Shown here: positions 1 to 64,000 of the stretch, in pieces | Numbering within the stretch: the first letter of the stretch is position 1 | Layout of the letters: every line of letters begins with the position of its first letter | The notes under the pieces: model-generated | Databases searched by the model: none | What the model saw: the letters and a program-made list of their open reading frames with translations, nothing else | What the model was told of the DNA's origin: nothing | Made by a program: the position numbers and the translations under genes | NCBI RefSeq assembly: GCF_000015045.1 | Contig: NC_008609.1 | Coordinates: forward strand, 3,014,001-3,078,000 | Source: Pelobacter propionicus DSM 2379 | GTDB taxonomy: Bacteria; Desulfobacterota; Desulfuromonadia; Geobacterales; Pseudopelobacteraceae | Direction: 5' to 3' | Length of the DNA stretch: 64,000 nt

Positions 1-2
1 TC

Positions 3-473
3 CTTGGAGCTCCGCACCGGCTATACCTCTGGCAACCGGCCAGCGACGCCAACCCCTACCGGGCACTGCTGGCCCAGGCCGACGCACTGGTCGTTACGGG
101 TGAGAGCGAATCCATGCTGGCTGAGGCAGCAGCCACCACGGCACCCCTCTATGTCTACCCCGTTACCGAAATCAGGCGGTTCAACGGCCGCCTGAGGGAA
201 TGGTGTATCACCAGAGTCCACACATCGTCTTCCCGGAACGCCGGATCGAACCACCTGGATTCGGCCCTGGCCTGGATGATTCGACGGGGGGTGCTTCGGC
301 CGCGCCGCGACATTGCCCTGCTCCACCAGGCCCTCTACGCCTCGGGTCGGGCACAACCATTCGGCAAGCCACTGCGGACGACTCCCCAGCCGCCGCTTCC
401 CCCGGAAGCTCCCCAGGTCGCACGCTGGCTCAAGGAGATACTGCGCACTGACGGACGCGCGCATCCGGAATAG
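3..473 (+). CDS. ELM1-like putative glycosyltransferase (3' part; start lies before the window)
   Basis: The frame is open from base 3 to a TAG at 471-473, with no start inside the window, so this is the C-terminal ~156 residues of a longer protein. The stretch ADALVVTGESESMLAEAA is typical of the mitochondrial-fission ELM1-like family of bacterial proteins, thought to be GT-B glycosyltransferases of surface-polysaccharide loci; there it forms the second Rossmann lobe that would bind a nucleotide sugar. A second member lies at 11877-12977 on the other strand. Its position before a radical SAM gene and several glycosyltransferases fits a role in glycan assembly. The family call is fairly firm; the substrate is unknown. 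Confidence 0.65.
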   Translation, partial: LGAPHRLYLWQPASDANPYRALLAQADALVVTGESESMLAEAAATTAPLYVYPVTEIRRFNGRLREWCITRVHTSSSRNAGSNHLDSALAWMIRRGVLRPRRDIALLHQALYASGRAQPFGKPLRTTPQPPLPPEAPQVARWLKEILRTDGRAHPE

Positions 474-585
474 TATCTGAGACTCCCGCGCCACCCGTCG
501 CCGGGTCTCGAGGCACCCCTTAGTTACGCGCTGAAAATATTCACGCCGCACAGACAGGTTCACTATCAAGAAAAGGATTTCCCAT

Positions 586-1584
586 ATGGCCACTCGCTAC
601 TTCCTCCCCCAAGACTGCCCGAACGGGATTCAGCAATTCCTGCGCCGCCGCATTCAAGGCATGCACCCGGTGCCCGCCTTCCCCATCAACATCCAGATCC
701 AGACCCAGTCGGGGTGCAATGCCCACTGCCGCTTCTGCCCCAACCACAGCATCAGTAAAAAAGTCTCCATGGGGCGCATGGATGAGGATACGTTCTTCAA
801 AATCATCGACGAGACGGTCAAGCACCCGGTCAAGCGCATCAGCCCCTATCTGATGAACGAACCGCTGGCCGACCCGCGCCTGCCGGACCTGATCCGTTAC
901 ATAGCCGACCGCAAACAGCCCATGACCCGCATCAAGATCAACACCAACGCCTCCTACCTGGACGAGGCCATGTCGGCGCGCCTGATGGTGAGCGGCCTGG
1001 ACCGCCTCCACGTGAGCTTTCACGGCATCCGCAGGGAAACCTATGAATCCAGCATGGGCAAAATGGACTGGGAAAAGAACCTGGCCAACGTAAACCGCTT
1101 CATCGAAATGCGAAAACGGTACAAGGGGAAGGCCCCTCGGCTCAAGATCACCATGGTTCATACCAAGGCAATCGACCGGGAACTGGACGAGATCCGCGAA
1201 TACTGGAACTCCCGGGGGATCACGGTCAACATTCACGCCTTTGAGAATCGCTCCCATGGGGCAGTTGAAGAACGCGGCCTGAACGCCCTGCCCATGCGGG
1301 CACTCTCCGATTGCGACCGGCTCATGCAACAGGCCTACATCCTCTGGAACGGCGACTGCGTGCTCTGTTGCGTGGACTGGGAGCGCACGACGGTTCTGGG
1401 CAACGTCGCCCCGGCGGGCCTGCAAAGCGTCTGGCAGAACGAGAAGTATCTGAGTTTCCGCCGCAACTACCTGGCACGGAATATCAAGGGGACCCTCTGC
1501 GAGGGGTGCATGGTACAGGACGAGACGGATTTTTCCTACAAGCCGAAACGCTCTCTGATTCAGAGACTCAAGGGCAAAGGATAG
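586..1584 (+). CDS. Radical SAM protein with SPASM-like C-terminal domain
   Basis: 332 residues. Residues ~45-52 carry the CxxxCxxC motif (CNAHCRFC) that binds the radical-SAM [4Fe-4S] cluster, followed by the expected TIM-barrel pattern (for example INTNASYL and VSFHG). The C-terminal third has clustered cysteines (GDCVLCC, then CEGC near residue 307) around a WQNEKY stretch, the usual layout of a SPASM auxiliary-cluster domain. Such proteins modify peptides, sugars or other small molecules; nothing here identifies the substrate. It sits at the start of a plus-strand run of glycan genes, so modification of a surface sugar or its precursor is the natural inference. The ATG at 586 follows an AAGAAAAGGA-type ribosome site. 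Confidence 0.8.
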   Translation: MATRYFLPQDCPNGIQQFLRRRIQGMHPVPAFPINIQIQTQSGCNAHCRFCPNHSISKKVSMGRMDEDTFFKIIDETVKHPVKRISPYLMNEPLADPRLPDLIRYIADRKQPMTRIKINTNASYLDEAMSARLMVSGLDRLHVSFHGIRRETYESSMGKMDWEKNLANVNRFIEMRKRYKGKAPRLKITMVHTKAIDRELDEIREYWNSRGITVNIHAFENRSHGAVEERGLNALPMRALSDCDRLMQQAYILWNGDCVLCCVDWERTTVLGNVAPAGLQSVWQNEKYLSFRRNYLARNIKGTLCEGCMVQDETDFSYKPKRSLIQRLKGKG

Positions 1585-1672
1585 ACGAATCCGGCAACAG
1601 GCGACTCAGAACTCTTCAGGAAATCGGGCATCTCGGACAGCGCGGCTCACAGATAAAAGGGGGACTCTCGGC

Positions 1673-2488
1673 ATGGGTAGGAGCAGAAGAGACATCCGTT
1701 TGTTTTACAGCCTGAGAAGAAGCGGCGCCATCAATTTCGGCGACAACATCGCCCCCCTTTTGTTCGAGCACCTGACCGGGAGGCCGGTCAGGCACGCAAA
1801 AGTCCACTCATGCGATTTCGCCTCCATTGGCAGCATCATGGAGATGATTCAGAAAAGGAGACACAAGCGCCTGAAGCGTTTCCGCCTTGATCCGATCACC
1901 ATCTGGGGCTCCGGCTGCCTCCGCCCCGAAGGAGCAATCTCGCATTTTCTCATCAGACCGATAGCGGTGCGGGGAGTATTGACCCGCTCCAGACTCGGAA
2001 TCACGGATATCCCCCTGGGCGACCCGGGAATCCTGTTCAACCGCCTGCTGCGCCCGTCATCGGTGAAGAGATTCAGGCTCGGCATCATTCCCCACTACAC
2101 GGATGAATCGTCACCGTTGATCTCAAAAATACTCGAAGAGACCAGGCACTCCGTTCTGATACCCGTGGACAATGATCCCCTTCTAACCCTGAAAACGATC
2201 AGTGAATGCGAGTGCATAGTGTCATCCAGTCTCCATGGCCTCGTTGCCGCCGACTCTCTCGGGATTCCGAACTACAAATGCACGTTTTGGGGGCGCCTCG
2301 ACGGCGGAGACTACAAGTTCAAAGACTACTGCAGCGGCATCGACCGACCTCCATGCGAAGATGTGGTCTTCGGTGGTTCACTGAATCTGGAGAGGCTCCT
2401 GCATCCAAACCCAGCCCTGTTCTCGTACCAGAAAAACCTGGAAGCAAAGGCAGCGGCATTGGAACGGGTGCTGCTGGACAGCCTCTGA
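1673..2488 (+). CDS. Polysaccharide pyruvyl transferase family protein
   Basis: 271 residues. The early NFGDNI motif and the late SSSLHGLVAADSLGIPN motif are hallmarks of the polysaccharide pyruvyl transferase (CsaB/WcaK-like) family, which adds pyruvate ketals from phosphoenolpyruvate to sugars of exopolysaccharide or cell-wall polymers; some members act as glycosyltransferase-like enzymes. The protein is shorter than many members (300-400 residues) but both ends of the fold seem present. A G-rich ribosome site (AAGGGGGA) lies about 8 bases before the ATG. The neighbours on both sides are glycan genes on the same strand. The exact acceptor cannot be read from sequence. Confidence 0.75.
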   Translation: MGRSRRDIRLFYSLRRSGAINFGDNIAPLLFEHLTGRPVRHAKVHSCDFASIGSIMEMIQKRRHKRLKRFRLDPITIWGSGCLRPEGAISHFLIRPIAVRGVLTRSRLGITDIPLGDPGILFNRLLRPSSVKRFRLGIIPHYTDESSPLISKILEETRHSVLIPVDNDPLLTLKTISECECIVSSSLHGLVAADSLGIPNYKCTFWGRLDGGDYKFKDYCSGIDRPPCEDVVFGGSLNLERLLHPNPALFSYQKNLEAKAAALERVLLDSL

Positions 2489-2629
2489 AAACCGTCCTCG
2501 CGCAGGGCCCCACCAGAGGCGCGTATCAATTCGCCCGGGCAGGCCAGTGCTGCGTTGCCTGACGGACAGGAGCATTCGTGTGGCAGCATCGTACCGAAAT
2601 CGATTCTGGCACAAAAAGGGGCAGGAAGC

Positions 2630-3853
2630 ATGATACTGAGCACGCCAGACATCGTACAGAGGGAAAATCAGGTCTTCCATCAGGTGACGGTCGAATCACC
2701 GAAGGGGAGCAGCTTCCTCTGGTACAGCGTGGAAGAACCATTCGGCGGCCTGCTCTCCCATTCCTGTGACGCCGCCCTGGTGGGTCTCCTCATCCCTGCC
2801 ATGGCATGCGGTGAAGACATCCATATCAGAGGAGCCGTTTCCGAGAGACTCCTGTACAACCTCTCCGGCCCCTGCCAAAGTGTGCTGCGTTACGTCATGC
2901 CCCGGCTCCGCCCGATCAGGGTCACCGCCGATACCCTTTCCCCCAGCCTAACTCCCCGCCCCGCGGGCGTGGCAACCGGTTTTTCCGGGGGTATCGATTC
3001 GTATTGCGTCCTTGCGGACAATTTAGGCGCAGACACGCTGCCGGGGTTCAGGATTACCCACCTGCTTTTCAACAACGTGGGCTCCCATGGCAAAGATAAC
3101 GAGCGGATGTTTCACGCACGATTCGAACACCTGGCTCCCAGCGCCAGGCGCCTCGGCCTTCCATTCGTGAAGGTAGACTCAAACCTGGGCTCATTTTTTG
3201 GCAACGGGCTGGGATTCACGAAAACCCACACGTTCCGCAACGCATCGGTAGCCCTGCTGCTCCAGGGCGGTATCGGGCGGTATCTGTACGCTTCTGCCTT
3301 CAACTACCAGAACGTCTTCGTGGGACTCGCCAGGGAAATAGCCTATACGGACAGCATATCCCTGCCCCTGCTCTCAACCGACACCCTTGACGCCTTTTCG
3401 GCGGGAAGTGAATACACCCGCGTGGAGAAGACCGTGCGCGTCGCGGACTTTGCCGAGTCGTACGGGACACTCGACGTGTGCATCAACAGCCATCAGCGCG
3501 GCACGGTCACGAACTGCTCGGCGTGCCCCAAATGCCTGCGTACGCTTGCCACCCTGGACATAGCCGGTCTTCTGGAGCGCTATTCCGCTGTTTTCGACCT
3601 TGAGGCATACCGTCGACAAAAAAACGTCTATTTTGCCGAACTGCTCGCAATTCGCAACCCATTTCACCGGGAGATCATTGCCTTTGCCCGCCGGCGCGGC
3701 TATCCGCTGCCGATTGCGTCCCGCATACTGCATCTGCTCCGCTTTCCATCGCTTTCCCGCTTTTTCGGACAGATCTCGGAAACGTTCACCGGCCCGCCCA
3801 CCACAACCGGGAGCAGCGGCTCGTCAGTCCATAACCCGTATCAATCAAACTGA
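2630..3853 (+). CDS. PP-loop ATPase-like protein with CxxCxxC motif, function unknown
   Basis: About 407 residues from the ATG at 2630, which has a good ribosome site (GGGGCAGGA). The frame can be extended to a TTG at 2555, but without comparable support. Residues 119-124 read SGGIDS, the pyrophosphatase PP-loop of enzymes that adenylate a carboxyl or carbonyl group (QueC, asparagine synthetase, NAD synthetase). Near residues 296-302 there is NCSACPKC, a likely zinc or Fe-S site resembling the cysteine cluster of QueC-type proteins. The N-terminal ~110 residues match nothing I know. In a glycan locus it might amidate or otherwise modify a sugar acid, but that is speculation. It is probably cotranscribed with the pyruvyl transferase before it and the GT2 after it. 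Confidence 0.6.
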   Translation: MILSTPDIVQRENQVFHQVTVESPKGSSFLWYSVEEPFGGLLSHSCDAALVGLLIPAMACGEDIHIRGAVSERLLYNLSGPCQSVLRYVMPRLRPIRVTADTLSPSLTPRPAGVATGFSGGIDSYCVLADNLGADTLPGFRITHLLFNNVGSHGKDNERMFHARFEHLAPSARRLGLPFVKVDSNLGSFFGNGLGFTKTHTFRNASVALLLQGGIGRYLYASAFNYQNVFVGLAREIAYTDSISLPLLSTDTLDAFSAGSEYTRVEKTVRVADFAESYGTLDVCINSHQRGTVTNCSACPKCLRTLATLDIAGLLERYSAVFDLEAYRRQKNVYFAELLAIRNPFHREIIAFARRRGYPLPIASRILHLLRFPSLSRFFGQISETFTGPPTTTGSSGSSVHNPYQSN

Positions 3854-3879
3854 CCATCGTAGGATTACAGGAAGACTAC

Positions 3880-4824
3880 ATGCATCACCCTTCATCTCCA
3901 AAGGTTTACATAGTAATCGTCAACTGGAATGGCGTATCTGATACCCTGGAATGCCTGAAATCCCTTGAGAACCAGGACTACCCCAACGTTGAAACCGTCG
4001 TCGTGGACAACGGTTCCACGGATGACTCGGTCAAACTCATCAGAAACAGGTTCCCCGATGTTTTCGTCATTGAAGCAGGAGAGAACCTCGGCTTCACCGG
4101 CGGAAACAACCGGGGAATCATTTTTTCCCTTGAGAACGGGGCTGATCACGTATGGCTGCTCAATAACGACACCATCGTAGACCGGGACACCCTGACCCAT
4201 CTCGTGGGTGCCGCATCAGCATCGTGCAAGAATGGAATAGTCGGCAGCGTGATTTACGATTACGAAGACAGAAGCAAGATACAGTTTGCGGGCGCCACCA
4301 TAAACTGGAAGAAGGCAAGATCACCGCACATCTATACCATCAAACAGAACAGCATGTTTGATGTTGAACGAGTCAACGGATGTTCAATGCTTGTAAGCAG
4401 ACGTGTGTGTAATGAGGTGGGACTGTTTGACGACAACTATTTTTTGTACGCCGAAGAGGTGGACTGGTGCATCCGTGCTCGCAACAACGGTTTCAGGTGC
4501 ATAATGGAACCTCATTCAAAGGTTTACCACAAGGTTTCGGTATCGGTAAACAAGGTGGCCGGCAAGAATACTGTCATGAGATACTACAACACCAGAAATT
4601 TTCTCTATCTGACAGACAAGCTCTGTCCGCACAAGTCTAAGAAAACATATATACGCAAGTTCATTTTCAAGCAGATTAAAAAGGACACGGCAAATTTCAT
4701 CAAACTACTGCTGTCATCAGTTTTGCCCGTAAAGCTTGTTACAGCGCAGGAATCTCCGAAATTATTCGCAATAAAAGACTATTTGTGCAATAACATGGGA
4801 AAAACGCGTTTTATTAACAAGTAA
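3880..4824 (+). CDS. Glycosyltransferase family 2
   Basis: 314 residues. The N-terminus shows the GT-A fold of GT2 enzymes: IVIVNWNG at residues ~10-17, VVDNGSTDDS for nucleotide binding, GFTGGNNRG, and the WLLNNDT segment containing the DxD-like metal site. Further on, FLYAEEVDWCIRARNNGF is the acceptor-side ED/W motif of rhamnosyltransferase-type GT2 proteins. No membrane anchor is evident, so it probably acts on a lipid-linked glycan at the cytoplasmic face. An AGGA ribosome site precedes the ATG. Base composition is still near the window average in the first half but becomes AT-rich towards the 3' end, where the AT-rich patch (to ~6975) begins. Confidence 0.85.
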   Translation: MHHPSSPKVYIVIVNWNGVSDTLECLKSLENQDYPNVETVVVDNGSTDDSVKLIRNRFPDVFVIEAGENLGFTGGNNRGIIFSLENGADHVWLLNNDTIVDRDTLTHLVGAASASCKNGIVGSVIYDYEDRSKIQFAGATINWKKARSPHIYTIKQNSMFDVERVNGCSMLVSRRVCNEVGLFDDNYFLYAEEVDWCIRARNNGFRCIMEPHSKVYHKVSVSVNKVAGKNTVMRYYNTRNFLYLTDKLCPHKSKKTYIRKFIFKQIKKDTANFIKLLLSSVLPVKLVTAQESPKLFAIKDYLCNNMGKTRFINK

Positions 4825-4943
4825 GCCTGGATTTTTCGATATCCTAGATTTTTTTGGAGCAGTATTTGTCGATTTTTAGCACAGCGTACACTTTTATCAG
4901 TGCTCAATAACCGCCTAACTTTTTTATAAGGGGCCATTCTCTG

Positions 4944-5921
4944 ATGAGAATACTATCCATAATATCACCACACTATGATTATCTTACCGCGACACTTATG
5001 GAAGGGCTGCAGGAACTGGGTCACGAAATAATCAGCTCTGAAAACAGTAATTATACTCAATCGACACCCGACAGAAAACTGAGAAAGTTATCAGAAAGTG
5101 CCGACTTGATCATTGTAGGAAGCAACAAAAAAGTAAGAACGGAATTGATTGAGGACTCAGACAATCCCAACAAAATATTCATTGATGGCACTGACGGGCA
5201 GGAATTCTGCGTTTATCCCCACATACTATTTAAAATGGTGTTCAAAAGAGAATTAAATAAGTGCTGGGACAACAATACCGGAGAACCCATTTTCCCCTTA
5301 CCGTTTGCAGCCGAAAAAAGATATTTTTGTAACACACTAAACAAGCGCAGTACAAAAGTGCTTTTTGCAGCAAACATGAAGGTAAATCCCATGCGGTATT
5401 CCATCCACCAACGCCTGACTAACAGAAATGATCCGGATATTTTTTGCGGTTCAACCGGAGAAGTGGCATACCGAAAAAAGAAATGCCTCGGAATCCCGAT
5501 AGAAACCCCAAAATACCGGAAACTGCTTTCACAAACCCAGATAGGTATTAACGTTGCCGGTGCAGGGTATGACTGTGCTCGTTACTGGGAGATTCTCGCT
5601 TCCGGTGCTCTTCTCATGACCCAGGAAATCGACATAACCATACCGAATCCATTCACTGACGGAATTAATTGCGTTACATTCAAGTCACTCGATGAGTTTG
5701 ATGAAAAGCTCGGACACCTTCTATCAAGACCATCTTCAATCAGTGAAAAAGCTGAGTCAGGGTACAATCATTTGATAAAATTCCACACAACAACAAAAAG
5801 AGCTGAATATTTTTTACAAACAGTACATGAACATATTTCAGATGGTTATTGTGATAGTTTTTACTCAAAAGCGCTAAAAAAAGTAAGATTATACAACTAT
5901 TTAAAATATTTAGCTTCGTAA
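4944..5921 (+). CDS. Glycosyltransferase-like protein (CgeB/GT4-like, GT-B fold)
   Basis: 325 residues, clearly AT-rich compared with the rest of the window. It begins with a Rossmann-like strand (MRILSIISPHYDYLTATL) and has a C-terminal lobe with GYDCARYWEILASGALLMTQ, which corresponds to the sugar-nucleotide-binding E-x7-E-like region of GT-B enzymes; the layout resembles CgeB-type proteins annotated as glycosyl transferases group 1. The donor-site motif is degenerate, so the enzyme class is inferred. It lies between two GT2 genes on the same strand with short gaps (119 and 30 bases), which supports a role in the same glycan chain. A TAAGGGG ribosome site precedes the ATG. Confidence 0.55.
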   Translation: MRILSIISPHYDYLTATLMEGLQELGHEIISSENSNYTQSTPDRKLRKLSESADLIIVGSNKKVRTELIEDSDNPNKIFIDGTDGQEFCVYPHILFKMVFKRELNKCWDNNTGEPIFPLPFAAEKRYFCNTLNKRSTKVLFAANMKVNPMRYSIHQRLTNRNDPDIFCGSTGEVAYRKKKCLGIPIETPKYRKLLSQTQIGINVAGAGYDCARYWEILASGALLMTQEIDITIPNPFTDGINCVTFKSLDEFDEKLGHLLSRPSSISEKAESGYNHLIKFHTTTKRAEYFLQTVHEHISDGYCDSFYSKALKKVRLYNYLKYLAS

Positions 5922-5951
5922 TAGCCACATATTCAACAGGACTATAACAAC

Positions 5952-6974
5952 ATGAAGTGCAGCGTACTAATAAACAACTACAATTATTCATCATTTTTAT
6001 CAAAGGCAGTAAACAGCGTACTCGAACAATCCGTCTTACCTGACGAAATAATTGTCGTAGACGATGGCTCTACCGACGGCTCATGTGAACTTTTGCAGAA
6101 CAACTACGGAAACAACCCTCGTATCAAGATTATCTCCAGCAAAAACAGAGGGCAACTATCTGCTATGAATCTGGGGTTTATACATAGCAGTGGTGACATC
6201 CTGTTCTTTCTCGATTCGGATGATGAATATGATCCACATTATATTGAATCAGTCCTTGACATGTACCGGAAGCAGCCGTCGTGCGATTTTCTGATTTGCG
6301 GTCGTAAAGAGTTTGGAGCGGTCAACAAAAACGTTCTCAGGTATAAAACTGATGTGAGTTTAGGCTATTCCGTCTTATCTTCGCTGTATGGTGAATATTG
6401 GGAAGGGGGCCAGACCTCGACTCTGTCGATGAGAAGGTGGGTTCTTGATGCCTTCATGCCCCTGAACCTGGAAGCATACTGGCGGGTCAGGGCCGACGAC
6501 TGCCTGGTTTACGGCGCCTCAATAGTTGGAGCAAAAAAATACTACCTAGCTCGTCCACTAGTATACTATCGTATCCACGATGCAAATCTCTTCTACGGTA
6601 GAGAGTTTAACGATGATTATCAATTCAAATACAAACTTCGAATAAAACAGCTAATCCGTCATCTTGCCCACAAAACATTTTTAGACGGAAGCAATGTTTT
6701 TGGACTGATGAAAAAAGAGATGGCATCGTCCAGCCCCGAAGTATTTAAGGAGAAATACAAACTCTATTTTACCTTGATTCGTCGTGCAGATCGCCATCTT
6801 TCTTGGAAAGTTTCATGTTTAAAGAGGCTACTATTTGTCTATATCCGTTCCAGAAAAGCAAACCAAAACAGCTCAGTTAAAAAAACATTTCATAAATTGT
6901 ATAGCAACATATTTAGATACAATTACGATCACCAGACTTCAGCCAACATACAAAACAAAGGATCTTCAGCCTGA
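5952..6974 (+). CDS. Glycosyltransferase family 2
   Basis: 340 residues, AT-rich like the preceding gene. The N-terminal GT-A domain is standard: VLINNYNYSSFL, then IIVVDDGSTDGSCELL, and FFLDSDDEYDP with the metal-binding aspartates. A histidine/aspartate region (RVRADDCLVYGAS) and the lysine-rich C-terminus complete a GT2 enzyme of about normal length. The gene ends the plus-strand glycan run and faces the minus-strand GT25 gene across 27 bases, so the two runs converge here. The low GC content shared with its neighbour suggests both arrived by lateral transfer, common in surface-glycan loci. Donor and acceptor unknown. Confidence 0.85.
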   Translation: MKCSVLINNYNYSSFLSKAVNSVLEQSVLPDEIIVVDDGSTDGSCELLQNNYGNNPRIKIISSKNRGQLSAMNLGFIHSSGDILFFLDSDDEYDPHYIESVLDMYRKQPSCDFLICGRKEFGAVNKNVLRYKTDVSLGYSVLSSLYGEYWEGGQTSTLSMRRWVLDAFMPLNLEAYWRVRADDCLVYGASIVGAKKYYLARPLVYYRIHDANLFYGREFNDDYQFKYKLRIKQLIRHLAHKTFLDGSNVFGLMKKEMASSSPEVFKEKYKLYFTLIRRADRHLSWKVSCLKRLLFVYIRSRKANQNSSVKKTFHKLYSNIFRYNYDHQTSANIQNKGSSA

Positions 6975-7001
6975 TATATCTGGTAAATAAACTTGTCAAA
7001 C

Positions 7002-7745
7002 TCACTCCTTATTTTTAAGGCGACGAGCAATCAGGGAAATGGAAATTTTTCGACGCTTCTTCTCAACAAACCACATAAAACGCTGAATCAACGTTTTTTT
7101 CGTCCGATACGTCCACCGAATTCGGCCGACAATAGTGCTTTCCTGGGAAGGGTCTTCCTCGACAACCGTTGGAAACAATACCGGAATGCACAAACCATGC
7201 TTCCAGTAGGTGTCAAAAACATCGTCAACCGGCTCTCTGGGAACGGATATTTTTGAACGCAAACGTTTTGCGCCGGAATAACTCACAAGATAGCCTTGGG
7301 TCCCGCTGGGCATTTTTTTGGGTAGCACCAGACGCGCGTTCGAAGCAAGAGTTGCAACCGGAACAGCGCCATGTTCAGGCATGAGTAAGTCCGGCTTCAG
7401 AGCCGAAAGCCGCACCGCGTCGAACGGCATACCCAATGCAATGATTTCAGCAACAACAGCACTGAAGTTTGAACCGAGAATAACATCATCCTCAAGAATG
7501 ACCGCGTGGGACAATCCTCGCTCGACGACCGTATTCCATGCCGCCACATGGGACAGGTAGCACCCCTTTTCACCGGGCGACAACCTAGGTTCCGTACCGC
7601 GCGGTAGCGCGTCCATATCCAGGCTCGCTCCATCAACGGCCGTGAGAAACTCAGCCTCCAGGCCAAGGGCACAAAGCCGCTGACACATGATGTGACGACG
7701 CTGCGCAGCGCGCTCCAGGTTGAGAATGAATAGTTTCGGTATCAT
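7002..7745 (-). CDS. Glycosyltransferase family 25 (LPS-type)
   Basis: About 247 residues from the ATG at 7745; a TTG four codons upstream (7757) is also possible. The protein opens with IPKLFILNLERAAQRR, the family-25 signature, then ETxP-type GEKGCYLSHVAAW and HAVILEDDVI, the DxD-like donor/metal site. Family 25 members add galactose or glucose to lipooligosaccharide cores. Size and motif order are normal. It is the last gene of the minus-strand glycan run and follows the 7782-8615 gene by 36 bases, so both are probably on one transcript. Confidence 0.8.
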   Translation of the reverse strand: MIPKLFILNLERAAQRRHIMCQRLCALGLEAEFLTAVDGASLDMDALPRGTEPRLSPGEKGCYLSHVAAWNTVVERGLSHAVILEDDVILGSNFSAVVAEIIALGMPFDAVRLSALKPDLLMPEHGAVPVATLASNARLVLPKKMPSGTQGYLVSYSGAKRLRSKISVPREPVDDVFDTYWKHGLCIPVLFPTVVEEDPSQESTIVGRIRWTYRTKKTLIQRFMWFVEKKRRKISISLIARRLKNKE

Positions 7746-7781
7746 CGGTTGCAGCAATCTCCGATTGGCATGATCGCAACG

Positions 7782-8615
7782 TCACTGCCAGATGCCGTAC
7801 TTCTCTCTCAGGAAGTCAACAGCCAGACGGTCCGCGTCTCCCCGGCCTACTCCCGATACGGAAAAATCCCTGAGCGCGGCGATCTTGTCGCAGACGCCGT
7901 CATGATAGACGGGGCGCGGTATGCCGTTGGCCCATACCCTGTATCCGTTCACCAGCGCCATCCCCGATAGCCAGACATCATCAACGGTCCAGACAATATC
8001 CGGAATATTCCAGACATCCCCATGGAACGCCTGCGGCGGAACCAGCACACCGAGAAAACCCTCAAAGACATCGGCATAGCCGGGACAATCGTATATTCTG
8101 CGGGGAACCTGATGGTAGAGTTTTTTCAGGGTCAATCGTTTCACCAGTCGGTACCAAAAGGAACGCCCCCCATCCTTGGCCAGTCGCGCACGGGGATGAT
8201 GCAGTTCTTTTCGTGCAATACCGAAGCGTTCGTCAATGTTCCACGCCCGTTCGCAGATGATGTCTCTCGGCCTCTCCAGTCGCGTCCGCGCAAGGCGTGA
8301 GATCCACTGCCTGTCCTGCAGACGGTCATCGTCGCACAGCAGAAGATCCACATCATGGGAGTACCACTTGCTGGTTGCCGGTAAAATTTTGGTAGCTGGA
8401 CCCAGGTCTTCCTCGACGTCGATTACCTTGACCCAGTCAGGAAGGGGGGGGAGCGCCGGCCGTGGCCCGGGAAAGCGGCGATATGATTTCGGAAGGTAGA
8501 GTTCGACCAGGTCAGGCGCAACTGTCTGACGCTCGAGAGCAGCGAACCTGCGGGGAAGATTTTCGTAACGTGGGGGGATGCTGGTAAGCGTGACAATGAT
8601 GGGCTTGCGTTTCAA
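7782..8615 (-). CDS. Putative glycosyltransferase (GT-A-like), surface-glycan locus
   Basis: About 277 residues. I chose the TTG at 8615 because a strong GGAGGAG lies 9 bases before it; the longer frame starting at 8633 would begin inside this ribosome site. The N-terminus PIIVTLTSIPPRYENL and the pair VDLLLCDDDRL look like the first strand and the metal-binding DDD of GT-A glycosyltransferases. Late motifs include WTVDDVWLSG. Proteins with this layout are usually annotated only as glycosyltransferase-like. Its neighbours are a GT25 gene downstream and the disrupted GT4 gene upstream, supporting a role in the same glycan. A 21-base perfect palindrome sits just upstream at 8638-8658. Confidence 0.55.
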   Translation of the reverse strand: MKRKPIIVTLTSIPPRYENLPRRFAALERQTVAPDLVELYLPKSYRRFPGPRPALPPLPDWVKVIDVEEDLGPATKILPATSKWYSHDVDLLLCDDDRLQDRQWISRLARTRLERPRDIICERAWNIDERFGIARKELHHPRARLAKDGGRSFWYRLVKRLTLKKLYHQVPRRIYDCPGYADVFEGFLGVLVPPQAFHGDVWNIPDIVWTVDDVWLSGMALVNGYRVWANGIPRPVYHDGVCDKIAALRDFSVSGVGRGDADRLAVDFLREKYGIWQ

Positions 8616-8637
8616 AATACTGCTCTCCTCCAAGACG

Positions 8638-8658
8638 GGTTGATCCTACAGATCAACC
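8638..8658. repeat. Perfect inverted repeat just upstream of the 8615 start
   Basis: GGTTGATC, a 5-base loop (CTACA), GATCAACC. It lies in the 200-base gap between the GT4 remnant (stop at 8834) and the next minus-strand gene. It could end the upstream transcript or act as an operator; there is no T-run, so a terminator role is doubtful. Nothing else is visible in 8659-8833. Confidence 0.5.
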
Positions 8659-8833
8659 GTTCAAAACAACCTTGCAGGCGAGACAGCACTATGCAGTGTT
8701 CGTACTAAAAAATCACCACCGGTTGCCCATGCCGTCTGCTTCGGTTGAGCTATGGTCTCTACACCATCAGGAAAATACCTGCATGAGGCGACACCGGAAA
8801 ACCTCATTCTCGTTCATTTTCATCACGGGTGAG

Positions 8834-9718
8834 TTATACATCACGACAGATCTTGCCTGTGAGTTCCCGGTACTGCCATGCAGCCCGTTCAATGGAAAAA
8901 TCGCGTGACCTCGCACGGAGCGATTCCTTGTCGCATCCGGATTCGAAACAACGCAGCATGGCTTGAGCCAGGCTGTTCTCATCCCTGACCGGAACCAGGG
9001 CGCCATACCGGCCATGATCGAGGATTTCGGCCGGGCCGCTGGGACAATCGGTGCTGACAACCGGACAACCGCAGGCAAGGGCCTCGGCTATCACCATGGA
9101 CATCCCCTCGTAAATGGAAGAGACCACCATCAGGGATGCACGGGCCATGTACTGGTAGGGGTTGTCCACGAAGCCGGGCATCAGCAGATCGTCGGAAAGC
9201 CCCAACTCTCCGGCCAGTTCTTCCAGACTGCGTCGCAGCTTGCCTTCTCCCAGGATCAGCAGCCGCAATGGACGTTCCCTGCGAGCGATGGCAAAGGCCC
9301 TGAACAGGGTACTGAAGTCCTTCTGTGGCTTGAACCCACCCACAGCCAGAATAACCGGCGGCGCGTTATCGCAAAACCAGGGATGATCAAAAGGTTCCGC
9401 GGCCTTCTTCAACAGGTCTGGAGATACTACCGGATTGTAAATTGTCTGGACCGCCTCACGCCTCATACCCAGAACCTGGGCAAGATCATCGGCCACACCA
9501 TGGGAAACCGCTACCAGGGCATGAGCACGGGGGTAGAAGCGCCGGGCAACCTCCACCTGAGCCTTGATGCGCCGTCGCTTGCTATTGGCAACTTCAACGG
9601 AAAGGTTGTTATGCACCGTGGCTATGATAGGAACGTCATTTCCGGCCAGTGACGAAGCCATGATAGCCACCGCATTGGGATAATCCATGGCCGAGATCAG
9701 CACATCCGGACGCTCTAG
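8834..9718 (-). pseudogene. GT4 glycosyltransferase, 3' part (gene split by an IS)
   Basis: C-terminal 294 codons of a family-4 (GT-B) glycosyltransferase. It contains PVILAVGGFKPQKDF at the start of the donor-binding lobe and SSIYEGMSMVIAEALACGCPVV, the E-x7-E signature. The open frame extends to 9763, but the bases beyond 9718 belong to the inserted element. The missing N-terminal lobe is at 11396-11750. Joining position 11396 to 9714 with one CTAG gives an uninterrupted 411-residue protein (…TRYLR/LERPDV…). As it stands the enzyme is very likely inactive, unless an IS-borne promoter lets the C-terminal lobe be made alone, which would still lack the acceptor lobe. Confidence 0.85.
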
Positions 9719-11395
9719 GAGTCTGTCGGGCTTGACCTCAGGGGCGCCCTCTTTTGTGGCCAAGCCGATTAAAAAAGTTCCGTATGTGTTCGTCTTCCCA
9801 CCGGCAACCTGGTTAATTCAGCCCTTTCAGCGATGACTGCGGTTATTACAGGCTGATTTTCGCTATTTCTCATTCTATCCGGCCAAGACATGCAGCCGTT
9901 TGATGTTGTAGGCCATGCAGACGAGGTTCCATTCGCCTTTTACTGCTTCAAAGCCACGAAGAAGAAAGCTTCTGAATCCCATGACCGCCTTGATGATGCC
10001 GAAGACCGGTTCCGAGGTGACTTTTCGCTGGGCGTAGATCGCCTTGCCGGAAGGTGTCTTCAGGCGATGCTTCATTCTGGCCACGGAATCGGCATCTTCG
10101 GGTAACGGCGGCGGTTCGGCAAAGCGCTCCATCAGTGGCACGTTGTGACTCTGCCGGTCTACGGCAATGTAGGGAGTTATCCCGTTCTCCTCACAGGCAG
10201 TTACATTGGTTTCGCTGAAGTAGCCACTGTCAGCTACCAGATCGGTTGCCTTGCCAAGCTTCTCAGGCAGCGCCGCCAGGTTCTCCAGGGTCGGTGTCAG
10301 CTCCTGTTTGTCATTGGGATTCTGGGTAACATGGGCCGAAACGATGAGCTTTGATGCTGTATCCACACCGGCCTGGGCGTTGTAAGTCTGCTCGAATCCG
10401 CCACCGGAGGTCGGCATGATCCGCGACTCTTCATCGGTCAGATTGACCTGATCTTTGGCAGTGGGGCCGGATTTGGGCGGTTTCGGCTCTTTCCCCTTGG
10501 CCTTCTTGCCCGTTGCCTGCTCCTTCTTGGCCCGTTCGGCGACTTTCTTCTCATAAGCGGCCTGTTCACGAGCATGGCGCTCAGCGGCTCGTTTTTCGAT
10601 CTCGACCTTGGCTGCGGCAATGGCGGAAAGACGCTTTTCCCGACGTTCCAGTTCTTCGGGGATGTTCATGCCGTCCGGAATATCGGCACGGTCCGCTGCC
10701 TCGGCCTTTTTGAGCAGTTCGCCAACCTCAGCCTTGATCTGCTCTTCAAGCTTGCAGGCATGCTCATAGCTCAGCGCCTTGTGCTTGGAGGCGTTCGCCT
10801 TGATTTTGCTGCCATCCAAACTAACGTTGCCCAGTTTCAGCACCTCCATCTGATGAGCGATCAGCAGAATCTGGGCAAACAGCTTGTTCAGTTGCGGCAG
10901 AAAACGCCGGCGGAAGGTGGCAATGGTATCGTGGTCAGGATGACTGTTTGCCGCTATGAACCGGAATGCCACGGAGTCGTAGGTGCTGCGCTCAAGCTTC
11001 CGGCTGGAGAATACGCCTGTCGCATAACCGTAAAACAACAATGCTACCAGCATCTCAGGGTTATAGGGCTGCGAGCCTCGGCCGGCATAGGTAGCTTTCA
11101 AAGAGCGCAGGTCGAGCTGTTCGACAATTTCGACCACAAACCGGGCCAAGTGCTTTTCTGGTAGCCAATCCTGCAGCGATGGCGGGAGCAGATAGGGTGT
11201 TTCCCGGTCAACTTCAATAAACTTTGATTTCATAGTCAACCCCGATACCTAACCAGTTGATATTACCGGACAAATATACGGGATACACCAAGAAAACGCA
11301 AGCTAAAGCTGACGACTTATTCAATAAATACAGCAGGTTAACCAATTGAAAACGCCCTGGAGATGACGGCTGAATGCGTTAAGCCCGACAGACTC
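9719..11395 (-). mobile_element. IS1182-family insertion sequence (1677 bp)
   Basis: Terminal inverted repeats are perfect for 15 bases (GAGTCTGTCGGGCTT at 9719-9733 and its complement at 11381-11395). The flanking CTAG at 9715-9718 and 11396-11399 is a 4-base target duplication; because it is palindromic it could equally be read as part of 19-base repeats. A single transposase gene fills most of the element. Perfect ends, an intact transposase and an exact target duplication suggest a fairly recent insertion. The element interrupts a GT4 gene. Confidence 0.9.
9875..11233 (-). CDS. IS1182-family transposase
   Basis: 452 residues from the ATG at 11233; a TTG two codons earlier is less likely. 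The N-terminal ~90 residues are the InsH/DUF772-type domain (LPEKHLARFVVEIVEQLD … YNPEMLVALLFYGYATG). The catalytic DDE triad can be placed at SLDGSKIKANAS (first D), LVADSGYFSE (second D) and TSEPVFGIIKAVMG (E). A long charged, Lys/Glu/Ala-rich insert of roughly 100 residues (about 170-265), probably coiled coil, lies between the first and second catalytic segments, as is usual in this family. No frameshift or internal stop is seen, so the enzyme is probably functional. Gaps inside the IS (9734-9874 and 11234-11380) contain no other gene. Confidence 0.92.
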   Translation of the reverse strand: MKSKFIEVDRETPYLLPPSLQDWLPEKHLARFVVEIVEQLDLRSLKATYAGRGSQPYNPEMLVALLFYGYATGVFSSRKLERSTYDSVAFRFIAANSHPDHDTIATFRRRFLPQLNKLFAQILLIAHQMEVLKLGNVSLDGSKIKANASKHKALSYEHACKLEEQIKAEVGELLKKAEAADRADIPDGMNIPEELERREKRLSAIAAAKVEIEKRAAERHAREQAAYEKKVAERAKKEQATGKKAKGKEPKPPKSGPTAKDQVNLTDEESRIMPTSGGGFEQTYNAQAGVDTASKLIVSAHVTQNPNDKQELTPTLENLAALPEKLGKATDLVADSGYFSETNVTACEENGITPYIAVDRQSHNVPLMERFAEPPPLPEDADSVARMKHRLKTPSGKAIYAQRKVTSEPVFGIIKAVMGFRSFLLRGFEAVKGEWNLVCMAYNIKRLHVLAG

Positions 11396-11750
11396 CTAGG
11401 CGCAGATAACGGGTCAACGGGTGGAGAGCACCAAGAACGAAGTGAGGTTTGGGAGCAAAAACCATGCGCGCCCAGAACCATGCATCAGGTCCCAGACGGG
11501 GCAGACAGAGCAGAGATTGTCGCGCCGACCGGACCTTCAGGTCCACCACCCGGACGGCTGGCGGTATTTCGTCCAGAAAATGCCCTGTCCTGCGAGCCAT
11601 GACCATATCTACCTGTTGTCCCTGGTCAATCAGCCCCTGCGCCAGGTTGAGCATGGCGCGCTCTGCACCGCCGCTCCCCTGCATGGAGCGCATGAAGATG
11701 GCGATTTTTCTGGAATGTGACGTCATGGACTGGACTTTAGACTTTGTCAT
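11396..11750 (-). pseudogene. GT4 glycosyltransferase, 5' part (gene split by an IS)
   Basis: The first ~118 codons of the interrupted glycosyltransferase. After the ATG the protein reads IAIFMRSMQGSGGAERAMLNLAQGL, the glycine-rich loop and helix at the start of the GT4 acceptor lobe. At the insertion point the frame passes into the element and ends seven codons later (…LRLGVCRA). The matching 3' part is at 8834-9718. A short alternative start exists at M9 (MTSHSRKIAIF). It follows the ELM1-like gene (stop at 11877) by 126 bases that contain nothing recognisable. Confidence 0.85.
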
Positions 11751-11876
11751 GGAGATTCTATCCTGGAATACTTAAAGGCAGAGTGTTGGTGCACCGGGAT
11801 AAGGAACCGACGGAATACGGAAGAAAACACTTTTCCAGAATACATACTCAGAAGAATGTGCGAATCATGCGACACT

Positions 11877-12977
11877 TCAGCTTTCCCTTGGCTCAAGGAG
11901 GCTCCTGATTCTGGCGCAGGTCCGTTCCAGGTCCTGTTCATTAAAAACGAGCGGAACCTGAGCTTCAACCGGCTCTCCTAAGCGGGTAATGAGCCTCTTC
12001 TGCTTCAGGTTATCGACAAAATATCGCAGGTCCCGTGTGGATGTAATGAGCCCGAAGTCCACCAAGCACTCGTAGATGGACTCCCCAACTCCCCCCCGTT
12101 TCCTCAGCAGTATGGATCGGAGAAACTCTGTCCGTCGCATCTTCCTGTCGTGGGAAACAGGCAGGTCGATTATGGAAACCGGTTTACCCGTCAGGCAAGC
12201 CTCGGCAATCATGGAGGCGCTGTCACAGGTGACGACAAACCGGTCAGCCAGGGCAAGATACGCAAGATAGGGGTTTCCCTGATGTGCGTCGAAAGGGTCG
12301 TGGATATAGCCGGGGCAGTGGATTTCACCGGCCAGTGCCCGAAAGGATGCCGGCGGGCAGCGTCGGCTGGCGGTGACCAGCAGCGACCCTCCCATCTGAC
12401 GGGCATGGGCACTGACCGCCTCTCCCAGGGAGGCCGCTGTGTGCTGATCTAAGGTAAAGGGGCGACTCGGGCCACCGACGAGAAACGCGGTCCACGGGCG
12501 GGGCAACGCCCGAAACCGCTCAGCCCAGACGATTCCCGCATTACTGAGGCATTGCGGTTCGTGCCGGATGACGGGGAGGGTATTGTGAATGACGTTGGGG
12601 CGGCTCGGCAGGCGATACTGGGGGGTCGTGACAACCAGATCGAACCATGAGAGGGGCGCCCAGGGGCGTCCCAGATGAACGAGTCTGGTTATCTCTCCCG
12701 AGCGTCTCTTGATCCACCGGGCAGCGGGGACACTCCGTTTGCCGATAGAGATGACCAGTGAGGGCCAGGGAGGCTCCAGGGGGGCTGAGTCACATGTCAG
12801 ACTGTCGAGACTTGCTCCCAGCAGAATATTGAAACGGCGTGAAAGCCCGTTGAAGCAGAGTTGTTTTTCAGTGCACGGCCACCCGAGGAGATTGGCCAGG
12901 GTGCGCACCTGAGCGTTGTCGCCTCCTTTCTGACCAAGCAGAATCCATACCCGCGGACTATCGATACGTTTATGCAT
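11877..12977 (-). CDS. ELM1-like putative glycosyltransferase
   Basis: 366 residues from the ATG at 12977 (a GGCGAGG lies about 10 bases upstream); the frame runs open to 13022 without a better start. RVWILLGQKGGDNAQVRTLANLLG at the N-terminus and FVVTCDSASMIAEACLTGKPVSIID near residue 270 are the two best-known blocks of the ELM1-like family, which is distantly GT-B and common in proteobacterial surface-polysaccharide clusters. It belongs to the same family as the protein cut by the window start (3-473). Upstream is a capsule-type protein, downstream the broken GT4 gene, all in one direction. Role in glycan assembly or lipid modification is inferred. Confidence 0.7.
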   Translation of the reverse strand: MHKRIDSPRVWILLGQKGGDNAQVRTLANLLGWPCTEKQLCFNGLSRRFNILLGASLDSLTCDSAPLEPPWPSLVISIGKRSVPAARWIKRRSGEITRLVHLGRPWAPLSWFDLVVTTPQYRLPSRPNVIHNTLPVIRHEPQCLSNAGIVWAERFRALPRPWTAFLVGGPSRPFTLDQHTAASLGEAVSAHARQMGGSLLVTASRRCPPASFRALAGEIHCPGYIHDPFDAHQGNPYLAYLALADRFVVTCDSASMIAEACLTGKPVSIIDLPVSHDRKMRRTEFLRSILLRKRGGVGESIYECLVDFGLITSTRDLRYFVDNLKQKRLITRLGEPVEAQVPLVFNEQDLERTCARIRSLLEPRES

Positions 12978-13148
12978 AACAATGGACCTCGCCGTCCATG
13001 CCGCTCCGGTTGCGCACGACAAATCCGACAGTCTCTGACGGTGCTCGACAGTTCACTTATGCGTTCAAAATTCCGTCACCCTTTAAAAAATACGCGGTTT
13101 TCCCCCGCCAGAACACGCATGATATCCAGGAACTTCGGCAAAGAGCGG

Positions 13149-14333
13149 CTACAGGCAGGAACCATACTCGCGGCGTACGGTACAGGGAACCAAGCCGTCA
13201 ACATCTCGTAGGATCTCGCGTAAAATCAATGGTTCCTGAAGATCACTCAAAGTCCATTGGTAGGCGAACAGCATGGCCAGATACTGGTCCCTGAGCTCGG
13301 CGCAATTACTTTGTTTCCCGCCCGCGCGGAGAAAATCCTGCAATTTTCCGGAAAAGGGGCTTTCCACGGCAGGCCCGGCCTGCATCTCACCAAGAGCCAG
13401 AACGGGTCGCTGCCACAGCAGTGCCTCGTGCAGAATATTGGAATTTATGGCAATCACGCCGCGGCAGTTGACATGGCGCACGAGATCGATCGTACGCGGT
13501 CCGTGACCGGCGTAGATCATTGTGTTGCAGGAATTAACCCTATATCGATTTCGATGAAAATCCCCGGGATGTTGGGCAAAGATGATCCGACAGGAAGAGG
13601 GAACGGATTCCACATAATCGATCAGGGCTTGACCGAGTTGCGTGCTGAACTTTCCCTGCTGGATACTCCCGCCGAGTGATGCCCCGGACTTCAAAAAAAC
13701 CAAGTCGTTCCCGGTCTTGGGTTGCTGCGCCACCAGAAAAAAGGGTTGTTCCACATAGTGGGCATGTATGACGGGCACATCGCCAAAGCCGGCGACCAGG
13801 TTCCTCTTCAGTCGCTTCAGCTTTTCAAATCCGCCAACGAGACGGACATACTCCTTGCTACTCTCGAATGTGACGTGACTGCGACAGTTACACCCCTGGG
13901 AGGAAAGTTGATAGGTGGATCGCGGTAACCAGCCATGTTCTGCGTAGATGACCTTCCTGCCGGAGATCTCTTTCCCGTCTGACGATTTGAGAGCATCGGA
14001 TTCCAATTTGACATCAACAGTTTCGCGGGACAATTTGGCAACGGAAAACAGGCCACGGCGACGACTCATGTCACGCGGAAGGCGGTAATCCCCCCACTGT
14101 AGAATGACCGACGCCGTATCCTCAAAAAGCTTTGAGTGATGCTTGACTGTGTGAAAAATGGAGGAGTACAGGAGGTGCCTGAAAAAAGCGCCCCTGGACA
14201 GGTAGTACGTAGGGACAAGCCCCTTCGAGACTTTGGGCAAACGCGAAAAATCGATCGTTTCCAGCCTTGGCACACCCCTTATCCGAGGAATGTTATCTCC
14301 CAGTGCGCGTAGAAAGGCTGAGAAAAACCTCAT
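13149..14333 (-). CDS. Capsule-polysaccharide-type glycosyltransferase (KpsC/KpsS-like), tentative
   Basis: 394 residues from the ATG at 14333, which follows GGGGGGCTCCTG; an ATG at 14372 would overlap the upstream gene. The block VIYAEHGWLPRSTYQLSSQGCN resembles the E-x-GWLP … G segment of capsule-synthesis proteins such as KpsC/KpsS (Kdo transferases for capsule linkers), and SRIIFAQHPGDFHRNR plus GVIAINSNILHEALLWQRPVLALG fits the second GT-B lobe with its donor site. Identity is not certain; it could be any GT-B transferase of that superfamily. It starts 13 bases after the serine palmitoyltransferase stop, so it may be cotranscribed with the sphingolipid cluster. Confidence 0.45.
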   Translation of the reverse strand: MRFFSAFLRALGDNIPRIRGVPRLETIDFSRLPKVSKGLVPTYYLSRGAFFRHLLYSSIFHTVKHHSKLFEDTASVILQWGDYRLPRDMSRRRGLFSVAKLSRETVDVKLESDALKSSDGKEISGRKVIYAEHGWLPRSTYQLSSQGCNCRSHVTFESSKEYVRLVGGFEKLKRLKRNLVAGFGDVPVIHAHYVEQPFFLVAQQPKTGNDLVFLKSGASLGGSIQQGKFSTQLGQALIDYVESVPSSCRIIFAQHPGDFHRNRYRVNSCNTMIYAGHGPRTIDLVRHVNCRGVIAINSNILHEALLWQRPVLALGEMQAGPAVESPFSGKLQDFLRAGGKQSNCAELRDQYLAMLFAYQWTLSDLQEPLILREILRDVDGLVPCTVRREYGSCL

Positions 14334-14346
14334 CAGGAGCCCCCCG

Positions 14347-15546
14347 TTACACAGCCCTGGGAAGAGTCCCAACGGTTTTCAGGGTTGCGAAGGCTTCTAT
14401 GATAACATCGATCTGCTCCGGCGTATGGGCCGCGCCGACGCTGCAGCGCAAAAGACTGGTGCCGTCGGGCGCCGCCGGCGGAAGCACCAGATTGACGTAG
14501 ACTCCCTGGTCGAGCATCCACTTCCAGGCCAGCAGGGTTTCCTCTTTTGATCCCATGTAGACAGCCACCACCGGTGTCGGTTCGGGACCGAGCCTGAAGC
14601 CCAGCTTGCCCAGCCCTTCATAGAGCTGGCGGGCGTTGGCCCAGAGACGGTCGCGCAGGTCGGTGCCCGCTTCCAGCAGCCTGAGCGCCTGGCGCACCGA
14701 GGCGATGGTGGCGGGAGACGGTGAGGCGGTAAAGACGTAGGAGCGGCTGGCATAGCGCACCAGGTCCAGTTCGGGGTGATTGCTGACGCAGAAGCCGCCG
14801 ATGGTCCCCAGGCTCTTGCTGAAGGTACCGACGATGAAATCCACCTGATCCAGGCAGCCGGCCTCCTCCACCAGCCCCCTCCCCTTCTTTCCCAGCACAC
14901 CCAGGGAATGGGCCTCATCGACCATCAGCCAGAAGCCGTACTGTTTCTTCAGGGCGACGATTTCCGCCAGGGGCGCCCGGTCGCCCAGCATGCTGTAGAT
15001 CCCCTCGATGATCACCAGGGCATCCTTCGTCCGCTCCCCCAGGCGGCGGAGCCGCTTCTCCAGATCGGCCGCGTTGTTGTGGCGGAAGCGGATGATGTCG
15101 GCGCCGCTCATGCGGCAGCCGTCGTAGATGCTGGCATGACTGTCGGCATCCAGCAGGATCAGGTCCCCCGGACCGGTCAGGGTGGAGATGGCTCCCAGAT
15201 TGGCCACGAATCCGGTGGAGAAGACGATGGCCGAGGCATAGCCGTAGAAAGCGGCCAGCTCCCGCTCCAGGGCGCGATGGCCGGAAAAGGTGCCGTTGGC
15301 CATGCGCGAACCGGTGGTTCCGGTCCCCTCGGCATGGGTTGCCGTGCAGGCAGCCTCGATACAGCGGGGATCGAAGGTCAGGCCCAGGTAGTTGTTAGTT
15401 CCCGCCAGCAGTGTTTCGCGGCCATTGATGCGCGCCTCGGTGGGCGACAGGATTTCCTCGATCTCCACGTTGAAGGGGTCGATGCCCAACTCTTCCAGCG
15501 CCGCCCGGCCCTGGGCGATGGTAGCCAGTTTGTCAAAGAGTCCCAT
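14347..15546 (-). CDS. spt: Serine palmitoyltransferase (alpha-oxoamine synthase family)
   Basis: 399 residues. PLP-dependent condensation of serine with a long-chain acyl thioester to give 3-ketosphinganine, the first step of sphingolipid synthesis. Visible family features are TNNYLGLTFDP (~51), GTGTTGSRMANG (~75-85), DADSHASIYDG with His137 stacking on PLP, DEAHSLGV with Asp210, and GTFSKSLG with the PLP lysine Lys244. Family relatives are BioF, Kbl, CqsA and HemA, but the N-terminal MGLFDK, the LSPTEA and ADSHASIYDG blocks and the adjacent ACP, reductase, acyl-AMP ligase and GNAT genes point to the bacterial serine palmitoyltransferase. The ACP gene ends two bases before this start region, implying tight coupling. 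Cytosolic enzyme. Confidence 0.82.
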   Translation of the reverse strand: MGLFDKLATIAQGRAALEELGIDPFNVEIEEILSPTEARINGRETLLAGTNNYLGLTFDPRCIEAACTATHAEGTGTTGSRMANGTFSGHRALERELAAFYGYASAIVFSTGFVANLGAISTLTGPGDLILLDADSHASIYDGCRMSGADIIRFRHNNAADLEKRLRRLGERTKDALVIIEGIYSMLGDRAPLAEIVALKKQYGFWLMVDEAHSLGVLGKKGRGLVEEAGCLDQVDFIVGTFSKSLGTIGGFCVSNHPELDLVRYASRSYVFTASPSPATIASVRQALRLLEAGTDLRDRLWANARQLYEGLGKLGFRLGPEPTPVVAVYMGSKEETLLAWKWMLDQGVYVNLVLPPAAPDGTSLLRCSVGAAHTPEQIDVIIEAFATLKTVGTLPRAV

Positions 15547-15548
15547 AC

Positions 15549-15806
15549 CTACCCCGCGATTTCCTGTTGAATGCGCAGCACGAAATCCTTCACCGTCCTG
15601 ATACCGGAGAGTTCGTTCAAGGGAAAGGAAAAATCGAAGCTATCCTCAACTTCTTCAACTATCTCCATCACCTTGAGCGAGTCGAGCTGCAGGTCATTGA
15701 CCAGTTCGGTCTCCTCGCCGATGGTGACCGGAGATTCGAGAAAACGCCCCAGGATGCTCTTCAGCTGTTCATAGATTTCCGTATAGTCTGCTGTGGCCAT
15801 CGTCAT
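15549..15806 (-). CDS. Acyl carrier protein of the sphingolipid cluster
   Basis: 85 residues from the ATG at 15806 (AAGGAAAGC directly upstream; an ATG two codons later is equally possible). LQLDSLKVMEI carries the phosphopantetheine serine at residue 43, within an acidic helical protein typical of ACPs. It stands between serine palmitoyltransferase and the reductase, the same arrangement as in Caulobacter, where a dedicated ACP is charged by an acyl-ACP synthetase and feeds serine palmitoyltransferase. The same role is inferred here, with the acyl-AMP ligase at 16831-18585 as the loading enzyme. Confidence 0.85.
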   Translation of the reverse strand: MTMATADYTEIYEQLKSILGRFLESPVTIGEETELVNDLQLDSLKVMEIVEEVEDSFDFSFPLNELSGIRTVKDFVLRIQQEIAG

Positions 15807-15870
15807 GCTTTCCTTGTCGTGAATTTCCTGGCCTGCTTCGCCCGCCGGATTCGGGGTTTGAACCGTTCCA

Positions 15871-16827
15871 TCATCCCAGGGTGCGCCGCAATCCCTCGGC
15901 CAGCCCCACCCGGGGGCTCCAGTTGACTGCCCGGCGAAAATCCTCATCATGGCAGACCCAGTCCTGGTGGCAGAGCTCCCTGACCTTGCCCGGCGTGAGC
16001 ATCGGCCGATAGCCGAAGAACCGTGATGCAGGGATGTTCAGGCGCGCCGCCAGCTCCAGAAGCGGGCGCGGAATGTCGACGCGGAGGACGGAGCGCCGGT
16101 AAAGCTCCCTGGCGACCCCCCTGATCTCCTCCCAGCTGTAGCCGCCTGCCTTGCCGTCATGCGGTTCAAAGCAACCGTTCAGGCCGCTGCCGTTCATGAG
16201 CCAGCACAGGACGGCTTCGGCAAGGTCGCTGACGTAGATCAGCGAGAGGCGCCCCGCACCGCTCCCCGGAACGAACAGGATTCCCCGGCGCATCCACTGC
16301 AGCAGGGGGAGCATCTCCCGGTCTCCGGGACCGTACACCGCCGGCGGTCGCAGGATCGTCCAGTCAAGCCCCTGGGCAGCGCTGCGCAGGGCATCCTCGC
16401 CCCGCCGCTTGCTGGCGGCATAGTCGGACAGTTCGGGCGACCTGGCGGCCAGGGATGAGAACAGGAGCAACCGCGGATGACCGGCCGACTCACGGGCTGC
16501 CGCCACGATGCGCTCCACTCCGCTGACATTGGCCGGCTCAAAGTCGGCCGGGCAGGCGCCGCGAACGGAACCGGCGCAGTGGATAACGGCCGAGGCACCC
16601 TCCACCAGCCGTCGCAGGCTCTCCCGGTCCCCCAGTTCGCCATGGATCCAGGTCAACCCTTTTGCTTCGAAACAGGATGCCAGGGAAGCCGGCCGCACCA
16701 GCGCCCTGACGCGCACCCGATCCTCCAGCAGACGGCGGATGATGGCACCGCCGACGAACCCGGTCCCTCCGGTAAGGGCTACGGTCAGCCCAGGGGATAA
16801 AGGAACTGCCCCCTCCGGCTCCCCCAT
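15871..16827 (-). CDS. NAD(P)-dependent epimerase/reductase, candidate 3-ketosphinganine reductase (CerR-like)
   Basis: 318 residues. Extended short-chain dehydrogenase fold: VALTGGTGFVGGAIIRRLL binds the cofactor, LLLFSSLAARS and YAASKRRGEDAL give the catalytic Ser/Tyr/Lys, and RPPAVYGPGDREM closes the active site. In Caulobacter the corresponding gene, in the same position relative to spt and its ACP, encodes CerR, which reduces the 3-keto group of the sphingoid intermediate. By synteny I assign the same role; sequence alone would only say NAD-dependent epimerase/dehydratase. The stop lies about 64 bases before the ACP start, and the acyl-AMP ligase stop is three bases upstream of this ATG. 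Confidence 0.7.
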   Translation of the reverse strand: MGEPEGAVPLSPGLTVALTGGTGFVGGAIIRRLLEDRVRVRALVRPASLASCFEAKGLTWIHGELGDRESLRRLVEGASAVIHCAGSVRGACPADFEPANVSGVERIVAAARESAGHPRLLLFSSLAARSPELSDYAASKRRGEDALRSAAQGLDWTILRPPAVYGPGDREMLPLLQWMRRGILFVPGSGAGRLSLIYVSDLAEAVLCWLMNGSGLNGCFEPHDGKAGGYSWEEIRGVARELYRRSVLRVDIPRPLLELAARLNIPASRFFGYRPMLTPGKVRELCHQDWVCHDEDFRRAVNWSPRVGLAEGLRRTLG

Positions 16828-16830
16828 GGC

Positions 16831-18585
16831 TCAGTCTTGTCCCGCACGGGCTGGGGAGGAGGCGTCGCCGATGCGCCGCAGGTAATCCGCCTTGGCCATG
16901 GAGCGCGAGATCTTCCCCGACGATGTCTGGGGCAGGGTATGGGGGGCAACCAGCTCGACCAGGCAGTCGACGCCGAACTCCTCACGGACCCGGCCTCGGA
17001 GCAGCTCCACCAGCCGGCAACGCTCGGTCTCGTCAAAATGGCGGCACTGCACCACCAGCACCACCTGTTCCTCACCTCCCTGGCCGGGAATGGAAAAGGC
17101 GGCAGCGTCCCGGGAACGGATTTCCGGCAACTGTTCGACGACGAATTCGATATCCTGGGGCCAGATATTGCGGCCATTGATGATGATCAGGTCCTTCATG
17201 CGGCCGGTGATGACCACCTGCCCCCCGGCCAGATAGGCCAGGTCGCCCGTATTGAGCCACCCATCCGGGCAAAGCACCTCCCGGGTGGTCTCCGGGGCTC
17301 CCAGGTATTCGCGCATGACGCTGGGACCGCGCACGTGCAACACACCGCAGCACCGTTCGGGGAGCGGCATGCCATGCTCGTCGCGGATCTCGATCTCATG
17401 GCCGGGGATCACCGAACCGCACAGGACGAGTTCCTTCACCTCTGCCCCGCTGGCCCCCTCTTCAAGGGGAATGGCGCGTCCGCTGTTGGTGAGCGCTTCG
17501 GCATCGATCCGGTCGATCTCCAGCCCCCTGCCCAAGGGGGCGAAACTGATTGCCAGGGAACACTCGGCCATGCCGTAGGAGGCCACATAGGCTGTGGAAC
17601 TGAAACCGGCCGGCGCCAGCAGTTTGCCGAAGTTCTCCAGGATATCCGCCCGTATCGGCTCGGCCCCGGTTCCGGCGATGCGCCAGGAACTGAGATCGTA
17701 CTGTTCGATCTCGGCCGGCCGGAGACGCCGCGCGCACAGCGCGTAGCCAAAGGTTGGACTGTAGGAGATGGTGGCCCGGTTTTTGGAGATCAGCGCCGGC
17801 CAGAGGCGCGGCCGCATGGCGAAATCGCGGGTGCTCAGGTAATCGATGGAGAGCTGGCAGGCCATGGGGGCAAGCATGAAACCGACCAGTCCCATATCGT
17901 GGTAGAAGGGGAGCCACGAGGTGGCCCGGTCGCCCGGCTGGACGGCTAGGCCATGGCTGATGATGCAGGCCAGGTTGGCCATGATCGACTTCTGGGTGAT
18001 CACCACGCCGCGGGGAAAGCGGGTGCTGCCGGAAGTGTACTGCAGATAGGCAACATCCTCGGGGTCCGGCGCCTGCAACATCTGGTCGGCCTCAGGAAGC
18101 GCGTCGAAGCAGTCGGGTATCCCCACGTGTTTCAGGTCGAGCCCCTCGGCAGCCTTGGACAGGAAGGCAAAGAAGGAGCGGGAAGACATGGCGGCCCTAG
18201 CTCCGCAGGACTCCACCAGTTTTCGCAGGTTATCGATAATGGCCTGGCGCCCCCCCAGATGAACCGCGGCGGGCAGAGGCACGGGAACCAACCCGGCATA
18301 CTGGCAGGCGAAGAAGAAACGCACGAAATCAGCATCGGTCTCGGCGACCAGGGCCATGCGATCCCCCCGCGACAGGCCGAGCCCCACGAGCTTGCGGGCA
18401 AGGGAGCGGGCGCTGTCACGCATCTGGGAATAGGGAAGCGTGACTGCCAGGCTTCCCTTGCCGGAGTAGAAATTGAACCCGGTCCTGCCTTCGGCGGCAT
18501 AGTCGAGAGCTTCGGGCAGGCTGTTGAAGTCGCCGCGGCGCAGGGCGATGCTGTTATTAGTGGGTGTCTTTTTGAGTGTATGCAT
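16831..18585 (-). CDS. Fatty acyl-AMP ligase / acyl-ACP synthetase
   Basis: 584 residues. ANL-superfamily adenylating enzyme: YLQYTSGSTRFPRGV (P-loop, A3), SWLPFYHDMGLVG (A4, typical of fatty acyl-AMP ligases), and WLNTGDLAYLAGGQVVITGRMKDLIIINGRNIWPQDIE (A7-A8, with the NGRN-x-WPQDIE form of this subgroup). Its C-terminal lysine region (LPQTSSGKISRSM) is present. It activates a fatty acid as acyl-AMP and, in this context, would load the neighbouring ACP so that serine palmitoyltransferase receives acyl-ACP, as described for the Caulobacter ceramide pathway. Length is normal for FAALs. The ATG is well inside the gap to the HIT gene (30 bases). Confidence 0.82.
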   Translation of the reverse strand: MHTLKKTPTNNSIALRRGDFNSLPEALDYAAEGRTGFNFYSGKGSLAVTLPYSQMRDSARSLARKLVGLGLSRGDRMALVAETDADFVRFFFACQYAGLVPVPLPAAVHLGGRQAIIDNLRKLVESCGARAAMSSRSFFAFLSKAAEGLDLKHVGIPDCFDALPEADQMLQAPDPEDVAYLQYTSGSTRFPRGVVITQKSIMANLACIISHGLAVQPGDRATSWLPFYHDMGLVGFMLAPMACQLSIDYLSTRDFAMRPRLWPALISKNRATISYSPTFGYALCARRLRPAEIEQYDLSSWRIAGTGAEPIRADILENFGKLLAPAGFSSTAYVASYGMAECSLAISFAPLGRGLEIDRIDAEALTNSGRAIPLEEGASGAEVKELVLCGSVIPGHEIEIRDEHGMPLPERCCGVLHVRGPSVMREYLGAPETTREVLCPDGWLNTGDLAYLAGGQVVITGRMKDLIIINGRNIWPQDIEFVVEQLPEIRSRDAAAFSIPGQGGEEQVVLVVQCRHFDETERCRLVELLRGRVREEFGVDCLVELVAPHTLPQTSSGKISRSMAKADYLRRIGDASSPARAGQD

Positions 18586-18615
18586 AGTATCGGATACTTT
18601 GGGGGAGCAGTGATG

Positions 18616-19047
18616 TTAGTCCCAGTGTGAGAGTATGAGCTGCCTGATGGCCTGGCGGGTTTCATCGCCCACGTCATTGGCACAGCTCAGATCAGGCTGG
18701 CCGGGCCAGTGCGGATCCAGGAATACAGCCCCGCCACAAAGGCGTTCGTCGGCATAGCGGGGAATGACGTGAAAATGAACATCGGGGTCGACCATCATCA
18801 GCATCAGATAGTTGATTTTGTCATAGGCAAAGGCCCTCTTGAGCGAGCGTTCGATGTGTCCGCTCACCTCCCGCAGTTCGGCAAAGGCCTGCTGGCTGAG
18901 CGCGGAGAATTCCCTGACCGGTTCCGTGCAGACCAGCACCAGGGAGCCCAGGGTTACCTGGGCGGGCCGGAGCAGAACGCTCCAGCAGGGGCCAGCCTGG
19001 ATGAGGGTGTCGGGGTAGCCGAATTTTTCGAGGGTCGCATTACTCAT
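18616..19047 (-). CDS. HIT-family nucleotide hydrolase/transferase-like protein
   Basis: 143 residues. The end carries DVHFHVIPRYAD, the histidine-triad motif, but the first of the three histidines is Asp; the middle His, which is the nucleophile in HIT enzymes, and the last His are kept. Substrates in the family are nucleoside phosphoramidates, dinucleoside polyphosphates or nucleotidyl-linked compounds. The ATG overlaps the stop of the upstream nucleotidyltransferase by four bases (ATGA), indicating translational coupling and a shared pathway. A role in turning over a CDP- or NDP-linked head-group intermediate is speculation. Confidence 0.75.
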   Translation of the reverse strand: MSNATLEKFGYPDTLIQAGPCWSVLLRPAQVTLGSLVLVCTEPVREFSALSQQAFAELREVSGHIERSLKRAFAYDKINYLMLMMVDPDVHFHVIPRYADERLCGGAVFLDPHWPGQPDLSCANDVGDETRQAIRQLILSHWD

Positions 19048-19859
19048 GGCTGTTTCCTCTGAGCCTGTCGGGCAAGGATGCTCTCCACAAGCCGCAAGTC
19101 TTCCAGCTTGTCCACATCCACGGCCGCTTCCGCGTCAGGCATCCAGACCGCGCCGGCGCGGGCGTCCATCAGGGCGGAGAAGCGGTCCAATCCCTGTTCC
19201 AGGGTCAGACGTCCGCACAGATAGCGCAGGACGGACAGGAGGCCCAGTGTCCTGACGATCTTCAGCGGATGCTTGCGCTGCTCTTCCACCCGCCTCCAGA
19301 AGATGGCGGCATTCCTGGCCCGGGGGGTGAGAAAAGCGAACAGGTTGCAGCCGCAATACCCTCCGTCAGCCAGACGGGTTATGGTCCGTCGCCCCTCGGG
19401 AAAGGCGGCCATCACCATGTCAGCCCGGGCCAGTCCGGCAACAACGTCACAGCCGCTTTCAGCCGCCCGGCCGCAGAAATGATCGACCATGGGGGGAGTC
19501 AGCAAGGCGTGGTCGGCCGTGGTCACCAGGGCGGGCTGGTCGGCCGGCACAGAGGCCAAGGCTGCCCGTGCGCTCAGGCTGGGTGATGATTCGTTCTCCA
19601 CCCAGCTGACCCTTCCGTCGGCCACCAGACCGTCGAGCTCCGCCGAACTCCCCAGGAGGCGTGACGAGCAGCCACAGAGGATGCGCGGACCGATAATCGG
19701 CGATGCATCCAGCGCATCCAGCACACGCAGAACCATGGGACGTCCGGCCACCGGCACCAGGGCCTTGCAGCCGACCCCCGATGCACTGGCCACCGGGTCG
19801 TCCGGTCCGCGGTCACCGGCAAGAACGATTGCGGCAAATTTTCCGGAAAAGCAGCTCAT
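19044..19859 (-). CDS. MobA-like nucleotidyltransferase
   Basis: 271 residues from the ATG at 19859, seven bases after the acyltransferase stop; a long upstream extension of the frame overlaps that gene and looks non-coding. FAAIVLAGDRG and CKALVPVAGRPMVLRVLDAL give the nucleotide-binding loop and conserved Lys of GT-A-like nucleotidyltransferases, and LVTTADHALLTPPMVD the metal-site Asp. Resembles MobA/IspD-type cytidylyl- or guanylyltransferases, but neighbours show no molybdenum-cofactor genes. Together with the second nucleotidyltransferase at 21036 it may activate a head-group precursor; substrate not readable. Confidence 0.65.
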   Translation of the reverse strand: MSCFSGKFAAIVLAGDRGPDDPVASASGVGCKALVPVAGRPMVLRVLDALDASPIIGPRILCGCSSRLLGSSAELDGLVADGRVSWVENESSPSLSARAALASVPADQPALVTTADHALLTPPMVDHFCGRAAESGCDVVAGLARADMVMAAFPEGRRTITRLADGGYCGCNLFAFLTPRARNAAIFWRRVEEQRKHPLKIVRTLGLLSVLRYLCGRLTLEQGLDRFSALMDARAGAVWMPDAEAAVDVDKLEDLRLVESILARQAQRKQP

Positions 19860-19866
19860 GTCCTGG

Positions 19867-21021
19867 TCAACACCCCTGCAGCTCTTTCTGGTAGATGCGG
19901 TAGCGCTTGTAAGGCTTTCCGCCGATGGACTCGATGATGTTGCGCATCCCCCGGTTGCCCTCCAGGATCCAGGACATCTCCACGTCTTCCATGCCACGGC
20001 CAAGGCCCGAGGTCTGCAGGGAGGTTATCATCATCAGGGCCAGGGTGGCTCCCAGGCGCCCCCCCTGAAAGCGTTGCCGCACCCCCATCAGCGGCACGCG
20101 GCCGCTCTTCACGCCGCTGACCTTGAGACGCCAGAGCAGCTTCAGCCAGCCCAGGGGAAACAGCCTGCCGTCCAGATCCCTGATGGCCTCGTTCAGGTTG
20201 GGAAAGAGCACCATCATGGCCGCCGGTTCGCCGTCAACCTCGGCGATGCGTACGTAGTCCAGGGGCACCAGGAGTCTCAGGTTCCTGCCCAGCTCGGTAA
20301 ACTCCTCGTCGGTGAAGGGCACGAAACCCCAGTTGTTGGCCCAGGCATCCTCGAAGAGATCCTTGATGATCGCCAGGTCCCCGGAGAACGTCTCGCGACT
20401 GGGGGTGCGCAGGCGCACCCTGCCGGCGACCCGAGCGGTCAGAGCATCCAAGTGGCGCGGCGCGGGGAAATCGCATCTGATGCGATAGGCCAGAAGATTC
20501 TGGGCCGCACTGAAACCCTGCTCTTCGATGCGGCCGGCATAGTACGGCAGGCTATGGCCCATCATGATCATGGGAGGCGTATCAAAGCCTTCCACCAACA
20601 GCCCCAGCTCGTCGTTGATGGAGAGGTTGAACGGCCCCATGACCCGGCGCATGCCCTGCTCCATCAGCCAGTTCTGGGCGGCATCGAACAGCGCCTGAAA
20701 GAGTTCCCGGTCATCCACCGCCTCGATCATGCCGAAGAAGCCGGTGCGGTCGTCGTAACGCCGCAGATGCAGATGGTCAACCTGCGCGCTGATGCGCCCC
20801 ACGGTCCGCGTGCCGCGCCGGGCGATCCAGGATTGATAGGTCGCGTGCCGGAAATAGGGGTTGCGTTTCGACAGGTGCTCCCGGCGCTCGAGAAGCAACG
20901 GCGGAACCCAGTTGGGATCGTCCGCGTACAGGGACCAGGGCACGCGCAGGAAGCTGCGCAGTTCTTCATTGCCCCGCACCGCCACGATCTCCAGCGGCGG
21001 CTGGCCGTTATTTCCCGCCAT
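19867..21021 (-). CDS. GNAT-fold acyltransferase, candidate bacterial ceramide synthase (bCerS-like)
   Basis: About 384 residues from the ATG at 21021, which has a strong GGAGG five bases before it; an ATG at 21039 overlaps the upstream stop as ATGA and is an alternative. The N-terminus ELRSFLRVPWSLYADDPNWVPPLLLER is a well-known block of large GNAT-like proteins annotated as hypothetical or N-acetyltransferase. The C-terminal half has the long acyl-transferase fold with EMSWILEGNRGMRNIIESIGG. In Caulobacter the N-acylation of the sphingoid base is done by a GNAT-like protein of this kind (bCerS). With spt, ACP, CerR-like and acyl-AMP ligase genes downstream in one operon, ceramide synthase is the best guess. 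Cytoplasmic, possibly membrane-associated. Confidence 0.6.
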   Translation of the reverse strand: MAGNNGQPPLEIVAVRGNEELRSFLRVPWSLYADDPNWVPPLLLERREHLSKRNPYFRHATYQSWIARRGTRTVGRISAQVDHLHLRRYDDRTGFFGMIEAVDDRELFQALFDAAQNWLMEQGMRRVMGPFNLSINDELGLLVEGFDTPPMIMMGHSLPYYAGRIEEQGFSAAQNLLAYRIRCDFPAPRHLDALTARVAGRVRLRTPSRETFSGDLAIIKDLFEDAWANNWGFVPFTDEEFTELGRNLRLLVPLDYVRIAEVDGEPAAMMVLFPNLNEAIRDLDGRLFPLGWLKLLWRLKVSGVKSGRVPLMGVRQRFQGGRLGATLALMMITSLQTSGLGRGMEDVEMSWILEGNRGMRNIIESIGGKPYKRYRIYQKELQGC

Positions 21022-21035
21022 CGCCACCTCCAGAC

Positions 21036-21764
21036 TCATCCGGCGATGCCGCGCACCACTTCCTCGGCACGTTTCAAATCCTCGGGACAGTCGACCTCGC
21101 CCCATGCCAGCCCCTCGATGCAGCAGGTCCAGACCGGCGTCTGCTGCGCCAACTCGTCGATCACGGACAGATACCAGCGCTTCAGGGAGACCTGGTCGCG
21201 CAGGAGCTGCTCCACGGTGCGCCGGAACAGGTCGGCCCCTTCCCCGCGGAACAGCAGCATGCCGATGGATTCGGCGTCAACCTGGTCGACGAGCAGATTC
21301 TTGCCGATGCGCACCAGACGCTCGCCGTCCAGAATCACCTTCATATCATCGCCATCGTACGTGTCCTTGCGATCAACGGTCACCGTGATCGGACGGGGCG
21401 CCGAGGCGAGCAGTTTTTCAAGCACCGCAGCCCGGAACATCGTGTCGCCGTTGAGCAGGATGAAATCATCGGTCATTTCCGAGCGGGCGATCCAGCAGCT
21501 GCCCAGGTTATCGGCCACCGCGTAAAACGGGTTGAACAGGGTGCGGATAACGCCCCTGCCATAGCGCTCTTCCAAGAGTGCTTCCACAGTATCAGCTGCA
21601 TAGCCGAGCACGACACTGATGTCTTTGACACCGCATTTGAGCAGTTCATCGACCTGCCATTCGATCATCGACTGGCCATGAATGGCAACGGCGCACTTGG
21701 GTCGCTCGGCGGTCAGGGGAAGCAGACGCTTGCCCTGACCCGCGGAGAGAATGATGGCTTTCAT
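21036..21764 (-). CDS. LicC-like NTP transferase (phosphocholine/sugar-phosphate nucleotidyltransferase family)
   Basis: 242 residues from the ATG at 21764, preceded by GGAGACC; the upstream frame to 21824 is unsupported. MKAIILSAGQGKRLLPLT is the nucleotide-binding loop with the conserved GxGxR, followed by RPKCAV (Lys) and FILLNGDTMF (metal Asp). DNLGSCWIARSEM is a block I associate with phosphocholine cytidylyltransferase-like proteins such as LicC. It is the first gene of the minus-strand sphingolipid operon, its stop overlapping or abutting the acyltransferase start. A role in making an activated polar head group for ceramide is inference from position. Confidence 0.65.
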   Translation of the reverse strand: MKAIILSAGQGKRLLPLTAERPKCAVAIHGQSMIEWQVDELLKCGVKDISVVLGYAADTVEALLEERYGRGVIRTLFNPFYAVADNLGSCWIARSEMTDDFILLNGDTMFRAAVLEKLLASAPRPITVTVDRKDTYDGDDMKVILDGERLVRIGKNLLVDQVDAESIGMLLFRGEGADLFRRTVEQLLRDQVSLKRWYLSVIDELAQQTPVWTCCIEGLAWGEVDCPEDLKRAEEVVRGIAG

Positions 21765-22062
21765 ACGTTTCAGGTCTCCTCTCGCTCTCGCGAAACTGTT
21801 GCGTTCGGGAAACAGCGGCAACATATCACGATGTAAACCTGATATTTGTAAAGAAAAATAGACCTCCGGTCAAGAAGATTTCTCCATCCCGCACCGAATC
21901 TGTATCTTTTTTGCAACACATGCACACCCTTAGCGACACACCGGAAAGGGTGCAGTCGGAACAACCGAATGCGTCAATACAGGGCTGAACTCCGGCAACC
22001 GTTCCACCCGCCATGCAAGGGGCGTGATACACTTAAGCCAGGACAGTACCCGGGAGGAGAGC

Positions 22063-22194
22063 ATGAAAACATCCAGGTTGGCATTTTATATCACCCTCAC
22101 ACTGATCACCCTCGTGGCTGTGGTGTTTGCCTTGAGCAGAGAGCCGGAACCAGGCTGCCCGATCAATCTGATCTACCTGCTGTTCAAGGGCTGA
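22063..22194 (+). CDS. Small single-pass membrane protein (43 aa)
   Basis: Short gene with a strong GGGAGGAG ribosome site five bases before the ATG. The 43 residues start MKTSRLAFYITLTLITLVAV, a positively charged tip followed by one hydrophobic segment of about 18 residues, then a short tail SREPEPGCPINLIYLLFKG with one Cys. No known family. It is divergent from the sphingolipid operon and 164 bases before the metallopeptidase gene. The strong start signal is the main reason to call it. Confidence 0.5.
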   Translation: MKTSRLAFYITLTLITLVAVVFALSREPEPGCPINLIYLLFKG

Positions 22195-22358
22195 TCCGGC
22201 AGCATCACCGGCACGGCAGGTGCGCGCCATGACACCGATCGCCCCTGTTTGCGCCGGTCGCCGGACCACGTGCGGAAGACCGCATGAAGGGAGTTGTATT
22301 CCGCTTTCAGATCGGAGAATATGGGGCCGAAAAAAATAAGGAAAAAGAGAGCGGAGAG

Positions 22359-22907
22359 ATGCGGCAACTGAACTATCTTGCGGGGTATCCGCAGCAGGTC
22401 ACCAGCCAGGTGAACAGACTGATCGCGGAAAACAGGCTGGCCGGCTTCCTGAACCAGACCTATCCGGCGGCACATGACATCAGGACCGACAGGGCGCTCT
22501 ACGATTATGCCGTTGCGCTGAAAAACGAGTTCCTGCGCAGCACGCAACCGTTGAGCAGGGTGATCTACGACGGAAAAATCCAGGTAATCCAGAACGCACT
22601 GGGCTGCCACACCTTCGTGTCCAGGGTCCAGGGGGCAAAGCTCAAGTCAAAGCATGAAATCCGGGTCGCCTCGCTGTTCAGGGATGCTCCGGCGGATTTT
22701 CTCAGGATGATCGTCGTGCATGAGCTGGCGCATCTACGGGAGAAGGAACATAATCGGGCCTTCTACAAACTGTGCGAATACATGGAGCCGGCCTACCAGC
22801 GGCTGGAATTTCATCTGCGGCTGTACCTGACCCACCTGGAGCTGACGCGGCAATCCCCGAAGCAGGAGCAAAAGCTGACCCCACCCCCCTCTACCGACCC
22901 TGCGTGA
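22359..22907 (+). CDS. YgjP-like M48-type metallopeptidase
   Basis: 182 residues from the ATG at 22359; family members typically begin MRxLxYLAGYP as here, so the in-frame ATG at 22284 is less likely. The zinc motif HELAHLREKEHNRAFY (HExxH plus a downstream His) is intact. The family (YgjP/WLM-like, DUF45) is predicted to be a zinc-dependent peptidase without a signal peptide, acting in the cytosol; the substrate is unknown. TDRALYDYAVALKNEFLR and SRVQGAKLKSKHEIRVASLFR are conserved family blocks. It stands alone between the small membrane protein and the convergent YihY-family gene. Confidence 0.8.
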   Translation: MRQLNYLAGYPQQVTSQVNRLIAENRLAGFLNQTYPAAHDIRTDRALYDYAVALKNEFLRSTQPLSRVIYDGKIQVIQNALGCHTFVSRVQGAKLKSKHEIRVASLFRDAPADFLRMIVVHELAHLREKEHNRAFYKLCEYMEPAYQRLEFHLRLYLTHLELTRQSPKQEQKLTPPPSTDPA

Positions 22908-22986
22908 GACGGAGCAGGATACTCCCGCCCGCCTAGCCAGAGCACCGACTCTTGTCAACCGGCCCCCCACCCCGCCACTGGGTCAT

Positions 22987-24312
22987 TTAAGTCGCAACGT
23001 CCGTCCCGCGCTCCCGGGTTTCCAGCAGATCGTGCAGCGTCAGGGCCTCCAGTGACAGCCGGCTGCTTTCCGCGTCGCGGCGGATGATGTCCGCCGCCAG
23101 CACCATGGCGCCAGGAGATGCGTCATCTGATGCGGCACTGCCCCGCAACCCGGCCAGAAGAGCGTTCACCTTCATGTCGGCTGGTTCCCGTGCTGGCAGC
23201 CAGCCCGGCTCGCTGCCAGCGGCCTGAACCAGATACCCCAGCCTGTCCAGGGCCTCGAGCCCCTCCTCCACCTGATCCTGCCCCAGGGCCAGTTCGTTTG
23301 CCAGACGCTCCGCCCCGGGCGGCGGGCCGTTCTCGCGGAAGTGGCGGCAGACCTGGAGCAAGAGGGCAAGAGCGCGCTCCTCATGGGCGGCCGGGCTGGG
23401 CGCGTCGCTACGGGAGCAGACAGCGACATGTCTCCGGCGCTGGTGGATGCAGACGATCTCCAGCCCCAGCAGCACGATCAGCCAGCTGGTGTATACCCAG
23501 ACCAGGAACACCGGCAATGCGGCCAGGGTGCCGTAGATGGCGTTGTAATTGGCAACGCCGACCTGAAAATGAAAGTACGCCCACTGGGCCATCTGCCATG
23601 CGGTTCCTGCCAGAATCCCCCCCAAAAGGGCCGAGCGGAAGCGCACCCTGGTATTGGGAATGTAGATATAGAGGAACACCAGGGCGATCCAAACGCTGAC
23701 GTAGGGGGACAGCCTGAAGACGGACAGGACCGCCTCGCCAAGATACTCATGCAGCAGCAGCCACTTGACGACCCACTGGTTCTGCAGGGAAGTGGTCATG
23801 CTGGTGGCCACCAGGATCAGGATCGGCCCGACCACGACCACGCTGAGATAGTCACTGAAGCGTCGCTGCAGCGAACGTGTCTCCCGGACTCCCCAGATGG
23901 TATTGAAGGCCATTTCGATGTTTCCCAAAAGAGAAATGACCGTCATCACCAGAACCAGCAGTCCGATTGCTCCGATTGATTTGAAGTTGGTGTTGTTGAC
24001 GTAGGCAACGATGCGGGAGATGGTTTCCTGGGAGTCGCCGGCAAACCTCTGTAGAACCGGCTCAAGGGTATTCTGGGCGCCCAGCCCCTTGAGGACGGCA
24101 AAGGCAATGGCAAGTACGGGAACAAGCGAGAGCATGGTGGTATAGGTGAGGGCAGCCGCGCGCAACGCCCCCTGGTGCAGGGAGAAACCGGCCCTGACAA
24201 GATAGCAGAAGCGGAGCAGGTCGAACAGTCGCCCCTTCATCCCCCGCCAGGCTCCAGGGTCCTCCGGCATCAGCGCGGCGGGTATGGCGCACGGCCTGTT
24301 CGCGGTTGACAT
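22987..24312 (-). CDS. YihY/virulence factor BrkB family inner-membrane protein
   Basis: 441 residues from the ATG at 24312, preceded by GGGAGGTGAG. The N-terminal ~290 residues contain about six hydrophobic helices with family blocks AAALTYTTMLSLVPVLAIAFAV and AIYGTLAALPVFLVWVYTSW. The C-terminal ~130 residues are soluble and resemble a small winged-helix-like domain (LANELALGQDQVEEGLEALDRLGYL), an arrangement known in several YihY proteins of deltaproteobacteria. The family was once misnamed ribonuclease BN; its function remains unknown. It lies 123 bases downstream of hypE, facing the metallopeptidase gene. Confidence 0.82.
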   Translation of the reverse strand: MSTANRPCAIPAALMPEDPGAWRGMKGRLFDLLRFCYLVRAGFSLHQGALRAAALTYTTMLSLVPVLAIAFAVLKGLGAQNTLEPVLQRFAGDSQETISRIVAYVNNTNFKSIGAIGLLVLVMTVISLLGNIEMAFNTIWGVRETRSLQRRFSDYLSVVVVGPILILVATSMTTSLQNQWVVKWLLLHEYLGEAVLSVFRLSPYVSVWIALVFLYIYIPNTRVRFRSALLGGILAGTAWQMAQWAYFHFQVGVANYNAIYGTLAALPVFLVWVYTSWLIVLLGLEIVCIHQRRRHVAVCSRSDAPSPAAHEERALALLLQVCRHFRENGPPPGAERLANELALGQDQVEEGLEALDRLGYLVQAAGSEPGWLPAREPADMKVNALLAGLRGSAASDDASPGAMVLAADIIRRDAESSRLSLEALTLHDLLETRERGTDVAT

Positions 24313-24435
24313 GTGCGGACTCACCTCCCTCTGGGCTGTTTCAAGCTGGATTCGGCATTCGGATACAAACGCTACCACACGGCATGGTTATACCACATGT
24401 GCGGGACGACTTGGCCCCGCACCCATCGCCACGGA

Positions 24436-25449
24436 TCAGCAGATGCGGGGGAGCTGTTCGCCGGCCAGCATCTCAACCGCCCGGGTCCCCCCCGACACCG
24501 TGTCGATCTCCAGGCGCCCGCGGTCGTCCTCGCCGGTCACCTCGCCGATGATGGCGGCTTCGCGCCCCAGGGGATGGGAGCGCATCCGCTCAAGCAGGGC
24601 GTCCGCCGCCTGGGGCGCTGCCACCACCAGGATTTTCCCCTCGTTGGCCACGTAGAGCGGATCCAGGCCGAGTATGGCGCAGACCCCCTTGACCGCGCCG
24701 TTGTAGGGAAGCGCTCTTTCCTGCAGGGTGATGCCGACCCGGGACTGGAGGGCGATCTCCTTGAGGGTGGTGGCAACCCCGCCGCGGGTCGGATCGCGCA
24801 GGACATGCACCGCGTCTCCCTCCTTGAGGATCTCCTCCACCAGACCGTTGAGCGCCGCGCAGTCGCTCCTGATGTCGCTCTCCAGGTCGAGCCCCTCCCT
24901 CTTGGCCATGACCGCAATGCCGTGGTCACCGATGGCGCCGTTGATCAGCACCCGGTCGCCAGGCCGGGCACAGTTGCCGCCAATGGCCAGATCATGCTCG
25001 ATGACCCCCACGCCGGAGGTATTGATGAATATCCGGTCTGCCTTCCCCCGGGGAACAACCTTGGTATCACCGGTCACGATAGCCACCCCCGCCCCGTCCG
25101 CGGCGGCGCGCATGGAGTCCAGGATCTCCTTCAGCTCTGCCCTGCTGAACCCTTCCTCCATGATCAGCCCCACACTCATGTAGAGCGGTCGCGCCCCCAT
25201 CATGGCGAGGTCGTTGATCGTACCGTTCACCGCCAGGCAGCCGATATTGCCACCCGGGAAGAAGAGCGGATCAACCACGTAGGAATCGGTGGTAAAGGCG
25301 AAGCGCTGTCCATTATGGGTCACCACCGCCGCGTCGTTCTGACCCGCGGGCGGTATGCCCGACAGGGTGGGGATGACAAGGTCCGAGAGCAGCTGGTGGG
25401 AGAGTTTCCCGCCGCTGCCGTGACCCAGTAGAATGAGGTCGTTGTCCAC
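24436..25449 (-). CDS. hypE: Hydrogenase maturation protein HypE
   Basis: 337 residues from a GTG at 25449 with AGGAG seven bases before it; the open frame continues far upstream over the hypD 3' end but that part is a shadow. HypE dehydrates the carbamoyl group received from HypF into a thiocyanate, the source of the active-site CN ligands. DLILLGHGSGGK opens the PurM-like ATP-binding domain, DSYVVDPLFFPGGNIG and TGDTKVVPRG follow, and the protein ends in PRIC, the C-terminal Cys that carries the carbamoyl/cyano group. Last gene of hypABFCDE. Confidence 0.96.
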   Translation of the reverse strand: MDNDLILLGHGSGGKLSHQLLSDLVIPTLSGIPPAGQNDAAVVTHNGQRFAFTTDSYVVDPLFFPGGNIGCLAVNGTINDLAMMGARPLYMSVGLIMEEGFSRAELKEILDSMRAAADGAGVAIVTGDTKVVPRGKADRIFINTSGVGVIEHDLAIGGNCARPGDRVLINGAIGDHGIAVMAKREGLDLESDIRSDCAALNGLVEEILKEGDAVHVLRDPTRGGVATTLKEIALQSRVGITLQERALPYNGAVKGVCAILGLDPLYVANEGKILVVAAPQAADALLERMRSHPLGREAAIIGEVTGEDDRGRLEIDTVSGGTRAVEMLAGEQLPRIC

Positions 25450-25495
25450 GTATCGCTCCTGATCCGGCCAGGCCGGAACTAAAAATAGTTTTCGC

Positions 25496-26587
25496 CTATC
25501 TGCCGTACTTGTACGCCGCGGCGCAGGTCCCTTCGCTGGACACCATGCAGGCCCCAACGGGTGATTCCGGGGTGCAGGCTCGGTCGAAGAGGGGACAGTC
25601 GAAGGGAGACACCTTCCCCCTGAGGATATCGCCGCAGCGGCACCCTTGGTGCTCCCGGGTCTCCTCCACGGAAACCGGCAGGACTTTTTCCGCGTCATAG
25701 GCGGCATAGTCGGCTGCGATTTCCAGGCCACTGCCCGGAATGACGCCGATCCCGCGCCACTCGGCATCACAGACGCTGAACACCTGGGCCAGCACAGACT
25801 GGGCCTTGCAGTTACCTTCCCAGGTCACCACCCTGCTGTACTGGTTTTCCACCCGGCTTTTCCCCTCCACCACCTGCCGTACCAGCATCTCCACTCCCTG
25901 CATGACATCGGCCGGCTCGAAACCGGTCACAACGCAGGGAACGCCGCGCTGCTCTGCCAGTCCGCGGAAGGCGTTGGCGCCGATGATGGCGCTCACATGG
26001 GCGGGGCAGATATAGCCGTCGATCTTCAGTTCCGGGTCGCTGGAGAGTAGCTCCATGGGCAAGGGAATGGTCTTGTGGGCCGCCAGCACCAGATAGTTGG
26101 CAAGCCCGTCCCCAGTGGCGGCCAGGATGCTGGCGGCAATGGCGGGCGCCGTTGTCTCGAAGCCGACCCCCAGAAAGACGACCCTTTTACAGGGATTCTT
26201 CCTGGCGATGGCCACAGCGTCCAGCGGCGAGTAGACAATCCTGACATCCGCGCCCCTGGCGCGCTCCTCCATCAGTGACGAACTGGAACCGGGAACCCGC
26301 AGCATGTCACCGAAGGTGGTGATGATGGTGTCGGAAAGACGGCTAATGGCTATTGCCCGGTCGATGTAGCGGTTGGGGGTGACGCAGACCGGACAGCCGG
26401 GCCCCGAGATGAGCCGCACCCCTTCCGGAAGCAGGCTGCGGATGCCGTACTGGTAGATGGACATGGTGTGGGTGCCGCAGACCTCCATGAAAGCCATCGG
26501 TTCCGGGCGCTGCTCAGACAGCTTCCTGATTTGTGCCGCGTAGCCGAGAACCACATCCCGGTCGCGGAATTCATCCATATAATTCAT
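25496..26587 (-). CDS. hypD: Hydrogenase maturation protein HypD
   Basis: 363 residues. Scaffold on which, with HypC, the Fe(CN)2CO unit of [NiFe]-hydrogenase is built. Signature cysteine motifs are present: CGTHTMSIYQYG near residue 38, SGPGCPVCVTP near 65-75, and the C-terminal CRCGDILRGKVSPFDCPLF plus further Cys that bind the [4Fe-4S] cluster. Length is normal. The gene starts 74 bases after hypC and ends 46 bases before the hypE GTG. Confidence 0.97.
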   Translation of the reverse strand: MNYMDEFRDRDVVLGYAAQIRKLSEQRPEPMAFMEVCGTHTMSIYQYGIRSLLPEGVRLISGPGCPVCVTPNRYIDRAIAISRLSDTIITTFGDMLRVPGSSSSLMEERARGADVRIVYSPLDAVAIARKNPCKRVVFLGVGFETTAPAIAASILAATGDGLANYLVLAAHKTIPLPMELLSSDPELKIDGYICPAHVSAIIGANAFRGLAEQRGVPCVVTGFEPADVMQGVEMLVRQVVEGKSRVENQYSRVVTWEGNCKAQSVLAQVFSVCDAEWRGIGVIPGSGLEIAADYAAYDAEKVLPVSVEETREHQGCRCGDILRGKVSPFDCPLFDRACTPESPVGACMVSSEGTCAAAYKYGR

Positions 26588-26661
26588 GACAACCTCATAT
26601 CTTCCTGCGCTGGACCAACCAGCCGGCCGGTTCCCAAAGCAGACACCCCGTGATCAGCGAC

Positions 26662-26898
26662 TCAGGCCGAAGCTGTTGCGGACTCGGGTTTCATCTCTTT
26701 CATCAACTCCAGGGTGATCAGCGCCTCCTTCTCATCCATCCTGGAAATGACGAAACCTGCATGGACGACCACATAGTCTCCCACCCCGATCTCCTCGCCA
26801 ATGATCATAAGGCTTGCCTCACGCTTGACCCCGTCGATCTCGGCCACGATGGTATCGCCATCAATGCTTAACACCCGCATCGGTATTGCCAGACACAT
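26662..26898 (-). CDS. hypC: Hydrogenase maturation chaperone HypC
   Basis: 78 residues. MCLAIPMRV is the diagnostic N-terminus: after Met removal Cys2 holds the iron being assembled and the protein then carries it to the large-subunit precursor. GDYVVVHAGFVISRMDEKEA is the conserved C-terminal helix region. Sole HypC-type gene in the window, so it would serve both hydrogenase copies. Lies between hypF (68 bases upstream) and hypD. Confidence 0.97.
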   Translation of the reverse strand: MCLAIPMRVLSIDGDTIVAEIDGVKREASLMIIGEEIGVGDYVVVHAGFVISRMDEKEALITLELMKEMKPESATASA

Positions 26899-26966
26899 AA
26901 CTGTTCACCATATCCTGTCGTCAAAAATAGGAAAGAGACCGACCTGGTCCCTCCCGGTCACGCAAC

Positions 26967-29309
26967 TCAGCGGAGCATTTCCAGCTCAGTCGAGCGTTCC
27001 GCTTCCCTCCGCATGCACCCCGCAATGACCGCCTGCCCCAGGGCCAGCCCCCCGTCACCGGGTGGAACCAGGCGATGGGTAAACACCTGAAAATCAAGCT
27101 CCGCAAGCCTGTTGAGTGTCCCCTCTACCAGCAGTTTGTTCTGAAAAACACCCCCCGACAGGACCACGCGATTGAGGCCGTTCCTGCAGCGAATCCGTTC
27201 ACACATGCCTGCCGTTGCCGCGGCCATGCTGTTATGAAAGCAGCGGGCCATGATGGCACGGGGTACTCCAAGGGCCAGATCCTTCAGTAGCTCAACCAGT
27301 GCGGGGCGCATATCGAGAATCAGCCTGCCAGCAAACTCCTCGACGGAAAAGGGGTACTCCCGGTCGGTCACTGCTGATTCAGCCAGCGCTTCCAGTTCGA
27401 TGGCCGCCTGTCCTTCGTAGGTTATCCTACTTCTCACGTCCAGCAGGGCGGAGACGGCATCAAAGAGCCGGCCGCAGCTGGAGGTGAGCGGCGCGTTGAT
27501 GCCGCGCTCCAGCATTCTCTGCAGCAGGTGCCGCTCCTGGGCGGAAACATCCCCCAGGCAGGAAAGTTGCAGGGCAGCGAAGTCCCTCTCTCCGGCATCG
27601 AAGAGATAGGAAAGCGCCATGCGATACGGCTCGCGCACCGCCGCGTCTCCCCCCGGCAGGGCAACCAGGCGCATGTGGCCCTGGCGCCGGAACTCCCGGT
27701 AGCCGCCCACGAGAAACTCCCCTCCCCAGACAGTACCGTCCAACCCGTAGCCGGTGCCGTCAAAGATGACGCCGATGGCTTCTCCCTCCAGGCTGTTTTC
27801 CGCCATACAGGAGGCCATGTGGGCATGGTGGTGCTGAACGGCGACCCGGGGCAGATCCGGCAGATCAACGGCATAGGCGGTGGAGAGGTAGTCGGGGTGC
27901 AGATCATGGGCCACCAGGGCCGGGCGTATCTCCAGAATCTTCTCCAGATGGGCGACGCACTCCTCCAGGGAGCGAAGCGTGGCGCTGTTCTTCAGGTCGC
28001 CGATGTGCTGGCTCAGGAACGCCCGGTCGTTGCGGGTGAGGCAGACCGTTGCCTTGAGTTCTCCACCCACCGCCAGAACGGATGGCTGCTCCGCCGGCAG
28101 CCTGATCCCCCGCGGCACATAGCCCCGGGAGCGGCGCAGGAAAAGTGGGCTGCCGTGAAACACCCTGATGATCGAGTCGTCGCTGCGTACGTGGATCTCC
28201 CTGTCGTGAGCGAGGAACAGGTCGGCGATGCCGGCAAGCTGTTCACGTGCCTCGCTATCCCGATAGGCTATGGGTTCATCCGACTGATTGCCGCTGGTCA
28301 TGACGAGGGCGATGAAGTTGTTCCTGAGCAGGAGATGGTGCAACGGCGTGGAGGGGAGCATCACACCAAAATAACCGTTGTCGGGCGCAACCAACGACGC
28401 AATGGGAGTGGCTTCCCGCTTGGGCAGGAGCACGATGGGTCGCTCCGGACCGCCCAGGAGGCGCTGCTCCGTTTCGCTGCAACGGGCAAAGGAGTCGATT
28501 CGAGCCAGGTCAGGGGCCATTATGGCGAATGGCTTTTCATCACGCTGCTTTCGCCGACGCAGGTTCGCCACAGCTTCTTCATTGCATGCGTCCACCGCCA
28601 GATGATAACCGCCGATTCCCTTGACAGCCAGGACCCCACCACGCTGCAGAAGGTTGACAGCGGCAAGCAGAACGTCGTGACCACGACCACCTCCACCCTG
28701 CATCACCTCACGGCCAGAACTGTCGAGCAGCGCGATGCGCGGGCCGCAGACCGGACAGGCATTGGGTTGGGCATGGAAACGGCGGTTGGCGGGGTCTTCG
28801 TACTCGGCACGGCAGTCGGCGCACATGGCGAACCGTTCCATGGTGGTGAAACGGCGGTCGTAGGGTATGGCGGTGATGATGGAGTAGCGGGGACCGCAGT
28901 TGGTGCAGTTGATGAACGGATAGAGGTAGCGGCGGTCGCGGGGGTCGAAGAGTTCCCTTAAGCAGTCTTCGCAGACGTCGCAGTCAGGTGATATCTGGGC
29001 ACTGTTCTCCCCACCGCTGCTGGGGAGTATTGAAAACCCCCCCTCCCCTGTAACGGAGATCGTCTCGCTGTGGACGGAACTTATGGCGGCCAGAGGCGGT
29101 GCCTGCGCGCTTATGTCACGCAGAAAGGCGGACAGGTGCGACCGTTCCCCCTCCCCTTCCAGGAGCACTCCAGCCGGGGTATTCCGTACCCATCCGCTGA
29201 TACCGTAGCGTGCGGCCAATCGGTAGATAAACGGGCGAAACCCAACGCCCTGCACAATCCCTTCGACCTCGACCCTGATCCTCTCAACCGGACCGTTGGA
29301 CACAAACAT
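26967..29309 (-). CDS. hypF: Carbamoyltransferase HypF
   Basis: 780 residues from the ATG at 29309; the longer frame to 29465 overlaps hypB. HypF makes carbamoyl-AMP from carbamoyl phosphate and transfers the group to HypE. Domains in order: acylphosphatase-like (VEGIVQGVGFRPFIYRLA, ~10-95), two CxxC-x18-CxxC zinc fingers (CDVCEDC … CTNC and CADC … CPVC, ~110-185), a YrdC-like adenylate-forming domain (~200-390) and a Kae1-like carbamoyltransferase domain containing VQHHHAHMASCMAE and later VVLSGGVFQNKLL. Size and domain order are canonical. Confidence 0.97.
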   Translation of the reverse strand: MFVSNGPVERIRVEVEGIVQGVGFRPFIYRLAARYGISGWVRNTPAGVLLEGEGERSHLSAFLRDISAQAPPLAAISSVHSETISVTGEGGFSILPSSGGENSAQISPDCDVCEDCLRELFDPRDRRYLYPFINCTNCGPRYSIITAIPYDRRFTTMERFAMCADCRAEYEDPANRRFHAQPNACPVCGPRIALLDSSGREVMQGGGGRGHDVLLAAVNLLQRGGVLAVKGIGGYHLAVDACNEEAVANLRRRKQRDEKPFAIMAPDLARIDSFARCSETEQRLLGGPERPIVLLPKREATPIASLVAPDNGYFGVMLPSTPLHHLLLRNNFIALVMTSGNQSDEPIAYRDSEAREQLAGIADLFLAHDREIHVRSDDSIIRVFHGSPLFLRRSRGYVPRGIRLPAEQPSVLAVGGELKATVCLTRNDRAFLSQHIGDLKNSATLRSLEECVAHLEKILEIRPALVAHDLHPDYLSTAYAVDLPDLPRVAVQHHHAHMASCMAENSLEGEAIGVIFDGTGYGLDGTVWGGEFLVGGYREFRRQGHMRLVALPGGDAAVREPYRMALSYLFDAGERDFAALQLSCLGDVSAQERHLLQRMLERGINAPLTSSCGRLFDAVSALLDVRSRITYEGQAAIELEALAESAVTDREYPFSVEEFAGRLILDMRPALVELLKDLALGVPRAIMARCFHNSMAAATAGMCERIRCRNGLNRVVLSGGVFQNKLLVEGTLNRLAELDFQVFTHRLVPPGDGGLALGQAVIAGCMRREAERSTELEMLR

Positions 29310-29329
29310 CACTCGCTTTCGTTCGCTGC

Positions 29330-30160
29330 TCAGGCCTTTTTCGATCGAGCGTCTGCCATCCCCTGGGAGAGCCATGCGTACCATCGATCCATCCCCTCCC
29401 CGGTCTGGGCGGAAACTTCGATGATGGTGATGTTCGGATTGACCCTGAGAGCCATTTCGCGGCATTTATCCACTTCAAAGGTCAGATGGGGAAGCAGATC
29501 GATCTTGTTGAGGATCATGACATCGGCGGCATGGAACATGTGCGGATATTTGAGCGGCTTGTCCTCCCCCTCGGTAACGGAGAGAACAGCCACCTTGTGA
29601 TTCTCACCCAGATCGAAGGAGGCGGGGCAAACCAGGTTGCCCACGTTTTCGATAAACAGCAGATCCAAGCTGGCAAGATCGAAGTCAGCGGCGGCGTGCA
29701 GGATCATGTGGGCATCCAGATGGCAACCGGCACCGGTATTGATCTGCTTAACCTGCACGCCGGTGGCTGCGATCCGTTGCGCATCGTTATCGGTCTGCTG
29801 ATCCCCCTCGATCACGGCGCAGCGCACTTTTCCGCCCAATTCCCTGAGGGTGCGCTCCAGAAGGGTCGTTTTTCCGGAACCGGGTGAACTGACCAAGTTG
29901 AGGGTAAAGATCCCCTGACTGGCGAACAGCAGGCGGTTGGTCGCCGCCAGGCGGTTGTTGCGATCCAGGATATCCGTCTCCACGCTGATCGTGCGCGTCT
30001 GCCCGGCCTGAGAAGGCGTAGGGTGTTCGTGATGATGGTGATGCCCATCTCCGTGGTGATGGTCATCATGGGTATGGGTATGGTCATGGCTATGATCGTG
30101 ACCATGGTCATGGTCGTGGGAATGTTCTCCCACGGTGGGGCAACCGCATGTCGTACACAT
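29330..30160 (-). CDS. hypB: Nickel-binding GTPase HypB
   Basis: 276 residues. Delivers nickel to the hydrogenase large subunit. The N-terminus has CTTCGCP, a CxxCGC nickel site, followed by a very histidine-rich stretch (~residues 13-46, dominated by HD/HH repeats) that may store nickel. The GTPase domain has SSPGSGKTTLLERTL (P-loop), DLLFIENVGNLVCPASFDLGE with the dimer-interface metal Cys, and NKIDLLPHL. Starts five bases after the hypA stop. Confidence 0.97.
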   Translation of the reverse strand: MCTTCGCPTVGEHSHDHDHGHDHSHDHTHTHDDHHHGDGHHHHHEHPTPSQAGQTRTISVETDILDRNNRLAATNRLLFASQGIFTLNLVSSPGSGKTTLLERTLRELGGKVRCAVIEGDQQTDNDAQRIAATGVQVKQINTGAGCHLDAHMILHAAADFDLASLDLLFIENVGNLVCPASFDLGENHKVAVLSVTEGEDKPLKYPHMFHAADVMILNKIDLLPHLTFEVDKCREMALRVNPNITIIEVSAQTGEGMDRWYAWLSQGMADARSKKA

Positions 30161-30164
30161 AACG

Positions 30165-30497
30165 CTACACTACCTCCAGTTCTTTTACCCGAAGTTCCTC
30201 ACCAAAGAGAATCTCGATATCGAAACCACCACATTCGGGGCATGAGTCGTGATAAGCCCGGGCGCCGAACAGAGCCTTGCAGCCGTTGCAGCGAACCTGG
30301 GGTTCGATGATAATAATTTTCAGGCTGGCACCCTCCAGAAGGGTACCCTTGGTGCATGAATCGAAGCAGAATTCGAGGGCGCCGGGGACGATGCCGGACA
30401 GTTCACCCACGTCCAGGGTTACGGACGTCACCCGACTCCCGGCAGCATTCTGCTCACAGATCGACACCACGTTCTTCATAATGGTCAACTCATGCAT
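30165..30497 (-). CDS. hypA: Hydrogenase nickel-insertion protein HypA
   Basis: 110 residues from the ATG at 30497, chosen because HypA must begin MHEL (His2 is a nickel ligand) and GAGGA lies upstream; two TTG codons precede it in frame. The zinc site CNGCKALF … CPECGGF is intact. First gene of the hyp operon, 155 bases downstream of the hairpin that ends hydrogenase copy A; the gap 30498-30651 shows no further gene and presumably holds the hyp promoter, which I could not place convincingly. Confidence 0.96.
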   Translation of the reverse strand: MHELTIMKNVVSICEQNAAGSRVTSVTLDVGELSGIVPGALEFCFDSCTKGTLLEGASLKIIIIEPQVRCNGCKALFGARAYHDSCPECGGFDIEILFGEELRVKELEVV

Positions 30498-30651
30498 CAA
30501 CAATCCTCGCTGTCAGGGTACTGCTTCCGTTACGCACCGCATAGACCGGTTGCGACGTTTCAGTGGCTGATAGTCTCACATTTTACGCCTGAGCTAAAGC
30601 ACTTTTTAAAGCAGGCACGTCCGAACCACCTTCAATCGCGTAGCCGCTAAA

Positions 30652-30708
30652 ACACGAACCCCCTTGTGTATCGTGTGCTGCCGATCGATACGCAAGGGGG
30701 CGTGTGTT
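30652..30708 (-). terminator. Hairpin at the end of hydrogenase operon copy A
   Basis: CCCCCTTGTGTATCG at 30659-30673 pairs with 30686-30700 (15 pairs, one G-U), extended by an imperfect ACACG/CGTGT arm. In the direction of transcription it is followed by TTCGTGTTTTAGC, a weak T-tract. It sits just after the small-subunit stop at 30728 and separates the operon from hypA. Confidence 0.6.
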
Positions 30709-30727
30709 CCGGGATGTAACGTTCCGG

Positions 30728-31267
30728 TCAGATCTTCTGCATCTTCTCGTAGATCACCAGGTCACCCGAGCCTCTGAGGTCTTCGGGATGGTACCGCGGC
30801 ATGGGGAAGTCGCTTACCTGTTTGAATTCCACCGGCGCGGTCTTCTTGTCCACAAGCCCCGCGGCTACGGCTACGCCCCAGATGATGGCTTCAGGACGCG
30901 GAGGGCAGCCGGGAACGTAGTAGTTGACCGGGATCAGTTTCTCCACCGGGCCGTGCACGGCGTAGCTGTCGTGCCAGATGCCGCCGCCGCAGGCGCAGGA
31001 GCCGATGGCAAACACAAGCTTGGGGCCGGGCATGGCGGCGTAGGCGCGCTGGAGTGCCTTGCCGGTGGAGCGCATGGCAGGCCCCTGGCAGAGCATGACG
31101 TCGGCGTGACGGGGGGAACCAACCAGTTTGATCCCGAAACGCTCTACGTCATAGTACGGGGTGAGGACGTTCAAAACTTCGATGTCGCAGCCGTTGCACC
31201 CGCCGCTGTTGGCGTGGTAAACCCACAGCGAACGACCGAACACTTTCTGGCAAAGATTCTTTAGCAT
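30728..31267 (-). CDS. [NiFe]-hydrogenase small subunit, NuoB/HyfI-type (copy A)
   Basis: 179 residues. Electron-transfer subunit next to the NiFe site, homologous to NuoB of complex I. The proximal [4Fe-4S] cluster ligands are visible as GGCNGCD (Cys24, Cys27), GSCAC (Cys91) and PGCPPRPE (Cys121). No Tat signal or medial/distal clusters, as expected for group 4 membrane-bound enzymes rather than periplasmic hydrogenases. Last gene of the operon, seven bases after the NuoI-type gene. The same product is encoded at 40646-41185. Confidence 0.9.
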   Translation of the reverse strand: MLKNLCQKVFGRSLWVYHANSGGCNGCDIEVLNVLTPYYDVERFGIKLVGSPRHADVMLCQGPAMRSTGKALQRAYAAMPGPKLVFAIGSCACGGGIWHDSYAVHGPVEKLIPVNYYVPGCPPRPEAIIWGVAVAAGLVDKKTAPVEFKQVSDFPMPRYHPEDLRGSGDLVIYEKMQKI

Positions 31268-31274
31268 GACGGCG

Positions 31275-31802
31275 TTAGCCCTCCAGTTCTATGGTGAGGT
31301 CTTCGAGGATCGGCTGGCCGGGGAGGTAGGCCGTTGATTTGAAGACCCAGCGGTCGTTGGCAAGGTCGTCCGCGCGGTACCCTTTCATCTTCAGCGCTTC
31401 CAGCGGTGACTGCCCCTTGAAGCAGCGGCCGCAGCGCTGGCAGGTGCTCATGAACAGTTCCAGACGCTGCTGAAGATCGGTGATCTTGTTGGTGCCGTTC
31501 TCGAACTCGTGGCTCATGGTGATGGCGTCTTCAGGGCAGACGTCGGCACAGCGACCGCAGTAGGTGCAGCGGCGGCCAAGGTAGTGCAGGATCCGGATCT
31601 CCTGGCAGATGTCGTTGATCAGGATCTCACGGGACGGGCAGTTGTTGGCGCAACCGGCGCAGCCGATGCATTTGACGTGGTCCCAGATCGGACGGCCGCG
31701 GAAGCGTTCGGGCACGGGCTTGGACTCAAAGGGGTACGGCATGGTTACCCGGCCGGCGTTCAGGCAGATCGCGGTCTCTTTCAGTTTGCTCAGTATGGAC
31801 AT
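31275..31802 (-). CDS. Two-[4Fe-4S] ferredoxin-like hydrogenase subunit, NuoI/HyfH-type (copy A)
   Basis: 175 residues. Cys45/48/51/55 (CIGCAGCANNCP) and Cys79/82/85/89 (CTYCGRCADVCP) form two classical [4Fe-4S] sites that link the electron-input module to the small subunit. A third short cluster, CQRCGRC (121-127), is extra compared with plain NuoI and may bind another centre or zinc. Peripheral membrane-arm subunit. Stop and start flank the NuoH-type gene by 13 bases. Confidence 0.9.
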   Translation of the reverse strand: MSILSKLKETAICLNAGRVTMPYPFESKPVPERFRGRPIWDHVKCIGCAGCANNCPSREILINDICQEIRILHYLGRRCTYCGRCADVCPEDAITMSHEFENGTNKITDLQQRLELFMSTCQRCGRCFKGQSPLEALKMKGYRADDLANDRWVFKSTAYLPGQPILEDLTIELEG

Positions 31803-31815
31803 ACATTCACCTCTA

Positions 31816-32742
31816 TCAGAAGCCGTAGCTGGCGGCGGCCAGGGTTACCAGGGATACGGCCAGCATGATCGCGAAGTACCGGATGGCCTGGTCGATGCGG
31901 TAGCGGGCGTGGGTGGCGGCGATGGTGGTTACCAGAAGCACCATGGCGAAGACCTTGACCCAGAACAGGATGAAGCTGATCGGAGCGGCCAGACCGGAAC
32001 CCCAGGGGACGAACAGGGAGACAAACAGGGCGCTGTACACCACCAGTTTGGCCATGTTGGCGTACTGGAACAGGGCCAGTTTGGGACCGGAGTATTCCAC
32101 CATGGCCCCTTCCATGATCTCTGTTTCAGCTTCGGAGATGTCGAAGGGCGCACGACCCACGAAGGCCTGGAAGGCCAGCAGCATGATCACCAGCATGGCG
32201 AAGCCGGACAGCGCCATGCCGTTTGCGCCGTAGACCGAGCCGGAGAGCACTTCGTCCAGGTTGAAACTCCCCTTGGCCAGAGCGCCCATGACGATGGCGA
32301 CGGCGAACAGCGGCTCAAGGGTGATCATGCACATCATCTCGCGGTTGATGCCGATCAGAGAGTAGGTGGAGCCGGAGGCCAGGCCGGCCAGCAGGGTGCA
32401 GATGCCGGCAAGGGTCATCAGCAGGATCAAAAGCAGAACGTCGCCGGAGCCGGACAGCGGGGCCTTGAAGCCCATGGGCACCAGGCAGGCGATGGTCAGC
32501 ATGACCGCCAGGGGAAGATAGGCGGCGAAACGCTGCAGCACGGGGGCTTCACCGGATTCGATGTCGTCCTTGCCCAACAGTTTCAGGATATCCAGGTAGG
32601 GCTGGTTGATCGGAGGTCCCTGACGCGACTGGATACGGGCCGTTACCTTTCGAAGTACGCCCTGAAAGAGCGGAGCGAGCGCTAACACCAGGATGACGTT
32701 TACCAGGACGCCCACTATCATGTTCATGACGTTACTCTCCAC
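31816..32742 (-). CDS. Membrane subunit, NuoH/HyfC-type (copy A)
   Basis: 308 residues with about eight hydrophobic helices. NuoH-family blocks include ARIQSRQGPPINQPYLDILKL near residue 35 and the cytoplasmic acidic loop APFDISEAETEIMEGAMVEYSG, which connects the redox arm to ion translocation. Anchors the hydrogenase to the inner membrane. Nine bases separate it from the NuoCD-type gene before it. No sign of degeneration. Confidence 0.92.
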   Translation of the reverse strand: MESNVMNMIVGVLVNVILVLALAPLFQGVLRKVTARIQSRQGPPINQPYLDILKLLGKDDIESGEAPVLQRFAAYLPLAVMLTIACLVPMGFKAPLSGSGDVLLLILLMTLAGICTLLAGLASGSTYSLIGINREMMCMITLEPLFAVAIVMGALAKGSFNLDEVLSGSVYGANGMALSGFAMLVIMLLAFQAFVGRAPFDISEAETEIMEGAMVEYSGPKLALFQYANMAKLVVYSALFVSLFVPWGSGLAAPISFILFWVKVFAMVLLVTTIAATHARYRIDQAIRYFAIMLAVSLVTLAAASYGF

Positions 32743-32751
32743 AACTACCTC

Positions 32752-34425
32752 CTAGCCTTTCCGTGATCTGGACAACGAGAGAAGTTCGGCTTTTGTCCAG
32801 CTCTTGCGTGCGCCGGTCCTGATGTCGATGGTTTCCATGCGGTCGGTGCAGGACATGCACGGGTCGATGCCACCTAAGGAGATCTGCATGTCGGCTATGC
32901 GCTGGTCCTTGATCATGGCCGGGATACCCTGCAGGTTCTGATAGGTCGGAGCTCGGGCACGCCAGCGACGAGGACGGTTGTCGTCACCGGTGATGGCGAA
33001 GTGGTGGCTCTCACCGCGCGGGGCTTCGATGGAGGTGTAGCCAACCCGGCCAGCAGGAAGCTCCGTGGTGATGTCCGCTACCAGCGGGCCCTGCGGCATC
33101 TTGTCAAAGCACTGGCGGATGATGTTGATCGATTCGAAGACTTCCAGCATGCGCACCACCACACGGCCCCAGACGTCGGCGGTGTTGTGGGTGATGACTT
33201 TGAAGTCCACCCGGTCGTAGGCGGCGTAGGGGTGATCACGACGGGCGTCGATGTCAACGCCGCCCCCACGGGCGACCGGACCTACCAGGCCCATCTCTTT
33301 GCACAGCGCCTTGTCGGCCATGCCGACGCCGCTGGTACGGGCCATGATGTTCTTGTCCTTGCTGACGGCGGCGACGACCTGACGCCATTCGCTCTCCAGC
33401 TTGTCAAGGACGGCGCGGGTCTCGGCGATCAGCTCAGGCGTGAAGTCCCAGCGAACGCCACCGATGATGCCAAGGCCGTAGGTCTTGCGGTTGCCGGTGA
33501 TCTTCTCGGCCAACCACATGATCGGTTCACGGATGCGCCAGGCCTGCATGAACAGGGTGTCGAAGCCCACCAGGTGGCAGGCAAGGCCGACCCACATGGG
33601 ATGGCTGTGCAGACGCTCGATCTCAAGCATGATGGTGCGGATGAATTCGGCCCGCGGAGGAACGATGACCCCGGCCCCGTTCTCTACGGCCTGACAGAAA
33701 GCCAGGCTGTGCACGCAGCCGCAGATGCCGCAGATGCGCTCGGCCATCATGGGCACGTCGTTGTAGCCAAGTACCGATTCGGACAGCTTCTCGATGCCCC
33801 GGTGGACCATGAAGCCGCGGTATTCGCAGCCACGCACGAATTCGCCATCCACGTAGAGGCGGAAGTGCTCGGGCTCGTCAAGCGTCGGATGGAACGGGCC
33901 GAAGGGGACGGCGGTGCACCCGGGAGGGGTCTCGTCGAAGTCGAACTCGCGCTCTTCGTCGTACCCTTCCGGAATCTTGTTCCAGGCAAAGTCTTTCCGT
34001 AAGGGATGGTGACCATCGGGCCAGGCGTCGGGAAGAACCAGCCGCTTCGGATAGGGGTGACCCACAGGCTCGATGCCCAACAGGTCCTTGAGTTCGCGCT
34101 CGGCCCAGTTGGCAGCGGGAATGATCCCGGAGATGCTGTCGATGCGCGGGTTCTCACCCGGAAGCTGGCAGATGATGCTGAACAGGATCTTTTCCTTGTC
34201 AAAGGCGAACTGGTGGAAGACAAGGAATTTGCCGCTGTACGGACGGTCGTCAGAGCCTATGCTGATGACGTAGCGGGCATCCATGTCGCGGAAGATGTAC
34301 TGGCAGATCGGTTTGACGCTGGCCGGGTCGATGTAGACCAACAGACGCATGTCGTTGACTACGTCGGCCTGCTGGATGGCGGAGCCGAATTTGTCTTTCA
34401 GTTGCTGGAGCTTTTTACTTACCAT
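32752..34425 (-). CDS. [NiFe]-hydrogenase large subunit, fused NuoCD/HyfG-type (copy A)
   Basis: 557 residues from the ATG at 34425, two bases after the upstream stop; the frame open to 34476 overlaps that gene. Residues ~1-170 are a NuoC-like domain, the rest a NuoD-like catalytic domain. Both nickel-binding pairs are present: RICGICG (Cys232, Cys235) and DPCMSC (Cys523, Cys526), so unlike complex I or the Cys-less Ehr-type relatives this should be a true hydrogenase. A 28-residue tail follows Arg529 of DPCMSCTDR; in HycE-like proteins such tails are cut off by a HycI-type protease after nickel insertion. Copy A has no protease gene of its own. Confidence 0.93.
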   Translation of the reverse strand: MVSKKLQQLKDKFGSAIQQADVVNDMRLLVYIDPASVKPICQYIFRDMDARYVISIGSDDRPYSGKFLVFHQFAFDKEKILFSIICQLPGENPRIDSISGIIPAANWAERELKDLLGIEPVGHPYPKRLVLPDAWPDGHHPLRKDFAWNKIPEGYDEEREFDFDETPPGCTAVPFGPFHPTLDEPEHFRLYVDGEFVRGCEYRGFMVHRGIEKLSESVLGYNDVPMMAERICGICGCVHSLAFCQAVENGAGVIVPPRAEFIRTIMLEIERLHSHPMWVGLACHLVGFDTLFMQAWRIREPIMWLAEKITGNRKTYGLGIIGGVRWDFTPELIAETRAVLDKLESEWRQVVAAVSKDKNIMARTSGVGMADKALCKEMGLVGPVARGGGVDIDARRDHPYAAYDRVDFKVITHNTADVWGRVVVRMLEVFESINIIRQCFDKMPQGPLVADITTELPAGRVGYTSIEAPRGESHHFAITGDDNRPRRWRARAPTYQNLQGIPAMIKDQRIADMQISLGGIDPCMSCTDRMETIDIRTGARKSWTKAELLSLSRSRKG

Positions 34426-34427
34426 GG

Positions 34428-36329
34428 TTAGTCTTCCTTGATGCGTGTCTGGGGACGCGGATTGCCGCCGAGCCACCCGAAGCAGCGCTTGATTTCACCG
34501 TAGAAGTTGGAGGCGGCATAACGATAGCACTCTTCTTCGCGGGCATACCCGCACAGCCAGGCGTCGCCGCTCTTGCGGGTGGAACCGCCCTGCTTGGAGA
34601 AGGTGTACACGATGACGAAGGCTACTGCCAGGACGATAGCGATAACGATCGGCACGTACAGGGCGCCGCCGCCGATGGCGAAGAGACCCGTGGTGGCGCC
34701 GGCGGACATGGTGTTGGCGTCGGCCAGTTTCTCGGCAAAGCCCTGGCGGCTGGTGTTAAGCACCTGGCCCAGAACCTGGTACACGGCGCCGGGGGCAAGG
34801 CCGATGACGATGCACAGAAGCGCCATGATCAGCTGCGGAAGCTGCTGGGTCATGCCCACTTCAAGATTCCCCTGCTTGGCGGCCTGCTGTTTGACCACCG
34901 TGCTCTGGCGGGACAAAAAGGCGACGCCGAAGAATTTGATGTACATGGCAAGCGTCATGGCGCTGGTGAGGATGGCGATGATGGCGCAGACGGCAAGGTA
35001 TTTGGCGCTCGTGCTCCCCTGGATGGTGGCGACGTAGATGCTCCATTTGCTGACAAAGCCGTTTAACAGCGGTACACCGGCGATGCCGAAGGAGGCGATC
35101 AGGACGGCAAAGCCGGTGACCGGCATGTACTTCCACAGGCCGCCCATTTTGTTTAAGTCCTGGGTGCCGGTTGCCTGGTACAGGGAGCCGGCGCTGAAGA
35201 ACAGAAGACCCTTGAAGATGCCGTGGTTGATGGCGTGAAGCAGGCCGCCGCAGAAGGCGATGGCAGCCAGAGCAAGCAGTCTGTTGTCACCGGAGGGGAC
35301 CAGGGCGACGCAGGCGCCAAGGGCAAGGATGATATAGCCCAGCTGACCGACGGAGCTGAAGGCCAGGAGCCGTTTGGTGTCGTCCTGTTTCATACCCTGC
35401 ATGGTGCCGGTGAACAGGGTGATGGTGCCCAGGATGGCCAGGGCCATGCCCCACCTGCTCATGTCGTACTGGCCAAGCACGTCGGCCGGTACCAGCCACA
35501 GGAAGGTCCTCATCAGGCCGTAGACGCCGGTCTTGCTCATGACGCCGGAGATGAGAGCGGTTACCGGGGACGGAGCAGCGGCATAGGCGTCGGGTACCCA
35601 CAGCTGACCGAAGGGCCACATGCCGACTTTAATGCCGAAGCCAACAAGGAACAGGGCCAGGCAGCCAGTGAGCGCACCCGGGTTGGTGGCGACCAGAGCC
35701 GGGATGCCTTCGGAAAGAACGTCGAAGTCGTAGGCAAGGCCAGGCTCGGCCGGGCCGCCGGCAATCATGGCGGCGCCGGCCATGGCGGCTACCATGGCGG
35801 CTTCCATGAAGACAAGGTACTTGAAGGCAGCGCCCTTGATGCCGGGCTTCTCACTCTCGAACAGCATCAGGATGAAGCTGGGGATGGTCATCAGCTGCCA
35901 GAAGGCGCAGAAGAACCACATGGTGTCGGTGATGGAGAGGATGCCGTACATGCCGCCCACGAACAGAAGCAGGAACGGATGATACATCGCCGCGCTCTTG
36001 GTGGGGAATTTCTCCACATGGACGATGGAGTACAGGGCCGCACAGACCCCGATCAGCACCGCAAGAAGCAAAAAGATGGAGCTCAGGCCGTCAACGTACA
36101 GGCGCAGCGTGTGACCACCCAGGGTGTAAAATGCCTCGGGATGGTGCGGGTTGGCAGGACCGCTGGTCAGTACCTGCACCGCCCGCGGCACGATCAAGAC
36201 ACCGCTGGCAACCATGGTCAGGAAGGAAAGCCAGCCGGACAGGCTCTTGCTCATGGAGAGCAAAAGCGTCACTACGGCACCGGCGGCGCAGATGCCGATC
36301 GATAAGAGTACTGCTTGTTCAGGAGTCAT
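34428..36329 (-). CDS. Ion-translocating membrane subunit, NuoL/HyfB-type (copy A)
   Basis: 633 residues, highly hydrophobic with 14 or more predicted helices. The antiporter-like core is recognisable from WVPDAYAAAPSPVTALISGVMSKTGVYG and KRLLAFSSVGQLGYIILALG, including the lysines and His typical of proton channels. It is the only antiporter-like subunit in the operon (no NuoM or NuoN type), as in Ech-like and short group 4 complexes. The polar C-terminus (KRCFGWLGGNPRPQTRIKED) lies in the cytoplasm. First of the five core hydrogenase genes; upstream of it in copy A only 51 bases separate it from the flavoprotein gene because the protease gene is missing. Confidence 0.9.
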   Translation of the reverse strand: MTPEQAVLLSIGICAAGAVVTLLLSMSKSLSGWLSFLTMVASGVLIVPRAVQVLTSGPANPHHPEAFYTLGGHTLRLYVDGLSSIFLLLAVLIGVCAALYSIVHVEKFPTKSAAMYHPFLLLFVGGMYGILSITDTMWFFCAFWQLMTIPSFILMLFESEKPGIKGAAFKYLVFMEAAMVAAMAGAAMIAGGPAEPGLAYDFDVLSEGIPALVATNPGALTGCLALFLVGFGIKVGMWPFGQLWVPDAYAAAPSPVTALISGVMSKTGVYGLMRTFLWLVPADVLGQYDMSRWGMALAILGTITLFTGTMQGMKQDDTKRLLAFSSVGQLGYIILALGACVALVPSGDNRLLALAAIAFCGGLLHAINHGIFKGLLFFSAGSLYQATGTQDLNKMGGLWKYMPVTGFAVLIASFGIAGVPLLNGFVSKWSIYVATIQGSTSAKYLAVCAIIAILTSAMTLAMYIKFFGVAFLSRQSTVVKQQAAKQGNLEVGMTQQLPQLIMALLCIVIGLAPGAVYQVLGQVLNTSRQGFAEKLADANTMSAGATTGLFAIGGGALYVPIVIAIVLAVAFVIVYTFSKQGGSTRKSGDAWLCGYAREEECYRYAASNFYGEIKRCFGWLGGNPRPQTRIKED

Positions 36330-36380
36330 TATTGCACCTCTGCGAATGGCCCAAAGCCATGCACTCGTAGTCGGGAAACG

Positions 36381-37229
36381 TTAGATATCTTCCCCGAGCG
36401 TTTTCAGCTGTTCGTAGGTAAATACCGGGCCGTCGACGCAGACGTAGGAGACACCCACGCAGCAGTGGCCGCATTTGCCAACGCCGCATTTCATGTAGCG
36501 CTCCAGGGTCGAGACGATGTTGCTCTCCTTGAAGCCAAGGTCCAGGAGGTCCTTGATGACGAAGCGGAACATGATCGGCGGACCGCACACGAACGCTACC
36601 GTGTTGTCCACGTTCACCGTGACGCCAGGTTTCTTGAACAGGGAGCCGACCACGCCCACGTTACCGGTGTAACCGGGGCTGGCGCTGTCAACGGTGAGAT
36701 AGAATTCCGCCCCACCCTTCTCCCAGACCTTCAGGTCTTCGGCGTACATCAGCGTCTCGGGGTTCTTGGCGCCGTAGAAGATCTGCACGCTCTTGAACTT
36801 GTCACGGTTGGCAAGGATATAGACGATGGTGGAACGCAGCGGGATCAGGCCGATACCGCCGGCGACGACGACGATGTTCTTGCCGTAGTACGATTCCATG
36901 GGGAAGCCGTTGCCAAAGGGACCTCTCAGCGCGAAACGGTCGCCCGGCTTGTACTCCTGGAAGGCGTTGGAGCAGACCCCTACCCTTCTCAAGGTGAAGA
37001 AGACTTTACCTTCAGTGGGAGAAGGCGGAAGCGAGAGGGTGAATTCGCCCTTGCCCGGGATGGTGACCAGGCAGAACATGCCAGGACCGAAGGTCGAAAG
37101 AAACTGTTTCTGATCCTCGGGGTTCTCCAGGTGCCAATGAACCGTTTTGACTTCCGGGATCTCGTCGTTCAAGGCGTCGACGATGGCGACCTTCGGCAGA
37201 TAGATGTTATCAGCGGGTGATTGGTTCAT
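36381..37229 (-). CDS. FAD/NAD(P)-binding 2Fe-2S reductase subunit, sulfhydrogenase-gamma-like (copy A)
   Basis: 282 residues. Ferredoxin-NADP-reductase fold: GDRFALRGPFGNGFP binds FAD, VVVAGGIGLIPLRS and AFVCGPPIMFRFV bind NAD(P). The C-terminus CGVGKCGHCCVG … C is the [2Fe-2S] motif of dihydroorotate-dehydrogenase electron-transfer subunits and HydG of archaeal sulfhydrogenase. Likely exchanges electrons with NAD(P)H and passes them to the 4Fe-4S protein encoded next, whose start overlaps this region (ATGA at 37226-37229). Copy B differs only by one silent base. Confidence 0.85.
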   Translation of the reverse strand: MNQSPADNIYLPKVAIVDALNDEIPEVKTVHWHLENPEDQKQFLSTFGPGMFCLVTIPGKGEFTLSLPPSPTEGKVFFTLRRVGVCSNAFQEYKPGDRFALRGPFGNGFPMESYYGKNIVVVAGGIGLIPLRSTIVYILANRDKFKSVQIFYGAKNPETLMYAEDLKVWEKGGAEFYLTVDSASPGYTGNVGVVGSLFKKPGVTVNVDNTVAFVCGPPIMFRFVIKDLLDLGFKESNIVSTLERYMKCGVGKCGHCCVGVSYVCVDGPVFTYEQLKTLGEDI

Positions 37230-38308
37230 TGCTTGTCACTCTCCGTTGTGGCGCGGCGGATCATTTCCACGACGCTCGGCATTCCTATGTCGCCGTGGCA
37301 GACCACGGCGCAGCGACCGCAGCCGATACAGGCGACCGACAGCTCGCGCTGGATGAAGTAGTGGTGCAGTTTCCGGAAGAAACGACGGTTGCGACGGTCA
37401 TGCACGGCCTGGCGCGGGTTGTGGCCACCGGCCATTCTCGTAAAGCCGCTGAAGGCGCAGGCGTCCCACACTTTCAAGCGCTCGATCTCCGTCGGACCGA
37501 TCTTACGGTCGGTGACGGTGAAACAGGTGCAGGCGGGGCAGACAAAGGTGCAGCCACCGCATTCGACACAGCGGTTGCCGATCTCGGTCCAGGTCTTGTT
37601 GCTTACCCGGTTGCCGGTGACGTAGCGTACGGCACCGGAGAACCAGGTGGTGGCGTCTTTCAGCTCTGTGCGGGCCGCTTCCAGCACTTCGGCCCGTTTC
37701 GTTACGTGGCCAGCCGTGCACTTCTTGTAGAAGGGGGCCGCAAACAGTGCCTCGCCCGCCGGACTGCCGGCTACGGCCATGTATTCGTCGTTGCCCAGGT
37801 CCATGAGCTGAAGGTCGAAGTTCTCACGGGCGGCAGGGCCGGAGTCGGTGCACAGGCAGAAGCACTGCTTGCCTATGTCCAGGTCCTTGTCCGTGCAGGC
37901 GAAGTTGACGATGAACAGGTTGTTCCGTTTCGCCTCGTGGTAGCCATCCTTGAAGTCACGCCCCAGGAAGAAGCGGTCCAGGTGGTAGATGCCACGCACG
38001 TCGCAGGAGCGCACGCCGAACAGGGCGCGCTTGGGAGCGTCCACGGTGGGCTCGAAGCTCAGGCTGTTCTTGGATTTGTCTTCGTGAATCTTCATGGTCC
38101 GTTCCATGTGCGGGAACACGAACCGTTTGGCCGGATAGTAGGGGTTGGGAACGTGCAACTGGACCTGGTCCCGGTTGGCGTCGGTGACTACGTCAAAGGC
38201 GCTGTCGCTACCGCGACCGAGGAAGGGGGCCAGGACCTCAAAGCCCTGTCCGCGCAGCTGATCGATTACGTTCAGCACATCGGCGCGGCTCAAGATACGT
38301 GCTTTCAT
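37226..38308 (-). CDS. 4Fe-4S electron-transfer subunit, sulfhydrogenase-beta-like (copy A)
   Basis: 360 residues. Resembles HydB of sulfhydrogenase and the A subunit of anaerobic sulfite reductase. The N-terminal ~210 residues include FGVRSCDVRGIYHLDRFF and a Cys group QCFCLCTDSGPAA; the C-terminal half has CVECGGCTFVCPACTC (~250) and CIGCGRCAVVCHGDIG (~331), two [4Fe-4S] sites. Overlaps its neighbours by four bases on each side (stop 37226-37228 against start 37229; start 38308 against stop 38305), so all three input-module proteins are translationally coupled. Confidence 0.85.
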   Translation of the reverse strand: MKARILSRADVLNVIDQLRGQGFEVLAPFLGRGSDSAFDVVTDANRDQVQLHVPNPYYPAKRFVFPHMERTMKIHEDKSKNSLSFEPTVDAPKRALFGVRSCDVRGIYHLDRFFLGRDFKDGYHEAKRNNLFIVNFACTDKDLDIGKQCFCLCTDSGPAARENFDLQLMDLGNDEYMAVAGSPAGEALFAAPFYKKCTAGHVTKRAEVLEAARTELKDATTWFSGAVRYVTGNRVSNKTWTEIGNRCVECGGCTFVCPACTCFTVTDRKIGPTEIERLKVWDACAFSGFTRMAGGHNPRQAVHDRRNRRFFRKLHHYFIQRELSVACIGCGRCAVVCHGDIGMPSVVEMIRRATTESDKQ

Positions 38309-40311
38309 GCGACCTCCGTTTCTACACGAACAGCCAGGAACCGGGCGTCATCCGCACCGCGCATCGCCTGCATCTGGCTCAGCTCCTGGTAGGGTACAAA
38401 TACCGTGCCCCGCTTGACCTCGGGGGTGACGCGGGCAACGGTTACGGCGCAGCCGGAGCCGCCGCAGAGTTTGATCTTCTGCTTGTCCCGGATCTTCATC
38501 TCCTTGGCGTCGTCAGCATTGATCTCGACGAACCCTTGCGGATAGTCCAGGAGCATTACCCGGTATTCACGCTTTAAGATCTCGCTGTGGGCGATGAGGA
38601 CGTTCTGGTTCCAGTAGTAGCTGGAGTTGCCCAGTACCAGGGTGAAGGGGAAGTCCGTGCTTAAGGCGGCGGGAGCCGAAGGCTTGGCGACCGGTACAAA
38701 TTTGAAGCTGCCGGAACCGCCGCTAAACAGGATCGGCGTGCCGTGGGGCGCGTCCTTGGTGCAGGGCCACTGACGGCCGAATTCAACACCCAGGCTGTCG
38801 TAGTCGGCGGCGCTGTAGGAAGGTACGGCCCGGCCGATCTCGGCCATGACCGCTGCCGCGTCGGCATAGTTCCAGTCACTTCCCAGTGCCTTGGCCACCT
38901 GGGCGATCTGCTGCCAGGCAGGGGTGATCCCCTGAGGCGCAGGAACGGCCTGGCGGGCGAGCTGGATGCGACGCTCGGTGCTGGTGAAGCTGACCGTCTC
39001 TTCACCGAAGGCGGTGGTGGGAAGGACGACGTCGGCCAGTTTGGCGGTTTCAGTCAAAAACAGGTGCTGGACGATGACCAGCTCGCACTCTTCCAAAGCC
39101 TTGGCGGCGCTGCCCAGGGCGGCGGTGTTGACCGGGTCGTAACGGTCCAGCCAGACCGCCTTGATTTTACCCTTGGCACGGTCTTTCAGCACGGCTGCGG
39201 CCGTTACGCCGGGGGTAGCCGGAAGCTTGGCGCCATACACGCTTTCAAGCTCGCTCCCCGCGGAGAGCGGACGGTAGCCGGGAAGGCGGTCGGGAAGCAT
39301 GCCCATGTCGCAGGTGCCCTGAAGGTTGTTGTGTTCGGCCAGCGGGAAGATGCCAGAGCCGACTTTGCCGATCTGGCCGGCCAGAAGCGCCAGGTTGACG
39401 GCCGCCCTGATGGAGTCGGAGTCACGGGTCTCGGCGCCGGTGGAGTACAGGATGGCCGAGGATTTTGATTTGGCGTAGGCTACGGCTACGGCTTCGATCT
39501 GTTCGGCAGGAACGCCGCAGGTCTGGGCGGCGGCGATCAGGTCGTACTGCTTGGCCTGGGCCAGAAAGGCATCGTAGTCAGAACAGTTGGCCTTGATGAA
39601 GGCAAGGTCCATCAGGCCGTGGTCCACGATCAGTTTGGCCATGGCGCCGTAGAGAACGGCTTCCGTGCCCGGGTTGATCTGCAGAAACCAGTCGGCGTTC
39701 TCGGCAACACGCTGACGACGCTCGCCGATGACCACCAGCTTGGCGCCGCTGAGTCTGGCGCGCAGCACCGTGCCCGCTACGGTGGGAAGCTGACGGGCAA
39801 GGTCAACGCCGTCGACGATGATCAGGTCGCTCTGCTCCAGGTCGTCGATGGAGTTGGTGGCGGCGGCAACACCCAGCATGTCCAGAAGGACGTTGACCGA
39901 GTTGTTGCTGTACACGCCGGCGCCATGGTCCACGTTGTTGGTGCCGATGACGCTGCGCGCAAGCTTCTGAAGAAGGTAGCTCTCTTCGTTGCAGCAACGC
40001 GGAGAGTTCAGAAAGGCGATCGAGTCGGGACCGGAGGCGCCCTTGATCTCCTTCAGACGTGAGGCGATGAACTCATACGCCTCCTGCCACGTCACTTCTT
40101 CGAGCTGGCCGTTCTTCCTGAGAAGCGGTGCCTTCAGGCGGTCGGGGGAGCTGGCAACTTCATGAACGTGCCAGCCGCGGATGCAGATTTTGCCCTTGTT
40201 TGCGGGGTGCGATACGCTGGGGTAGACGCCAGCAATGCGTTCAGGAGTAGTCTCAAGATAGAGACCACACCCTACGCCGCAAAAGGTGCAGGTGGTTAGA
40301 CTTTGAGCCAT
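38305..40311 (-). CDS. Molybdopterin-oxidoreductase-family subunit lacking formate dehydrogenase catalytic residues (copy A)
   Basis: 668 residues, close to the length of FdhF. The N-terminal [4Fe-4S] motif CTFCGVGC … KICIRG is intact and the whole protein aligns with formate dehydrogenase H (for example GTNNVD near 123-128, NNLQGTCDMG near 328-337). At the catalytic positions it differs: the Sec/Cys of FdhF aligns without gaps to Tyr134, the next His to Ser135, and the conserved Arg to Ala325. It should therefore not oxidise formate in the usual way; it may act as an electron relay like NuoG or on another substrate. First gene of the operon. Annotation as formate dehydrogenase would be misleading. 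Confidence 0.85.
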   Translation of the reverse strand: MAQSLTTCTFCGVGCGLYLETTPERIAGVYPSVSHPANKGKICIRGWHVHEVASSPDRLKAPLLRKNGQLEEVTWQEAYEFIASRLKEIKGASGPDSIAFLNSPRCCNEESYLLQKLARSVIGTNNVDHGAGVYSNNSVNVLLDMLGVAAATNSIDDLEQSDLIIVDGVDLARQLPTVAGTVLRARLSGAKLVVIGERRQRVAENADWFLQINPGTEAVLYGAMAKLIVDHGLMDLAFIKANCSDYDAFLAQAKQYDLIAAAQTCGVPAEQIEAVAVAYAKSKSSAILYSTGAETRDSDSIRAAVNLALLAGQIGKVGSGIFPLAEHNNLQGTCDMGMLPDRLPGYRPLSAGSELESVYGAKLPATPGVTAAAVLKDRAKGKIKAVWLDRYDPVNTAALGSAAKALEECELVIVQHLFLTETAKLADVVLPTTAFGEETVSFTSTERRIQLARQAVPAPQGITPAWQQIAQVAKALGSDWNYADAAAVMAEIGRAVPSYSAADYDSLGVEFGRQWPCTKDAPHGTPILFSGGSGSFKFVPVAKPSAPAALSTDFPFTLVLGNSSYYWNQNVLIAHSEILKREYRVMLLDYPQGFVEINADDAKEMKIRDKQKIKLCGGSGCAVTVARVTPEVKRGTVFVPYQELSQMQAMRGADDARFLAVRVETEVA

Positions 40312-40392
40312 GCGTCACTCCCGTTTCAACCCAATCCTGTCGCCGGGTGGGAAAGTCGGAATACACCGAGGAATTCCATAAGTTACGGATAT

Positions 40393-40569
40393 GGTGGGAT
40401 TTTTACTCTTACTTTTTTAGTCTCGGTAAAAGCTAGATGTTCGTACCACAACTGGCACGAGATTGTCAAACCCTATTTTATTTCGACCAAAGAAATAGCT
40501 ACTTAGACATAATGCCACTCTTCACGGCTGTCATACGTTTCCGATCGATTGGAACGTTGTTAGCCTGAC
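40393..40569. other. Unique spacer between the two hydrogenase copies
   Basis: 177 bases that match neither the left flank of copy A nor the right flank of copy B. It holds no gene. On the minus strand it offers TTGACA at 40464-40469 with only a poor -10 (TACGAA after 18 bases). Whatever promoter drives copy A must lie here or in the 81 bases before the first gene, unless transcription reads through the hairpin at the end of copy B. Confidence 0.5.
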
Positions 40570-40626
40570 ACACGAACCCCCTTGTGTATCGTGTGCTGCC
40601 GATCGATACGCAAGGGGGCGTGTGTT
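40570..40626 (-). terminator. Hairpin at the end of hydrogenase operon copy B
   Basis: Same 15-pair stem as at the end of copy A (arms 40577-40591 and 40604-40618). Past the duplicated bases the downstream sequence is TTCGTGTGTCAGGC, without a T-run, so termination may be less efficient than for copy A and read-through into copy A is conceivable. Confidence 0.5.
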
Positions 40627-40645
40627 CCGGGATGTAACGTTCCGG

Positions 40646-41185
40646 TCAGATCTTCTGCATCTTCTCGTAGATCACCAGGTCACCCGAGCCTCTGAGGTCT
40701 TCGGGATGGTACCGCGGCATGGGGAAGTCGCTTACCTGTTTGAATTCCACCGGCGCGGTCTTCTTGTCCACAAGCCCCGCGGCTACGGCTACGCCCCAGA
40801 TGATGGCTTCAGGACGCGGAGGGCAGCCGGGAACGTAGTAGTTGACCGGGATCAGTTTCTCCACCGGGCCGTGCACGGCGTAGCTGTCGTGCCAGATGCC
40901 GCCGCCGCAGGCGCAGGAGCCGATGGCAAACACAAGCTTGGGGCCGGGCATGGCGGCGTAGGCGCGCTGGAGTGCCTTGCCGGTGGAGCGCATGGCAGGC
41001 CCCTGGCAGAGCATGACGTCGGCGTGACGGGGGGAACCAACCAGTTTGATCCCGAAACGCTCTACGTCATAGTACGGGGTGAGGACGTTCAAAACTTCGA
41101 TGTCGCAGCCGTTGCACCCGCCGCTGTTGGCGTGGTAAACCCACAGCGAACGACCGAACACTTTCTGGCAAAGATTCTTTAGCAT
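40646..41185 (-). CDS. [NiFe]-hydrogenase small subunit, NuoB/HyfI-type (copy B)
   Basis: Protein identical to the product of 30728-31267 (179 residues, Cys24/27/91/121 for the proximal cluster). Terminal gene of the copy B operon. Confidence 0.9.
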   Translation of the reverse strand: MLKNLCQKVFGRSLWVYHANSGGCNGCDIEVLNVLTPYYDVERFGIKLVGSPRHADVMLCQGPAMRSTGKALQRAYAAMPGPKLVFAIGSCACGGGIWHDSYAVHGPVEKLIPVNYYVPGCPPRPEAIIWGVAVAAGLVDKKTAPVEFKQVSDFPMPRYHPEDLRGSGDLVIYEKMQKI

Positions 41186-41192
41186 GACGGCG

Positions 41193-41720
41193 TTAGCCCT
41201 CCAGTTCTATGGTGAGGTCTTCGAGGATCGGCTGGCCGGGGAGGTAGGCCGTTGATTTGAAGACCCAGCGGTCGTTGGCAAGGTCGTCCGCGCGGTACCC
41301 TTTCATCTTCAGCGCTTCCAGCGGTGACTGCCCCTTGAAGCAGCGGCCGCAGCGCTGGCAGGTGCTCATGAACAGTTCCAGACGCTGCTGAAGATCGGTG
41401 ATCTTGTTGGTGCCGTTCTCGAACTCGTGGCTCATGGTGATGGCGTCTTCAGGGCAGACGTCGGCACAGCGACCGCAGTAGGTGCAGCGGCGGCCAAGGT
41501 AGTGCAGGATCCGGATCTCCTGGCAGATGTCGTTGATCAGGATCTCACGGGACGGGCAGTTGTTGGCGCAACCGGCGCAGCCGATGCATTTGACGTGGTC
41601 CCAGATCGGACGGCCGCGGAAGCGTTCGGGCACGGGCTTGGACTCAAAGGGGTACGGCATGGTTACCCGGCCGGCGTTCAGGCAGATCGCGGTCTCTTTC
41701 AGTTTGCTCAGTATGGACAT
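41193..41720 (-). CDS. Two-[4Fe-4S] ferredoxin-like hydrogenase subunit, NuoI/HyfH-type (copy B)
   Basis: Protein identical to 31275-31802, with the two [4Fe-4S] sites and the extra CQRCGRC group. Spacing to both neighbours is the same as in copy A. Confidence 0.9.
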   Translation of the reverse strand: MSILSKLKETAICLNAGRVTMPYPFESKPVPERFRGRPIWDHVKCIGCAGCANNCPSREILINDICQEIRILHYLGRRCTYCGRCADVCPEDAITMSHEFENGTNKITDLQQRLELFMSTCQRCGRCFKGQSPLEALKMKGYRADDLANDRWVFKSTAYLPGQPILEDLTIELEG

Positions 41721-41733
41721 ACATTCACCTCTA

Positions 41734-42660
41734 TCAGAAGCCGTAGCTGGCGGCGGCCAGGGTTACCAGGGATACGGCCAGCATGATCGCGAAGTACCGG
41801 ATGGCCTGGTCGATGCGGTAGCGGGCGTGGGTGGCGGCGATGGTGGTTACCAGAAGCACCATGGCGAAGACCTTGACCCAGAACAGGATGAAGCTGATCG
41901 GAGCGGCCAGACCGGAACCCCAGGGGACGAACAGGGAGACAAACAGGGCGCTGTACACCACCAGTTTGGCCATGTTGGCGTACTGGAACAGGGCCAGTTT
42001 GGGACCGGAGTATTCCACCATGGCCCCTTCCATGATCTCTGTTTCAGCTTCGGAGATGTCGAAGGGCGCACGACCCACGAAGGCCTGGAAGGCCAGCAGC
42101 ATGATCACCAGCATGGCGAAGCCGGACAGCGCCATGCCGTTTGCGCCGTAGACCGAGCCGGAGAGCACTTCGTCCAGGTTGAAACTCCCCTTGGCCAGAG
42201 CGCCCATGACGATGGCGACGGCGAACAGCGGCTCAAGGGTGATCATGCACATCATCTCGCGGTTGATGCCGATCAGAGAGTAGGTGGAGCCGGAGGCCAG
42301 GCCGGCCAGCAGGGTGCAGATGCCGGCAAGGGTCATCAGCAGGATCAAAAGCAGAACGTCGCCGGAGCCGGACAGCGGGGCCTTGAAGCCCATGGGCACC
42401 AGGCAGGCGATGGTCAGCATGACCGCCAGGGGAAGATAGGCGGCGAAACGCTGCAGCACGGGGGCTTCACCGGATTCGATGTCGTCCTTGCCCAACAGTT
42501 TCAGGATATCCAGGTAGGGCTGGTTGATCGGAGGTCCCTGACGCGACTGGATACGGGCCGTTACCTTTCGAAGTACGCCCTGAAAGAGCGGAGCGAGCGC
42601 TAACACCAGGATGACGTTTACCAGGACGCCCACTATCATGTTCATGACGTTACTCTCCAC
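41734..42660 (-). CDS. Membrane subunit, NuoH/HyfC-type (copy B)
   Basis: Protein identical to 31816-32742. No substitution seen along the gene. Confidence 0.92.
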   Translation of the reverse strand: MESNVMNMIVGVLVNVILVLALAPLFQGVLRKVTARIQSRQGPPINQPYLDILKLLGKDDIESGEAPVLQRFAAYLPLAVMLTIACLVPMGFKAPLSGSGDVLLLILLMTLAGICTLLAGLASGSTYSLIGINREMMCMITLEPLFAVAIVMGALAKGSFNLDEVLSGSVYGANGMALSGFAMLVIMLLAFQAFVGRAPFDISEAETEIMEGAMVEYSGPKLALFQYANMAKLVVYSALFVSLFVPWGSGLAAPISFILFWVKVFAMVLLVTTIAATHARYRIDQAIRYFAIMLAVSLVTLAAASYGF

Positions 42661-42669
42661 AACTACCTC

Positions 42670-44343
42670 CTAGCCTTTCCGTGATCTGGACAACGAGAGA
42701 AGTTCGGCTTTTGTCCAGCTCTTGCGTGCGCCGGTCCTGATGTCGATGGTTTCCATGCGGTCGGTGCAGGACATGCACGGGTCGATGCCACCTAAGGAGA
42801 TCTGCATGTCGGCTATGCGCTGGTCCTTGATCATGGCCGGGATACCCTGCAGGTTCTGATAGGTCGGAGCTCGGGCACGCCAGCGACGAGGACGGTTGTC
42901 GTCACCGGTGATGGCGAAGTGGTGGCTCTCACCGCGCGGGGCTTCGATGGAGGTGTAGCCAACCCGGCCAGCAGGAAGCTCCGTGGTGATGTCCGCTACC
43001 AGCGGGCCCTGCGGCATCTTGTCAAAGCACTGGCGGATGATGTTGATCGATTCGAAGACTTCCAGCATGCGCACCACCACACGGCCCCAGACGTCGGCGG
43101 TGTTGTGGGTGATGACTTTGAAGTCCACCCGGTCGTAGGCGGCGTAGGGGTGATCACGACGGGCGTCGATGTCAACGCCGCCCCCACGGGCGACCGGACC
43201 TACCAGGCCCATCTCTTTGCACAGCGCCTTGTCGGCCATGCCGACGCCGCTGGTACGGGCCATGATGTTCTTGTCCTTGCTGACGGCGGCGACGACCTGA
43301 CGCCATTCGCTCTCCAGCTTGTCAAGGACGGCGCGGGTCTCGGCGATCAGCTCAGGCGTGAAGTCCCAGCGAACGCCACCGATGATGCCAAGGCCGTAGG
43401 TCTTGCGGTTGCCGGTGATCTTCTCGGCCAACCACATGATCGGTTCACGGATGCGCCAGGCCTGCATGAACAGGGTGTCGAAGCCCACCAGGTGGCAGGC
43501 AAGGCCGACCCACATGGGATGGCTGTGCAGACGCTCGATCTCAAGCATGATGGTGCGGATGAATTCGGCCCGCGGAGGAACGATGACCCCGGCCCCGTTC
43601 TCTACGGCCTGACAGAAAGCCAGGCTGTGCACGCAGCCGCAGATGCCGCAGATGCGCTCGGCCATCATGGGCACGTCGTTGTAGCCAAGTACCGATTCGG
43701 ACAGCTTCTCGATGCCCCGGTGGACCATGAAGCCGCGGTATTCGCAGCCACGCACGAATTCGCCATCCACGTAGAGGCGGAAGTGCTCGGGCTCGTCAAG
43801 CGTCGGATGGAACGGGCCGAAGGGGACGGCGGTGCACCCGGGAGGGGTCTCGTCGAAGTCGAACTCGCGCTCTTCGTCGTACCCTTCCGGAATCTTGTTC
43901 CAGGCAAAGTCTTTCCGTAAGGGATGGTGACCATCGGGCCAGGCGTCGGGAAGAACCAGCCGCTTCGGATAGGGGTGACCCACAGGCTCGATGCCCAACA
44001 GGTCCTTGAGTTCGCGCTCGGCCCAGTTGGCAGCGGGAATGATCCCGGAGATGCTGTCGATGCGCGGGTTCTCACCCGGAAGCTGGCAGATGATGCTGAA
44101 CAGGATCTTTTCCTTGTCAAAGGCGAACTGGTGGAAGACAAGGAATTTGCCGCTGTACGGACGGTCGTCAGAGCCTATGCTGATGACGTAGCGGGCATCC
44201 ATGTCGCGGAAGATGTACTGGCAGATCGGTTTGACGCTGGCCGGGTCGATGTAGACCAACAGACGCATGTCGTTGACTACGTCGGCCTGCTGGATGGCGG
44301 AGCCGAATTTGTCTTTCAGTTGCTGGAGCTTTTTACTTACCAT
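42670..44343 (-). CDS. [NiFe]-hydrogenase large subunit, fused NuoCD/HyfG-type (copy B)
   Basis: Protein identical to 32752-34425, with Cys232/235 and Cys523/526 and the 28-residue C-terminal tail after Arg529. Here the likely processing enzyme is encoded in the same operon at 46308-46811. Confidence 0.93.
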   Translation of the reverse strand: MVSKKLQQLKDKFGSAIQQADVVNDMRLLVYIDPASVKPICQYIFRDMDARYVISIGSDDRPYSGKFLVFHQFAFDKEKILFSIICQLPGENPRIDSISGIIPAANWAERELKDLLGIEPVGHPYPKRLVLPDAWPDGHHPLRKDFAWNKIPEGYDEEREFDFDETPPGCTAVPFGPFHPTLDEPEHFRLYVDGEFVRGCEYRGFMVHRGIEKLSESVLGYNDVPMMAERICGICGCVHSLAFCQAVENGAGVIVPPRAEFIRTIMLEIERLHSHPMWVGLACHLVGFDTLFMQAWRIREPIMWLAEKITGNRKTYGLGIIGGVRWDFTPELIAETRAVLDKLESEWRQVVAAVSKDKNIMARTSGVGMADKALCKEMGLVGPVARGGGVDIDARRDHPYAAYDRVDFKVITHNTADVWGRVVVRMLEVFESINIIRQCFDKMPQGPLVADITTELPAGRVGYTSIEAPRGESHHFAITGDDNRPRRWRARAPTYQNLQGIPAMIKDQRIADMQISLGGIDPCMSCTDRMETIDIRTGARKSWTKAELLSLSRSRKG

Positions 44344-44345
44344 GG

Positions 44346-46247
44346 TTAGTCTTCCTTGATGCGTGTCTGGGGACGCGGATTGCCGCCGAGCCACCCGAAG
44401 CAGCGCTTGATTTCACCGTAGAAGTTGGAGGCGGCATAACGATAGCACTCTTCTTCGCGGGCATACCCGCACAGCCAGGCGTCGCCGCTCTTGCGGGTGG
44501 AACCGCCCTGCTTGGAGAAGGTGTACACGATGACGAAGGCTACTGCCAGGACGATAGCGATAACGATCGGCACGTACAGGGCGCCGCCGCCGATGGCGAA
44601 GAGACCCGTGGTGGCGCCGGCGGACATGGTGTTGGCGTCGGCCAGTTTCTCGGCAAAGCCCTGGCGGCTGGTGTTAAGCACCTGGCCCAGAACCTGGTAC
44701 ACGGCGCCGGGGGCAAGGCCGATGACGATGCACAGAAGCGCCATGATCAGCTGCGGAAGCTGCTGGGTCATGCCCACTTCAAGATTCCCCTGCTTGGCGG
44801 CCTGCTGTTTGACCACCGTGCTCTGGCGGGACAAAAAGGCGACGCCGAAGAATTTGATGTACATGGCAAGCGTCATGGCGCTGGTGAGGATGGCGATGAT
44901 GGCGCAGACGGCAAGGTATTTGGCGCTCGTGCTCCCCTGGATGGTGGCGACGTAGATGCTCCATTTGCTGACAAAGCCGTTTAACAGCGGTACACCGGCG
45001 ATGCCGAAGGAGGCGATCAGGACGGCAAAGCCGGTGACCGGCATGTACTTCCACAGGCCGCCCATTTTGTTTAAGTCCTGGGTGCCGGTTGCCTGGTACA
45101 GGGAGCCGGCGCTGAAGAACAGAAGACCCTTGAAGATGCCGTGGTTGATGGCGTGAAGCAGGCCGCCGCAGAAGGCGATGGCAGCCAGAGCAAGCAGTCT
45201 GTTGTCACCGGAGGGGACCAGGGCGACGCAGGCGCCAAGGGCAAGGATGATATAGCCCAGCTGACCGACGGAGCTGAAGGCCAGGAGCCGTTTGGTGTCG
45301 TCCTGTTTCATACCCTGCATGGTGCCGGTGAACAGGGTGATGGTGCCCAGGATGGCCAGGGCCATGCCCCACCTGCTCATGTCGTACTGGCCAAGCACGT
45401 CGGCCGGTACCAGCCACAGGAAGGTCCTCATCAGGCCGTAGACGCCGGTCTTGCTCATGACGCCGGAGATGAGAGCGGTTACCGGGGACGGAGCAGCGGC
45501 ATAGGCGTCGGGTACCCACAGCTGACCGAAGGGCCACATGCCGACTTTAATGCCGAAGCCAACAAGGAACAGGGCCAGGCAGCCAGTGAGCGCACCCGGG
45601 TTGGTGGCGACCAGAGCCGGGATGCCTTCGGAAAGAACGTCGAAGTCGTAGGCAAGGCCAGGCTCGGCCGGGCCGCCGGCAATCATGGCGGCGCCGGCCA
45701 TGGCGGCTACCATGGCGGCTTCCATGAAGACAAGGTACTTGAAGGCAGCGCCCTTGATGCCGGGCTTCTCACTCTCGAACAGCATCAGGATGAAGCTGGG
45801 GATGGTCATCAGCTGCCAGAAGGCGCAGAAGAACCACATGGTGTCGGTGATGGAGAGGATGCCGTACATGCCGCCCACGAACAGAAGCAGGAACGGATGA
45901 TACATCGCCGCGCTCTTGGTGGGGAATTTCTCCACATGGACGATGGAGTACAGGGCCGCACAGACCCCGATCAGCACCGCAAGAAGCAAAAAGATGGAGC
46001 TCAGGCCGTCAACGTACAGGCGCAGCGTGTGACCACCCAGGGTGTAAAATGCCTCGGGATGGTGCGGGTTGGCAGGACCGCTGGTCAGTACCTGCACCGC
46101 CCGCGGCACGATCAAGACACCGCTGGCAACCATGGTCAGGAAGGAAAGCCAGCCGGACAGGCTCTTGCTCATGGAGAGCAAAAGCGTCACTACGGCACCG
46201 GCGGCGCAGATGCCGATCGATAAGAGTACTGCTTGTTCAGGAGTCAT
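44346..46247 (-). CDS. Ion-translocating membrane subunit, NuoL/HyfB-type (copy B)
   Basis: Protein identical to 34428-36329. Starts 60 bases after the protease stop. Confidence 0.9.
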   Translation of the reverse strand: MTPEQAVLLSIGICAAGAVVTLLLSMSKSLSGWLSFLTMVASGVLIVPRAVQVLTSGPANPHHPEAFYTLGGHTLRLYVDGLSSIFLLLAVLIGVCAALYSIVHVEKFPTKSAAMYHPFLLLFVGGMYGILSITDTMWFFCAFWQLMTIPSFILMLFESEKPGIKGAAFKYLVFMEAAMVAAMAGAAMIAGGPAEPGLAYDFDVLSEGIPALVATNPGALTGCLALFLVGFGIKVGMWPFGQLWVPDAYAAAPSPVTALISGVMSKTGVYGLMRTFLWLVPADVLGQYDMSRWGMALAILGTITLFTGTMQGMKQDDTKRLLAFSSVGQLGYIILALGACVALVPSGDNRLLALAAIAFCGGLLHAINHGIFKGLLFFSAGSLYQATGTQDLNKMGGLWKYMPVTGFAVLIASFGIAGVPLLNGFVSKWSIYVATIQGSTSAKYLAVCAIIAILTSAMTLAMYIKFFGVAFLSRQSTVVKQQAAKQGNLEVGMTQQLPQLIMALLCIVIGLAPGAVYQVLGQVLNTSRQGFAEKLADANTMSAGATTGLFAIGGGALYVPIVIAIVLAVAFVIVYTFSKQGGSTRKSGDAWLCGYAREEECYRYAASNFYGEIKRCFGWLGGNPRPQTRIKED

Positions 46248-46307
46248 TATTGCACCTCTGCGAATGGCCCAAAGCCATGCACTCGTAGTCGGGAAACGGC
46301 TAAAGAT

Positions 46308-46811
46308 CTAACCGTTGTCCGTTTCTTCACACCAAATGTCGCTCAGCAACTCCTCGAGGATGTCAAGCGTATCCTGTACTGTTGGTGAAACGCCCTGCCC
46401 CATCTTCAATGATTCAGGCTGAACACCGATCAACCAGGCTTTCGTTGTCCCGCTGGCCTCAATCCAGTTAGCCAGCATACCTAACGAAATTTTGTGTGTA
46501 GATATCTGAGGGAACCTTGATGCCATTTCCTCGCTGTTCGCTACAAGCACAGCACCAGGTTCGCCGCCAAAGTCTACTGCGTCGAGAAAGACCAGGGAGT
46601 CGTACCCCTCGTCGGCTATACGACCGGTATAGCGTTCCGGCATGGTGCCGGCATCGATAACGACCGGAGCATTGGCACGCTTTGCCAAGTTTTGTTCGAG
46701 TTTCTCGGCAAGACGAATGCCGAAACCATCATCACCGTAATCCGTGCTGCCAACGCCCATAAAACAGACACGACCACGGGTGCATTCACGAAGTTCTTTA
46801 AGGAGGTCCAA
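46308..46811 (-). CDS. Hydrogenase maturation protease, HycI/HyaD family (M52)
   Basis: 167 residues from a TTG at 46811, two bases after the flavoprotein stop; the frame is open further upstream but only as a shadow of that gene. HycI-like pattern: CFMGVGSTDYGDDGFGIRLAE near residues 16-36, VVIDAGTMPE (~50-59), LVFLDAVDFGGEPG and ISTHKISL. The three nickel-sensing residues of the family correspond to Asp28 (or 27), Asp77 and His106, all present. The enzyme would cut the 28-residue tail of the NuoCD-type large subunit after Arg529. It is unique to copy B, so it presumably serves both copies. No upstream ribosome site is obvious; translation may be coupled to the gene before it. Confidence 0.9.
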   Translation of the reverse strand: MDLLKELRECTRGRVCFMGVGSTDYGDDGFGIRLAEKLEQNLAKRANAPVVIDAGTMPERYTGRIADEGYDSLVFLDAVDFGGEPGAVLVANSEEMASRFPQISTHKISLGMLANWIEASGTTKAWLIGVQPESLKMGQGVSPTVQDTLDILEELLSDIWCEETDNG

Positions 46812-46813
46812 GG

Positions 46814-47662
46814 TTAGATATCTTCCCCGAGCGTTTTCAGCTGTTCGTAGGTAAATACCGGGCCGTCGACGCAGACGTAGGAGACACCCACGCAGCAGTG
46901 GCCGCATTTGCCAACGCCGCATTTCATGTAGCGCTCCAGGGTCGAGACGATGTTGCTCTCCTTGAAGCCAAGGTCCAGGAGGTCCTTGATGACGAAGCGG
47001 AACATGATCGGCGGACCGCACACGAACGCTACCGTGTTGTCCACGTTCACCGTGACGCCAGGTTTCTTGAACAGGGAGCCGACCACGCCCACGTTGCCGG
47101 TGTAACCGGGGCTGGCGCTGTCAACGGTGAGATAGAATTCCGCCCCACCCTTCTCCCAGACCTTCAGGTCTTCGGCGTACATCAGCGTCTCGGGGTTCTT
47201 GGCGCCGTAGAAGATCTGCACGCTCTTGAACTTGTCACGGTTGGCAAGGATATAGACGATGGTGGAACGCAGCGGGATCAGGCCGATACCGCCGGCGACG
47301 ACGACGATGTTCTTGCCGTAGTACGATTCCATGGGGAAGCCGTTGCCAAAGGGACCTCTCAGCGCGAAACGGTCGCCCGGCTTGTACTCCTGGAAGGCGT
47401 TGGAGCAGACCCCTACCCTTCTCAAGGTGAAGAAGACTTTACCTTCAGTGGGAGAAGGCGGAAGCGAGAGGGTGAATTCGCCCTTGCCCGGGATGGTGAC
47501 CAGGCAGAACATGCCAGGACCGAAGGTCGAAAGAAACTGTTTCTGATCCTCGGGGTTCTCCAGGTGCCAATGAACCGTTTTGACTTCCGGGATCTCGTCG
47601 TTCAAGGCGTCGACGATGGCGACCTTCGGCAGATAGATGTTATCAGCGGGTGATTGGTTCAT
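46814..47662 (-). CDS. FAD/NAD(P)-binding 2Fe-2S reductase subunit, sulfhydrogenase-gamma-like (copy B)
   Basis: Protein identical to 36381-37229; the gene carries the only substitution noticed between the copies (G at 47096, silent). Directly followed by the protease gene, which copy A lacks. Confidence 0.85.
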   Translation of the reverse strand: MNQSPADNIYLPKVAIVDALNDEIPEVKTVHWHLENPEDQKQFLSTFGPGMFCLVTIPGKGEFTLSLPPSPTEGKVFFTLRRVGVCSNAFQEYKPGDRFALRGPFGNGFPMESYYGKNIVVVAGGIGLIPLRSTIVYILANRDKFKSVQIFYGAKNPETLMYAEDLKVWEKGGAEFYLTVDSASPGYTGNVGVVGSLFKKPGVTVNVDNTVAFVCGPPIMFRFVIKDLLDLGFKESNIVSTLERYMKCGVGKCGHCCVGVSYVCVDGPVFTYEQLKTLGEDI

Positions 47663-48741
47663 TGCTTGTCACTCTCCGTTGTGGCGCGGCGGATCATTTC
47701 CACGACGCTCGGCATTCCTATGTCGCCGTGGCAGACCACGGCGCAGCGACCGCAGCCGATACAGGCGACCGACAGCTCGCGCTGGATGAAGTAGTGGTGC
47801 AGTTTCCGGAAGAAACGACGGTTGCGACGGTCATGCACGGCCTGGCGCGGGTTGTGGCCACCGGCCATTCTCGTAAAGCCGCTGAAGGCGCAGGCGTCCC
47901 ACACTTTCAAGCGCTCGATCTCCGTCGGACCGATCTTACGGTCGGTGACGGTGAAACAGGTGCAGGCGGGGCAGACAAAGGTGCAGCCACCGCATTCGAC
48001 ACAGCGGTTGCCGATCTCGGTCCAGGTCTTGTTGCTTACCCGGTTGCCGGTGACGTAGCGTACGGCACCGGAGAACCAGGTGGTGGCGTCTTTCAGCTCT
48101 GTGCGGGCCGCTTCCAGCACTTCGGCCCGTTTCGTTACGTGGCCAGCCGTGCACTTCTTGTAGAAGGGGGCCGCAAACAGTGCCTCGCCCGCCGGACTGC
48201 CGGCTACGGCCATGTATTCGTCGTTGCCCAGGTCCATGAGCTGAAGGTCGAAGTTCTCACGGGCGGCAGGGCCGGAGTCGGTGCACAGGCAGAAGCACTG
48301 CTTGCCTATGTCCAGGTCCTTGTCCGTGCAGGCGAAGTTGACGATGAACAGGTTGTTCCGTTTCGCCTCGTGGTAGCCATCCTTGAAGTCACGCCCCAGG
48401 AAGAAGCGGTCCAGGTGGTAGATGCCACGCACGTCGCAGGAGCGCACGCCGAACAGGGCGCGCTTGGGAGCGTCCACGGTGGGCTCGAAGCTCAGGCTGT
48501 TCTTGGATTTGTCTTCGTGAATCTTCATGGTCCGTTCCATGTGCGGGAACACGAACCGTTTGGCCGGATAGTAGGGGTTGGGAACGTGCAACTGGACCTG
48601 GTCCCGGTTGGCGTCGGTGACTACGTCAAAGGCGCTGTCGCTACCGCGACCGAGGAAGGGGGCCAGGACCTCAAAGCCCTGTCCGCGCAGCTGATCGATT
48701 ACGTTCAGCACATCGGCGCGGCTCAAGATACGTGCTTTCAT
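47659..48741 (-). CDS. 4Fe-4S electron-transfer subunit, sulfhydrogenase-beta-like (copy B)
   Basis: Protein identical to 37226-38308, with the same four-base overlaps at both ends. Confidence 0.85.
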   Translation of the reverse strand: MKARILSRADVLNVIDQLRGQGFEVLAPFLGRGSDSAFDVVTDANRDQVQLHVPNPYYPAKRFVFPHMERTMKIHEDKSKNSLSFEPTVDAPKRALFGVRSCDVRGIYHLDRFFLGRDFKDGYHEAKRNNLFIVNFACTDKDLDIGKQCFCLCTDSGPAARENFDLQLMDLGNDEYMAVAGSPAGEALFAAPFYKKCTAGHVTKRAEVLEAARTELKDATTWFSGAVRYVTGNRVSNKTWTEIGNRCVECGGCTFVCPACTCFTVTDRKIGPTEIERLKVWDACAFSGFTRMAGGHNPRQAVHDRRNRRFFRKLHHYFIQRELSVACIGCGRCAVVCHGDIGMPSVVEMIRRATTESDKQ

Positions 48742-50744
48742 GCGACCTCCGTTTCTACACGAACAGCCAGGAACCGGGCGTCATCCGCACCGCGCATCGC
48801 CTGCATCTGGCTCAGCTCCTGGTAGGGTACAAATACCGTGCCCCGCTTGACCTCGGGGGTGACGCGGGCAACGGTTACGGCGCAGCCGGAGCCGCCGCAG
48901 AGTTTGATCTTCTGCTTGTCCCGGATCTTCATCTCCTTGGCGTCGTCAGCATTGATCTCGACGAACCCTTGCGGATAGTCCAGGAGCATTACCCGGTATT
49001 CACGCTTTAAGATCTCGCTGTGGGCGATGAGGACGTTCTGGTTCCAGTAGTAGCTGGAGTTGCCCAGTACCAGGGTGAAGGGGAAGTCCGTGCTTAAGGC
49101 GGCGGGAGCCGAAGGCTTGGCGACCGGTACAAATTTGAAGCTGCCGGAACCGCCGCTAAACAGGATCGGCGTGCCGTGGGGCGCGTCCTTGGTGCAGGGC
49201 CACTGACGGCCGAATTCAACACCCAGGCTGTCGTAGTCGGCGGCGCTGTAGGAAGGTACGGCCCGGCCGATCTCGGCCATGACCGCTGCCGCGTCGGCAT
49301 AGTTCCAGTCACTTCCCAGTGCCTTGGCCACCTGGGCGATCTGCTGCCAGGCAGGGGTGATCCCCTGAGGCGCAGGAACGGCCTGGCGGGCGAGCTGGAT
49401 GCGACGCTCGGTGCTGGTGAAGCTGACCGTCTCTTCACCGAAGGCGGTGGTGGGAAGGACGACGTCGGCCAGTTTGGCGGTTTCAGTCAAAAACAGGTGC
49501 TGGACGATGACCAGCTCGCACTCTTCCAAAGCCTTGGCGGCGCTGCCCAGGGCGGCGGTGTTGACCGGGTCGTAACGGTCCAGCCAGACCGCCTTGATTT
49601 TACCCTTGGCACGGTCTTTCAGCACGGCTGCGGCCGTTACGCCGGGGGTAGCCGGAAGCTTGGCGCCATACACGCTTTCAAGCTCGCTCCCCGCGGAGAG
49701 CGGACGGTAGCCGGGAAGGCGGTCGGGAAGCATGCCCATGTCGCAGGTGCCCTGAAGGTTGTTGTGTTCGGCCAGCGGGAAGATGCCAGAGCCGACTTTG
49801 CCGATCTGGCCGGCCAGAAGCGCCAGGTTGACGGCCGCCCTGATGGAGTCGGAGTCACGGGTCTCGGCGCCGGTGGAGTACAGGATGGCCGAGGATTTTG
49901 ATTTGGCGTAGGCTACGGCTACGGCTTCGATCTGTTCGGCAGGAACGCCGCAGGTCTGGGCGGCGGCGATCAGGTCGTACTGCTTGGCCTGGGCCAGAAA
50001 GGCATCGTAGTCAGAACAGTTGGCCTTGATGAAGGCAAGGTCCATCAGGCCGTGGTCCACGATCAGTTTGGCCATGGCGCCGTAGAGAACGGCTTCCGTG
50101 CCCGGGTTGATCTGCAGAAACCAGTCGGCGTTCTCGGCAACACGCTGACGACGCTCGCCGATGACCACCAGCTTGGCGCCGCTGAGTCTGGCGCGCAGCA
50201 CCGTGCCCGCTACGGTGGGAAGCTGACGGGCAAGGTCAACGCCGTCGACGATGATCAGGTCGCTCTGCTCCAGGTCGTCGATGGAGTTGGTGGCGGCGGC
50301 AACACCCAGCATGTCCAGAAGGACGTTGACCGAGTTGTTGCTGTACACGCCGGCGCCATGGTCCACGTTGTTGGTGCCGATGACGCTGCGCGCAAGCTTC
50401 TGAAGAAGGTAGCTCTCTTCGTTGCAGCAACGCGGAGAGTTCAGAAAGGCGATCGAGTCGGGACCGGAGGCGCCCTTGATCTCCTTCAGACGTGAGGCGA
50501 TGAACTCATACGCCTCCTGCCACGTCACTTCTTCGAGCTGGCCGTTCTTCCTGAGAAGCGGTGCCTTCAGGCGGTCGGGGGAGCTGGCAACTTCATGAAC
50601 GTGCCAGCCGCGGATGCAGATTTTGCCCTTGTTTGCGGGGTGCGATACGCTGGGGTAGACGCCAGCAATGCGTTCAGGAGTAGTCTCAAGATAGAGACCA
50701 CACCCTACGCCGCAAAAGGTGCAGGTGGTTAGACTTTGAGCCAT
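48738..50744 (-). CDS. Molybdopterin-oxidoreductase-family subunit lacking formate dehydrogenase catalytic residues (copy B)
   Basis: Protein identical to 38305-40311, including Tyr134, Ser135 and Ala325 in place of Sec/Cys, His and Arg. That both copies share these changes shows they predate the duplication or have been spread by conversion. First gene of the copy B operon. Confidence 0.85.
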   Translation of the reverse strand: MAQSLTTCTFCGVGCGLYLETTPERIAGVYPSVSHPANKGKICIRGWHVHEVASSPDRLKAPLLRKNGQLEEVTWQEAYEFIASRLKEIKGASGPDSIAFLNSPRCCNEESYLLQKLARSVIGTNNVDHGAGVYSNNSVNVLLDMLGVAAATNSIDDLEQSDLIIVDGVDLARQLPTVAGTVLRARLSGAKLVVIGERRQRVAENADWFLQINPGTEAVLYGAMAKLIVDHGLMDLAFIKANCSDYDAFLAQAKQYDLIAAAQTCGVPAEQIEAVAVAYAKSKSSAILYSTGAETRDSDSIRAAVNLALLAGQIGKVGSGIFPLAEHNNLQGTCDMGMLPDRLPGYRPLSAGSELESVYGAKLPATPGVTAAAVLKDRAKGKIKAVWLDRYDPVNTAALGSAAKALEECELVIVQHLFLTETAKLADVVLPTTAFGEETVSFTSTERRIQLARQAVPAPQGITPAWQQIAQVAKALGSDWNYADAAAVMAEIGRAVPSYSAADYDSLGVEFGRQWPCTKDAPHGTPILFSGGSGSFKFVPVAKPSAPAALSTDFPFTLVLGNSSYYWNQNVLIAHSEILKREYRVMLLDYPQGFVEINADDAKEMKIRDKQKIKLCGGSGCAVTVARVTPEVKRGTVFVPYQELSQMQAMRGADDARFLAVRVETEVA

Positions 50745-50837
50745 GCGTCACTCCCGTTTCAACCCAATCCTGTCGCCGGGTGGGAAAGTCGGAATACACC
50801 GAGGAATTCCATAAGTTACGGATATCCACGGCTTTCC

Positions 50838-50882
50838 GCTAATTTCGGCGGAAAATTAGCACTTATAACTACAAGATGTCAA
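50838..50882 (-). promoter_or_regulatory. Candidate promoter and operator of hydrogenase copy B
   Basis: On the minus strand TTGACA (50877-50882) is followed after 18 bases by TAATTT (50853-50858), a plausible -35/-10 pair about 110 bases before the first gene. The -10 falls inside a perfect 8-base inverted repeat, GCTAATTT-N7-AAATTAGC (50838-50860), and a second, overlapping one (TTCCGC-N8-GCGGAA) shares it. An operator over the -10 suggests repression. The site lies just outside the duplicated segment, so copy A does not have it. Prediction by eye only. Confidence 0.35.
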
Positions 50883-51258
50883 TCCATTTTTGACACATTT
50901 CGTCATACGTCTGCCAAGAATTTTGTAATACGTTCCAGTTCAACCCGGGAAACGCGGCTTGCGAAATCCGAATCCTGCCTGTTTCAAACTCCAGCATACA
51001 GACCCCGAAACCCGATATCACCGCCTGCAGGACGTCGCCAGTTTCCGGATGTGGGTAGGTCCATGAGCCTCAGCACACAGGAAAGAGCAGATTCACAGGA
51101 AGAGCCGTTTGGATTTATCTGGAATTTTCGGTGGGTTTCCATGTATAGGAAAACCGTGCCGAACTGATTGCCACATACCGAACACAACACCCGCAGCTTC
51201 TCGGTACATACCGTACCGATCATTGAGATACAACTTCACTGCCAGGGGGTAAGGATAG
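50883..51258. other. Intergenic region between hydrogenase copy B and the nucleotidase gene
   Basis: No convincing gene. A 66-codon minus-strand frame without a good start (50869 to about 51072) reads like protein near its end (LEFETGRIRISQAAF … SWQTYDEMCQKW) and may be a decayed gene end. The 5' part of the nucleotidase transcript must start here. Confidence 0.35.
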
Positions 51259-53064
51259 ATGGGAAACAGGGGAATAAAATCGTTTGGCATGACAACGTGG
51301 TATATGTTTTTAGCCGGCATGCTCATGTTGCTGCACGCCTGCGGAACAATCACCTCCACGGGCTACACGCTGGCAATCGCCCACCTGAACGATACCCACT
51401 CTCACCTGGAAACGGCGCCGGTCACCCTGACCATCGATGGCATGGCTACTACGGTGCAACTGGGCGGTTTCCCGCGCCTGCGGACCCTGGTGGACGAAAT
51501 GCGGGCCGACAACCCCAACTTTCTTTTACTACATGCCGGGGACGCGTTGCAGGGGACTCTCTACTTCACCCTCTTCGCTGGCGCGGTTGAGTTCGATTTT
51601 CTTAATCGCCTTGGCATTGATGCCATGGTCTTCGGCAATCATGAATTCGACAGGGGAACGGGCGCCATTCCCGGCTTTCTGGATCGCGCCACATTTCCGC
51701 TGATCTCCGCCAATATTGATTTCAGCGCCGAGCACACCATTGTTGAACGTGTTCCCCGGCATATCATCAGGGAGATCAACGGGGAGAGGGTCGGCATATT
51801 CGGACTGACCACGGAAACAACCCCCCAGAGTACGCTTGATGTGGGCAAGGCCAGGTTTCTCGACACGGTCGCGACTGCCCGGCACCAGGTGGCTGAACTC
51901 GAGAAACAGGGAGTCAACAAGATCATCGCCCTGACCCACTTGGGGTACAACGCCGACATGCTGCTTGCCGCCGCCGTGAACGGGATCGACGTAATCGTTG
52001 GCGGCCACAGCCATACGCTGCTGGGTGACCGGAACCGACTGAATAGCATCGGGCTTGTAGCGGAAGGTTCCTATCCAACGGTAGTGACAACGCCCGATGG
52101 TGGCAGAACGATGGTGCTGCAGGCCTGGCAGTGGGGACATGTGCTGGGAAACGTGCGGGTTGTCTTCGATTCAGTCGGCAGGGTAAGGAATCATACCTCT
52201 GCGGCCGTAATGCCGCTGGGAGACAGATTCATGAAAGACGGAGTCCCGATTTCGGCTAACTCACCTGAGCAGCAGAAGATTGTGGAGGCGCTGCGCTCCA
52301 GCGGAATAGCCCGGATCGTAGGAGAGGACGAATCGACCCTGGCCGCCCTGGCCCCCTTCAGCGCGCAACTGGCGGCATTCCGCTCACAGCCTGTAGCACG
52401 GGCACTGGAGGATCTGACGAGGAGCATGAACCGCGGCCCCGGCCCTCTGGCAGCCGATTCCATGCTGGCCGCCGTTCCCGAGGCACAGGCGGCACTGCTC
52501 AATTATGGTGCGGTACGCAGGGACCTGCTGGCCGGCATCATTTCCGCCGGCGATGTGCTGGAAGTGATGCCCTTTGGCAACACCCTGGTGCTGGTTGAAC
52601 TAACGGGAGCGGAGTTGAAGGACGCCCTGGAGGAGGGGATCGAGTTTCTGCAGACAAAACATGGGCGCAACGCCACGGCACTGCCCCATGTGGCCGGCAT
52701 GAGCTTCACTGTCGCGCCTTCGGCGGAAAGGGGGGATCGCGTAGGGGCACTGTCGATCAGGGGAAGCGACGGCAGCTACCGGCCGATTGAGCCGTCCGCC
52801 AGCTATCGCACGGTAGTCAACAGCTTTCTCGCAGGAGGCGGTGACGGTTTCAGCACATTGCGAAACGCTGGGGGGCATCGAAACGAAACCGGAATACTGG
52901 ACAGTGATGCATTCCGCGACCATCTGAAAAAACTCGGCACAGTGCGCAATCCAGACGAACAGAGGATCAGGGTAATCGGCGCTCCCACGACATCCATAAA
53001 CCCGCGCCGCCCTGCGGACAACTATGTTTTGCCACGGCTGACAGCCGCGGCAGCCTTCCGTTGA
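51259..53064 (+). CDS. UshA-type 5'-nucleotidase/2',3'-cyclic phosphodiesterase, probable lipoprotein
   Basis: 601 residues. N-terminal calcineurin-like phosphoesterase: LNDTHSHLE (~43), LLHAGDALQGT, VFGNHEFDRG, ALTHLGYN and VIVGGHSHTLL supply the two-metal ligands; C-terminal 5'-nucleotidase domain with GDVLEVMPFGNTLVLVELTG (~430) and VNSFLAGGGDGFSTL, where the substrate base stacks. The signal sequence ends MLLHAC, a near-lipobox, so the protein is probably anchored in the periplasm as a lipoprotein (Cys28). It hydrolyses extracellular nucleotides to recover nucleosides and phosphate. AAGGATAG precedes the ATG. Single gene, ten bases before the convergent cupin stop. Confidence 0.9.
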   Translation: MGNRGIKSFGMTTWYMFLAGMLMLLHACGTITSTGYTLAIAHLNDTHSHLETAPVTLTIDGMATTVQLGGFPRLRTLVDEMRADNPNFLLLHAGDALQGTLYFTLFAGAVEFDFLNRLGIDAMVFGNHEFDRGTGAIPGFLDRATFPLISANIDFSAEHTIVERVPRHIIREINGERVGIFGLTTETTPQSTLDVGKARFLDTVATARHQVAELEKQGVNKIIALTHLGYNADMLLAAAVNGIDVIVGGHSHTLLGDRNRLNSIGLVAEGSYPTVVTTPDGGRTMVLQAWQWGHVLGNVRVVFDSVGRVRNHTSAAVMPLGDRFMKDGVPISANSPEQQKIVEALRSSGIARIVGEDESTLAALAPFSAQLAAFRSQPVARALEDLTRSMNRGPGPLAADSMLAAVPEAQAALLNYGAVRRDLLAGIISAGDVLEVMPFGNTLVLVELTGAELKDALEEGIEFLQTKHGRNATALPHVAGMSFTVAPSAERGDRVGALSIRGSDGSYRPIEPSASYRTVVNSFLAGGGDGFSTLRNAGGHRNETGILDSDAFRDHLKKLGTVRNPDEQRIRVIGAPTTSINPRRPADNYVLPRLTAAAAFR

Positions 53065-53074
53065 GTCGCGAAGA

Positions 53075-53392
53075 TCAGGCCCTGATCATGATCAGCAGCA
53101 TCTTGAACCGTTTGACCGCCTTGAGCGCATGAGGGTGATTAGCCGGCATAATGAACATCTGGCCGGAGGAGACAACATGGGGTTCTCCGTCGATGGTGAT
53201 TTCCGCTTCTCCATCCACCACCTGCACCATGGCGTCGTACGGCGCGGTATGTTCCGAGAGCCCCTGCCCAGCATCGAAGGCGAACAGCGTCACTGTCCCG
53301 ATTTTCTTGTCGATCATGGTCTTGCTGACCACCGAGCCCTCCTGGTACGCCACCAGTTCATTCAGCGCAAGCGCCTTCCCGATCAGTTCCAT
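53075..53392 (-). CDS. Small cupin-domain protein
   Basis: 105 residues from the ATG at 53392, with AAGGAGGT nine bases upstream; the longer open frame is not supported. One cupin barrel: GQGLSEHTAPYDAMVQVVDGEAEITIDGE (motif 1, with a single His and a Glu-poor metal site) and MFIMPANHPHALKAV (motif 2, His). Such small cupins bind a metal or small ligand and are usually annotated only as cupin; function unknown. It stands alone between the nucleotidase and groEL. Confidence 0.8.
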   Translation of the reverse strand: MELIGKALALNELVAYQEGSVVSKTMIDKKIGTVTLFAFDAGQGLSEHTAPYDAMVQVVDGEAEITIDGEPHVVSSGQMFIMPANHPHALKAVKRFKMLLIMIRA

Positions 53393-53551
53393 GTCGTGTG
53401 ACCTCCTTTTTTTGTAAGCTGCCCTGTTTTTTATACCATAACGCGGCTTGTTCGCCTGGTAATGTTTTTCAAAACGACACATGGCCGGGAGCAGACGCCC
53501 CCGGCCATGTCGATTACCGCACATTCAGCATACAATGGTGCAGCGGCGATA

Positions 53552-55231
<1,680 letters not shown>

Positions 55232-55337
55232 TTAAAGAATAAAGTGCCTGTTGGGGGAGAGGCGATAACGATTCGCCCTCACTATGCCGCATTTGCTCGG
55301 AGCATGTCACGCGCCCCCGCAATAAAAGAGATAGGGG

Positions 55338-55625
55338 TTACTCAACGACAGCGAGAATGTCGTCCTCGCGCATCATCAGGAAATCTTCACCATCCACCTT
55401 CACTTCGGTGCCGGAGTACTTGCCGAACAGCACCTTGTCGCCAACCTTGACATCCAGCGGCAGTACCTTGCCGTCCTCGGTCTTCTTGCCATTACCGGCG
55501 GCAACAACTTCGCCGCGCTGCGGCTTTTCCTTGGCGGTTTCGGGGATGAAGAGGCCCCCTGCGGTCTTGGTTTCTTCTTCGACCCTCTTGACGAGGATGC
55601 GGTCATGAAGCGGTCTCAATTTCAT
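55338..55625 (-). CDS. groS: Co-chaperonin GroES
   Basis: 95 residues from the ATG at 55625 (AAAGGAGAAG upstream). [14 protein letters not shown], the mobile loop [14 protein letters not shown] and the end [12 protein letters not shown] are standard. Forms the heptameric lid of GroEL. First gene of the operon, with the CIRCE operator 51 bases upstream. Confidence 0.98.
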
Positions 55626-55675
55626 CGGTACTTCTCCTTTCTTATGCTGTGGTGGTTTTCGTATCGAAGACAGAA

Positions 55676-55702
55676 TTAGCACTCACGATGACCGAGTGCT
55701 AA
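55676..55702 (-). promoter_or_regulatory. CIRCE operator (HrcA binding site)
   Basis: TTAGCACTC-N9-GAGTGCTAA, a perfect match to the CIRCE consensus, between the groES promoter and start. HrcA repression released by heat shock is the established mechanism. Confidence 0.95.
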
Positions 55703-55710
55703 CTTTCAGG

Positions 55711-55739
55711 AATATAATCAGCACTCAATCAAAAATCAA
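55711..55739 (-). promoter_or_regulatory. groESL promoter, housekeeping-sigma type
   Basis: Minus strand: TTGATT (55734-55739), 17 bases, TATATT (55711-55716). CIRCE lies immediately downstream, overlapping the expected transcription start, which is the usual place for HrcA control. Confidence 0.65.
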
Positions 55740-55959
55740 GGGGTCTTGAAATTAAAATTTATCGTTTGGAGGGATATGCCTTCCAAACCAGTCTCCCCGG
55801 GGGAGCACCTCGCACGGCCCCGGATCGCTCCCGCACTTACCGGAACCTGGCGTGCCCCTGCCCCGGCAGGGCATCAGAACCCCCTGACCAATCCTCCTGC
55901 GGCTGATTTTCCTTTTGACTTTCAACCTGACGGTCTGGTAATAGTCAGGCACATTTTAA

Positions 55960-56145
55960 TTGCAACCGGATCTGGTGCCGTACCCGTTACGGGCACGGTT
56001 AAAAGGGAAGAGGGTGGGACTCCCTCGCTGACCCGCAACTGTAACAGGCGATGAAAGCCGCTATGCATGCCACTGATTTCGATTGGGAAGGCGCGGCAAG
56101 TAAGATGACCCTGGAGCCAGGAAACCTGCCTGTCCGTCAGCTTTT
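55960..56145 (+). ncRNA. Cobalamin riboswitch
   Basis: Conserved elements in order: GGTGCCGT … GGCACGG stem, TTAAAAGGGAA, GGTG, GACCCGCAACTGT, TGCCACTG, GGGAAGGCG and the B12 box AGCCAGGAAACCTGCC (one G-to-A change from the commonest form). It precedes cobU by about 120 bases, so adenosylcobalamin would shut off its own synthesis genes. Borders are approximate. Confidence 0.92.
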
Positions 56146-56207
56146 GGGACCTCCGTGGAACGAGGAGCCGAAGCCGGATAGTATCCACATCGTATCCACG
56201 CGTTTCG

Positions 56208-56247
56208 AGCCCCTGCCCATCTTCCGGCGTCAGGGGCTTTTCTTTTA
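56208..56247 (+). terminator. Rho-independent terminator of the cobalamin riboswitch
   Basis: AGCCCCTG (56208-56215) pairs with CAGGGGCT (56231-56238), followed by TTTTCTTTT. It ends 17 bases before cobU, where only an expression platform makes sense; B12 binding would favour it. Confidence 0.85.
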
Positions 56248-56264
56248 TTGAGGAGGAGTCGGTC

Positions 56265-56798
56265 ATGGCACGCACACTATTCATTACCGGCGGGGCACGC
56301 AGCGGCAAGAGCGCCTTCGCCGAACAGCTAGCCATGGGCTTCGGCGCACCGTTGGGCTACCTGGCCACGGCCCGCTCCCTGGACGGCGAAATGGACGCCC
56401 GCATCGGGAAGCACCAAGAACGGCGCGGCACTGCCTGGCACACGATCGAGGAACCGCTGCACCTGGCGCAGACCCTGAGAGACCAGGACGGAGCGTTCAA
56501 GGCCATCCTGGTCGACTGCCTGACCCTCTGGCTCACCAACCTGCTCCTTCTGGACGAAGAACCGGCCGACGACAGCGAAGAGCGTGTCATGGCAGATGTG
56601 CGCCAACTGGAAACCACCCTGGCCACCATGGCAACGCCGGTGATCATCGTCTCCAACGAGGTCGGCATGGGTATCGTACCCGAGCATCGCTTGGGACGCA
56701 TCTTTCGCGACCTTGCCGGCCGGGCCAACCAGGCTCTGGCGGCAACGGCGGACGAGGCCTGGCTGGTGGCCAGCGGCATACCGCTGCGCCTTAAATAG
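56265..56798 (+). CDS. cobU: Adenosylcobinamide kinase / adenosylcobinamide-phosphate guanylyltransferase CobU
   Basis: 177 residues. Phosphorylates adenosylcobinamide and then attaches GMP, making the substrate for CobS. ITGGARSGKSAFAE is the P-loop, KHQERR supplies the guanylylated His, and IIVSNEVGMGIVPEHRLGR is the family signature. AGGAGG lies upstream of the ATG. First gene of cobU-cobT-cobS-pabBC. Confidence 0.96.
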   Translation: MARTLFITGGARSGKSAFAEQLAMGFGAPLGYLATARSLDGEMDARIGKHQERRGTAWHTIEEPLHLAQTLRDQDGAFKAILVDCLTLWLTNLLLLDEEPADDSEERVMADVRQLETTLATMATPVIIVSNEVGMGIVPEHRLGRIFRDLAGRANQALAATADEAWLVASGIPLRLK

Positions 56799-56831
56799 GA
56801 TAAGAACTCTTTCACAGATATGGAGCACCCC

Positions 56832-57890
56832 ATGAACAGGACTATCGTTGAAACCACTCGTGAGCGCATCAAACCGGTCAACCGGGAACTGATGCAACAG
56901 GCCCAGGCCAGGCTGGACGCAAAGACCAAGCCGCCCGGCGCCCTGGGGCGTTTGGAGGAGTTCGCCCGCCGCATGGTGGCCATCAGCGGTACGGGTTCCC
57001 CGGACACGAGCAAAAAAGTCATCTACACCTTTGCCGGCGACCACGGCGTAACCGACGAAGGGGTGGCGCTCTACCCCAAGGCGGTCACCACCCAGATGGT
57101 ATACAACTTCCTGGCCGGCGGCGCCGGAGTCAACGTGCTGGCTCGTCATGTGGGGGCCGAGGTGCGGGTGGTTGACGTGGGGGTGGACAACGATTTCGGC
57201 GACCTGGCCGGCGTGATCCACCGCAAGGTGGCCCGCGGCACGCGCAATTTCGCCAAGGGGCCGGCAATGACCAGGGAGGAGATGCTGGCCGCCATAACGG
57301 TCGGCATAGACCTGGCGGAACAGTGCAGGGTCGAGGGCATCGCCCTGGTGGGTACCGGTGAAATGGGTATCGGCAACACCACCCCCTCCTCGGCCATCAT
57401 CGCCGCCATCTCCGGCAAGGCGGTCCGGGACGTGACCCACCGTGGCACCGGCATCGATGACGACGCACTTGAACTAAAAATTCGCGTTATAGAACAGGGG
57501 CTTGCGATCAACCAGCCTGACTCCACCAACCCGCTGGATGTGCTGGCCAAGGTGGGAGGACTGGAGATCGCCGCCATCGCCGGCCTGGTGCTGGGCTGCG
57601 CCGCCAACGGGATCCCGGTGGTCATCGATGGCTTCATCTCCACCGCCGGTGCGCTGATCGCCTCGGAACTGCACCCCAACGTAGCCGACTACATCTTCGC
57701 CGCGCACCGTTCCATGGAAATCGGGCACAGTTTCATGCTGGAACGCATCGGAGTCGAGCCGATTCTGGACCTGAACCTGCGCCTGGGCGAAGGCACGGGC
57801 GCCGCCCTGGCCATGTCCCTGATCGAGGCGGGGGTCAAGACCCTGAACGAGATGGCAACCCGCGAGCAGGCCGGGGTTACCCACGAATAA
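56832..57890 (+). CDS. cobT: Nicotinate-nucleotide-dimethylbenzimidazole phosphoribosyltransferase CobT
   Basis: 352 residues from the ATG at 56832, which has GGAG six bases before it; the ATG at 56820 contains that ribosome site and is less likely. Makes alpha-ribazole phosphate for the lower ligand of B12. [11 protein letters not shown] (~33), [31 protein letters not shown] and the catalytic-Glu region [13 protein letters not shown] are all conserved. Its TAA shares bases with the cobS ATG (TAATG). Confidence 0.96.
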
Positions 57891-58645
57891 TGCGGCTGTA
57901 CATCATTGCCATGCAGTTTCTGACCATCATCCCGCTCCCCTGCAGGCACCTGTGGCAACGGGATGATCTGGGGCGTTCCCTGGCTGTTTTCCCCCTGGCG
58001 GGACTGACCATCGGCGCGCTGCTGGCCGGACTGAATCTGCTGACGGCCCCCCTTGTGGCCCGCCCACTGAACGATCTCCTGCTGATCACCCTCCTGGCGG
58101 CCATGACCGGCGCCCTGCACATGGATGGCCTGGCAGATGTCTGCGACGGCATCGCGGCCCGGGGAAGCCGCGAGCGTTTCCTGGCAATCATGAAGGATTC
58201 CAACGTGGGCGCCATAGGAGCGGTGGGGCTGGTGCTGGGGATACTGCTCAAATGGCAGGCCCTGACGGTGATTCCCGCTGAGTACAAGTGGCAAACCCTG
58301 CTGCTCTTCCCCACCCTGGCCAGGTACTGCCAGGTGCAGACCATCGTCCATGGCAGAAACGCCCGCCAGGATGGCCTGGGGTCGGCCATGATCGCCGGCG
58401 CCGGCACAAGTCGCCTGCTGGCGGCGGGTGTCCTCACCGCAGCCATCGCCTGGTTGCTGTTGGGGGTAGCCGGCATTACTGCCCTGGCAGCCGCCATGGT
58501 GGCCAGCTGGCTGATCAGGGCCTGGTTTAACCGCAAGATCGGCGGCATAACCGGTGACGTAATCGGCTGCATCAACGAGCTGGTGGAGATCCTTACCCTG
58601 GTCCTGATCCCGGTCCTGGTCACGTTTGCATGCACGAAACCGTAG
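57890..58645 (+). CDS. cobS: Cobalamin synthase CobS (adenosylcobinamide-GDP ribazoletransferase)
   Basis: 251 residues, polytopic inner-membrane enzyme joining AdoCbi-GDP and alpha-ribazole phosphate. MDGLADVCDGIAARGSRER and MKDSNVGAIGAVGLVLG are the family's metal-binding and signature blocks; about six hydrophobic helices. Coupled to cobT by TAATG, and its 3' end overlaps pabBC by 16 bases. Confidence 0.95.
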   Translation: MRLYIIAMQFLTIIPLPCRHLWQRDDLGRSLAVFPLAGLTIGALLAGLNLLTAPLVARPLNDLLLITLLAAMTGALHMDGLADVCDGIAARGSRERFLAIMKDSNVGAIGAVGLVLGILLKWQALTVIPAEYKWQTLLLFPTLARYCQVQTIVHGRNARQDGLGSAMIAGAGTSRLLAAGVLTAAIAWLLLGVAGITALAAAMVASWLIRAWFNRKIGGITGDVIGCINELVEILTLVLIPVLVTFACTKP

Positions 58646-60408
58646 AGAGGCTACATCCGATCGCCCTGCTGGAATCCTTTTCCGGCGGGGAGTTCTCCCG
58701 CTCTTACCTGTTCGAAGACTTAGAAACAATCGTGCAGGCCCACACAACGGACCAGGTCATGGCGGTATTCAGGGAGGTGGAGCAGGCGGTAAGCCGCGGC
58801 AGGCATGCGGCAGGCTATGTGGCCTACGAGGCTGCCGGCGGACTCAATCCCGAACTGCCCAGGGGAACGTGTGGCGACCAGCCGCTGATCTGGTTCGGCA
58901 TCTTCCGCACGCGGCGCCCCTGTGACGCAACAACCGGGGCAGAAACGAATGATGGCCAGACAGCCTCGCCGCCGGAACTGGAGATATCCCGCCAGGAGTA
59001 CGCTAGAGCGCTGGAGAAGATCAGGGAACACATCGCCAGGGGCGAGACCTACCAGGTCAACTTCACCACCCGCCAGCGTTTCAGGGTCAGGGGCGATCAG
59101 TTCGCGCTCTACCGCAGGCTGTGCAGGAACCAGCGAGCCCCCTTCTGCGCCTGGCTGGATACGGGGAGTCACCGCATCATCTCCGCTTCACCGGAACTGT
59201 TCTTCTCCCTTAAGGACCGGCTGTTGACCATGAAGCCGATGAAGGGAACCGCTCCCCGTCACCCCCTGGCCGATGACGACCAACGGCGGCGGGAAGAGCT
59301 GGCTGCCAGTCCCAAGGAGCGGGCAGAGAACCTGATGATCGTCGATCTGGTGCGCAACGACCTGTCCCGCATCGCCGACATCGGCAGCGTGGCGGTACCG
59401 GCACTGTTCCAGGTGGAGAGCTATCCCACGGTGCACCAGATGACCTCAACCGTCACCGCCAGGCTCAAACCGGAGGCCAGGCTGGTGGATATCTTCCAGG
59501 CCCTGTTCCCCTGCGGCTCGGTCACCGGGGCGCCCAAGCGACGCACCATGGAGATCATTCACGACCTGGAGCGCTCTCCGCGGGGCGCCTACTGCGGCGC
59601 CATCGGCTTCGTCTCACCCGGCGGGGAGGCGACCTTCAGCGTGGCCATCCGCACGGCAATCGTCGAATCGACAACAGGACTGGGGGTCATGGGCATCGGC
59701 AGCGGCATCACCTGGGACTCGAACCCAGAGGCGGAATTCAGGGAATGCCTGGACAAGAGCGCCTTCCTGACCGGACACGCAATGGATTTCGGCCTGATCG
59801 AATCCCTGCGCTGGGACGCCCAGGGCTACCTGCTGCTGGAGCGGCACCTGAAACGCCTGGAGCAGTCAGCGGCCCGCTTCGGCTATCCCTTTTCCCGCCG
59901 CGAACTGCTGGATAGGCTCGTGGAGCTGGAACGCTCCCTGACCGGCGTGCACAAGGTACGGGTTCTGCTGACTTCGGCTGGCGACCTGATGCTGGAGCAG
60001 CAGGAGATCGACGACACCGCGGCCGAACGCCCCACCCTGTTGGTGGCGCTCGCCTCACAACGCAGCGACCCGTCCGATCCGCTCCTCTATCACAAGACCA
60101 CCCGCCGCAGCAGGTACGATAACGAACTGCAAGCTCGGCCGGAGTGCGCGGAGGTGATCCTGCTGAATCAGCGGGGAGAGCTGACCGAAGGATGCACCAC
60201 CAACCTGGTACTCCAGCGTGGTGAGGAACTACTGACCCCCGCACTGCACTGCGGCCTGCTGCCGGGAACCCTGCGGGAGGAGTTGCTGCAACTGGGGGCA
60301 CTCAGGGAGGCGATCCTGACCCCGATTGATCTTGAAACCTGCGATGCATTCTGGCTGATCAACTCGGTGCGCGGCTGGAAGAAAGGGCAGTTGCTAAAGA
60401 ACTGTTAG
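58630..60408 (+). CDS. pabB: Fused aminodeoxychorismate synthase component I / aminodeoxychorismate lyase (PabBC)
   Basis: 592 residues. The N-terminal ~350 residues are PabB (chorismate amination): TYQVNFTTRQRF, MKPMKGTAPRH with the active-site Lys, AENLMIVDLVRNDL and PCGSVTGAPKRRTMEII. The C-terminal ~230 residues are a class-IV PLP aminotransferase-fold lyase (PabC) with YHKTTRRSRYD (PLP Lys) and EVILLNQRGELTEGCTTNLVL. Together they would give 4-aminobenzoate for folate, with ammonia supplied by a PabA encoded elsewhere. The overlap with cobS means expression coupled to the B12 operon. Confidence 0.93.
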   Translation: MHETVERLHPIALLESFSGGEFSRSYLFEDLETIVQAHTTDQVMAVFREVEQAVSRGRHAAGYVAYEAAGGLNPELPRGTCGDQPLIWFGIFRTRRPCDATTGAETNDGQTASPPELEISRQEYARALEKIREHIARGETYQVNFTTRQRFRVRGDQFALYRRLCRNQRAPFCAWLDTGSHRIISASPELFFSLKDRLLTMKPMKGTAPRHPLADDDQRRREELAASPKERAENLMIVDLVRNDLSRIADIGSVAVPALFQVESYPTVHQMTSTVTARLKPEARLVDIFQALFPCGSVTGAPKRRTMEIIHDLERSPRGAYCGAIGFVSPGGEATFSVAIRTAIVESTTGLGVMGIGSGITWDSNPEAEFRECLDKSAFLTGHAMDFGLIESLRWDAQGYLLLERHLKRLEQSAARFGYPFSRRELLDRLVELERSLTGVHKVRVLLTSAGDLMLEQQEIDDTAAERPTLLVALASQRSDPSDPLLYHKTTRRSRYDNELQARPECAEVILLNQRGELTEGCTTNLVLQRGEELLTPALHCGLLPGTLREELLQLGALREAILTPIDLETCDAFWLINSVRGWKKGQLLKNC

Positions 60409-60444
60409 CCCGACTACCTTGATGCGGACACATAAGAAACGGAA

Positions 60445-60553
60445 AAATGGAACGCGGATCACATCTGGAAAGTCCGGAAAAATCGGATAACCAACCGTTC
60501 TGAAAGAAGATCCGATGTTATCCGTTTACATCCGCTCCTTCCGCGTTCCATTT
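60445..60553. repeat. Imperfect long inverted repeat (possible dispersed repeat element)
   Basis: AAATGGAACGCGGA (60445-60458) pairs perfectly with 60540-60553, and inside it CGGATAAC (60484-60491) pairs with GTTATCCG (60517-60524). The segment fills most of the gap between pabBC and thiC, is not a thiamine riboswitch, and resembles the GGAACGCGGA-type palindromic repeats scattered in genomes of this group. Its role as terminator or RNA structure is open. Confidence 0.55.
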
Positions 60554-60611
60554 GATTGATCTAGCCACACCACTGACACTTCACATCACCATCACCAAGG
60601 AGAAAAAACGT

Positions 60612-61919
60612 ATGCTTACCCAGATCGAATCCGCCCGCCAGGGCATCCTCACCCCCCAGATGGAGGCCGTCGCGGCAGCCGAAGAACTCACCCCCGCCTA
60701 CATCCTGCAGATGGTTGCCGAAGGCAAGATCGTCATCCCCTGGAACCACAACAGGAAGCCTAAGGTGTGCGGCATCGGCAAAGGGTTGCGCACAAAAGTC
60801 AACGCCTCCATCGGCACCTCATCGGACATCGTCGACTATGCCGCCGAGGTCAGGAAGGCCAAGGTGGCCCAGGAAGCGGGCGCCGATACACTGATGGAAC
60901 TCTCCGTGGGGGGTGACCTTGACCGCGTACGGCGCGAAGTCATCGCCGCCGTCGACCTGCCGGTGGGCAACGTGCCGCTGTACCAGGCCTTCTGCGAGGC
61001 GGCCCGCAAGTACGGCAACCCCAACAAGTTGGACGAGGAGATGCTCTTCGACCTGATCGAGCAGCAGTGCGCCGACGGCATGGCATTCATGGCCGTTCAC
61101 TGCGGCATCAACCTGTACACCATCGAGCGCCTGCGCAAGCAGGGCTACCGCTACGGCGGCCTGGTCAGCAAAGGGGGGGTCAGCATGGTGGCCTGGATGG
61201 TTGCCAACAACCGTGAAAACCCGCTCTACGAAAAGTTCGACCGTGTCTGTTCCATCCTCAAGAAGTACGATACCGTCCTCTCCCTGGGCAATGGCCTGCG
61301 CGCCGGCGCCATTCATGACTCTTCCGACCGCGCCCAGATCCAGGAACTGCTGATCAACTGCGAACTGGCCGAACTGGGCCGCGACATGGGGTGCCAGATG
61401 CTGGTGGAAGGCCCGGGACACGTGCCTCTGGACGAGATCGAGGGGAACATCCAGCTGCAGAAGCGCATGAGCGGCGACGCCCCCTACTACATGCTGGGGC
61501 CCATCGCCACCGACGTGGCCCCCGGCTACGACCACATCACCGCCGCCATCGGCGCGGCCCAGTCCAGCCGCTTCGGCGCCGACCTGATCTGCTACATCAC
61601 CCCGGCCGAGCACCTGGCACTGCCCAATGAGGAGGACGTGCGCATGGGGGTCAAGGCCGCCAAGGTTGCCGCCTACATCGGCGACATGAACAAGTACCCG
61701 GAGAAGGGACGCCAGCGTGACAAGGAAATCTCTAAGGCCCGCCGCGACCTGAACTGGGACAAGCAGTACGAACTGGCCCTGTTCCCGGAAGATGCCAAGG
61801 CGATCCGCGACAGCCGCACCCCCGAGGACGAGAACACCTGCACCATGTGCGGCGACTTCTGCGCCTCCCGCGGGGCGGGCAGGTTGTTCGCCGCTGACCT
61901 GAAGGGTGACAAGATTTAA
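60612..61919 (+). CDS. thiC: Phosphomethylpyrimidine synthase ThiC
   Basis: 435 residues from the ATG at 60612, with AAGGAG nine bases before it; the frame open to 60552 starts inside the repeat. Radical SAM enzyme converting aminoimidazole ribotide to HMP phosphate in thiamine synthesis. GTSSDIVDYAAEVRKAKVAQEAGADTLME, EGPGHVPLDEIEGN and MLGPIATDVAPGYDHITAAIG are conserved. The C-terminal cluster motif reads CTMCGDFC (CxxCxxxC), the spacing of the shorter ThiC type rather than the CxxCxxxxC of E. coli. No thiamine riboswitch is visible upstream. Confidence 0.96.
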   Translation: MLTQIESARQGILTPQMEAVAAAEELTPAYILQMVAEGKIVIPWNHNRKPKVCGIGKGLRTKVNASIGTSSDIVDYAAEVRKAKVAQEAGADTLMELSVGGDLDRVRREVIAAVDLPVGNVPLYQAFCEAARKYGNPNKLDEEMLFDLIEQQCADGMAFMAVHCGINLYTIERLRKQGYRYGGLVSKGGVSMVAWMVANNRENPLYEKFDRVCSILKKYDTVLSLGNGLRAGAIHDSSDRAQIQELLINCELAELGRDMGCQMLVEGPGHVPLDEIEGNIQLQKRMSGDAPYYMLGPIATDVAPGYDHITAAIGAAQSSRFGADLICYITPAEHLALPNEEDVRMGVKAAKVAAYIGDMNKYPEKGRQRDKEISKARRDLNWDKQYELALFPEDAKAIRDSRTPEDENTCTMCGDFCASRGAGRLFAADLKGDKI

Positions 61920-61931
61920 CGTTTTTTGCTG

Positions 61932-61983
61932 CGCCAACGAAGAACGGCGCGCGGAATTTTCCGTGCGCCGTTCTTCGTTGGCG
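61932..61983. terminator. Strong hairpin after thiC
   Basis: A perfect 19-base stem, CGCCAACGAAGAACGGCGC (61932-61950) with its complement at 61965-61983, and further pairing inside the loop (GGAA/TTCC). It begins 13 bases after the thiC stop. There is no T-run on the plus strand, but on the minus strand it is followed by CAGCAAAAAAC only, so it is a stem-loop of uncertain termination strength; it could also stabilise the mRNA 3' end. The region from here to 62227 holds no recognised gene. Confidence 0.6.
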
Positions 61984-62227
61984 TGTCCTCTGTCGGACTT
62001 CACGAGAATGAAGCGCGGTGGATCAGTTACGGCCATGCGTCTCCAGCATGTCCTTCCCATTGCGTGGTTCAAGCGCAAGGGGTACGCGATTCGCTAGTTA
62101 CCGACATCATTGATTTTTTCTTGACTCAGGAATAAGCGAAGACTAACGTACCTCCCATTGCCCGCATCGATCAGGGTACAGTTCCCTGCAAACGGACTTG
62201 GATACAACAAGAGGAGACAAAAGACCA

Positions 62228-62479
62228 ATGACAACCGTATTAGCAAAAGACTTCAGAAAAAAGGCCCCTTCCGGGGCAGCCGCCCTGGAAATCGAATATG
62301 ATCCGGCCAACGTCCAGGAGTTCGACACCCGCGGAAAATGCGCCACGAAATATCAGGAGACCTGGGGGCAGAAGGTGGACATCGAGATCGGGGGTGAACC
62401 CTGCGTGCTGTACCTCGAACTCTTCAGTCGAACCGTTGCTCACGTCAATCTGAACAAGAATATCGTGAGGGACTGCTAG
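62228..62479 (+). CDS. Small protein of unknown function (83 aa)
   Basis: 83 residues from the ATG at 62228; the TTG at 62198 is possible but AGAGGAGA lies between the two, favouring the ATG. The sequence MTTVLAKDFRKKAPSG … VDIEIGGEPCVLYLELFSRTVAHVNL has no signal, membrane segment or motif I know; two of its three cysteines are in the C-terminal half. Stand-alone gene between thiC and the membrane sensor, with coding-like composition. Confidence 0.5.
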   Translation: MTTVLAKDFRKKAPSGAAALEIEYDPANVQEFDTRGKCATKYQETWGQKVDIEIGGEPCVLYLELFSRTVAHVNLNKNIVRDC

Positions 62480-62673
62480 TAACGCAGGCTCGGCAACCTT
62501 ATCGATTCAGATTGGGAACGCGCAACGGGTAGGCGCCTGCCCATTGATATGAGACATGTCGCATGTCAAGGGCAGACGCCTCATCATGTAGTATCGCCGC
62601 GGCTGATTGCGCCCCGATGGCTCGCCGGGCAAGAGATGCCAGGCAGCCGATTACATCGCACGTGAGGCCGCTG

Positions 62674-64000
62674 ATGCAGTTCAGACTCCCCACCTTCGGA
62701 ATCCTGGCGAAGATTCTGTCCGCATTCCTGGTTATTGCGCTCATCCCGCTGCTGATCCTTGGCTACCTGGGCAACAGGAACTTGAGTAACACCGCGCTCC
62801 AGGCGGCGCAGCAGGCCGAGCTGATGGGGAACGAGCATCTGCGCAGCACGAGGGACCTGGGCGCCATGTCCATTGCCGACAGCGTGCGGGCTCTTGACCG
62901 CAAGGCAACGGAAGCCATCGAACTGCGCACCGTGGAGATCGCTTCACGTATCGCCGATTTCCTCCGGGAACGGGACAAGGACATCCTGACACTCTCCCTG
63001 ATCGTCCCCGATGCACAACTCTACCTGAACATCTACCGGGCGGCACAGCGGGGGGTGATCGTAACCGGTCCCGCCCGCGGCGGAGTTTCCGGCAGCAGGA
63101 CCATGCCGGTCAAGCCGACCAACCCTGAGAACCTTCAGCAATGGCGGCACACGCCACCCGTACAATTCCCGAAAGAGGCAAAGCCGCTCTACCGAGAGAT
63201 CAGCTTCATCGATCTGCAGGGGCAGGAGCGCATAAAGATCAGGGACGGCCGCATATCCGCCGACCTTGTGGATGTGAGCAAGCCGCAGAACACCTACTGC
63301 AGGGCCGAGCAGTATTTTCAACAGCTGAACAAGCTGAACAGGGGCGACATTTACGTTTCCGATGTGATCGGCGCCTACGTGCCGGGCTGGATCTACAACA
63401 CGGCGGAGGGAATCAGGGTCAGGCCGGGAAGCGCCCATGCAGGCCGGGAAAATCCCCAGGGGGAAAAATTCAGGGGGATCATACGTTGGGCCACCCCCTA
63501 TTTCGATGCTCGCGGCCAGAAAACCGGCTATGTCACTATGGCCCTCGACCACGTCCATGTCATGGAATTCACCGACCATATTGTTCCGACCGAGGAACGC
63601 TTCACGGCGCTGTCCGACGGCGGCTCGGGCAACTATGCCTTCATCTGGGACCACCGGGACCGGAGCATCGCCCATGCGCGGGATTTCTTCATCTGCGGCT
63701 ATGATCCCGACACAGGCCGAAAAATACCCGGCTGGCTGAGTCAGGAGACCTACGACGAATACAAGCGGAGCGGACTCTCCCTGGAGGCCTTCACCGAACT
63801 TCTCCCCCCATTCAGGAACTTCTCCCACCAGAAGCAGCCGGCGGCGGAACAGATCCGCAGAGGCCGGATTCCCCTGGATTGCCGGATACTGGATACCGCC
63901 CCCCAGTGCGAGGGGTGGCACGCGGGAACGGAAGACGGCGGCTCCGGCTCATTTGTCCTCCTCTGGAGCGGACTGTGGAAACTCACCACCCATGCGACGA
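62674..64000 (+). CDS. Membrane sensor protein with large extracytoplasmic Cache-like domain (3' end outside the window)
   Basis: The frame is open from the ATG at 62674 to the last base (442 codons) with no stop; an in-frame GTG at 62662 is possible. A first membrane helix (ILAKILSAFLVIALIPLLIL, residues ~9-28) is followed by a long extracytoplasmic region: a helical stretch, then IASRIADFLRERDKDILTLSLI and ISFIDLQGQERIKIRDGRIS, and later GGSGNYAFIWDHRDRSIAHAR, features of dCache/PDC sensor domains. Output domain is beyond the window, so chemoreceptor, histidine kinase or diguanylate cyclase cannot be told apart. The 62480-62673 gap holds nothing recognised. Confidence 0.75.
   Translation, partial: MQFRLPTFGILAKILSAFLVIALIPLLILGYLGNRNLSNTALQAAQQAELMGNEHLRSTRDLGAMSIADSVRALDRKATEAIELRTVEIASRIADFLRERDKDILTLSLIVPDAQLYLNIYRAAQRGVIVTGPARGGVSGSRTMPVKPTNPENLQQWRHTPPVQFPKEAKPLYREISFIDLQGQERIKIRDGRISADLVDVSKPQNTYCRAEQYFQQLNKLNRGDIYVSDVIGAYVPGWIYNTAEGIRVRPGSAHAGRENPQGEKFRGIIRWATPYFDARGQKTGYVTMALDHVHVMEFTDHIVPTEERFTALSDGGSGNYAFIWDHRDRSIAHARDFFICGYDPDTGRKIPGWLSQETYDEYKRSGLSLEAFTELLPPFRNFSHQKQPAAEQIRRGRIPLDCRILDTAPQCEGWHAGTEDGGSGSFVLLWSGLWKLTTHAT

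Follow-up and report, generated by a model that had tools for sequence, protein, structure and literature searches.

A predicted ceramide operon in Pelobacter propionicus and its probable link to a ceramide phosphoglycerate-type head-group pathway

Which lipid would be made by a run of minus-strand genes in Pelobacter propionicus DSM 2379 that resembles the bacterial ceramide pathway, and does this pathway end at ceramide? The genes lie in the window, by which we mean the whole stretch of 64,000 nucleotides that was analysed (3014001-3078000 of a 4.0 Mb contig in a genome of 4.24 Mb). A preliminary description had proposed a complete five-gene ceramide pathway in an operon linked to glycan genes, and predicted ceramide-type lipids in the membrane. 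All five named ceramide genes are indeed present and intact on the minus strand, in the place and order it gave. The unit is larger, since three extra genes (HIT, MobA/CofC-like and LicC/CpgD-like) lie inside the run, which makes eight. In the open reading frames of the window it appears as eight intact genes in a tight run from 21764 to 14347, separated mostly by 2-30 bases or overlapping by 4 bases, with 64-70 bases before the acyl carrier protein gene. In their order from 5' to 3' on the minus strand, followed by a possible ninth gene, these are:

21036..21764, minus strand: CpgD-like (LicC-like) CTP-dependent nucleotidyltransferase, P0008, candidate counterpart of CC_1152 (PF00483/PF12804; match to 1jyk; CpgD residue spacing)
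19867..21021, minus strand: bCerS/YghO-type tandem GNAT N-acyltransferase, CerS, candidate counterpart of CC_1154 (YghO identity; tree; AlphaFold model)
19044..19859, minus strand: MobA/CofC-like nucleotidyltransferase, candidate counterpart of CC_1153 (PF12804; synteny)
18616..19047, minus strand: HIT-domain protein, putative pathway member (PF01230; Roseomonas mucosa match)
16831..18585, minus strand: fatty acyl-AMP ligase, AasR-type acyl-ACP synthetase (NF006624; E. coli B identity)
15871..16827, minus strand: CerR-like NAD-dependent reductase, an extended SDR (PF01370; E. coli B identity; motifs)
15549..15806, minus strand: specialised acyl carrier protein AcpR (PF00550; DSL motif; E. coli B identity)
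14347..15546, minus strand: serine palmitoyltransferase, SPT (NF047599; E. coli B identity; tree)
13149..14333, minus strand: possible ninth gene of the transcript, without a family (13-base gap after SPT)

Alternative ATG codons are found at 21039 for cerS, where it would overlap the stop of the upstream gene, and at 15800 for acpR. The layout suggests that cerS through spt are likely to form one transcript; a consensus scan, which is a test of little weight, found no promoter upstream of 21764. The possible ninth gene has no match in Pfam or NCBIfam profile searches, and among the relatives' clusters compared a 36% match was found in one only (L045). The arrangement of the eight genes is not due to chance: the SPT and the ligase exceed their NCBIfam cut-offs, and relatives from several phyla carry the set as well. 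Base composition gave no sign of a recent foreign origin of the operon, with a G+C content of 0.60-0.66 like that of most of the window; the value falls to 0.42-0.48 in the glycan stretch at 4-8 kb.

The identity of the synthase is central to the ceramide assignment. The protein reaches 639 bits against the NCBIfam SPT equivalog NF047599 (cut-off 500), whereas the BioF and Kbl models score it under their own cut-offs. Its best PDB matches are the Sphingomonas SPTs with 435 bits, as compared to 229 bits or less for Kbl, BioF and cysteate acyltransferase, and it is 58% identical to the SPT of E. coli B. The PLP lysine and the active-site motifs SHAS, DEAH, FSKS and LLRCS are kept in an alignment with 2jg2. 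A grouping with BioF or Kbl, which the preliminary description had named as a result that would speak against its assignment, was checked in a tree, and the enzyme groups with studied SPTs instead: it falls into a clade of 27 rows (SH-aLRT 100) that also holds 2jg2 from Sphingomonas paucimobilis and the SPT of E. coli B. Outside this clade are the BioF and Kbl of E. coli, two outgroups on long branches, and the paralogue encoded by the host itself. A BioF/Kbl or ALAS identity was ruled out by this placement together with the NF047599 score and the PDB matches.

The neighbouring genes fit the same system. The ligase scores 804 bits against NF006624 (cut-off 600) and is 47% identical to its counterpart in E. 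coli B, whose SPT, AcpR and AasR have been assayed (PMC9386255). The CerR-like SDR is 44% identical to the E. coli B protein and contains the motifs TGGTGFVG and YAASK, and the acyl carrier protein is 39% identical to E. coli B AcpR with the DSL attachment motif present. The dedicated AcpR and AasR genes lie beside spt as in the rhodobacterial-type SPT system, and their loading specificity is predicted. The GNAT protein, which has no Pfam match in a profile search, shares 50% identity with YghO of E. coli B and 51% with a Pseudomonas veronii homologue, and is placed within the YghO clade in the CerS tree. Its AlphaFold model (mean pLDDT 87) matches the tandem GNAT acetyltransferases 2wpw and 5kf1, and thus the earlier assignment of a bCerS-type protein to the operon holds. 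Since yghO (ECD_02850) is listed as the orthologue of Caulobacter CC_1154 (PMC9386255), homology points to a ceramide synthase with a predicted N-acylation activity. A CerS homologue is present in 7 of 57 related genomes, in each case in a cluster and within a few kb of an SPT homologue; the host, G016 and G009 share one type, and the other four have a distant second type in the tree. A generic GNAT paralogue was ruled out, as the host genome holds a single copy and in relatives the gene is confined to clusters that contain spt. Taken together, these proteins make it very probable that ceramide is made by the bacterial route of Caulobacter and E. coli B.

The remaining genes of the operon raise the question of whether ceramide is the end product. 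The closest solved structure to the first gene product, P0008, is the CTP:phosphocholine cytidylyltransferase 1jyk. In Caulobacter, the product of CC_1152 is the CTP:phosphoglycerate cytidylyltransferase CpgD (PMC12275187); the CC/CCNA equivalence for CC_1152 was derived from the spt and cerS numbering in the papers. P0008 has candidate counterparts to CpgD Arg16, Lys26, Asn90, Asn110-Gly111-Asp112, Met147, Lys161, Ser170 and Trp201, with Thr93 replaced by Ser, as judged by the by-eye spacing of residues published in PMC13228409, allowing indels of 1-2 residues, rather than by alignment to the CpgD sequence. The NGD and DDM motifs are absent in three more distant members of the cytidylyltransferase family that were checked. 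Among 289 Alphaproteobacteria sampled, P0008 orthologues stand at ~50% identity, set apart from the next group near 30%; two genomes of this sample (L191 and L193) hold most of the gene set, and only some of 12 inspected alphaproteobacterial orthologues have CerS nearby. In most relatives a MobA-like gene lies directly 3' of CerS. Similarly, Caulobacter CC_1153 adjoins cerS, is CofC-like and is required for CPG2, ceramide diphosphoglycerate (PMC11324152).

Further head-group and transport genes are located just left of the window (C3:3001881-3010902), 17-26 kb from the operon. They encode LptG2, LptF2, a metallophosphoesterase, a CDP-alcohol transferase, a DAG-kinase-family protein, a Tam41-like protein, a TPR-type protein and an MsbA-like ABC transporter. 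Their domains, PF09139 (CC_1161), PF01066 (CC_1159), PF00781 (CC_1160), PF00149 (CC_1158) and PF03739 (CC_1156/1155), agree with those published for the Caulobacter proteins (PMC11324152). In the Geobacter metagenome-assembled genome UBA5735 a Cpg/Lpt cluster adjoins the same ceramide operon, and the host homologues are 73% (CpgC), 69% (CpgA), 64% (CpgB), 62% (phosphoesterase) and 68-72% (LptF2/LptG2) identical to its products. Homologues of all members of the CPG2 set are thus found in the host genome (ceramide kinase, CDP-DAG-synthase-like protein, CDP-alcohol transferase, phosphoesterase and two nucleotidyltransferases). For each of the eleven genes on which ceramide diphosphoglycerate depends in Caulobacter, the genome is predicted to encode a counterpart. 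The case for orthology to CC_1152-CC_1161 was built from comparison with E. coli B, from domains and gene order, and from the spacing of residues, rather than from Caulobacter protein sequences.

The distribution among relatives shows the same association. Nearly the same set is present in two relatives, and large parts of it in named Desulfobacterota and Nitrospirota contigs. Cpg/Lpt genes border the operon, or the portion of it with CerS, in a number of contigs, among them those of Geobacter UBA5735, Desulforhabdus TSK and Nitrospirales; in Desulforhabdus sp. TSK the genes present include at least those of the cerS, nucleotidyltransferase, cpg and lptFG2 portion. The cerS gene is on the same strand and ahead of the ligase gene in the host, G016, G009, UBA5735, UBA2174 and the Olavius Delta 1 symbiont. 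The set is present in G016, with a single internal TGA in its CpgC homologue; the parts of G009 that were read showed neither a HIT nor a phosphoesterase gene. Genomes with the Cpg cluster have four LptF/LptG genes, whereas the genus mate G001, without CpgC and CpgA homologues, has two.

From these genes a pathway can be proposed. The acyl-AMP ligase would load a fatty acid on the dedicated ACP, and SPT would condense the acyl-ACP with serine to 3-ketosphinganine. N-acylation by the GNAT protein and reduction of the keto group by the SDR, in an order that is debated in the literature, would then give dihydroceramide. The CpgB homologue may phosphorylate ceramide, the Tam41-like CpgC homologue may activate ceramide-1-phosphate with CTP, and the CpgD-like enzyme would supply CDP-glycerate, while the mono- and diphosphoglycerate head group would be finished by CpgA (the CDP-alcohol transferase) with the CofC-like enzyme and the phosphoesterase. 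Transport of the lipid to the outer membrane would then fall to the second LptF/LptG pair together with the MsbA-like ABC protein. We consider it probable that the operon makes ceramide and feeds a ceramide phosphoglycerate-type head-group pathway, and sphingolipids are probably present in the host's envelope. The prediction of ceramide-type membrane lipids is thus retained in its pathway part and altered in its product, which is probably a ceramide phosphoglycerate-type lipid, beyond ceramide, because the nucleotidyltransferases of the operon and the genes left of the window match the head-group and transport set.

Counting against a phosphoglycerate pathway are the distance of the head-group genes, which at 17-26 kb are not co-transcribed with the ceramide genes in the host, and the fact that enzymes of the cytidylyltransferase family also act on other phospho-alcohols. 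Ceramide might accordingly receive another head group, such as phosphoinositol, a phosphocholine-like group or a sugar, with the CpgD-like enzyme using another substrate. The family does take in phosphocholine, inositol-1-phosphate and phosphoglutamine enzymes (PMC12275187), the best solved match of the protein is a phosphocholine enzyme, and glycosyltransferase genes are near. However, the glycerate-contacting residues Asn110, Met147, Lys161 and Ser170 of CpgD have candidate counterparts by spacing in P0008 and its orthologues, the three more distant family members mentioned above lack the NGD and DDM motifs, and the whole Cpg gene set has counterparts in the genome, which leaves another head group unlikely and phosphoglycerate a likely one. 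The backbone itself could also differ if the synthase used alanine, glycine or cysteate to give 1-deoxyceramides or sulfonolipids, and 1-deoxyceramides and sulfono-1-deoxyceramides of the Black Sea have been attributed to Desulfobacterota and/or Bacteroidota (PMC11334938). This appears very improbable for an enzyme above the SPT equivalog cut-off that gives 435 bits to Sphingomonas SPT versus 200 to the cysteate acyltransferase 28eh, in a genome with a homologue of ceramide kinase, an enzyme that needs the 1-hydroxyl.

The glycan genes invite another explanation, in which the operon would serve as a unit for glycosphingolipids or surface glycans and its nucleotidyltransferases would supply the downstream glycan genes. 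An ELM1-type gene follows 126 bases beyond the gene without a family, past it lies a glycosyltransferase split by an insertion sequence, and the operon holds two nucleotidyltransferases with glycosyltransferase genes within a few kb. Nevertheless, both nucleotidyltransferases accompany CerS and Cpg genes in other phyla, in clusters without these glycan genes, and we see little chance that such a unit is the right description. Since in G016 and G009 SPT is followed by ABC (flippase-like) and TPR genes instead, the glycan genes are neighbours in the host genome and not a conserved part of the ceramide unit. The statement that the operon runs on into glycan genes is therefore correct as to their proximity, which is a matter of neighbourhood alone, and the term "glycan-linked" has to be corrected, as the two nucleotidyltransferases match the Caulobacter phosphosphingolipid genes CC_1153 and CC_1152 (cpgD).

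The HIT protein is 52% identical to the product of a HIT gene in the phosphosphingolipid cluster of Roseomonas mucosa. Because sphingolipid clusters from Desulfobacterota, Nitrospirota, gamma- and alphaproteobacteria repeatedly contain the gene, it may represent a pathway step; it is missing in other clusters, so it is accessory or replaceable. A tentative and rather doubtful suggestion is that it carries out an unrecognised phosphosphingolipid step, such as the cleavage of a nucleotidylated intermediate or the removal of acyl-AMP, and that in anaerobes of these phyla the outer leaflet is built from anionic sphingolipids and has an Lpt pair of its own.

What is new about the locus is limited to the occurrence of a known pathway in a group for which it had not been reported, the apparent placement of cerS within the spt operon, and the HIT gene. 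Sphingolipid potential in Desulfobacterota has already been reported from metagenomes (PMC11334938), and in the literature found the head-group part is confined to alpha-, beta- and gammaproteobacteria. The present analysis extends the anionic phosphosphingolipid gene set to anaerobic Desulfobacterota and Nitrospirota, and predicts ceramide mono- and diphosphoglycerate for environmental relatives of Geobacter. It also describes a compact arrangement with all ceramide genes and two head-group enzymes side by side, and flags the HIT gene and the second LptF/LptG pair as recurrent companions with putative roles.

Among known systems, Caulobacter crescentus CC_1168-CC_1152 offers the fullest comparison, with candidate counterparts in the host of its five ceramide genes, six CPG2 genes and second LptF/LptG pair. 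The order aasR-cerR-acpR-spt is shared, as is cerS followed by a CofC-like gene. While cerS has been described as always in a different operon from spt (PMC11324152), in the host cerS and both nucleotidyltransferases lie in the same apparent operon as spt; furthermore, a HIT gene precedes the ligase gene, and cpgABC and lptFG2 lie at a distance of 17-26 kb. E. coli B/BL21 has the same five ceramide proteins at 39-58% identity, but its yghO is divergent from the other four, and the stretch read has no nucleotidyltransferase or HIT gene. The second SPT-CerR-CerS type of the same family (G001, G020 and G027) likewise clusters SPT, CerR-like and CerS-like genes; its proteins are distant (42-43% for SPT, 34-38% for CerS), and no matching ligase, ACP or nucleotidyltransferase was found in its clusters. 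On plasmid p1-AD2 of Roseomonas mucosa (L153), HIT, LptF/LptG, CerS, CofC-like, phosphoesterase, CDP-alcohol transferase, DAG-kinase and SPT genes stand together, in another gene order and strand pattern than in the host and with a sterol-desaturase-family gene.

Other members of the family carry a distant second type of serine palmitoyltransferase (SPT)-CerS pair, which was found at loci L042 (genome G020), L043 (the genus mate, G001), L044 (G027) and L146 (G032). At L042, L043 and L044 it is accompanied by a CerR-like gene. No matching ligase, ACP or nucleotidyltransferase was found with this type in the stretches compared at these four loci. G020 and G032 each have two CerS-like copies.

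Some of the clusters from Nitrospirota and alphaproteobacteria have a fatty-acid-hydroxylase-family gene immediately ahead of CerS:

L056:9079-9816, fatty-acid-hydroxylase-family gene (PF04116)
L153:9237-10004 (Roseomonas mucosa plasmid p1-AD2), fatty-acid-hydroxylase-family gene, annotated as sterol desaturase

This gene is a possible ceramide hydroxylase; none was seen in the host operon.

Within the window, the glycosyltransferase genes at 4001-8000 fall to a G+C content of 0.42-0.48 versus ~0.60 across most of the window, which suggests that this glycan stretch has a separate origin. A GT4 glycosyltransferase is split into two parts (11379-11750 and 8834-9763) by an insertion sequence:

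9715-11399, insertion sequence
9715-9736 and 11378-11399, its 22-base terminal inverted repeats
9875-11239, minus strand, its DDE transposase

To the right of the operon, the neighbours at 24436-32742, judged from their translations, presumably include HypA-HypF-like maturation genes together with subunits of the NiFe-hydrogenase/complex I type, which would fit an anaerobic hydrogen metaboliser.

The cluster on L051, a contig labelled Verrucomicrobiota, is mostly 57-72% identical to that of the window, and the label may be a binning error. Finally, the CpgC homologue of G016 (G016:C18:19057-20025; L126, L140) shares 70% identity with its Geobacter UBA5735 counterpart; its reading frame is conserved except for a single TGA stop within it.

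Follow-up and report, generated by a model that had tools for sequence, protein, structure and literature searches.

Respiratory complex I (NuoA-N) is thought to combine a group 4 hydrogenase-like core with an NADH arm that contains NuoG, a dead relative of formate dehydrogenase. Escherichia coli formate hydrogenlyase 1 (FHL-1; group 4a) has a core of the HycC, HycD, HycE, HycF, and HycG type with a NuoC-fused large subunit. A cluster similar to the one analyzed here is already in print but uncharacterized. As the relevant part of Matheus Carnevali et al. (2019, PMC6349859) describes it, this Saganbacteria RX5A group 4 [NiFe]-hydrogenase has antiporter-like subunits, asrA and asrB, a molybdopterin protein called formate dehydrogenase by HMMs and not by phylogeny, and relatives in Zixibacteria and Omnitrophica.

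Composition of the operon and its tandem copy

We analyzed a 64,000-nucleotide stretch of the Pelobacter propionicus DSM 2379 genome (the window; NC_008609.1, positions 3,014,001 to 3,078,000). Eight close-packed open reading frames (ORFs) occupy positions 30728-40311 on the minus strand (Table 1), with 4-base overlaps between the FdhA-like and HydB-like ORFs (38305-38308) and between the HydB-like and HydG-like ORFs (37226-37229). An earlier note, made from the letters of the window, had described a composite operon of a hydrogenase core, a HydB/HydG-like pair, and a pterin-family protein that lacked the NuoE and NuoF FMN subunits. This composition was confirmed, and the ORF lists and Pfam searches gave no NuoE or NuoF among the operon ORFs. 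Likewise, the ORF lists of both operon copies contained no HycB-type polyferredoxin.

Table 1. Features of the operon, its tandem copy, and the adjoining maturation genes (window positions)
Feature	Coordinates	Strand	Remarks
FdhA-like molybdopterin-family protein	38305..40311	-	668 aa, single N-terminal 4Fe-4S site; Pfam PF00384 2.4e-56, PF04879
HydB/AsrA-like Fe-S subunit	37226..38308	-	360 aa; Pfam PF17179; NCBIfam ShyB/HydB/AsrA, below cut-offs; PDB 9nez_B
HydG/AsrB-like FAD, NAD(P)H and 2Fe-2S subunit	36381..37229	-	282 aa; PF00175, PF10418; NCBIfam below cut-offs; PDB 9nez_C
HyfB/HycC-type antiporter-like membrane subunit	34428..36329	-	633 aa; PF00361; NF005086; Gln145 at TM5 glutamate position
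NuoCD-type [NiFe] hydrogenase large subunit	32752..34425	-	557 aa from ATG 34425 (574 aa from GTG 34476); C-terminal extension
NuoH/HycD-like membrane subunit	31816..32742	-	308 aa; PF00146 3.1e-63; acidic stretches retained (alignment)
NuoI/HycF-like Fe-S protein	31275..31802	-	175 aa; two standard 4Fe-4S sites + C66 + C121/C124/C127
NuoB/HycG-like hydrogenase small subunit	30728..31267	-	179 aa; PF01058; alignment
3' end of duplicated unit, strong hairpin	30652..30727	-	RNA fold -35.6 kcal/mol, z -4.75 (folded segment 30640-30727); possible operon end
hypA, hypB, hypF, hypC, hypD, hypE maturation genes	24436..30503	-	immediately downstream of operon; NCBIfam TIGR00100, 00073, 00143, 00074, 00075, 02124, all above cut-off
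Second copy of SSU, FeS, NuoH, LSU, antiporter genes	40646..46247	-	proteins identical to copy 1
HycI-type hydrogenase maturation protease	46308..46811	-	copy 2 only; probable TTG start, 167 aa; PF01750 4.2e-18 (on longer ORF); TIGR00072
Second copy of HydG-like, HydB-like, FdhA-like genes	46814..50744	-	proteins identical to copy 1

Like complex I, the operon has parts of the NuoB, NuoCD, NuoH, NuoI, and antiporter types and, comparable to NuoG, a formate dehydrogenase relative in its putative electron arm. It differs from complex I in keeping the NiFe ligands, in lacking NuoE and NuoF, and in having one antiporter subunit, and the FdhA-like protein scored 547.9 bits against the formate dehydrogenase alpha model (TIGR01591; cut-off, 666.25) versus 132.2 bits against the NuoG model. 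It shares the FHL-1 type of core but lacks HycB, has the HydB/HydG pair, carries Gln in place of the glutamate in transmembrane helix 5 (TM5) of the antiporter subunit, has an FdhA-like protein without catalytic residues, and has a large subunit that falls outside the HycE/HyfG clade. From the Saganbacteria RX5A cluster, compared by description only, it differs in that cooF is also present there and in that the paper words the antiporter-like subunits in the plural (PMC6349859, in the part on that cluster). Two MBH-like enzymes of the same genome, Ppro_0587-0598 and Ppro_3521-3532, are also group 4 and retain CxxC, but their large subunits lie on a distant branch and the section on them in PMC2669807 reports 12 subunits; by our own mapping, they correspond to loci L038 and L039.

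The earlier note mentioned neither the hypABFCDE set downstream of the operon nor a near-identical tandem copy at 40646-50744. Positions 30652-36380 match 40570-46298 exactly (5,729 bp), 36381-40392 and 46814-50825 differ by a single mismatch (at 36663), and all eight proteins are identical between the copies. Copy 2 alone has a HycI-type protease gene, also absent from that note. Judged by sequence, the tandem copy could be an assembly artifact, but the flanks of the two copies differ, the 177-bp spacer between them has no other match in the genome, and the two units are distinguished by a single base and by a gap of 515 bp covering just the protease gene. Simple scans of positions 30500-41000 showed no excess of promoters (3 versus 2.4 expected) or terminators (9 versus 7.4 expected), and the hairpin in Table 1 was not on the terminator list.

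Hydrogenase core, flavin module, and their conservation

The large subunit, in which a NuoC-like part is joined to a NuoD/NiFe domain, had HycE as its best PDB match (7z0s_E, 3.9e-125). Its metal-binding CxxC pairs, N-terminal C249/C252 and C-terminal C540/C543, were present in 12/12 sequences, and the operon has a small subunit of the NuoB type and a membrane subunit of the NuoH type, as do group 4 [NiFe]-hydrogenases. Retention of CxxC rules out an energy-converting hydrogenase-related enzyme without a NiFe site. In a 32-row large-subunit tree, for which the program warned of long branches, the 12 family rows formed one clade (100/100) and five HycE/HyfG-type rows formed another (100/100); the tree was built without Ech, Coo, and archaeal Mbh rows and left out L027 (frameshifts), L037 (partial), L035 (ORF of <500 aa), L040, and Nuo subunits. 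The Fe-S ligands are also retained: the HycF-like protein has 12 cysteines invariant in 12/12 sequences, four of which (C66 and C121/C124/C127) are additional to the two standard 4Fe-4S sites.

The HydB-like and HydG-like subunits have their closest solved relatives in the beta and gamma subunits of Pyrococcus furiosus sulfhydrogenase I (group 3b), with best PDB matches of 1.1e-30 (9nez_B) and 3.1e-50 (9nez_C), respectively. Both match sulfhydrogenase/AsrAB models in NCBIfam at scores below the equivalog cut-offs. Sixteen cysteines of the HydB-like subunit are invariant in 12/12 sequences; NAD-binding and 2Fe-2S domains are present in the HydG-like subunit, most of which aligns with sulfhydrogenase gamma. 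In contrast to the P. furiosus enzyme, there are no group 3b alpha and delta subunits: the small and large subunits are of the complex I type, and the flavin module accompanies a group 4 core with membrane subunits. Comparison supports a composite in which a sulfhydrogenase-like flavin module and a pterin protein unsuited to formate take the place of NuoEF.

The gene order recurs in distant hosts. Of 25 loci taken from a scan with the large subunit, 11 carry FdhA-HydB-HydG, in that order, upstream of the core; by record title, these 11 relatives belong to Verrucomicrobia, Acidobacteria, Omnitrophota, and one unclassified host. Two loci (L017 and L037) are cut by contig ends, and a whole-genome search found the FdhA-like gene in both genomes. 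The divergent locus L080 has all eight genes in order (FdhA, 37% identity; large subunit, 51%), with no match for HycI. A protease gene lies within the operon, in the equivalent place, in 10/11 relatives. This recurrence rules out chance juxtaposition.

The pterin protein and the predicted electron route

Equivalents of FdhF U140, H141, and R333, which we take to be catalytic residues of formate dehydrogenase (U/C at position 140), were absent from 11/11 family members compared. Formate oxidation by the FdhA-like protein is therefore unlikely, and a relay role, as the earlier note had suggested, is the likeliest. Formate hydrogenlyase is ruled out by these losses together with the large-subunit tree; the operon has none of the catalytic formate dehydrogenase residues, a large subunit in the HycE/HyfG clade, or a HycB-type polyferredoxin. 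An AlphaFold model of the FdhA-like protein was too weak for use (mean pLDDT, 61.4; 11 sequences).

The FdhA-like protein could still be a Mo/W enzyme with another substrate, in which case the complex would be a lyase that oxidizes this substrate and forms H2, and NAD(P)H would be a side input. Eight canonical formate dehydrogenases, a set that leaves out the G931 protein and the divergent G971 protein because they lack the catalytic residues, share 96 invariant positions. The family keeps 64 to 69 of these, similar to two nitrate reductases (65 and 64), which bind the cofactor. The top ORF from one Nuo region was a 99-residue piece scoring 25.4 bits and unconfirmed as NuoG, and its 9/96 was left out of the comparison. 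Moreover, arsenite oxidase functions without a protein ligand to Mo, and the G971 protein retains His beside the lost Sec/Cys. We nevertheless consider such an enzyme unlikely: no ligand candidate is conserved at the Sec/Cys position (Tyr in 10/11, His in 1/11, and Gly in the G931 and G971 proteins) or at the next residue (S, C, V, or R within the family), and the K44 equivalent is Arg in 11/11.

The earlier note had named, as what would refute it, the HydB/HydG-like and pterin proteins forming an enzyme separate from the hydrogenase. Pairs of the AsrAB/HydBG type do occur in soluble enzymes, and in G931, a weaker match, FdhA-HydB-HydG-HycI adjoins a truncated antiporter ORF and no hydrogenase core is present. 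A soluble enzyme merely cotranscribed with the hydrogenase is, however, very unlikely in light of the gene order kept in 11/25 loci over large divergence, the complete set in L080, and the parallel pairwise distances of seven subunits (r, 0.82 to 0.96, to which shared host descent contributes too). The ORF lists of the operon also contain no HycB-type ORF that could feed the hydrogenase, and the four additional cysteines in the HycF-like protein point the same way. Searches with the FdhA-like protein in two phyla, sampled at 387 and 396 genomes (E limit, 1e-130; no more than three scored candidates per genome), gave close matches in the two seed genomes only, none free-standing.

We conclude that the operon probably encodes a single group 4 [NiFe]-hydrogenase, bound to the membrane and linked to NAD(P)H. 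We infer complex formation, the order of relays, the electron carrier, and the reversibility of the hydrogenase as follows. The HydG-like subunit would exchange electrons with NAD(P)H at its FAD and pass them through its 2Fe-2S cluster to the HydB-like clusters. From there they would reach the FdhA-like protein and its only cluster; this protein, without catalytic residues, would now be a structural relay. Next would come the HycF-like clusters, possibly three, with the extra one substituting for the HycB that is missing here, and then the small-subunit cluster and the NiFe site. Many group 4 hydrogenases use ferredoxin, and the extra HycF-like cysteines could hold a docking-site cluster, so that ferredoxin might be the main partner and HydBG a ferredoxin/NAD(P)H junction; the NAD-binding and 2Fe-2S domains of the HydG-like subunit and its long alignment to sulfhydrogenase gamma make this improbable.

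Ion coupling and role in the host

The earlier description of a single NuoL-type antiporter was right as to one subunit and only broadly right as to type, since the subunit most resembles hydrogenase 4 subunit B: NF005086 scores 350 bits, against 202.4 and 139.1 for the best models of NuoM and NuoL, respectively. The TM5 glutamate is replaced by Gln in 15/15 family antiporter subunits, and likewise in L080 and L079, versus Glu in 57/58 other NuoL-like ORFs and 7/7 references. E144 of NuoM is essential in complex I, according to the passages of PMC5061711 on this residue. There, the authors also report that 18 HycC substitutions in E. coli FHL, E135A among them, were all without effect, and they doubt a bioenergetic role; the table in that paper nonetheless lists H2 production of ~55% for D354A and E391A HycC. 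The composite enzyme might thus form without ion translocation, with the membrane part serving as an anchor only, as argued for FHL. We regard this as the less likely outcome, although a serious one: lysines K234, K266, and K428 are retained in 15/15, the NuoH acidic stretches are retained (alignment, by eye), and a second antiporter gene in 4/11 relatives is hard to reconcile with an anchor. NuoH and the one antiporter subunit might couple the enzyme to ions, though Gln at the TM5 position across the family leaves this tentative.

In P. propionicus, which lives by fermentation, both H2 uptake into NAD(P)H and H2 release as a redox valve are possible. The earlier reading of a composite with a flavin module and a pterin protein stood, but its suggested support of syntrophic growth is not backed for this host: Butler et al. 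(2009, PMC2669807) report no syntrophic growth and no Rnf in this organism.

Tentatively, and at somewhat less than even likelihood, the family may represent another complex I-like architecture, a hydrogenase whose NAD(P)H arm combines HydBG with a formate dehydrogenase relative that lost catalysis independently of NuoG, with an antiporter that works or idles with Gln in TM5. The family appears to have made a join comparable to that in complex I with other flavin parts and with the NiFe ligands retained. P. propionicus is in culture and has two copies, and the electron donor and ion coupling are therefore testable. The fixed Gln would offer a sharp test of the residues needed by complex I-like pumps and, if the proposed architecture is true, the family would be a natural experiment on the evolution of the complex I electron arm and of the ion-coupling switch.

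Operon content and tandem copies

The earlier note described a composite of a complex-I-like hydrogenase core, a HydB/HydG-like pair and a pterin-family protein, and all eight genes are indeed present. The nearest NCBIfam models were hydrogenase 4 subunit B for the antiporter subunit and the formate hydrogenlyase Fe-S subunit for the Fe-S protein, and the nearest PDB entry to the large subunit was HycE of E. coli formate hydrogenlyase (FHL) (7z0s_E, 3.9e-125). HydB and HydG were nearest to P. furiosus sulfhydrogenase I (9nez); the NCBIfam matches of HydG (cytochrome-c3 hydrogenase gamma, AsrB, ShyC and HydG) were all under the model cut-offs. For the FdhA-like protein, the nearest PDB relatives were an F420-dependent formate dehydrogenase and HDCR FdhF (9t1s, 7qv7).

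Features of the hydrogenase locus (window positions unless a contig is named)
Feature	Position	Strand	Basis or content
Window, in a genome of 4,241,119 bases in three contigs (C3, 4,008,000 bases)	G000:C3:3014001-3078000		
Eight-gene operon, copy 1	40311 -> 30728	minus	ORF list and domain search
FdhA-like protein	first gene of operon	minus	Molybdopterin, Molybdop_Fe4S4 and Molydop_binding domains
HydB/AsrA-like protein	second gene of operon	minus	domain search
HydG/AsrB-like protein	third gene of operon	minus	NAD-binding and DHODB 2Fe-2S domains
Proton-antiporter subunit	fourth gene of copy 1	minus	domain search
Large subunit	fifth gene of copy 1	minus	30-kDa and 49-kDa complex I domains plus NiFe match
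NuoH, Fe-S protein, NuoB	last three genes of copy 1, in that order	minus	domain search
hypA, hypB, hypF, hypC, hypD, hypE	directly downstream of copy 1		
HycI-type protease gene, copy 2 only	46308-46811	minus	PF01750, 4.2e-18; between hydG and antiporter gene

The whole operon unit recurs in tandem as near-perfect copies (copy 1, 30652-40392; copy 2, 40570-50825). Positions 30652-36380 are identical to 40570-46298, with zero mismatches over 5,729 bp; 36381-40392 and 46814-50825 differ by a single mismatch, at 36663; and all eight encoded proteins are identical between copies. Copy 1 is shorter by 515 bp, and the gap takes out just the HycI-type protease gene, which probably starts at TTG. Since 10 of 11 relatives with the full module have a HycI-type ORF at the same position, copy 2 probably has the ancestral gene order, copy 1 being a deletion derivative. 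The 177-bp spacer between the copies has no other match anywhere in the genome, and a strong hairpin is predicted at the 3′ end of the repeated unit (fold computed on copy 1). Butler et al. 2009 (PMC2669807) report that the 14-subunit Nuo of P. propionicus is present three times in virtually identical form, and with these copies and the tandem hydrogenase the genome seems prone to retaining identical respiratory-operon copies. Three NuoD-bearing places, with equal scores and 27% identity to this large subunit, lie near 667, 1742 and 3506 kb of contig C3. Elsewhere, window positions 4001-8000 have a G+C content of 0.42-0.48, versus 0.55-0.66 in other 2-kb steps, and carry glycosyltransferase-like ORFs, judged by eye to be possibly a foreign surface-sugar cluster.

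Distribution of the family and the large-subunit tree

Only 2 of 277 genomes of the host's class had a large-subunit match at E <= 1e-100 (up to four candidates scored per genome): P. propionicus itself and one of MBH-like type at 38% identity. Because the family is rare in its class, we infer that P. propionicus acquired the operon laterally. A large-subunit scan of genome_contigs (one genome per species, 84,980 species by the database's own description) gave 25 loci. The gene order that the earlier note proposed to look for recurs in 11 of them (L013-L016, L018-L023 and L027) and in the divergent locus L080, FdhA-HydB-HydG lying upstream of the core; the order in the 11 is FdhA, HydB, HydG, HycI, antiporter, large subunit, NuoH, Fe-S protein, small subunit. 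L019 stops before the small subunit and L020 inside it, and L027 is frameshifted, with no HycI match. By title, seven of the 11 are Verrucomicrobia/Verrucomicrobiia, two Acidobacteria, one Candidatus Omnitrophota and one uncultured bacterium. L017 and L037 are cut at contig ends, and whole-genome search found an FdhA-like gene in both genomes. The examined DNA of the other 12 loci (L024-L026, Chloroflexi; L028-L036, Thermodesulfovibrio and kin), short for L033 and L035, had no FdhA or HydBG matches, and gene orders differ.

In a 32-row large-subunit tree, 12 family members form one clade (support 100/100), separate from HycE/HyfG, the Thermodesulfovibrio group, the Chloroflexi group and MBH-like enzymes; long branches meet in this tree (programme warning). 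The classification among group 4 hydrogenases that the earlier note had proposed thus yields a clade outside HycE/HyfG, in a tree without Ech, Coo and archaeal Mbh rows. Pairwise distances of seven subunits over 11 close members correlate (r = 0.82-0.96), which supports but does not establish an association of module and core, since shared host descent contributes to r.

FdhA was searched for in two phyla, that of G277 (387 genomes) and that of G285 (396 genomes), at E 1e-130 with up to three candidates scored per genome. Close matches were confined to these two seed genomes, and two more genomes of the latter phylum, G931 and G971, gave matches at 37-38%. In G971 (L080), all eight genes are present in the family order, with no HycI match (identities: large subunit, 51%; HydG, 49%; HydB, 41%; FdhA, 37%). 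In G931 (L079), FdhA, HydB, HydG and HycI are followed by an antiporter ORF that is truncated and merges with other sequence, and unrelated genes come next; the sole large-subunit match of this genome, at 40% identity, lies at a different place. This locus is a broken (decayed) operon, a misassembly or a module whose core has been lost. By eye, the antiporter N-terminus at L079 10898-12563 continues into apparent histidine-kinase sequence.

The FdhA-like protein and the Fe-S relay

We aligned 11 FdhA-like proteins of the family with eight formate dehydrogenases, with two nitrate reductases for comparison. The family keeps 64-69 of the 96 positions invariant in the formate dehydrogenases, about as many as the nitrate reductases do (65 and 64), which points to a retained fold and perhaps also retained cofactor binding. 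Each of 23 of the 96 positions is lost in at least 10 of the 11 members, and three of these match catalytic residues of E. coli FdhF. The column of U140 holds Tyr in 10 members and His in one, that of H141 Ser, Cys, Val or Arg, and that of R333 Thr or Ala (numbering read from the alignment, minus 14 extra N-terminal residues of the extracted sequence). Direct alignments with 9t1s and 7qv7 agree on the losses. In the divergent proteins of G931 and G971, Gly replaces the Sec and Thr the Arg; the His beside the Sec position is kept in G971 and is Gln in G931. Of the N-terminal cluster ligands, C8, C11 and C15 are present in 12 of 12 sequences and C43 in 11. Judged from these sequences, the likeliest role of the FdhA-like protein is that of NuoG, a scaffold that relays electrons through its Fe-S cluster; that it catalyses a different Mo reaction is less likely.

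Cysteines invariant in 12 of 12 sequences number 16 in HydB, 12 in the HycF-like Fe-S protein and five in HydG (C215, C248, C253, C256 and C264). Eight of those in the HycF-like protein form two ordinary 4Fe-4S sites, and C66 with C121/C124/C127 could hold a third cluster; in the alignment, HycF and HyfH are without this set in that form. Because the operon encodes no HycB-type protein, the third cluster may be what connects the HycF-like and FdhA-like proteins.

A 916-aa FdhA ORF beside an MBH-like hydrogenase elsewhere in the genome (L039 5421-8168; G000:C3 ~3891.4-3894.2 kb) keeps the formate dehydrogenase Cys, His and Arg, so P. propionicus may also hold a formate-linked group 4 hydrogenase there.

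Ion coupling and function in the host

Gln145 of the antiporter-like subunit occupies the HycC E135 column; all 15 family sequences examined carry Gln there, versus Glu in seven references. Across NuoL-like ORFs of the examined loci, Gln is found in 20 of 20 family ORFs (several being the same genes counted again, not independent) and Glu in 57 of 58 non-family ORFs, the exception being a short ORF whose alignment is doubtful. Gln is likewise present in L080 and L079. K234, K266 and K428 are retained in 15 of 15, and the acidic stretches of NuoH are retained in the alignment. These antiporter-subunit positions belong to helices TM5, 7, 8 and 12. HycC E135 is equivalent to NuoM E144, which is essential (PMC5061711); the same source states that FHL was unaffected by all 18 HycC exchanges, its table giving ~55% H2 production for D354A and E391A. 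The ion translocation proposed in the earlier note is thus favoured by the lysines and NuoH acids and disfavoured by the Gln, and pumping is possible but not to be assumed. The second antiporter gene in four relatives (L014, L015, L016 and L018; 52-57% identical to the first) speaks against a membrane part that is a mere anchor; this gene possibly marks stepwise growth of the membrane arm.

A similar hydrogenase set is already known from Saganbacteria RX5A, whose "enigmatic" group 4 region has a proposed oxidoreductase module with donors there called unknown (PMC6349859). That region has antiporter-like subunits, cooF, asrA, asrB and a molybdopterin oxidoreductase that could not be assigned to the formate dehydrogenases. 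It was the only comparable gene set in the literature searched, mostly by title and abstract, without supplements or most subscription journals. At the same depth, that search returned no mention of the family in Verrucomicrobiota/Acidobacteriota, of its missing FdhA residues, of the Gln in TM5 or of a tandem duplication.

Two 12-subunit hydrogenases are reported for P. propionicus, this locus not being among those named (PMC2669807). We found two MBH-like large subunits in the genome besides this operon. A further hydrogenase-related, Ehr-like cluster (L040, G000:C3:334000-350000) has a large-subunit ORF without CxxC by pattern search. The H2/H+ potential is near those of NAD(P)H, so such an enzyme could run in either direction. 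The former is -414 mV at standard state (PMC5061711). In P. propionicus, fermentation of 2,3-butanediol, acetoin, lactate and ethanol yields acetate and propionate (PMC3022650), and the species is described as having no syntrophic growth and no Rnf (PMC2669807). Of the two roles put forward in the earlier note, syntrophic reverse electron transfer fits poorly with a host so described; we think it likelier that the enzyme serves as a redox valve or takes up H2 to form NAD(P)H.

Follow-up and report, generated by a model that had tools for sequence, protein, structure and literature searches.

A gene at positions 38305..40311 (minus strand) of the DNA that we analyzed, a 64,000-nucleotide stretch of Pelobacter propionicus DSM 2379 (the window), encodes a relative of the catalytic subunit of formate dehydrogenase (FDH) that has lost all three catalytic residues and lies in a conserved cluster of hydrogenase genes. 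We put at about 0.68, or two in three, the probability that this FdhA-like subunit, an FDH fold without formate handling, serves as a connector or scaffold, as an electron relay, or as both, in an NAD(P)H-linked membrane group 4 [NiFe] hydrogenase. A role like that of NuoG, which the earlier note had offered as one possibility, fits best, since the triad is missing where the subunit is linked to an NAD(P)H module and a membrane hydrogenase. The same loss was found in all hydrogenase-linked relatives examined, which suggests that the subunit has been re-used as a connector, as in complex I.

An FDH-like subunit without the catalytic triad

The 668-aa product matched PF04879, PF00384 and PF01568. 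As a reference we used FdhF from the E. coli MG1655 sequence, in which we located the in-frame TGA at codon 140. Alignment placed Tyr134 (codon at 39910..39912), Ser135 (39907..39909) and Ala325 (39337..39339, all minus strand) opposite Sec140, His141 and Arg333 of FdhF, as had been read from the sequence at the outset. The stretch from the GTNNVD motif to residues 134/135 aligned without a gap, and three HMMER alignments with solved FDHs were gap-free around the ligand site as well. The four cysteines of the [4Fe-4S] cluster (C8, C11, C15 and C43; 40183..40290, minus strand) are retained, by family matches and alignment. The second copy of the gene (48738..50744, minus strand; 668 aa) encodes an identical protein and therefore carries the same losses. 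No tRNA-Sec scored above the Rfam cut-off in P. propionicus, so there is no hidden recoded Sec here. Judged by its residues the subunit is non-catalytic, and formate chemistry by it appears very unlikely.

The fold is nevertheless that of an FDH. The AlphaFold model (pLDDT 84) gave a TMq of 0.88 to 1fdi and a Z score of 40.5 to 1aa6, with 639 residues aligned, and the pterin-binding domains are all retained, including the C-terminal one. The expectation in the earlier note that the protein would be annotated as a formate dehydrogenase was half right: it scored 547.9 bits against the NCBIfam FDH-alpha model TIGR01591 and missed the cut-off of 666.25, so that it would not be called an FDH under this curated model.

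Organization of the gene cluster

A tandem duplication of 9.7 kb carries both FdhA-like genes. The genes, all on the minus strand, occur in the order FdhA-like, HydB, HydG, (HycI), NuoL, NuoCD, NuoH, NuoI, NuoB, and by its gene content the cluster is that of a formate hydrogenlyase (FHL)-like group 4 [NiFe] hydrogenase combined with an NAD(P)H module of the sulfhydrogenase type. We assigned the genes of copy 1 mainly by family models and, except for the FdhA-like and HycI-type genes, those of copy 2 from the open reading frame list and the duplication.

The module comprises a HydB/AsrA-like iron-sulfur subunit (copy 1, 37226..38308; copy 2, 47659..48741) and a HydG/AsrB-like FAD/NAD(P)H subunit (36381..37229 and 46814..47662), whose nearest solved relatives are the beta and gamma subunits of sulfhydrogenase 1. 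Sixteen of the 17 HydB cysteines are kept in all 28 aligned sequences; in HydG, the motifs for NAD(P) binding and for the [2Fe-2S] cluster are present in 25 of 25. An in-frame TAG in the HydB matches proved to be the gene's own stop.

The hydrogenase part comprises an antiporter-like membrane subunit of the NuoL/HyfB type (34428..36329 and 44346..46247), a HycE-like [NiFe] large subunit that is a NuoC+D fusion (32752..34476 and 42670..44394), a NuoH/HycD-like membrane subunit (31816..32742 and 41734..42660), a NuoI/HycF-like 2x[4Fe-4S] subunit (31275..31802 and 41193..41720) and a NuoB/HycG-like small subunit (30728..31267 and 40646..41185). The nearest solved relative of the large subunit is FHL subunit 5 (E 3.9e-125). 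Its Ni ligands (CGIC and DPCMSC) are kept, and CGICG and DPC[FM]SC, with the four Ni-ligand cysteines, were found in 25 of 25 large subunits. Motif comparison showed that NuoI has an extra CxxCxxC and, relative to the cysteine quartet of E. coli HycF, keeps the first CxxC with a third Cys and lacks the second pair, a pattern that speaks neither clearly for nor clearly against FHL-like docking. A HycI-type maturation protease, recognized by family models, is present in copy 2 only (46308..46799; the start is approximate, the listed frame running to 47021). Adjoining the cluster are hypB for nickel insertion (29330..30160, minus strand; family models) and a gene (30165..30503, minus strand) that from its sequence we take to be hypA-like.

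The loss is conserved among orthologues

We compared 28 orthologous loci, 53-65% identical, from genomes labelled with six phyla. The same cluster was present at 25 of them, and the other three (L068, L082, L086) run out at contig edges. Whether the Tyr is a clade feature had been raised as a check, and it is one: the position of FdhF 140 holds Tyr in 24 of the 28 loci, Phe in 3 and His in 1. Neither Cys/Sec at 140 nor Arg at 333 occurred in any of the 28, whereas Cys/Sec-His-Arg was present in 59 of 59 FDH controls (leaving out L091, with Glu at 140, and the partial L095; with L091, Cys/Sec is 59/60), a difference that is not due to chance. Loci L028-L032 were treated separately as NuoG-like. 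The position of FdhF 141 (Ser135 in the window) is Cys in 19 orthologues, Ser in 5 and Arg in 4, so a Cys there is not a conserved metal ligand, and 333 is Thr, Ala, Ser or Cys. All four [4Fe-4S] cysteines are present in 27 of 28 orthologues, a count that includes the partial L086, the exception being the frameshifted L092, and in 26 of 26 that are intact and full-length.

The former active-site loops are more conserved than the remaining protein (0.866 versus 0.751; P 0.0011 by random draws, in which columns are not independent). This unusual conservation and the retention of the pterin domains argue against simple decay. They also bear on an alternative that we consider unlikely, in which a remodelled pocket still takes up a pterin, either metal-free or as a Mo/W-bis-pterin that has Tyr or no amino acid as metal ligand, and supports another reaction or a pterin redox relay. 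Such a pocket would agree with the complete FDH fold, with 639-654 residues of the model aligning to FdhF, with Tyr in 23 of the 27 full clade rows (a count that leaves out L086 and L092), with 26 positions, invariant in FDHs, at which the clade has exchanged the residue for a single other one shared by at least 95% of its members, and with the retained NNxQG and R204. However, with positions 140, 141 and 333 all variable, none of the ligand or substrate positions keeps a single residue, and D478 is Ala or Ser in 27/27, M297 is lost in 27/27 and Q301 falls inside a clade-wide gap; these three FdhF positions presumably bind MGD. We know of no Tyr-type member of the Mo/W-bis-PGD superfamily, and a re-tooled pocket, if real, would be the first. 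Tyr is also absent among the ligands tabulated in the available part of PMC10100899, although the same text describes arsenite oxidase as active with no amino-acid ligand. The fuller version, in which a pterin guanine dinucleotide with Tyr or no ligand would act as redox relay or non-formate catalyst and be coupled to a hydrogenase that is NAD(P)H-linked and pumps ions, is a long shot.

Triad loss accompanies hydrogenase genes

A census of HydB homologues in the host phylum covered 56 places, the best 56 of well over 150 listed; these were taken best-scoring first and are non-random, and the flanks reached about 8 kb or stopped where the contig ended, which means that hydrogenase genes farther away would be missed. 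The triad was lost at 6 of 6 places with both FdhA-like and NuoCD genes, where the ligand position is G, S or A, and the formate residues were retained in 11 of 11 cases in which FdhA adjoins HydB without NuoCD or hydrogenase genes. Locus L170 was left out (FdhA 7 kb off on the other strand, with C-H-R; an odd relative adjoining HydB, with C-Y and Pro at 333). Over the whole sample, FdhA-like subunits with hydrogenase genes had lost the triad at 31 of 31 loci and in both window copies. Different hydrogenase-linked lineages have different residues at the ligand position (Y/F/H; G; S; A), which would be expected of a site that has ceased to bind metal.

The clade is scattered and rare. There was no close orthologue in the host's own family (76 genomes, 75 besides the host; best other match 39%) or in 395 genomes of its phylum (at most three candidates scored per genome; listed matches at most 39%). 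In the phylum of L062, an orthologue occurred only in the genome already known (1 of 288 sampled), and an overlapping second sample of 145 gave the same result. Intermediates that keep the Cys in the same gene cluster were absent among 32 loci examined: 6 are clade members, and the other 26, all less than 40% identical, have Cys/Sec-His and Arg333. The viral contigs searched gave no match.

Proposed role of the subunit

In the arrangement that we propose, electrons would pass between NAD(P)H and the FAD and [2Fe-2S] cluster of HydG, between these and the HydB clusters, and between the HydB clusters and those of NuoI and NuoB, either directly or via the one [4Fe-4S] cluster that the FdhA-like subunit has; the NuoI/NuoB clusters would exchange electrons with the Ni-Fe site of NuoCD, and NuoH and NuoL would couple this path to the movement of ions. 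The FdhA-like subunit would be what is left of the catalytic subunit in an FdhA-HydB-HydG formate:NAD(P) module and would have been retained as a docking scaffold, a relay or both, as is NuoG in complex I. We infer that the subunits assemble into one complex, that NAD(P)H is the partner and that a working Mo/W site is lacking, and likewise the direction of flow and the ion coupling.

The relay is less sure than the scaffold, since docking as in FHL would make the cluster of the FdhA-like subunit a dead end. A purely structural relic through whose cluster no electrons pass, like the off-pathway N7 of complex I, seems decidedly unlikely. All four cluster cysteines are kept in every intact full-length orthologue, beyond a scaffold's need, which is a weak argument because N7 is itself retained in many complex I. 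On the other side, the available text of PMC9474812 places the FDH of FHL at the far end of the relay, with its cluster overlapping N7 of Nqo3 at the chain end. That the protein is a formate dehydrogenase after all, with neighbouring position 135 as the ligand, is highly improbable: Cys is frequent at FdhF 141 and the AlphaFold model is weak at residues 131-133 (pLDDT <50), leaving room for a loop shift, but the window residue is Ser, other members have Arg, the His and Arg333 are missing too, and the alignment is gap-free on both sides.

Comparison with related complexes

The complex resembles FHL-1 (Hyc) of E. coli in its Ni ligands, its HycI-type protease and its hydrogenase core, whose large subunit shares 38% identity with HycE, and the FdhA-like subunit resembles FdhF in fold. 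Unlike FdhF, the window subunit lacks Sec140, His141 and Arg333, and unlike FHL-1, the cluster has HydB and HydG and no HycB gene; all genes of the window unit are accounted for, none is a HycB-type linker, and HydB stands in its place. The catalytic FDH subunit that an FHL needs is missing from the cluster. The warning in the earlier note against inferring a formate hydrogenlyase is supported, and the analysis corrects a likely mis-reading of such gene clusters, which would pass for FHL.

Like NuoG/Nqo3, the subunit has an FDH fold with no catalytic triad, keeps a [4Fe-4S] cluster and would sit with a complex I-like core on one side and an NAD(P)H module on the other. Unlike NuoG, it starts at the Fe4S4 domain without the N-terminal ferredoxin-like extension, and electrons of the proposed complex would end on Ni-Fe, not quinone. 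It scored 132.2 bits against the NuoG model TIGR01973 (cut-off 470.05), matching only from position 213. In NuoG-like proteins of Geobacteraceae, position 140 is Gly and position 333 is Asp. On a shared origin of the catalytic loss with NuoG the trees disagreed: one separated the two (support 97) and another joined them (99), on long branches. Complex I NuoG is described in the available part of PMC9474812 as an FDH fold with no formate chemistry and a debated origin. The window provides a further case of an FDH subunit whose catalytic residues were lost in conjunction with an NAD(P)H module and a complex I-like hydrogenase, and live FdhA-HydB-HydG modules still in the host's phylum allow comparison. 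Genomes labelled with six phyla, most of them uncultured, encode the complex, and its presence in one species that can be cultured makes it testable.

Pyrococcus sulfhydrogenase 1 is a soluble group 3b hydrogenase that is not known to have FDH-like or membrane subunits. Its beta and gamma subunits are the closest solved relatives of the module; the window HydB and HydG fall below the NCBIfam cut-offs. The nearest published account that we found is that of the Saganbacteria RX5A cluster, an unclassified group 4 hydrogenase with antiporter-like subunits, asrA and asrB and with relatives in Omnitrophica; the available text mentions CooF and a molybdopterin oxidoreductase not identifiable as FDH, and gives no active-site residues (PMC6349859). 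Judged by that description, this complex from the 2019 paper and that of the window are probably similar, and we found no published account of these catalytic losses in such a complex.

A precedent for an FDH-annotated subunit without formate activity is StnC, which the accessible part of PMC7483475 describes as having an FDH fold and no formate oxidation. Unlike the window complex, StnABC and NfnABC are bifurcating transhydrogenases, which lack a hydrogenase core and have partners of the NuoE/NuoF type (PMC7483475). NfnABC (9bov) matched the FdhA-like model with a Z score of 31.6 over 489 aligned residues.

Loss of the formate site and its fixation across a clade

The FdhA-like subunit is encoded by two minus-strand ORFs (38305-40311 and 48738-50744) of 668 aa each, whose products are identical, as the earlier note described. 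Residue mapping onto the E. coli FdhF sequence from MG1655 bore out the proposed replacements, with Tyr134, Ser135 and Ala325 standing at FdhF Sec140, His141 and Arg333 in an alignment that was gap-free at the motif. The [4Fe-4S] cysteines were likewise kept, C8, C11, C15 and C43 aligning with the FdhF cluster ligands. HMMER alignments with three solved formate dehydrogenases (FDHs) agreed with this mapping, and Cys/Sec-His-Arg was present in 59/59 control FDHs. The NCBIfam FDH-alpha model scored the protein at 547.9, with a cut-off of 666.25.

A scan of the 84,980 species genomes in the collection yielded 34 loci. Of these, 28 are close, at 53-65% identity (L062-L088 and L092), while the other 6 are distant relatives at 30-37%. 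Most records were labelled Verrucomicrobiota, others Acidobacteriota, Omnitrophota, Methylomirabilota, Lentisphaerota and Armatimonadota. Among the close loci, FdhF position 141 was Cys in 19, Ser in 5 and Arg in 4, position 333 was Thr in 20, Ala in 6, Ser in 1 and Cys in 1, and Lys44 was replaced by Arg in 27/28, the 28th being frameshifted. The Tyr at position 140 proved to be a conserved feature of the clade (Tyr 24, Phe 3, His 1), and a branch with a support of 100 set the clade on one side of the tree. Because the window protein nests inside this clade, adjoining Armatimonadota and Verrucomicrobiota sequences, and no orthologue was found among 75 other genomes of the host's own family, gene transfer into Pelobacter is likely.

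Site loss accompanies hydrogenase linkage

We sought homologues of HydB, part of the sulfhydrogenase-type NAD(P)H module, in 247 genomes of the host's phylum and read the best-scoring 56 of well over 150 listed places, leaving L170, an unclear case, out of the counts. Where FdhA adjoined HydB with no NuoCD, the HycE-like large subunit, in the flanking DNA read, Cys/Sec-His-Arg was kept in 11/11 (L150, L153-L157, L161, L162, L165, L166 and L177). Where an FdhA-like gene occurred with NuoCD, the residues were lost in 6/6 of these best-scoring places: FdhF positions 140-141 and 333 were Gly-His and Ala in L149, Gly-Ala and Ser in L151 and L152, Ser-Gly and Ser in L158 and L160, and Ala-Gly and Ser in L159. 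Arg in place of Lys44 was common to all six and the clade. With the 25 loci of the clade and both window copies added, site loss went with NuoCD linkage without exception in this sample, whose lineages are related and in which the six represent few events. The other census places had no FdhA-like match of more than 300 residues. At one of the places, L189 (G195:C4), HydB and HydG adjoin three NuoL-type antiporter genes, and neither an FdhA-like nor a NuoCD match was found in the 16.8 kb examined.

FdhA-like, HydB, HydG and NuoCD genes formed a single run in 25/28 close loci, most with a recognisable HycI, and the remaining 3 end at contig edges. Counting the window sequence, all four Ni-ligand cysteines were retained in 25/25 large subunits, 16 HydB cysteines in 28/28 and the HydG motifs in 25/25; the nearest solved structures were FHL subunit 5 for the large subunit and sulfhydrogenase 1 for HydB and HydG. 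By these sequence features, both the hydrogenase and the NAD(P)H module seem to be intact; the FDH site alone is gone.

Non-catalytic members of the superfamily are already known, namely FhcB, Nqo3 and ActB (PMC10100899), and StnC is annotated as an FDH yet oxidised no formate (PMC7483475). PMC6349859 describes an enigmatic group 4 hydrogenase that comes with asrA, asrB and a molybdopterin oxidoreductase for which an FDH assignment was not possible; it is probably of the same kind as the window complex or of a sister kind. The present analysis adds the loss at residue level, the finding that it is fixed in a clade spanning several phyla, and the way it coincides with linkage to a hydrogenase.

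Fate of the old pocket

FDHs conserve 173 columns at ≥90%; the clade retains 103 of these and departs from the other 70. Within the clade, conservation was slightly higher in the changed columns than in the remaining ones (0.775 versus 0.713, P 0.008) and clearly higher in the loops surrounding the former metal site (0.866 versus 0.751, P 0.0011), and 26 positions had switched to one new residue present in at least 95% of clade rows. This extra conservation and the fixed switches speak against neglect of the region and point to a function for it, whether in packing, in docking or as a remodelled cofactor pocket. An AlphaFold model (pLDDT 84, pTM 0.87) agreed with FDHs in overall fold across almost the whole length; since it is weak at 131-133, 330-332 and 512-533, it gives no verdict on pterin fit. 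C243 and C265 of the window protein are Cys in 27/27 clade members, and the equivalent FdhF positions 249 and 271 are Thr in >90% of FDHs; the two cysteines might form a disulfide or bind a metal.

Two trees differed on whether the loss is shared with NuoG. In a tree with NapA, FdnG and NuoG, the clade was separate from NuoG (support 97), and in a tree with the six further site-less proteins and without E. coli NuoG all site-less groups joined (support 99); both trees have long branches, which may attract. A further FDH-fold lineage without the catalytic triad occurs in the host family (L028-L032, ORFs of 870-913 aa); its members are NuoG-like proteins in which FdhF position 140 is Gly, 141 is Phe or Tyr and 333 is Asp.

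In the most likely scheme, drawn from homology, HydG would exchange electrons with NAD(P)H (or NAD(P)+) and HydB would pass them along the NuoI/NuoB chain, H2 being made or used at the Ni-Fe site as ions move in NuoH and NuoL. There the FdhA-like subunit would keep its old place on HydB as a scaffold, and electrons may also run through its single cluster.

Tandem clusters and TGA codons

Each FdhA-like ORF heads one of two near-identical clusters. The segments 36377-40392 and 46810-50825 differ by 2 mismatches, and 40570-46298 matches 30652-36380 at 100%. In copy 2, hycI lies between HydG and NuoL; copy 1 is without it. HycI was most likely lost from copy 1, because most related loci carry it at the same place. 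The absence corresponds to a clean ~511-bp loss (36377-36380 versus 46299-46809) in a tandem 9.7-kb hydrogenase cluster otherwise 99.95-100% identical between copies, and maturation of copy 1 would rely on the hycI of copy 2.

The HycE-like genes of five census loci in Desulfobacterota-type genomes (L151, G086; L152, G159; L158, G084; L159, G232; L160, G254) carry in-frame TGA at the N-terminal CGIC Ni-ligand cysteines, a case that could merit separate study. TGA fell exactly at Ni-ligand cysteine 249 in 5/5 and at cysteine 252 in 4/5, and the C-terminal DPCFSC was intact. Together with a tRNA-Sec above the Rfam cut-off in all five genomes and a 7-bp hairpin 3' of the TGA codons in 5/5 75-base folds, this points to a putative group 4 hydrogenase in which two of the Ni ligands are selenocysteine.
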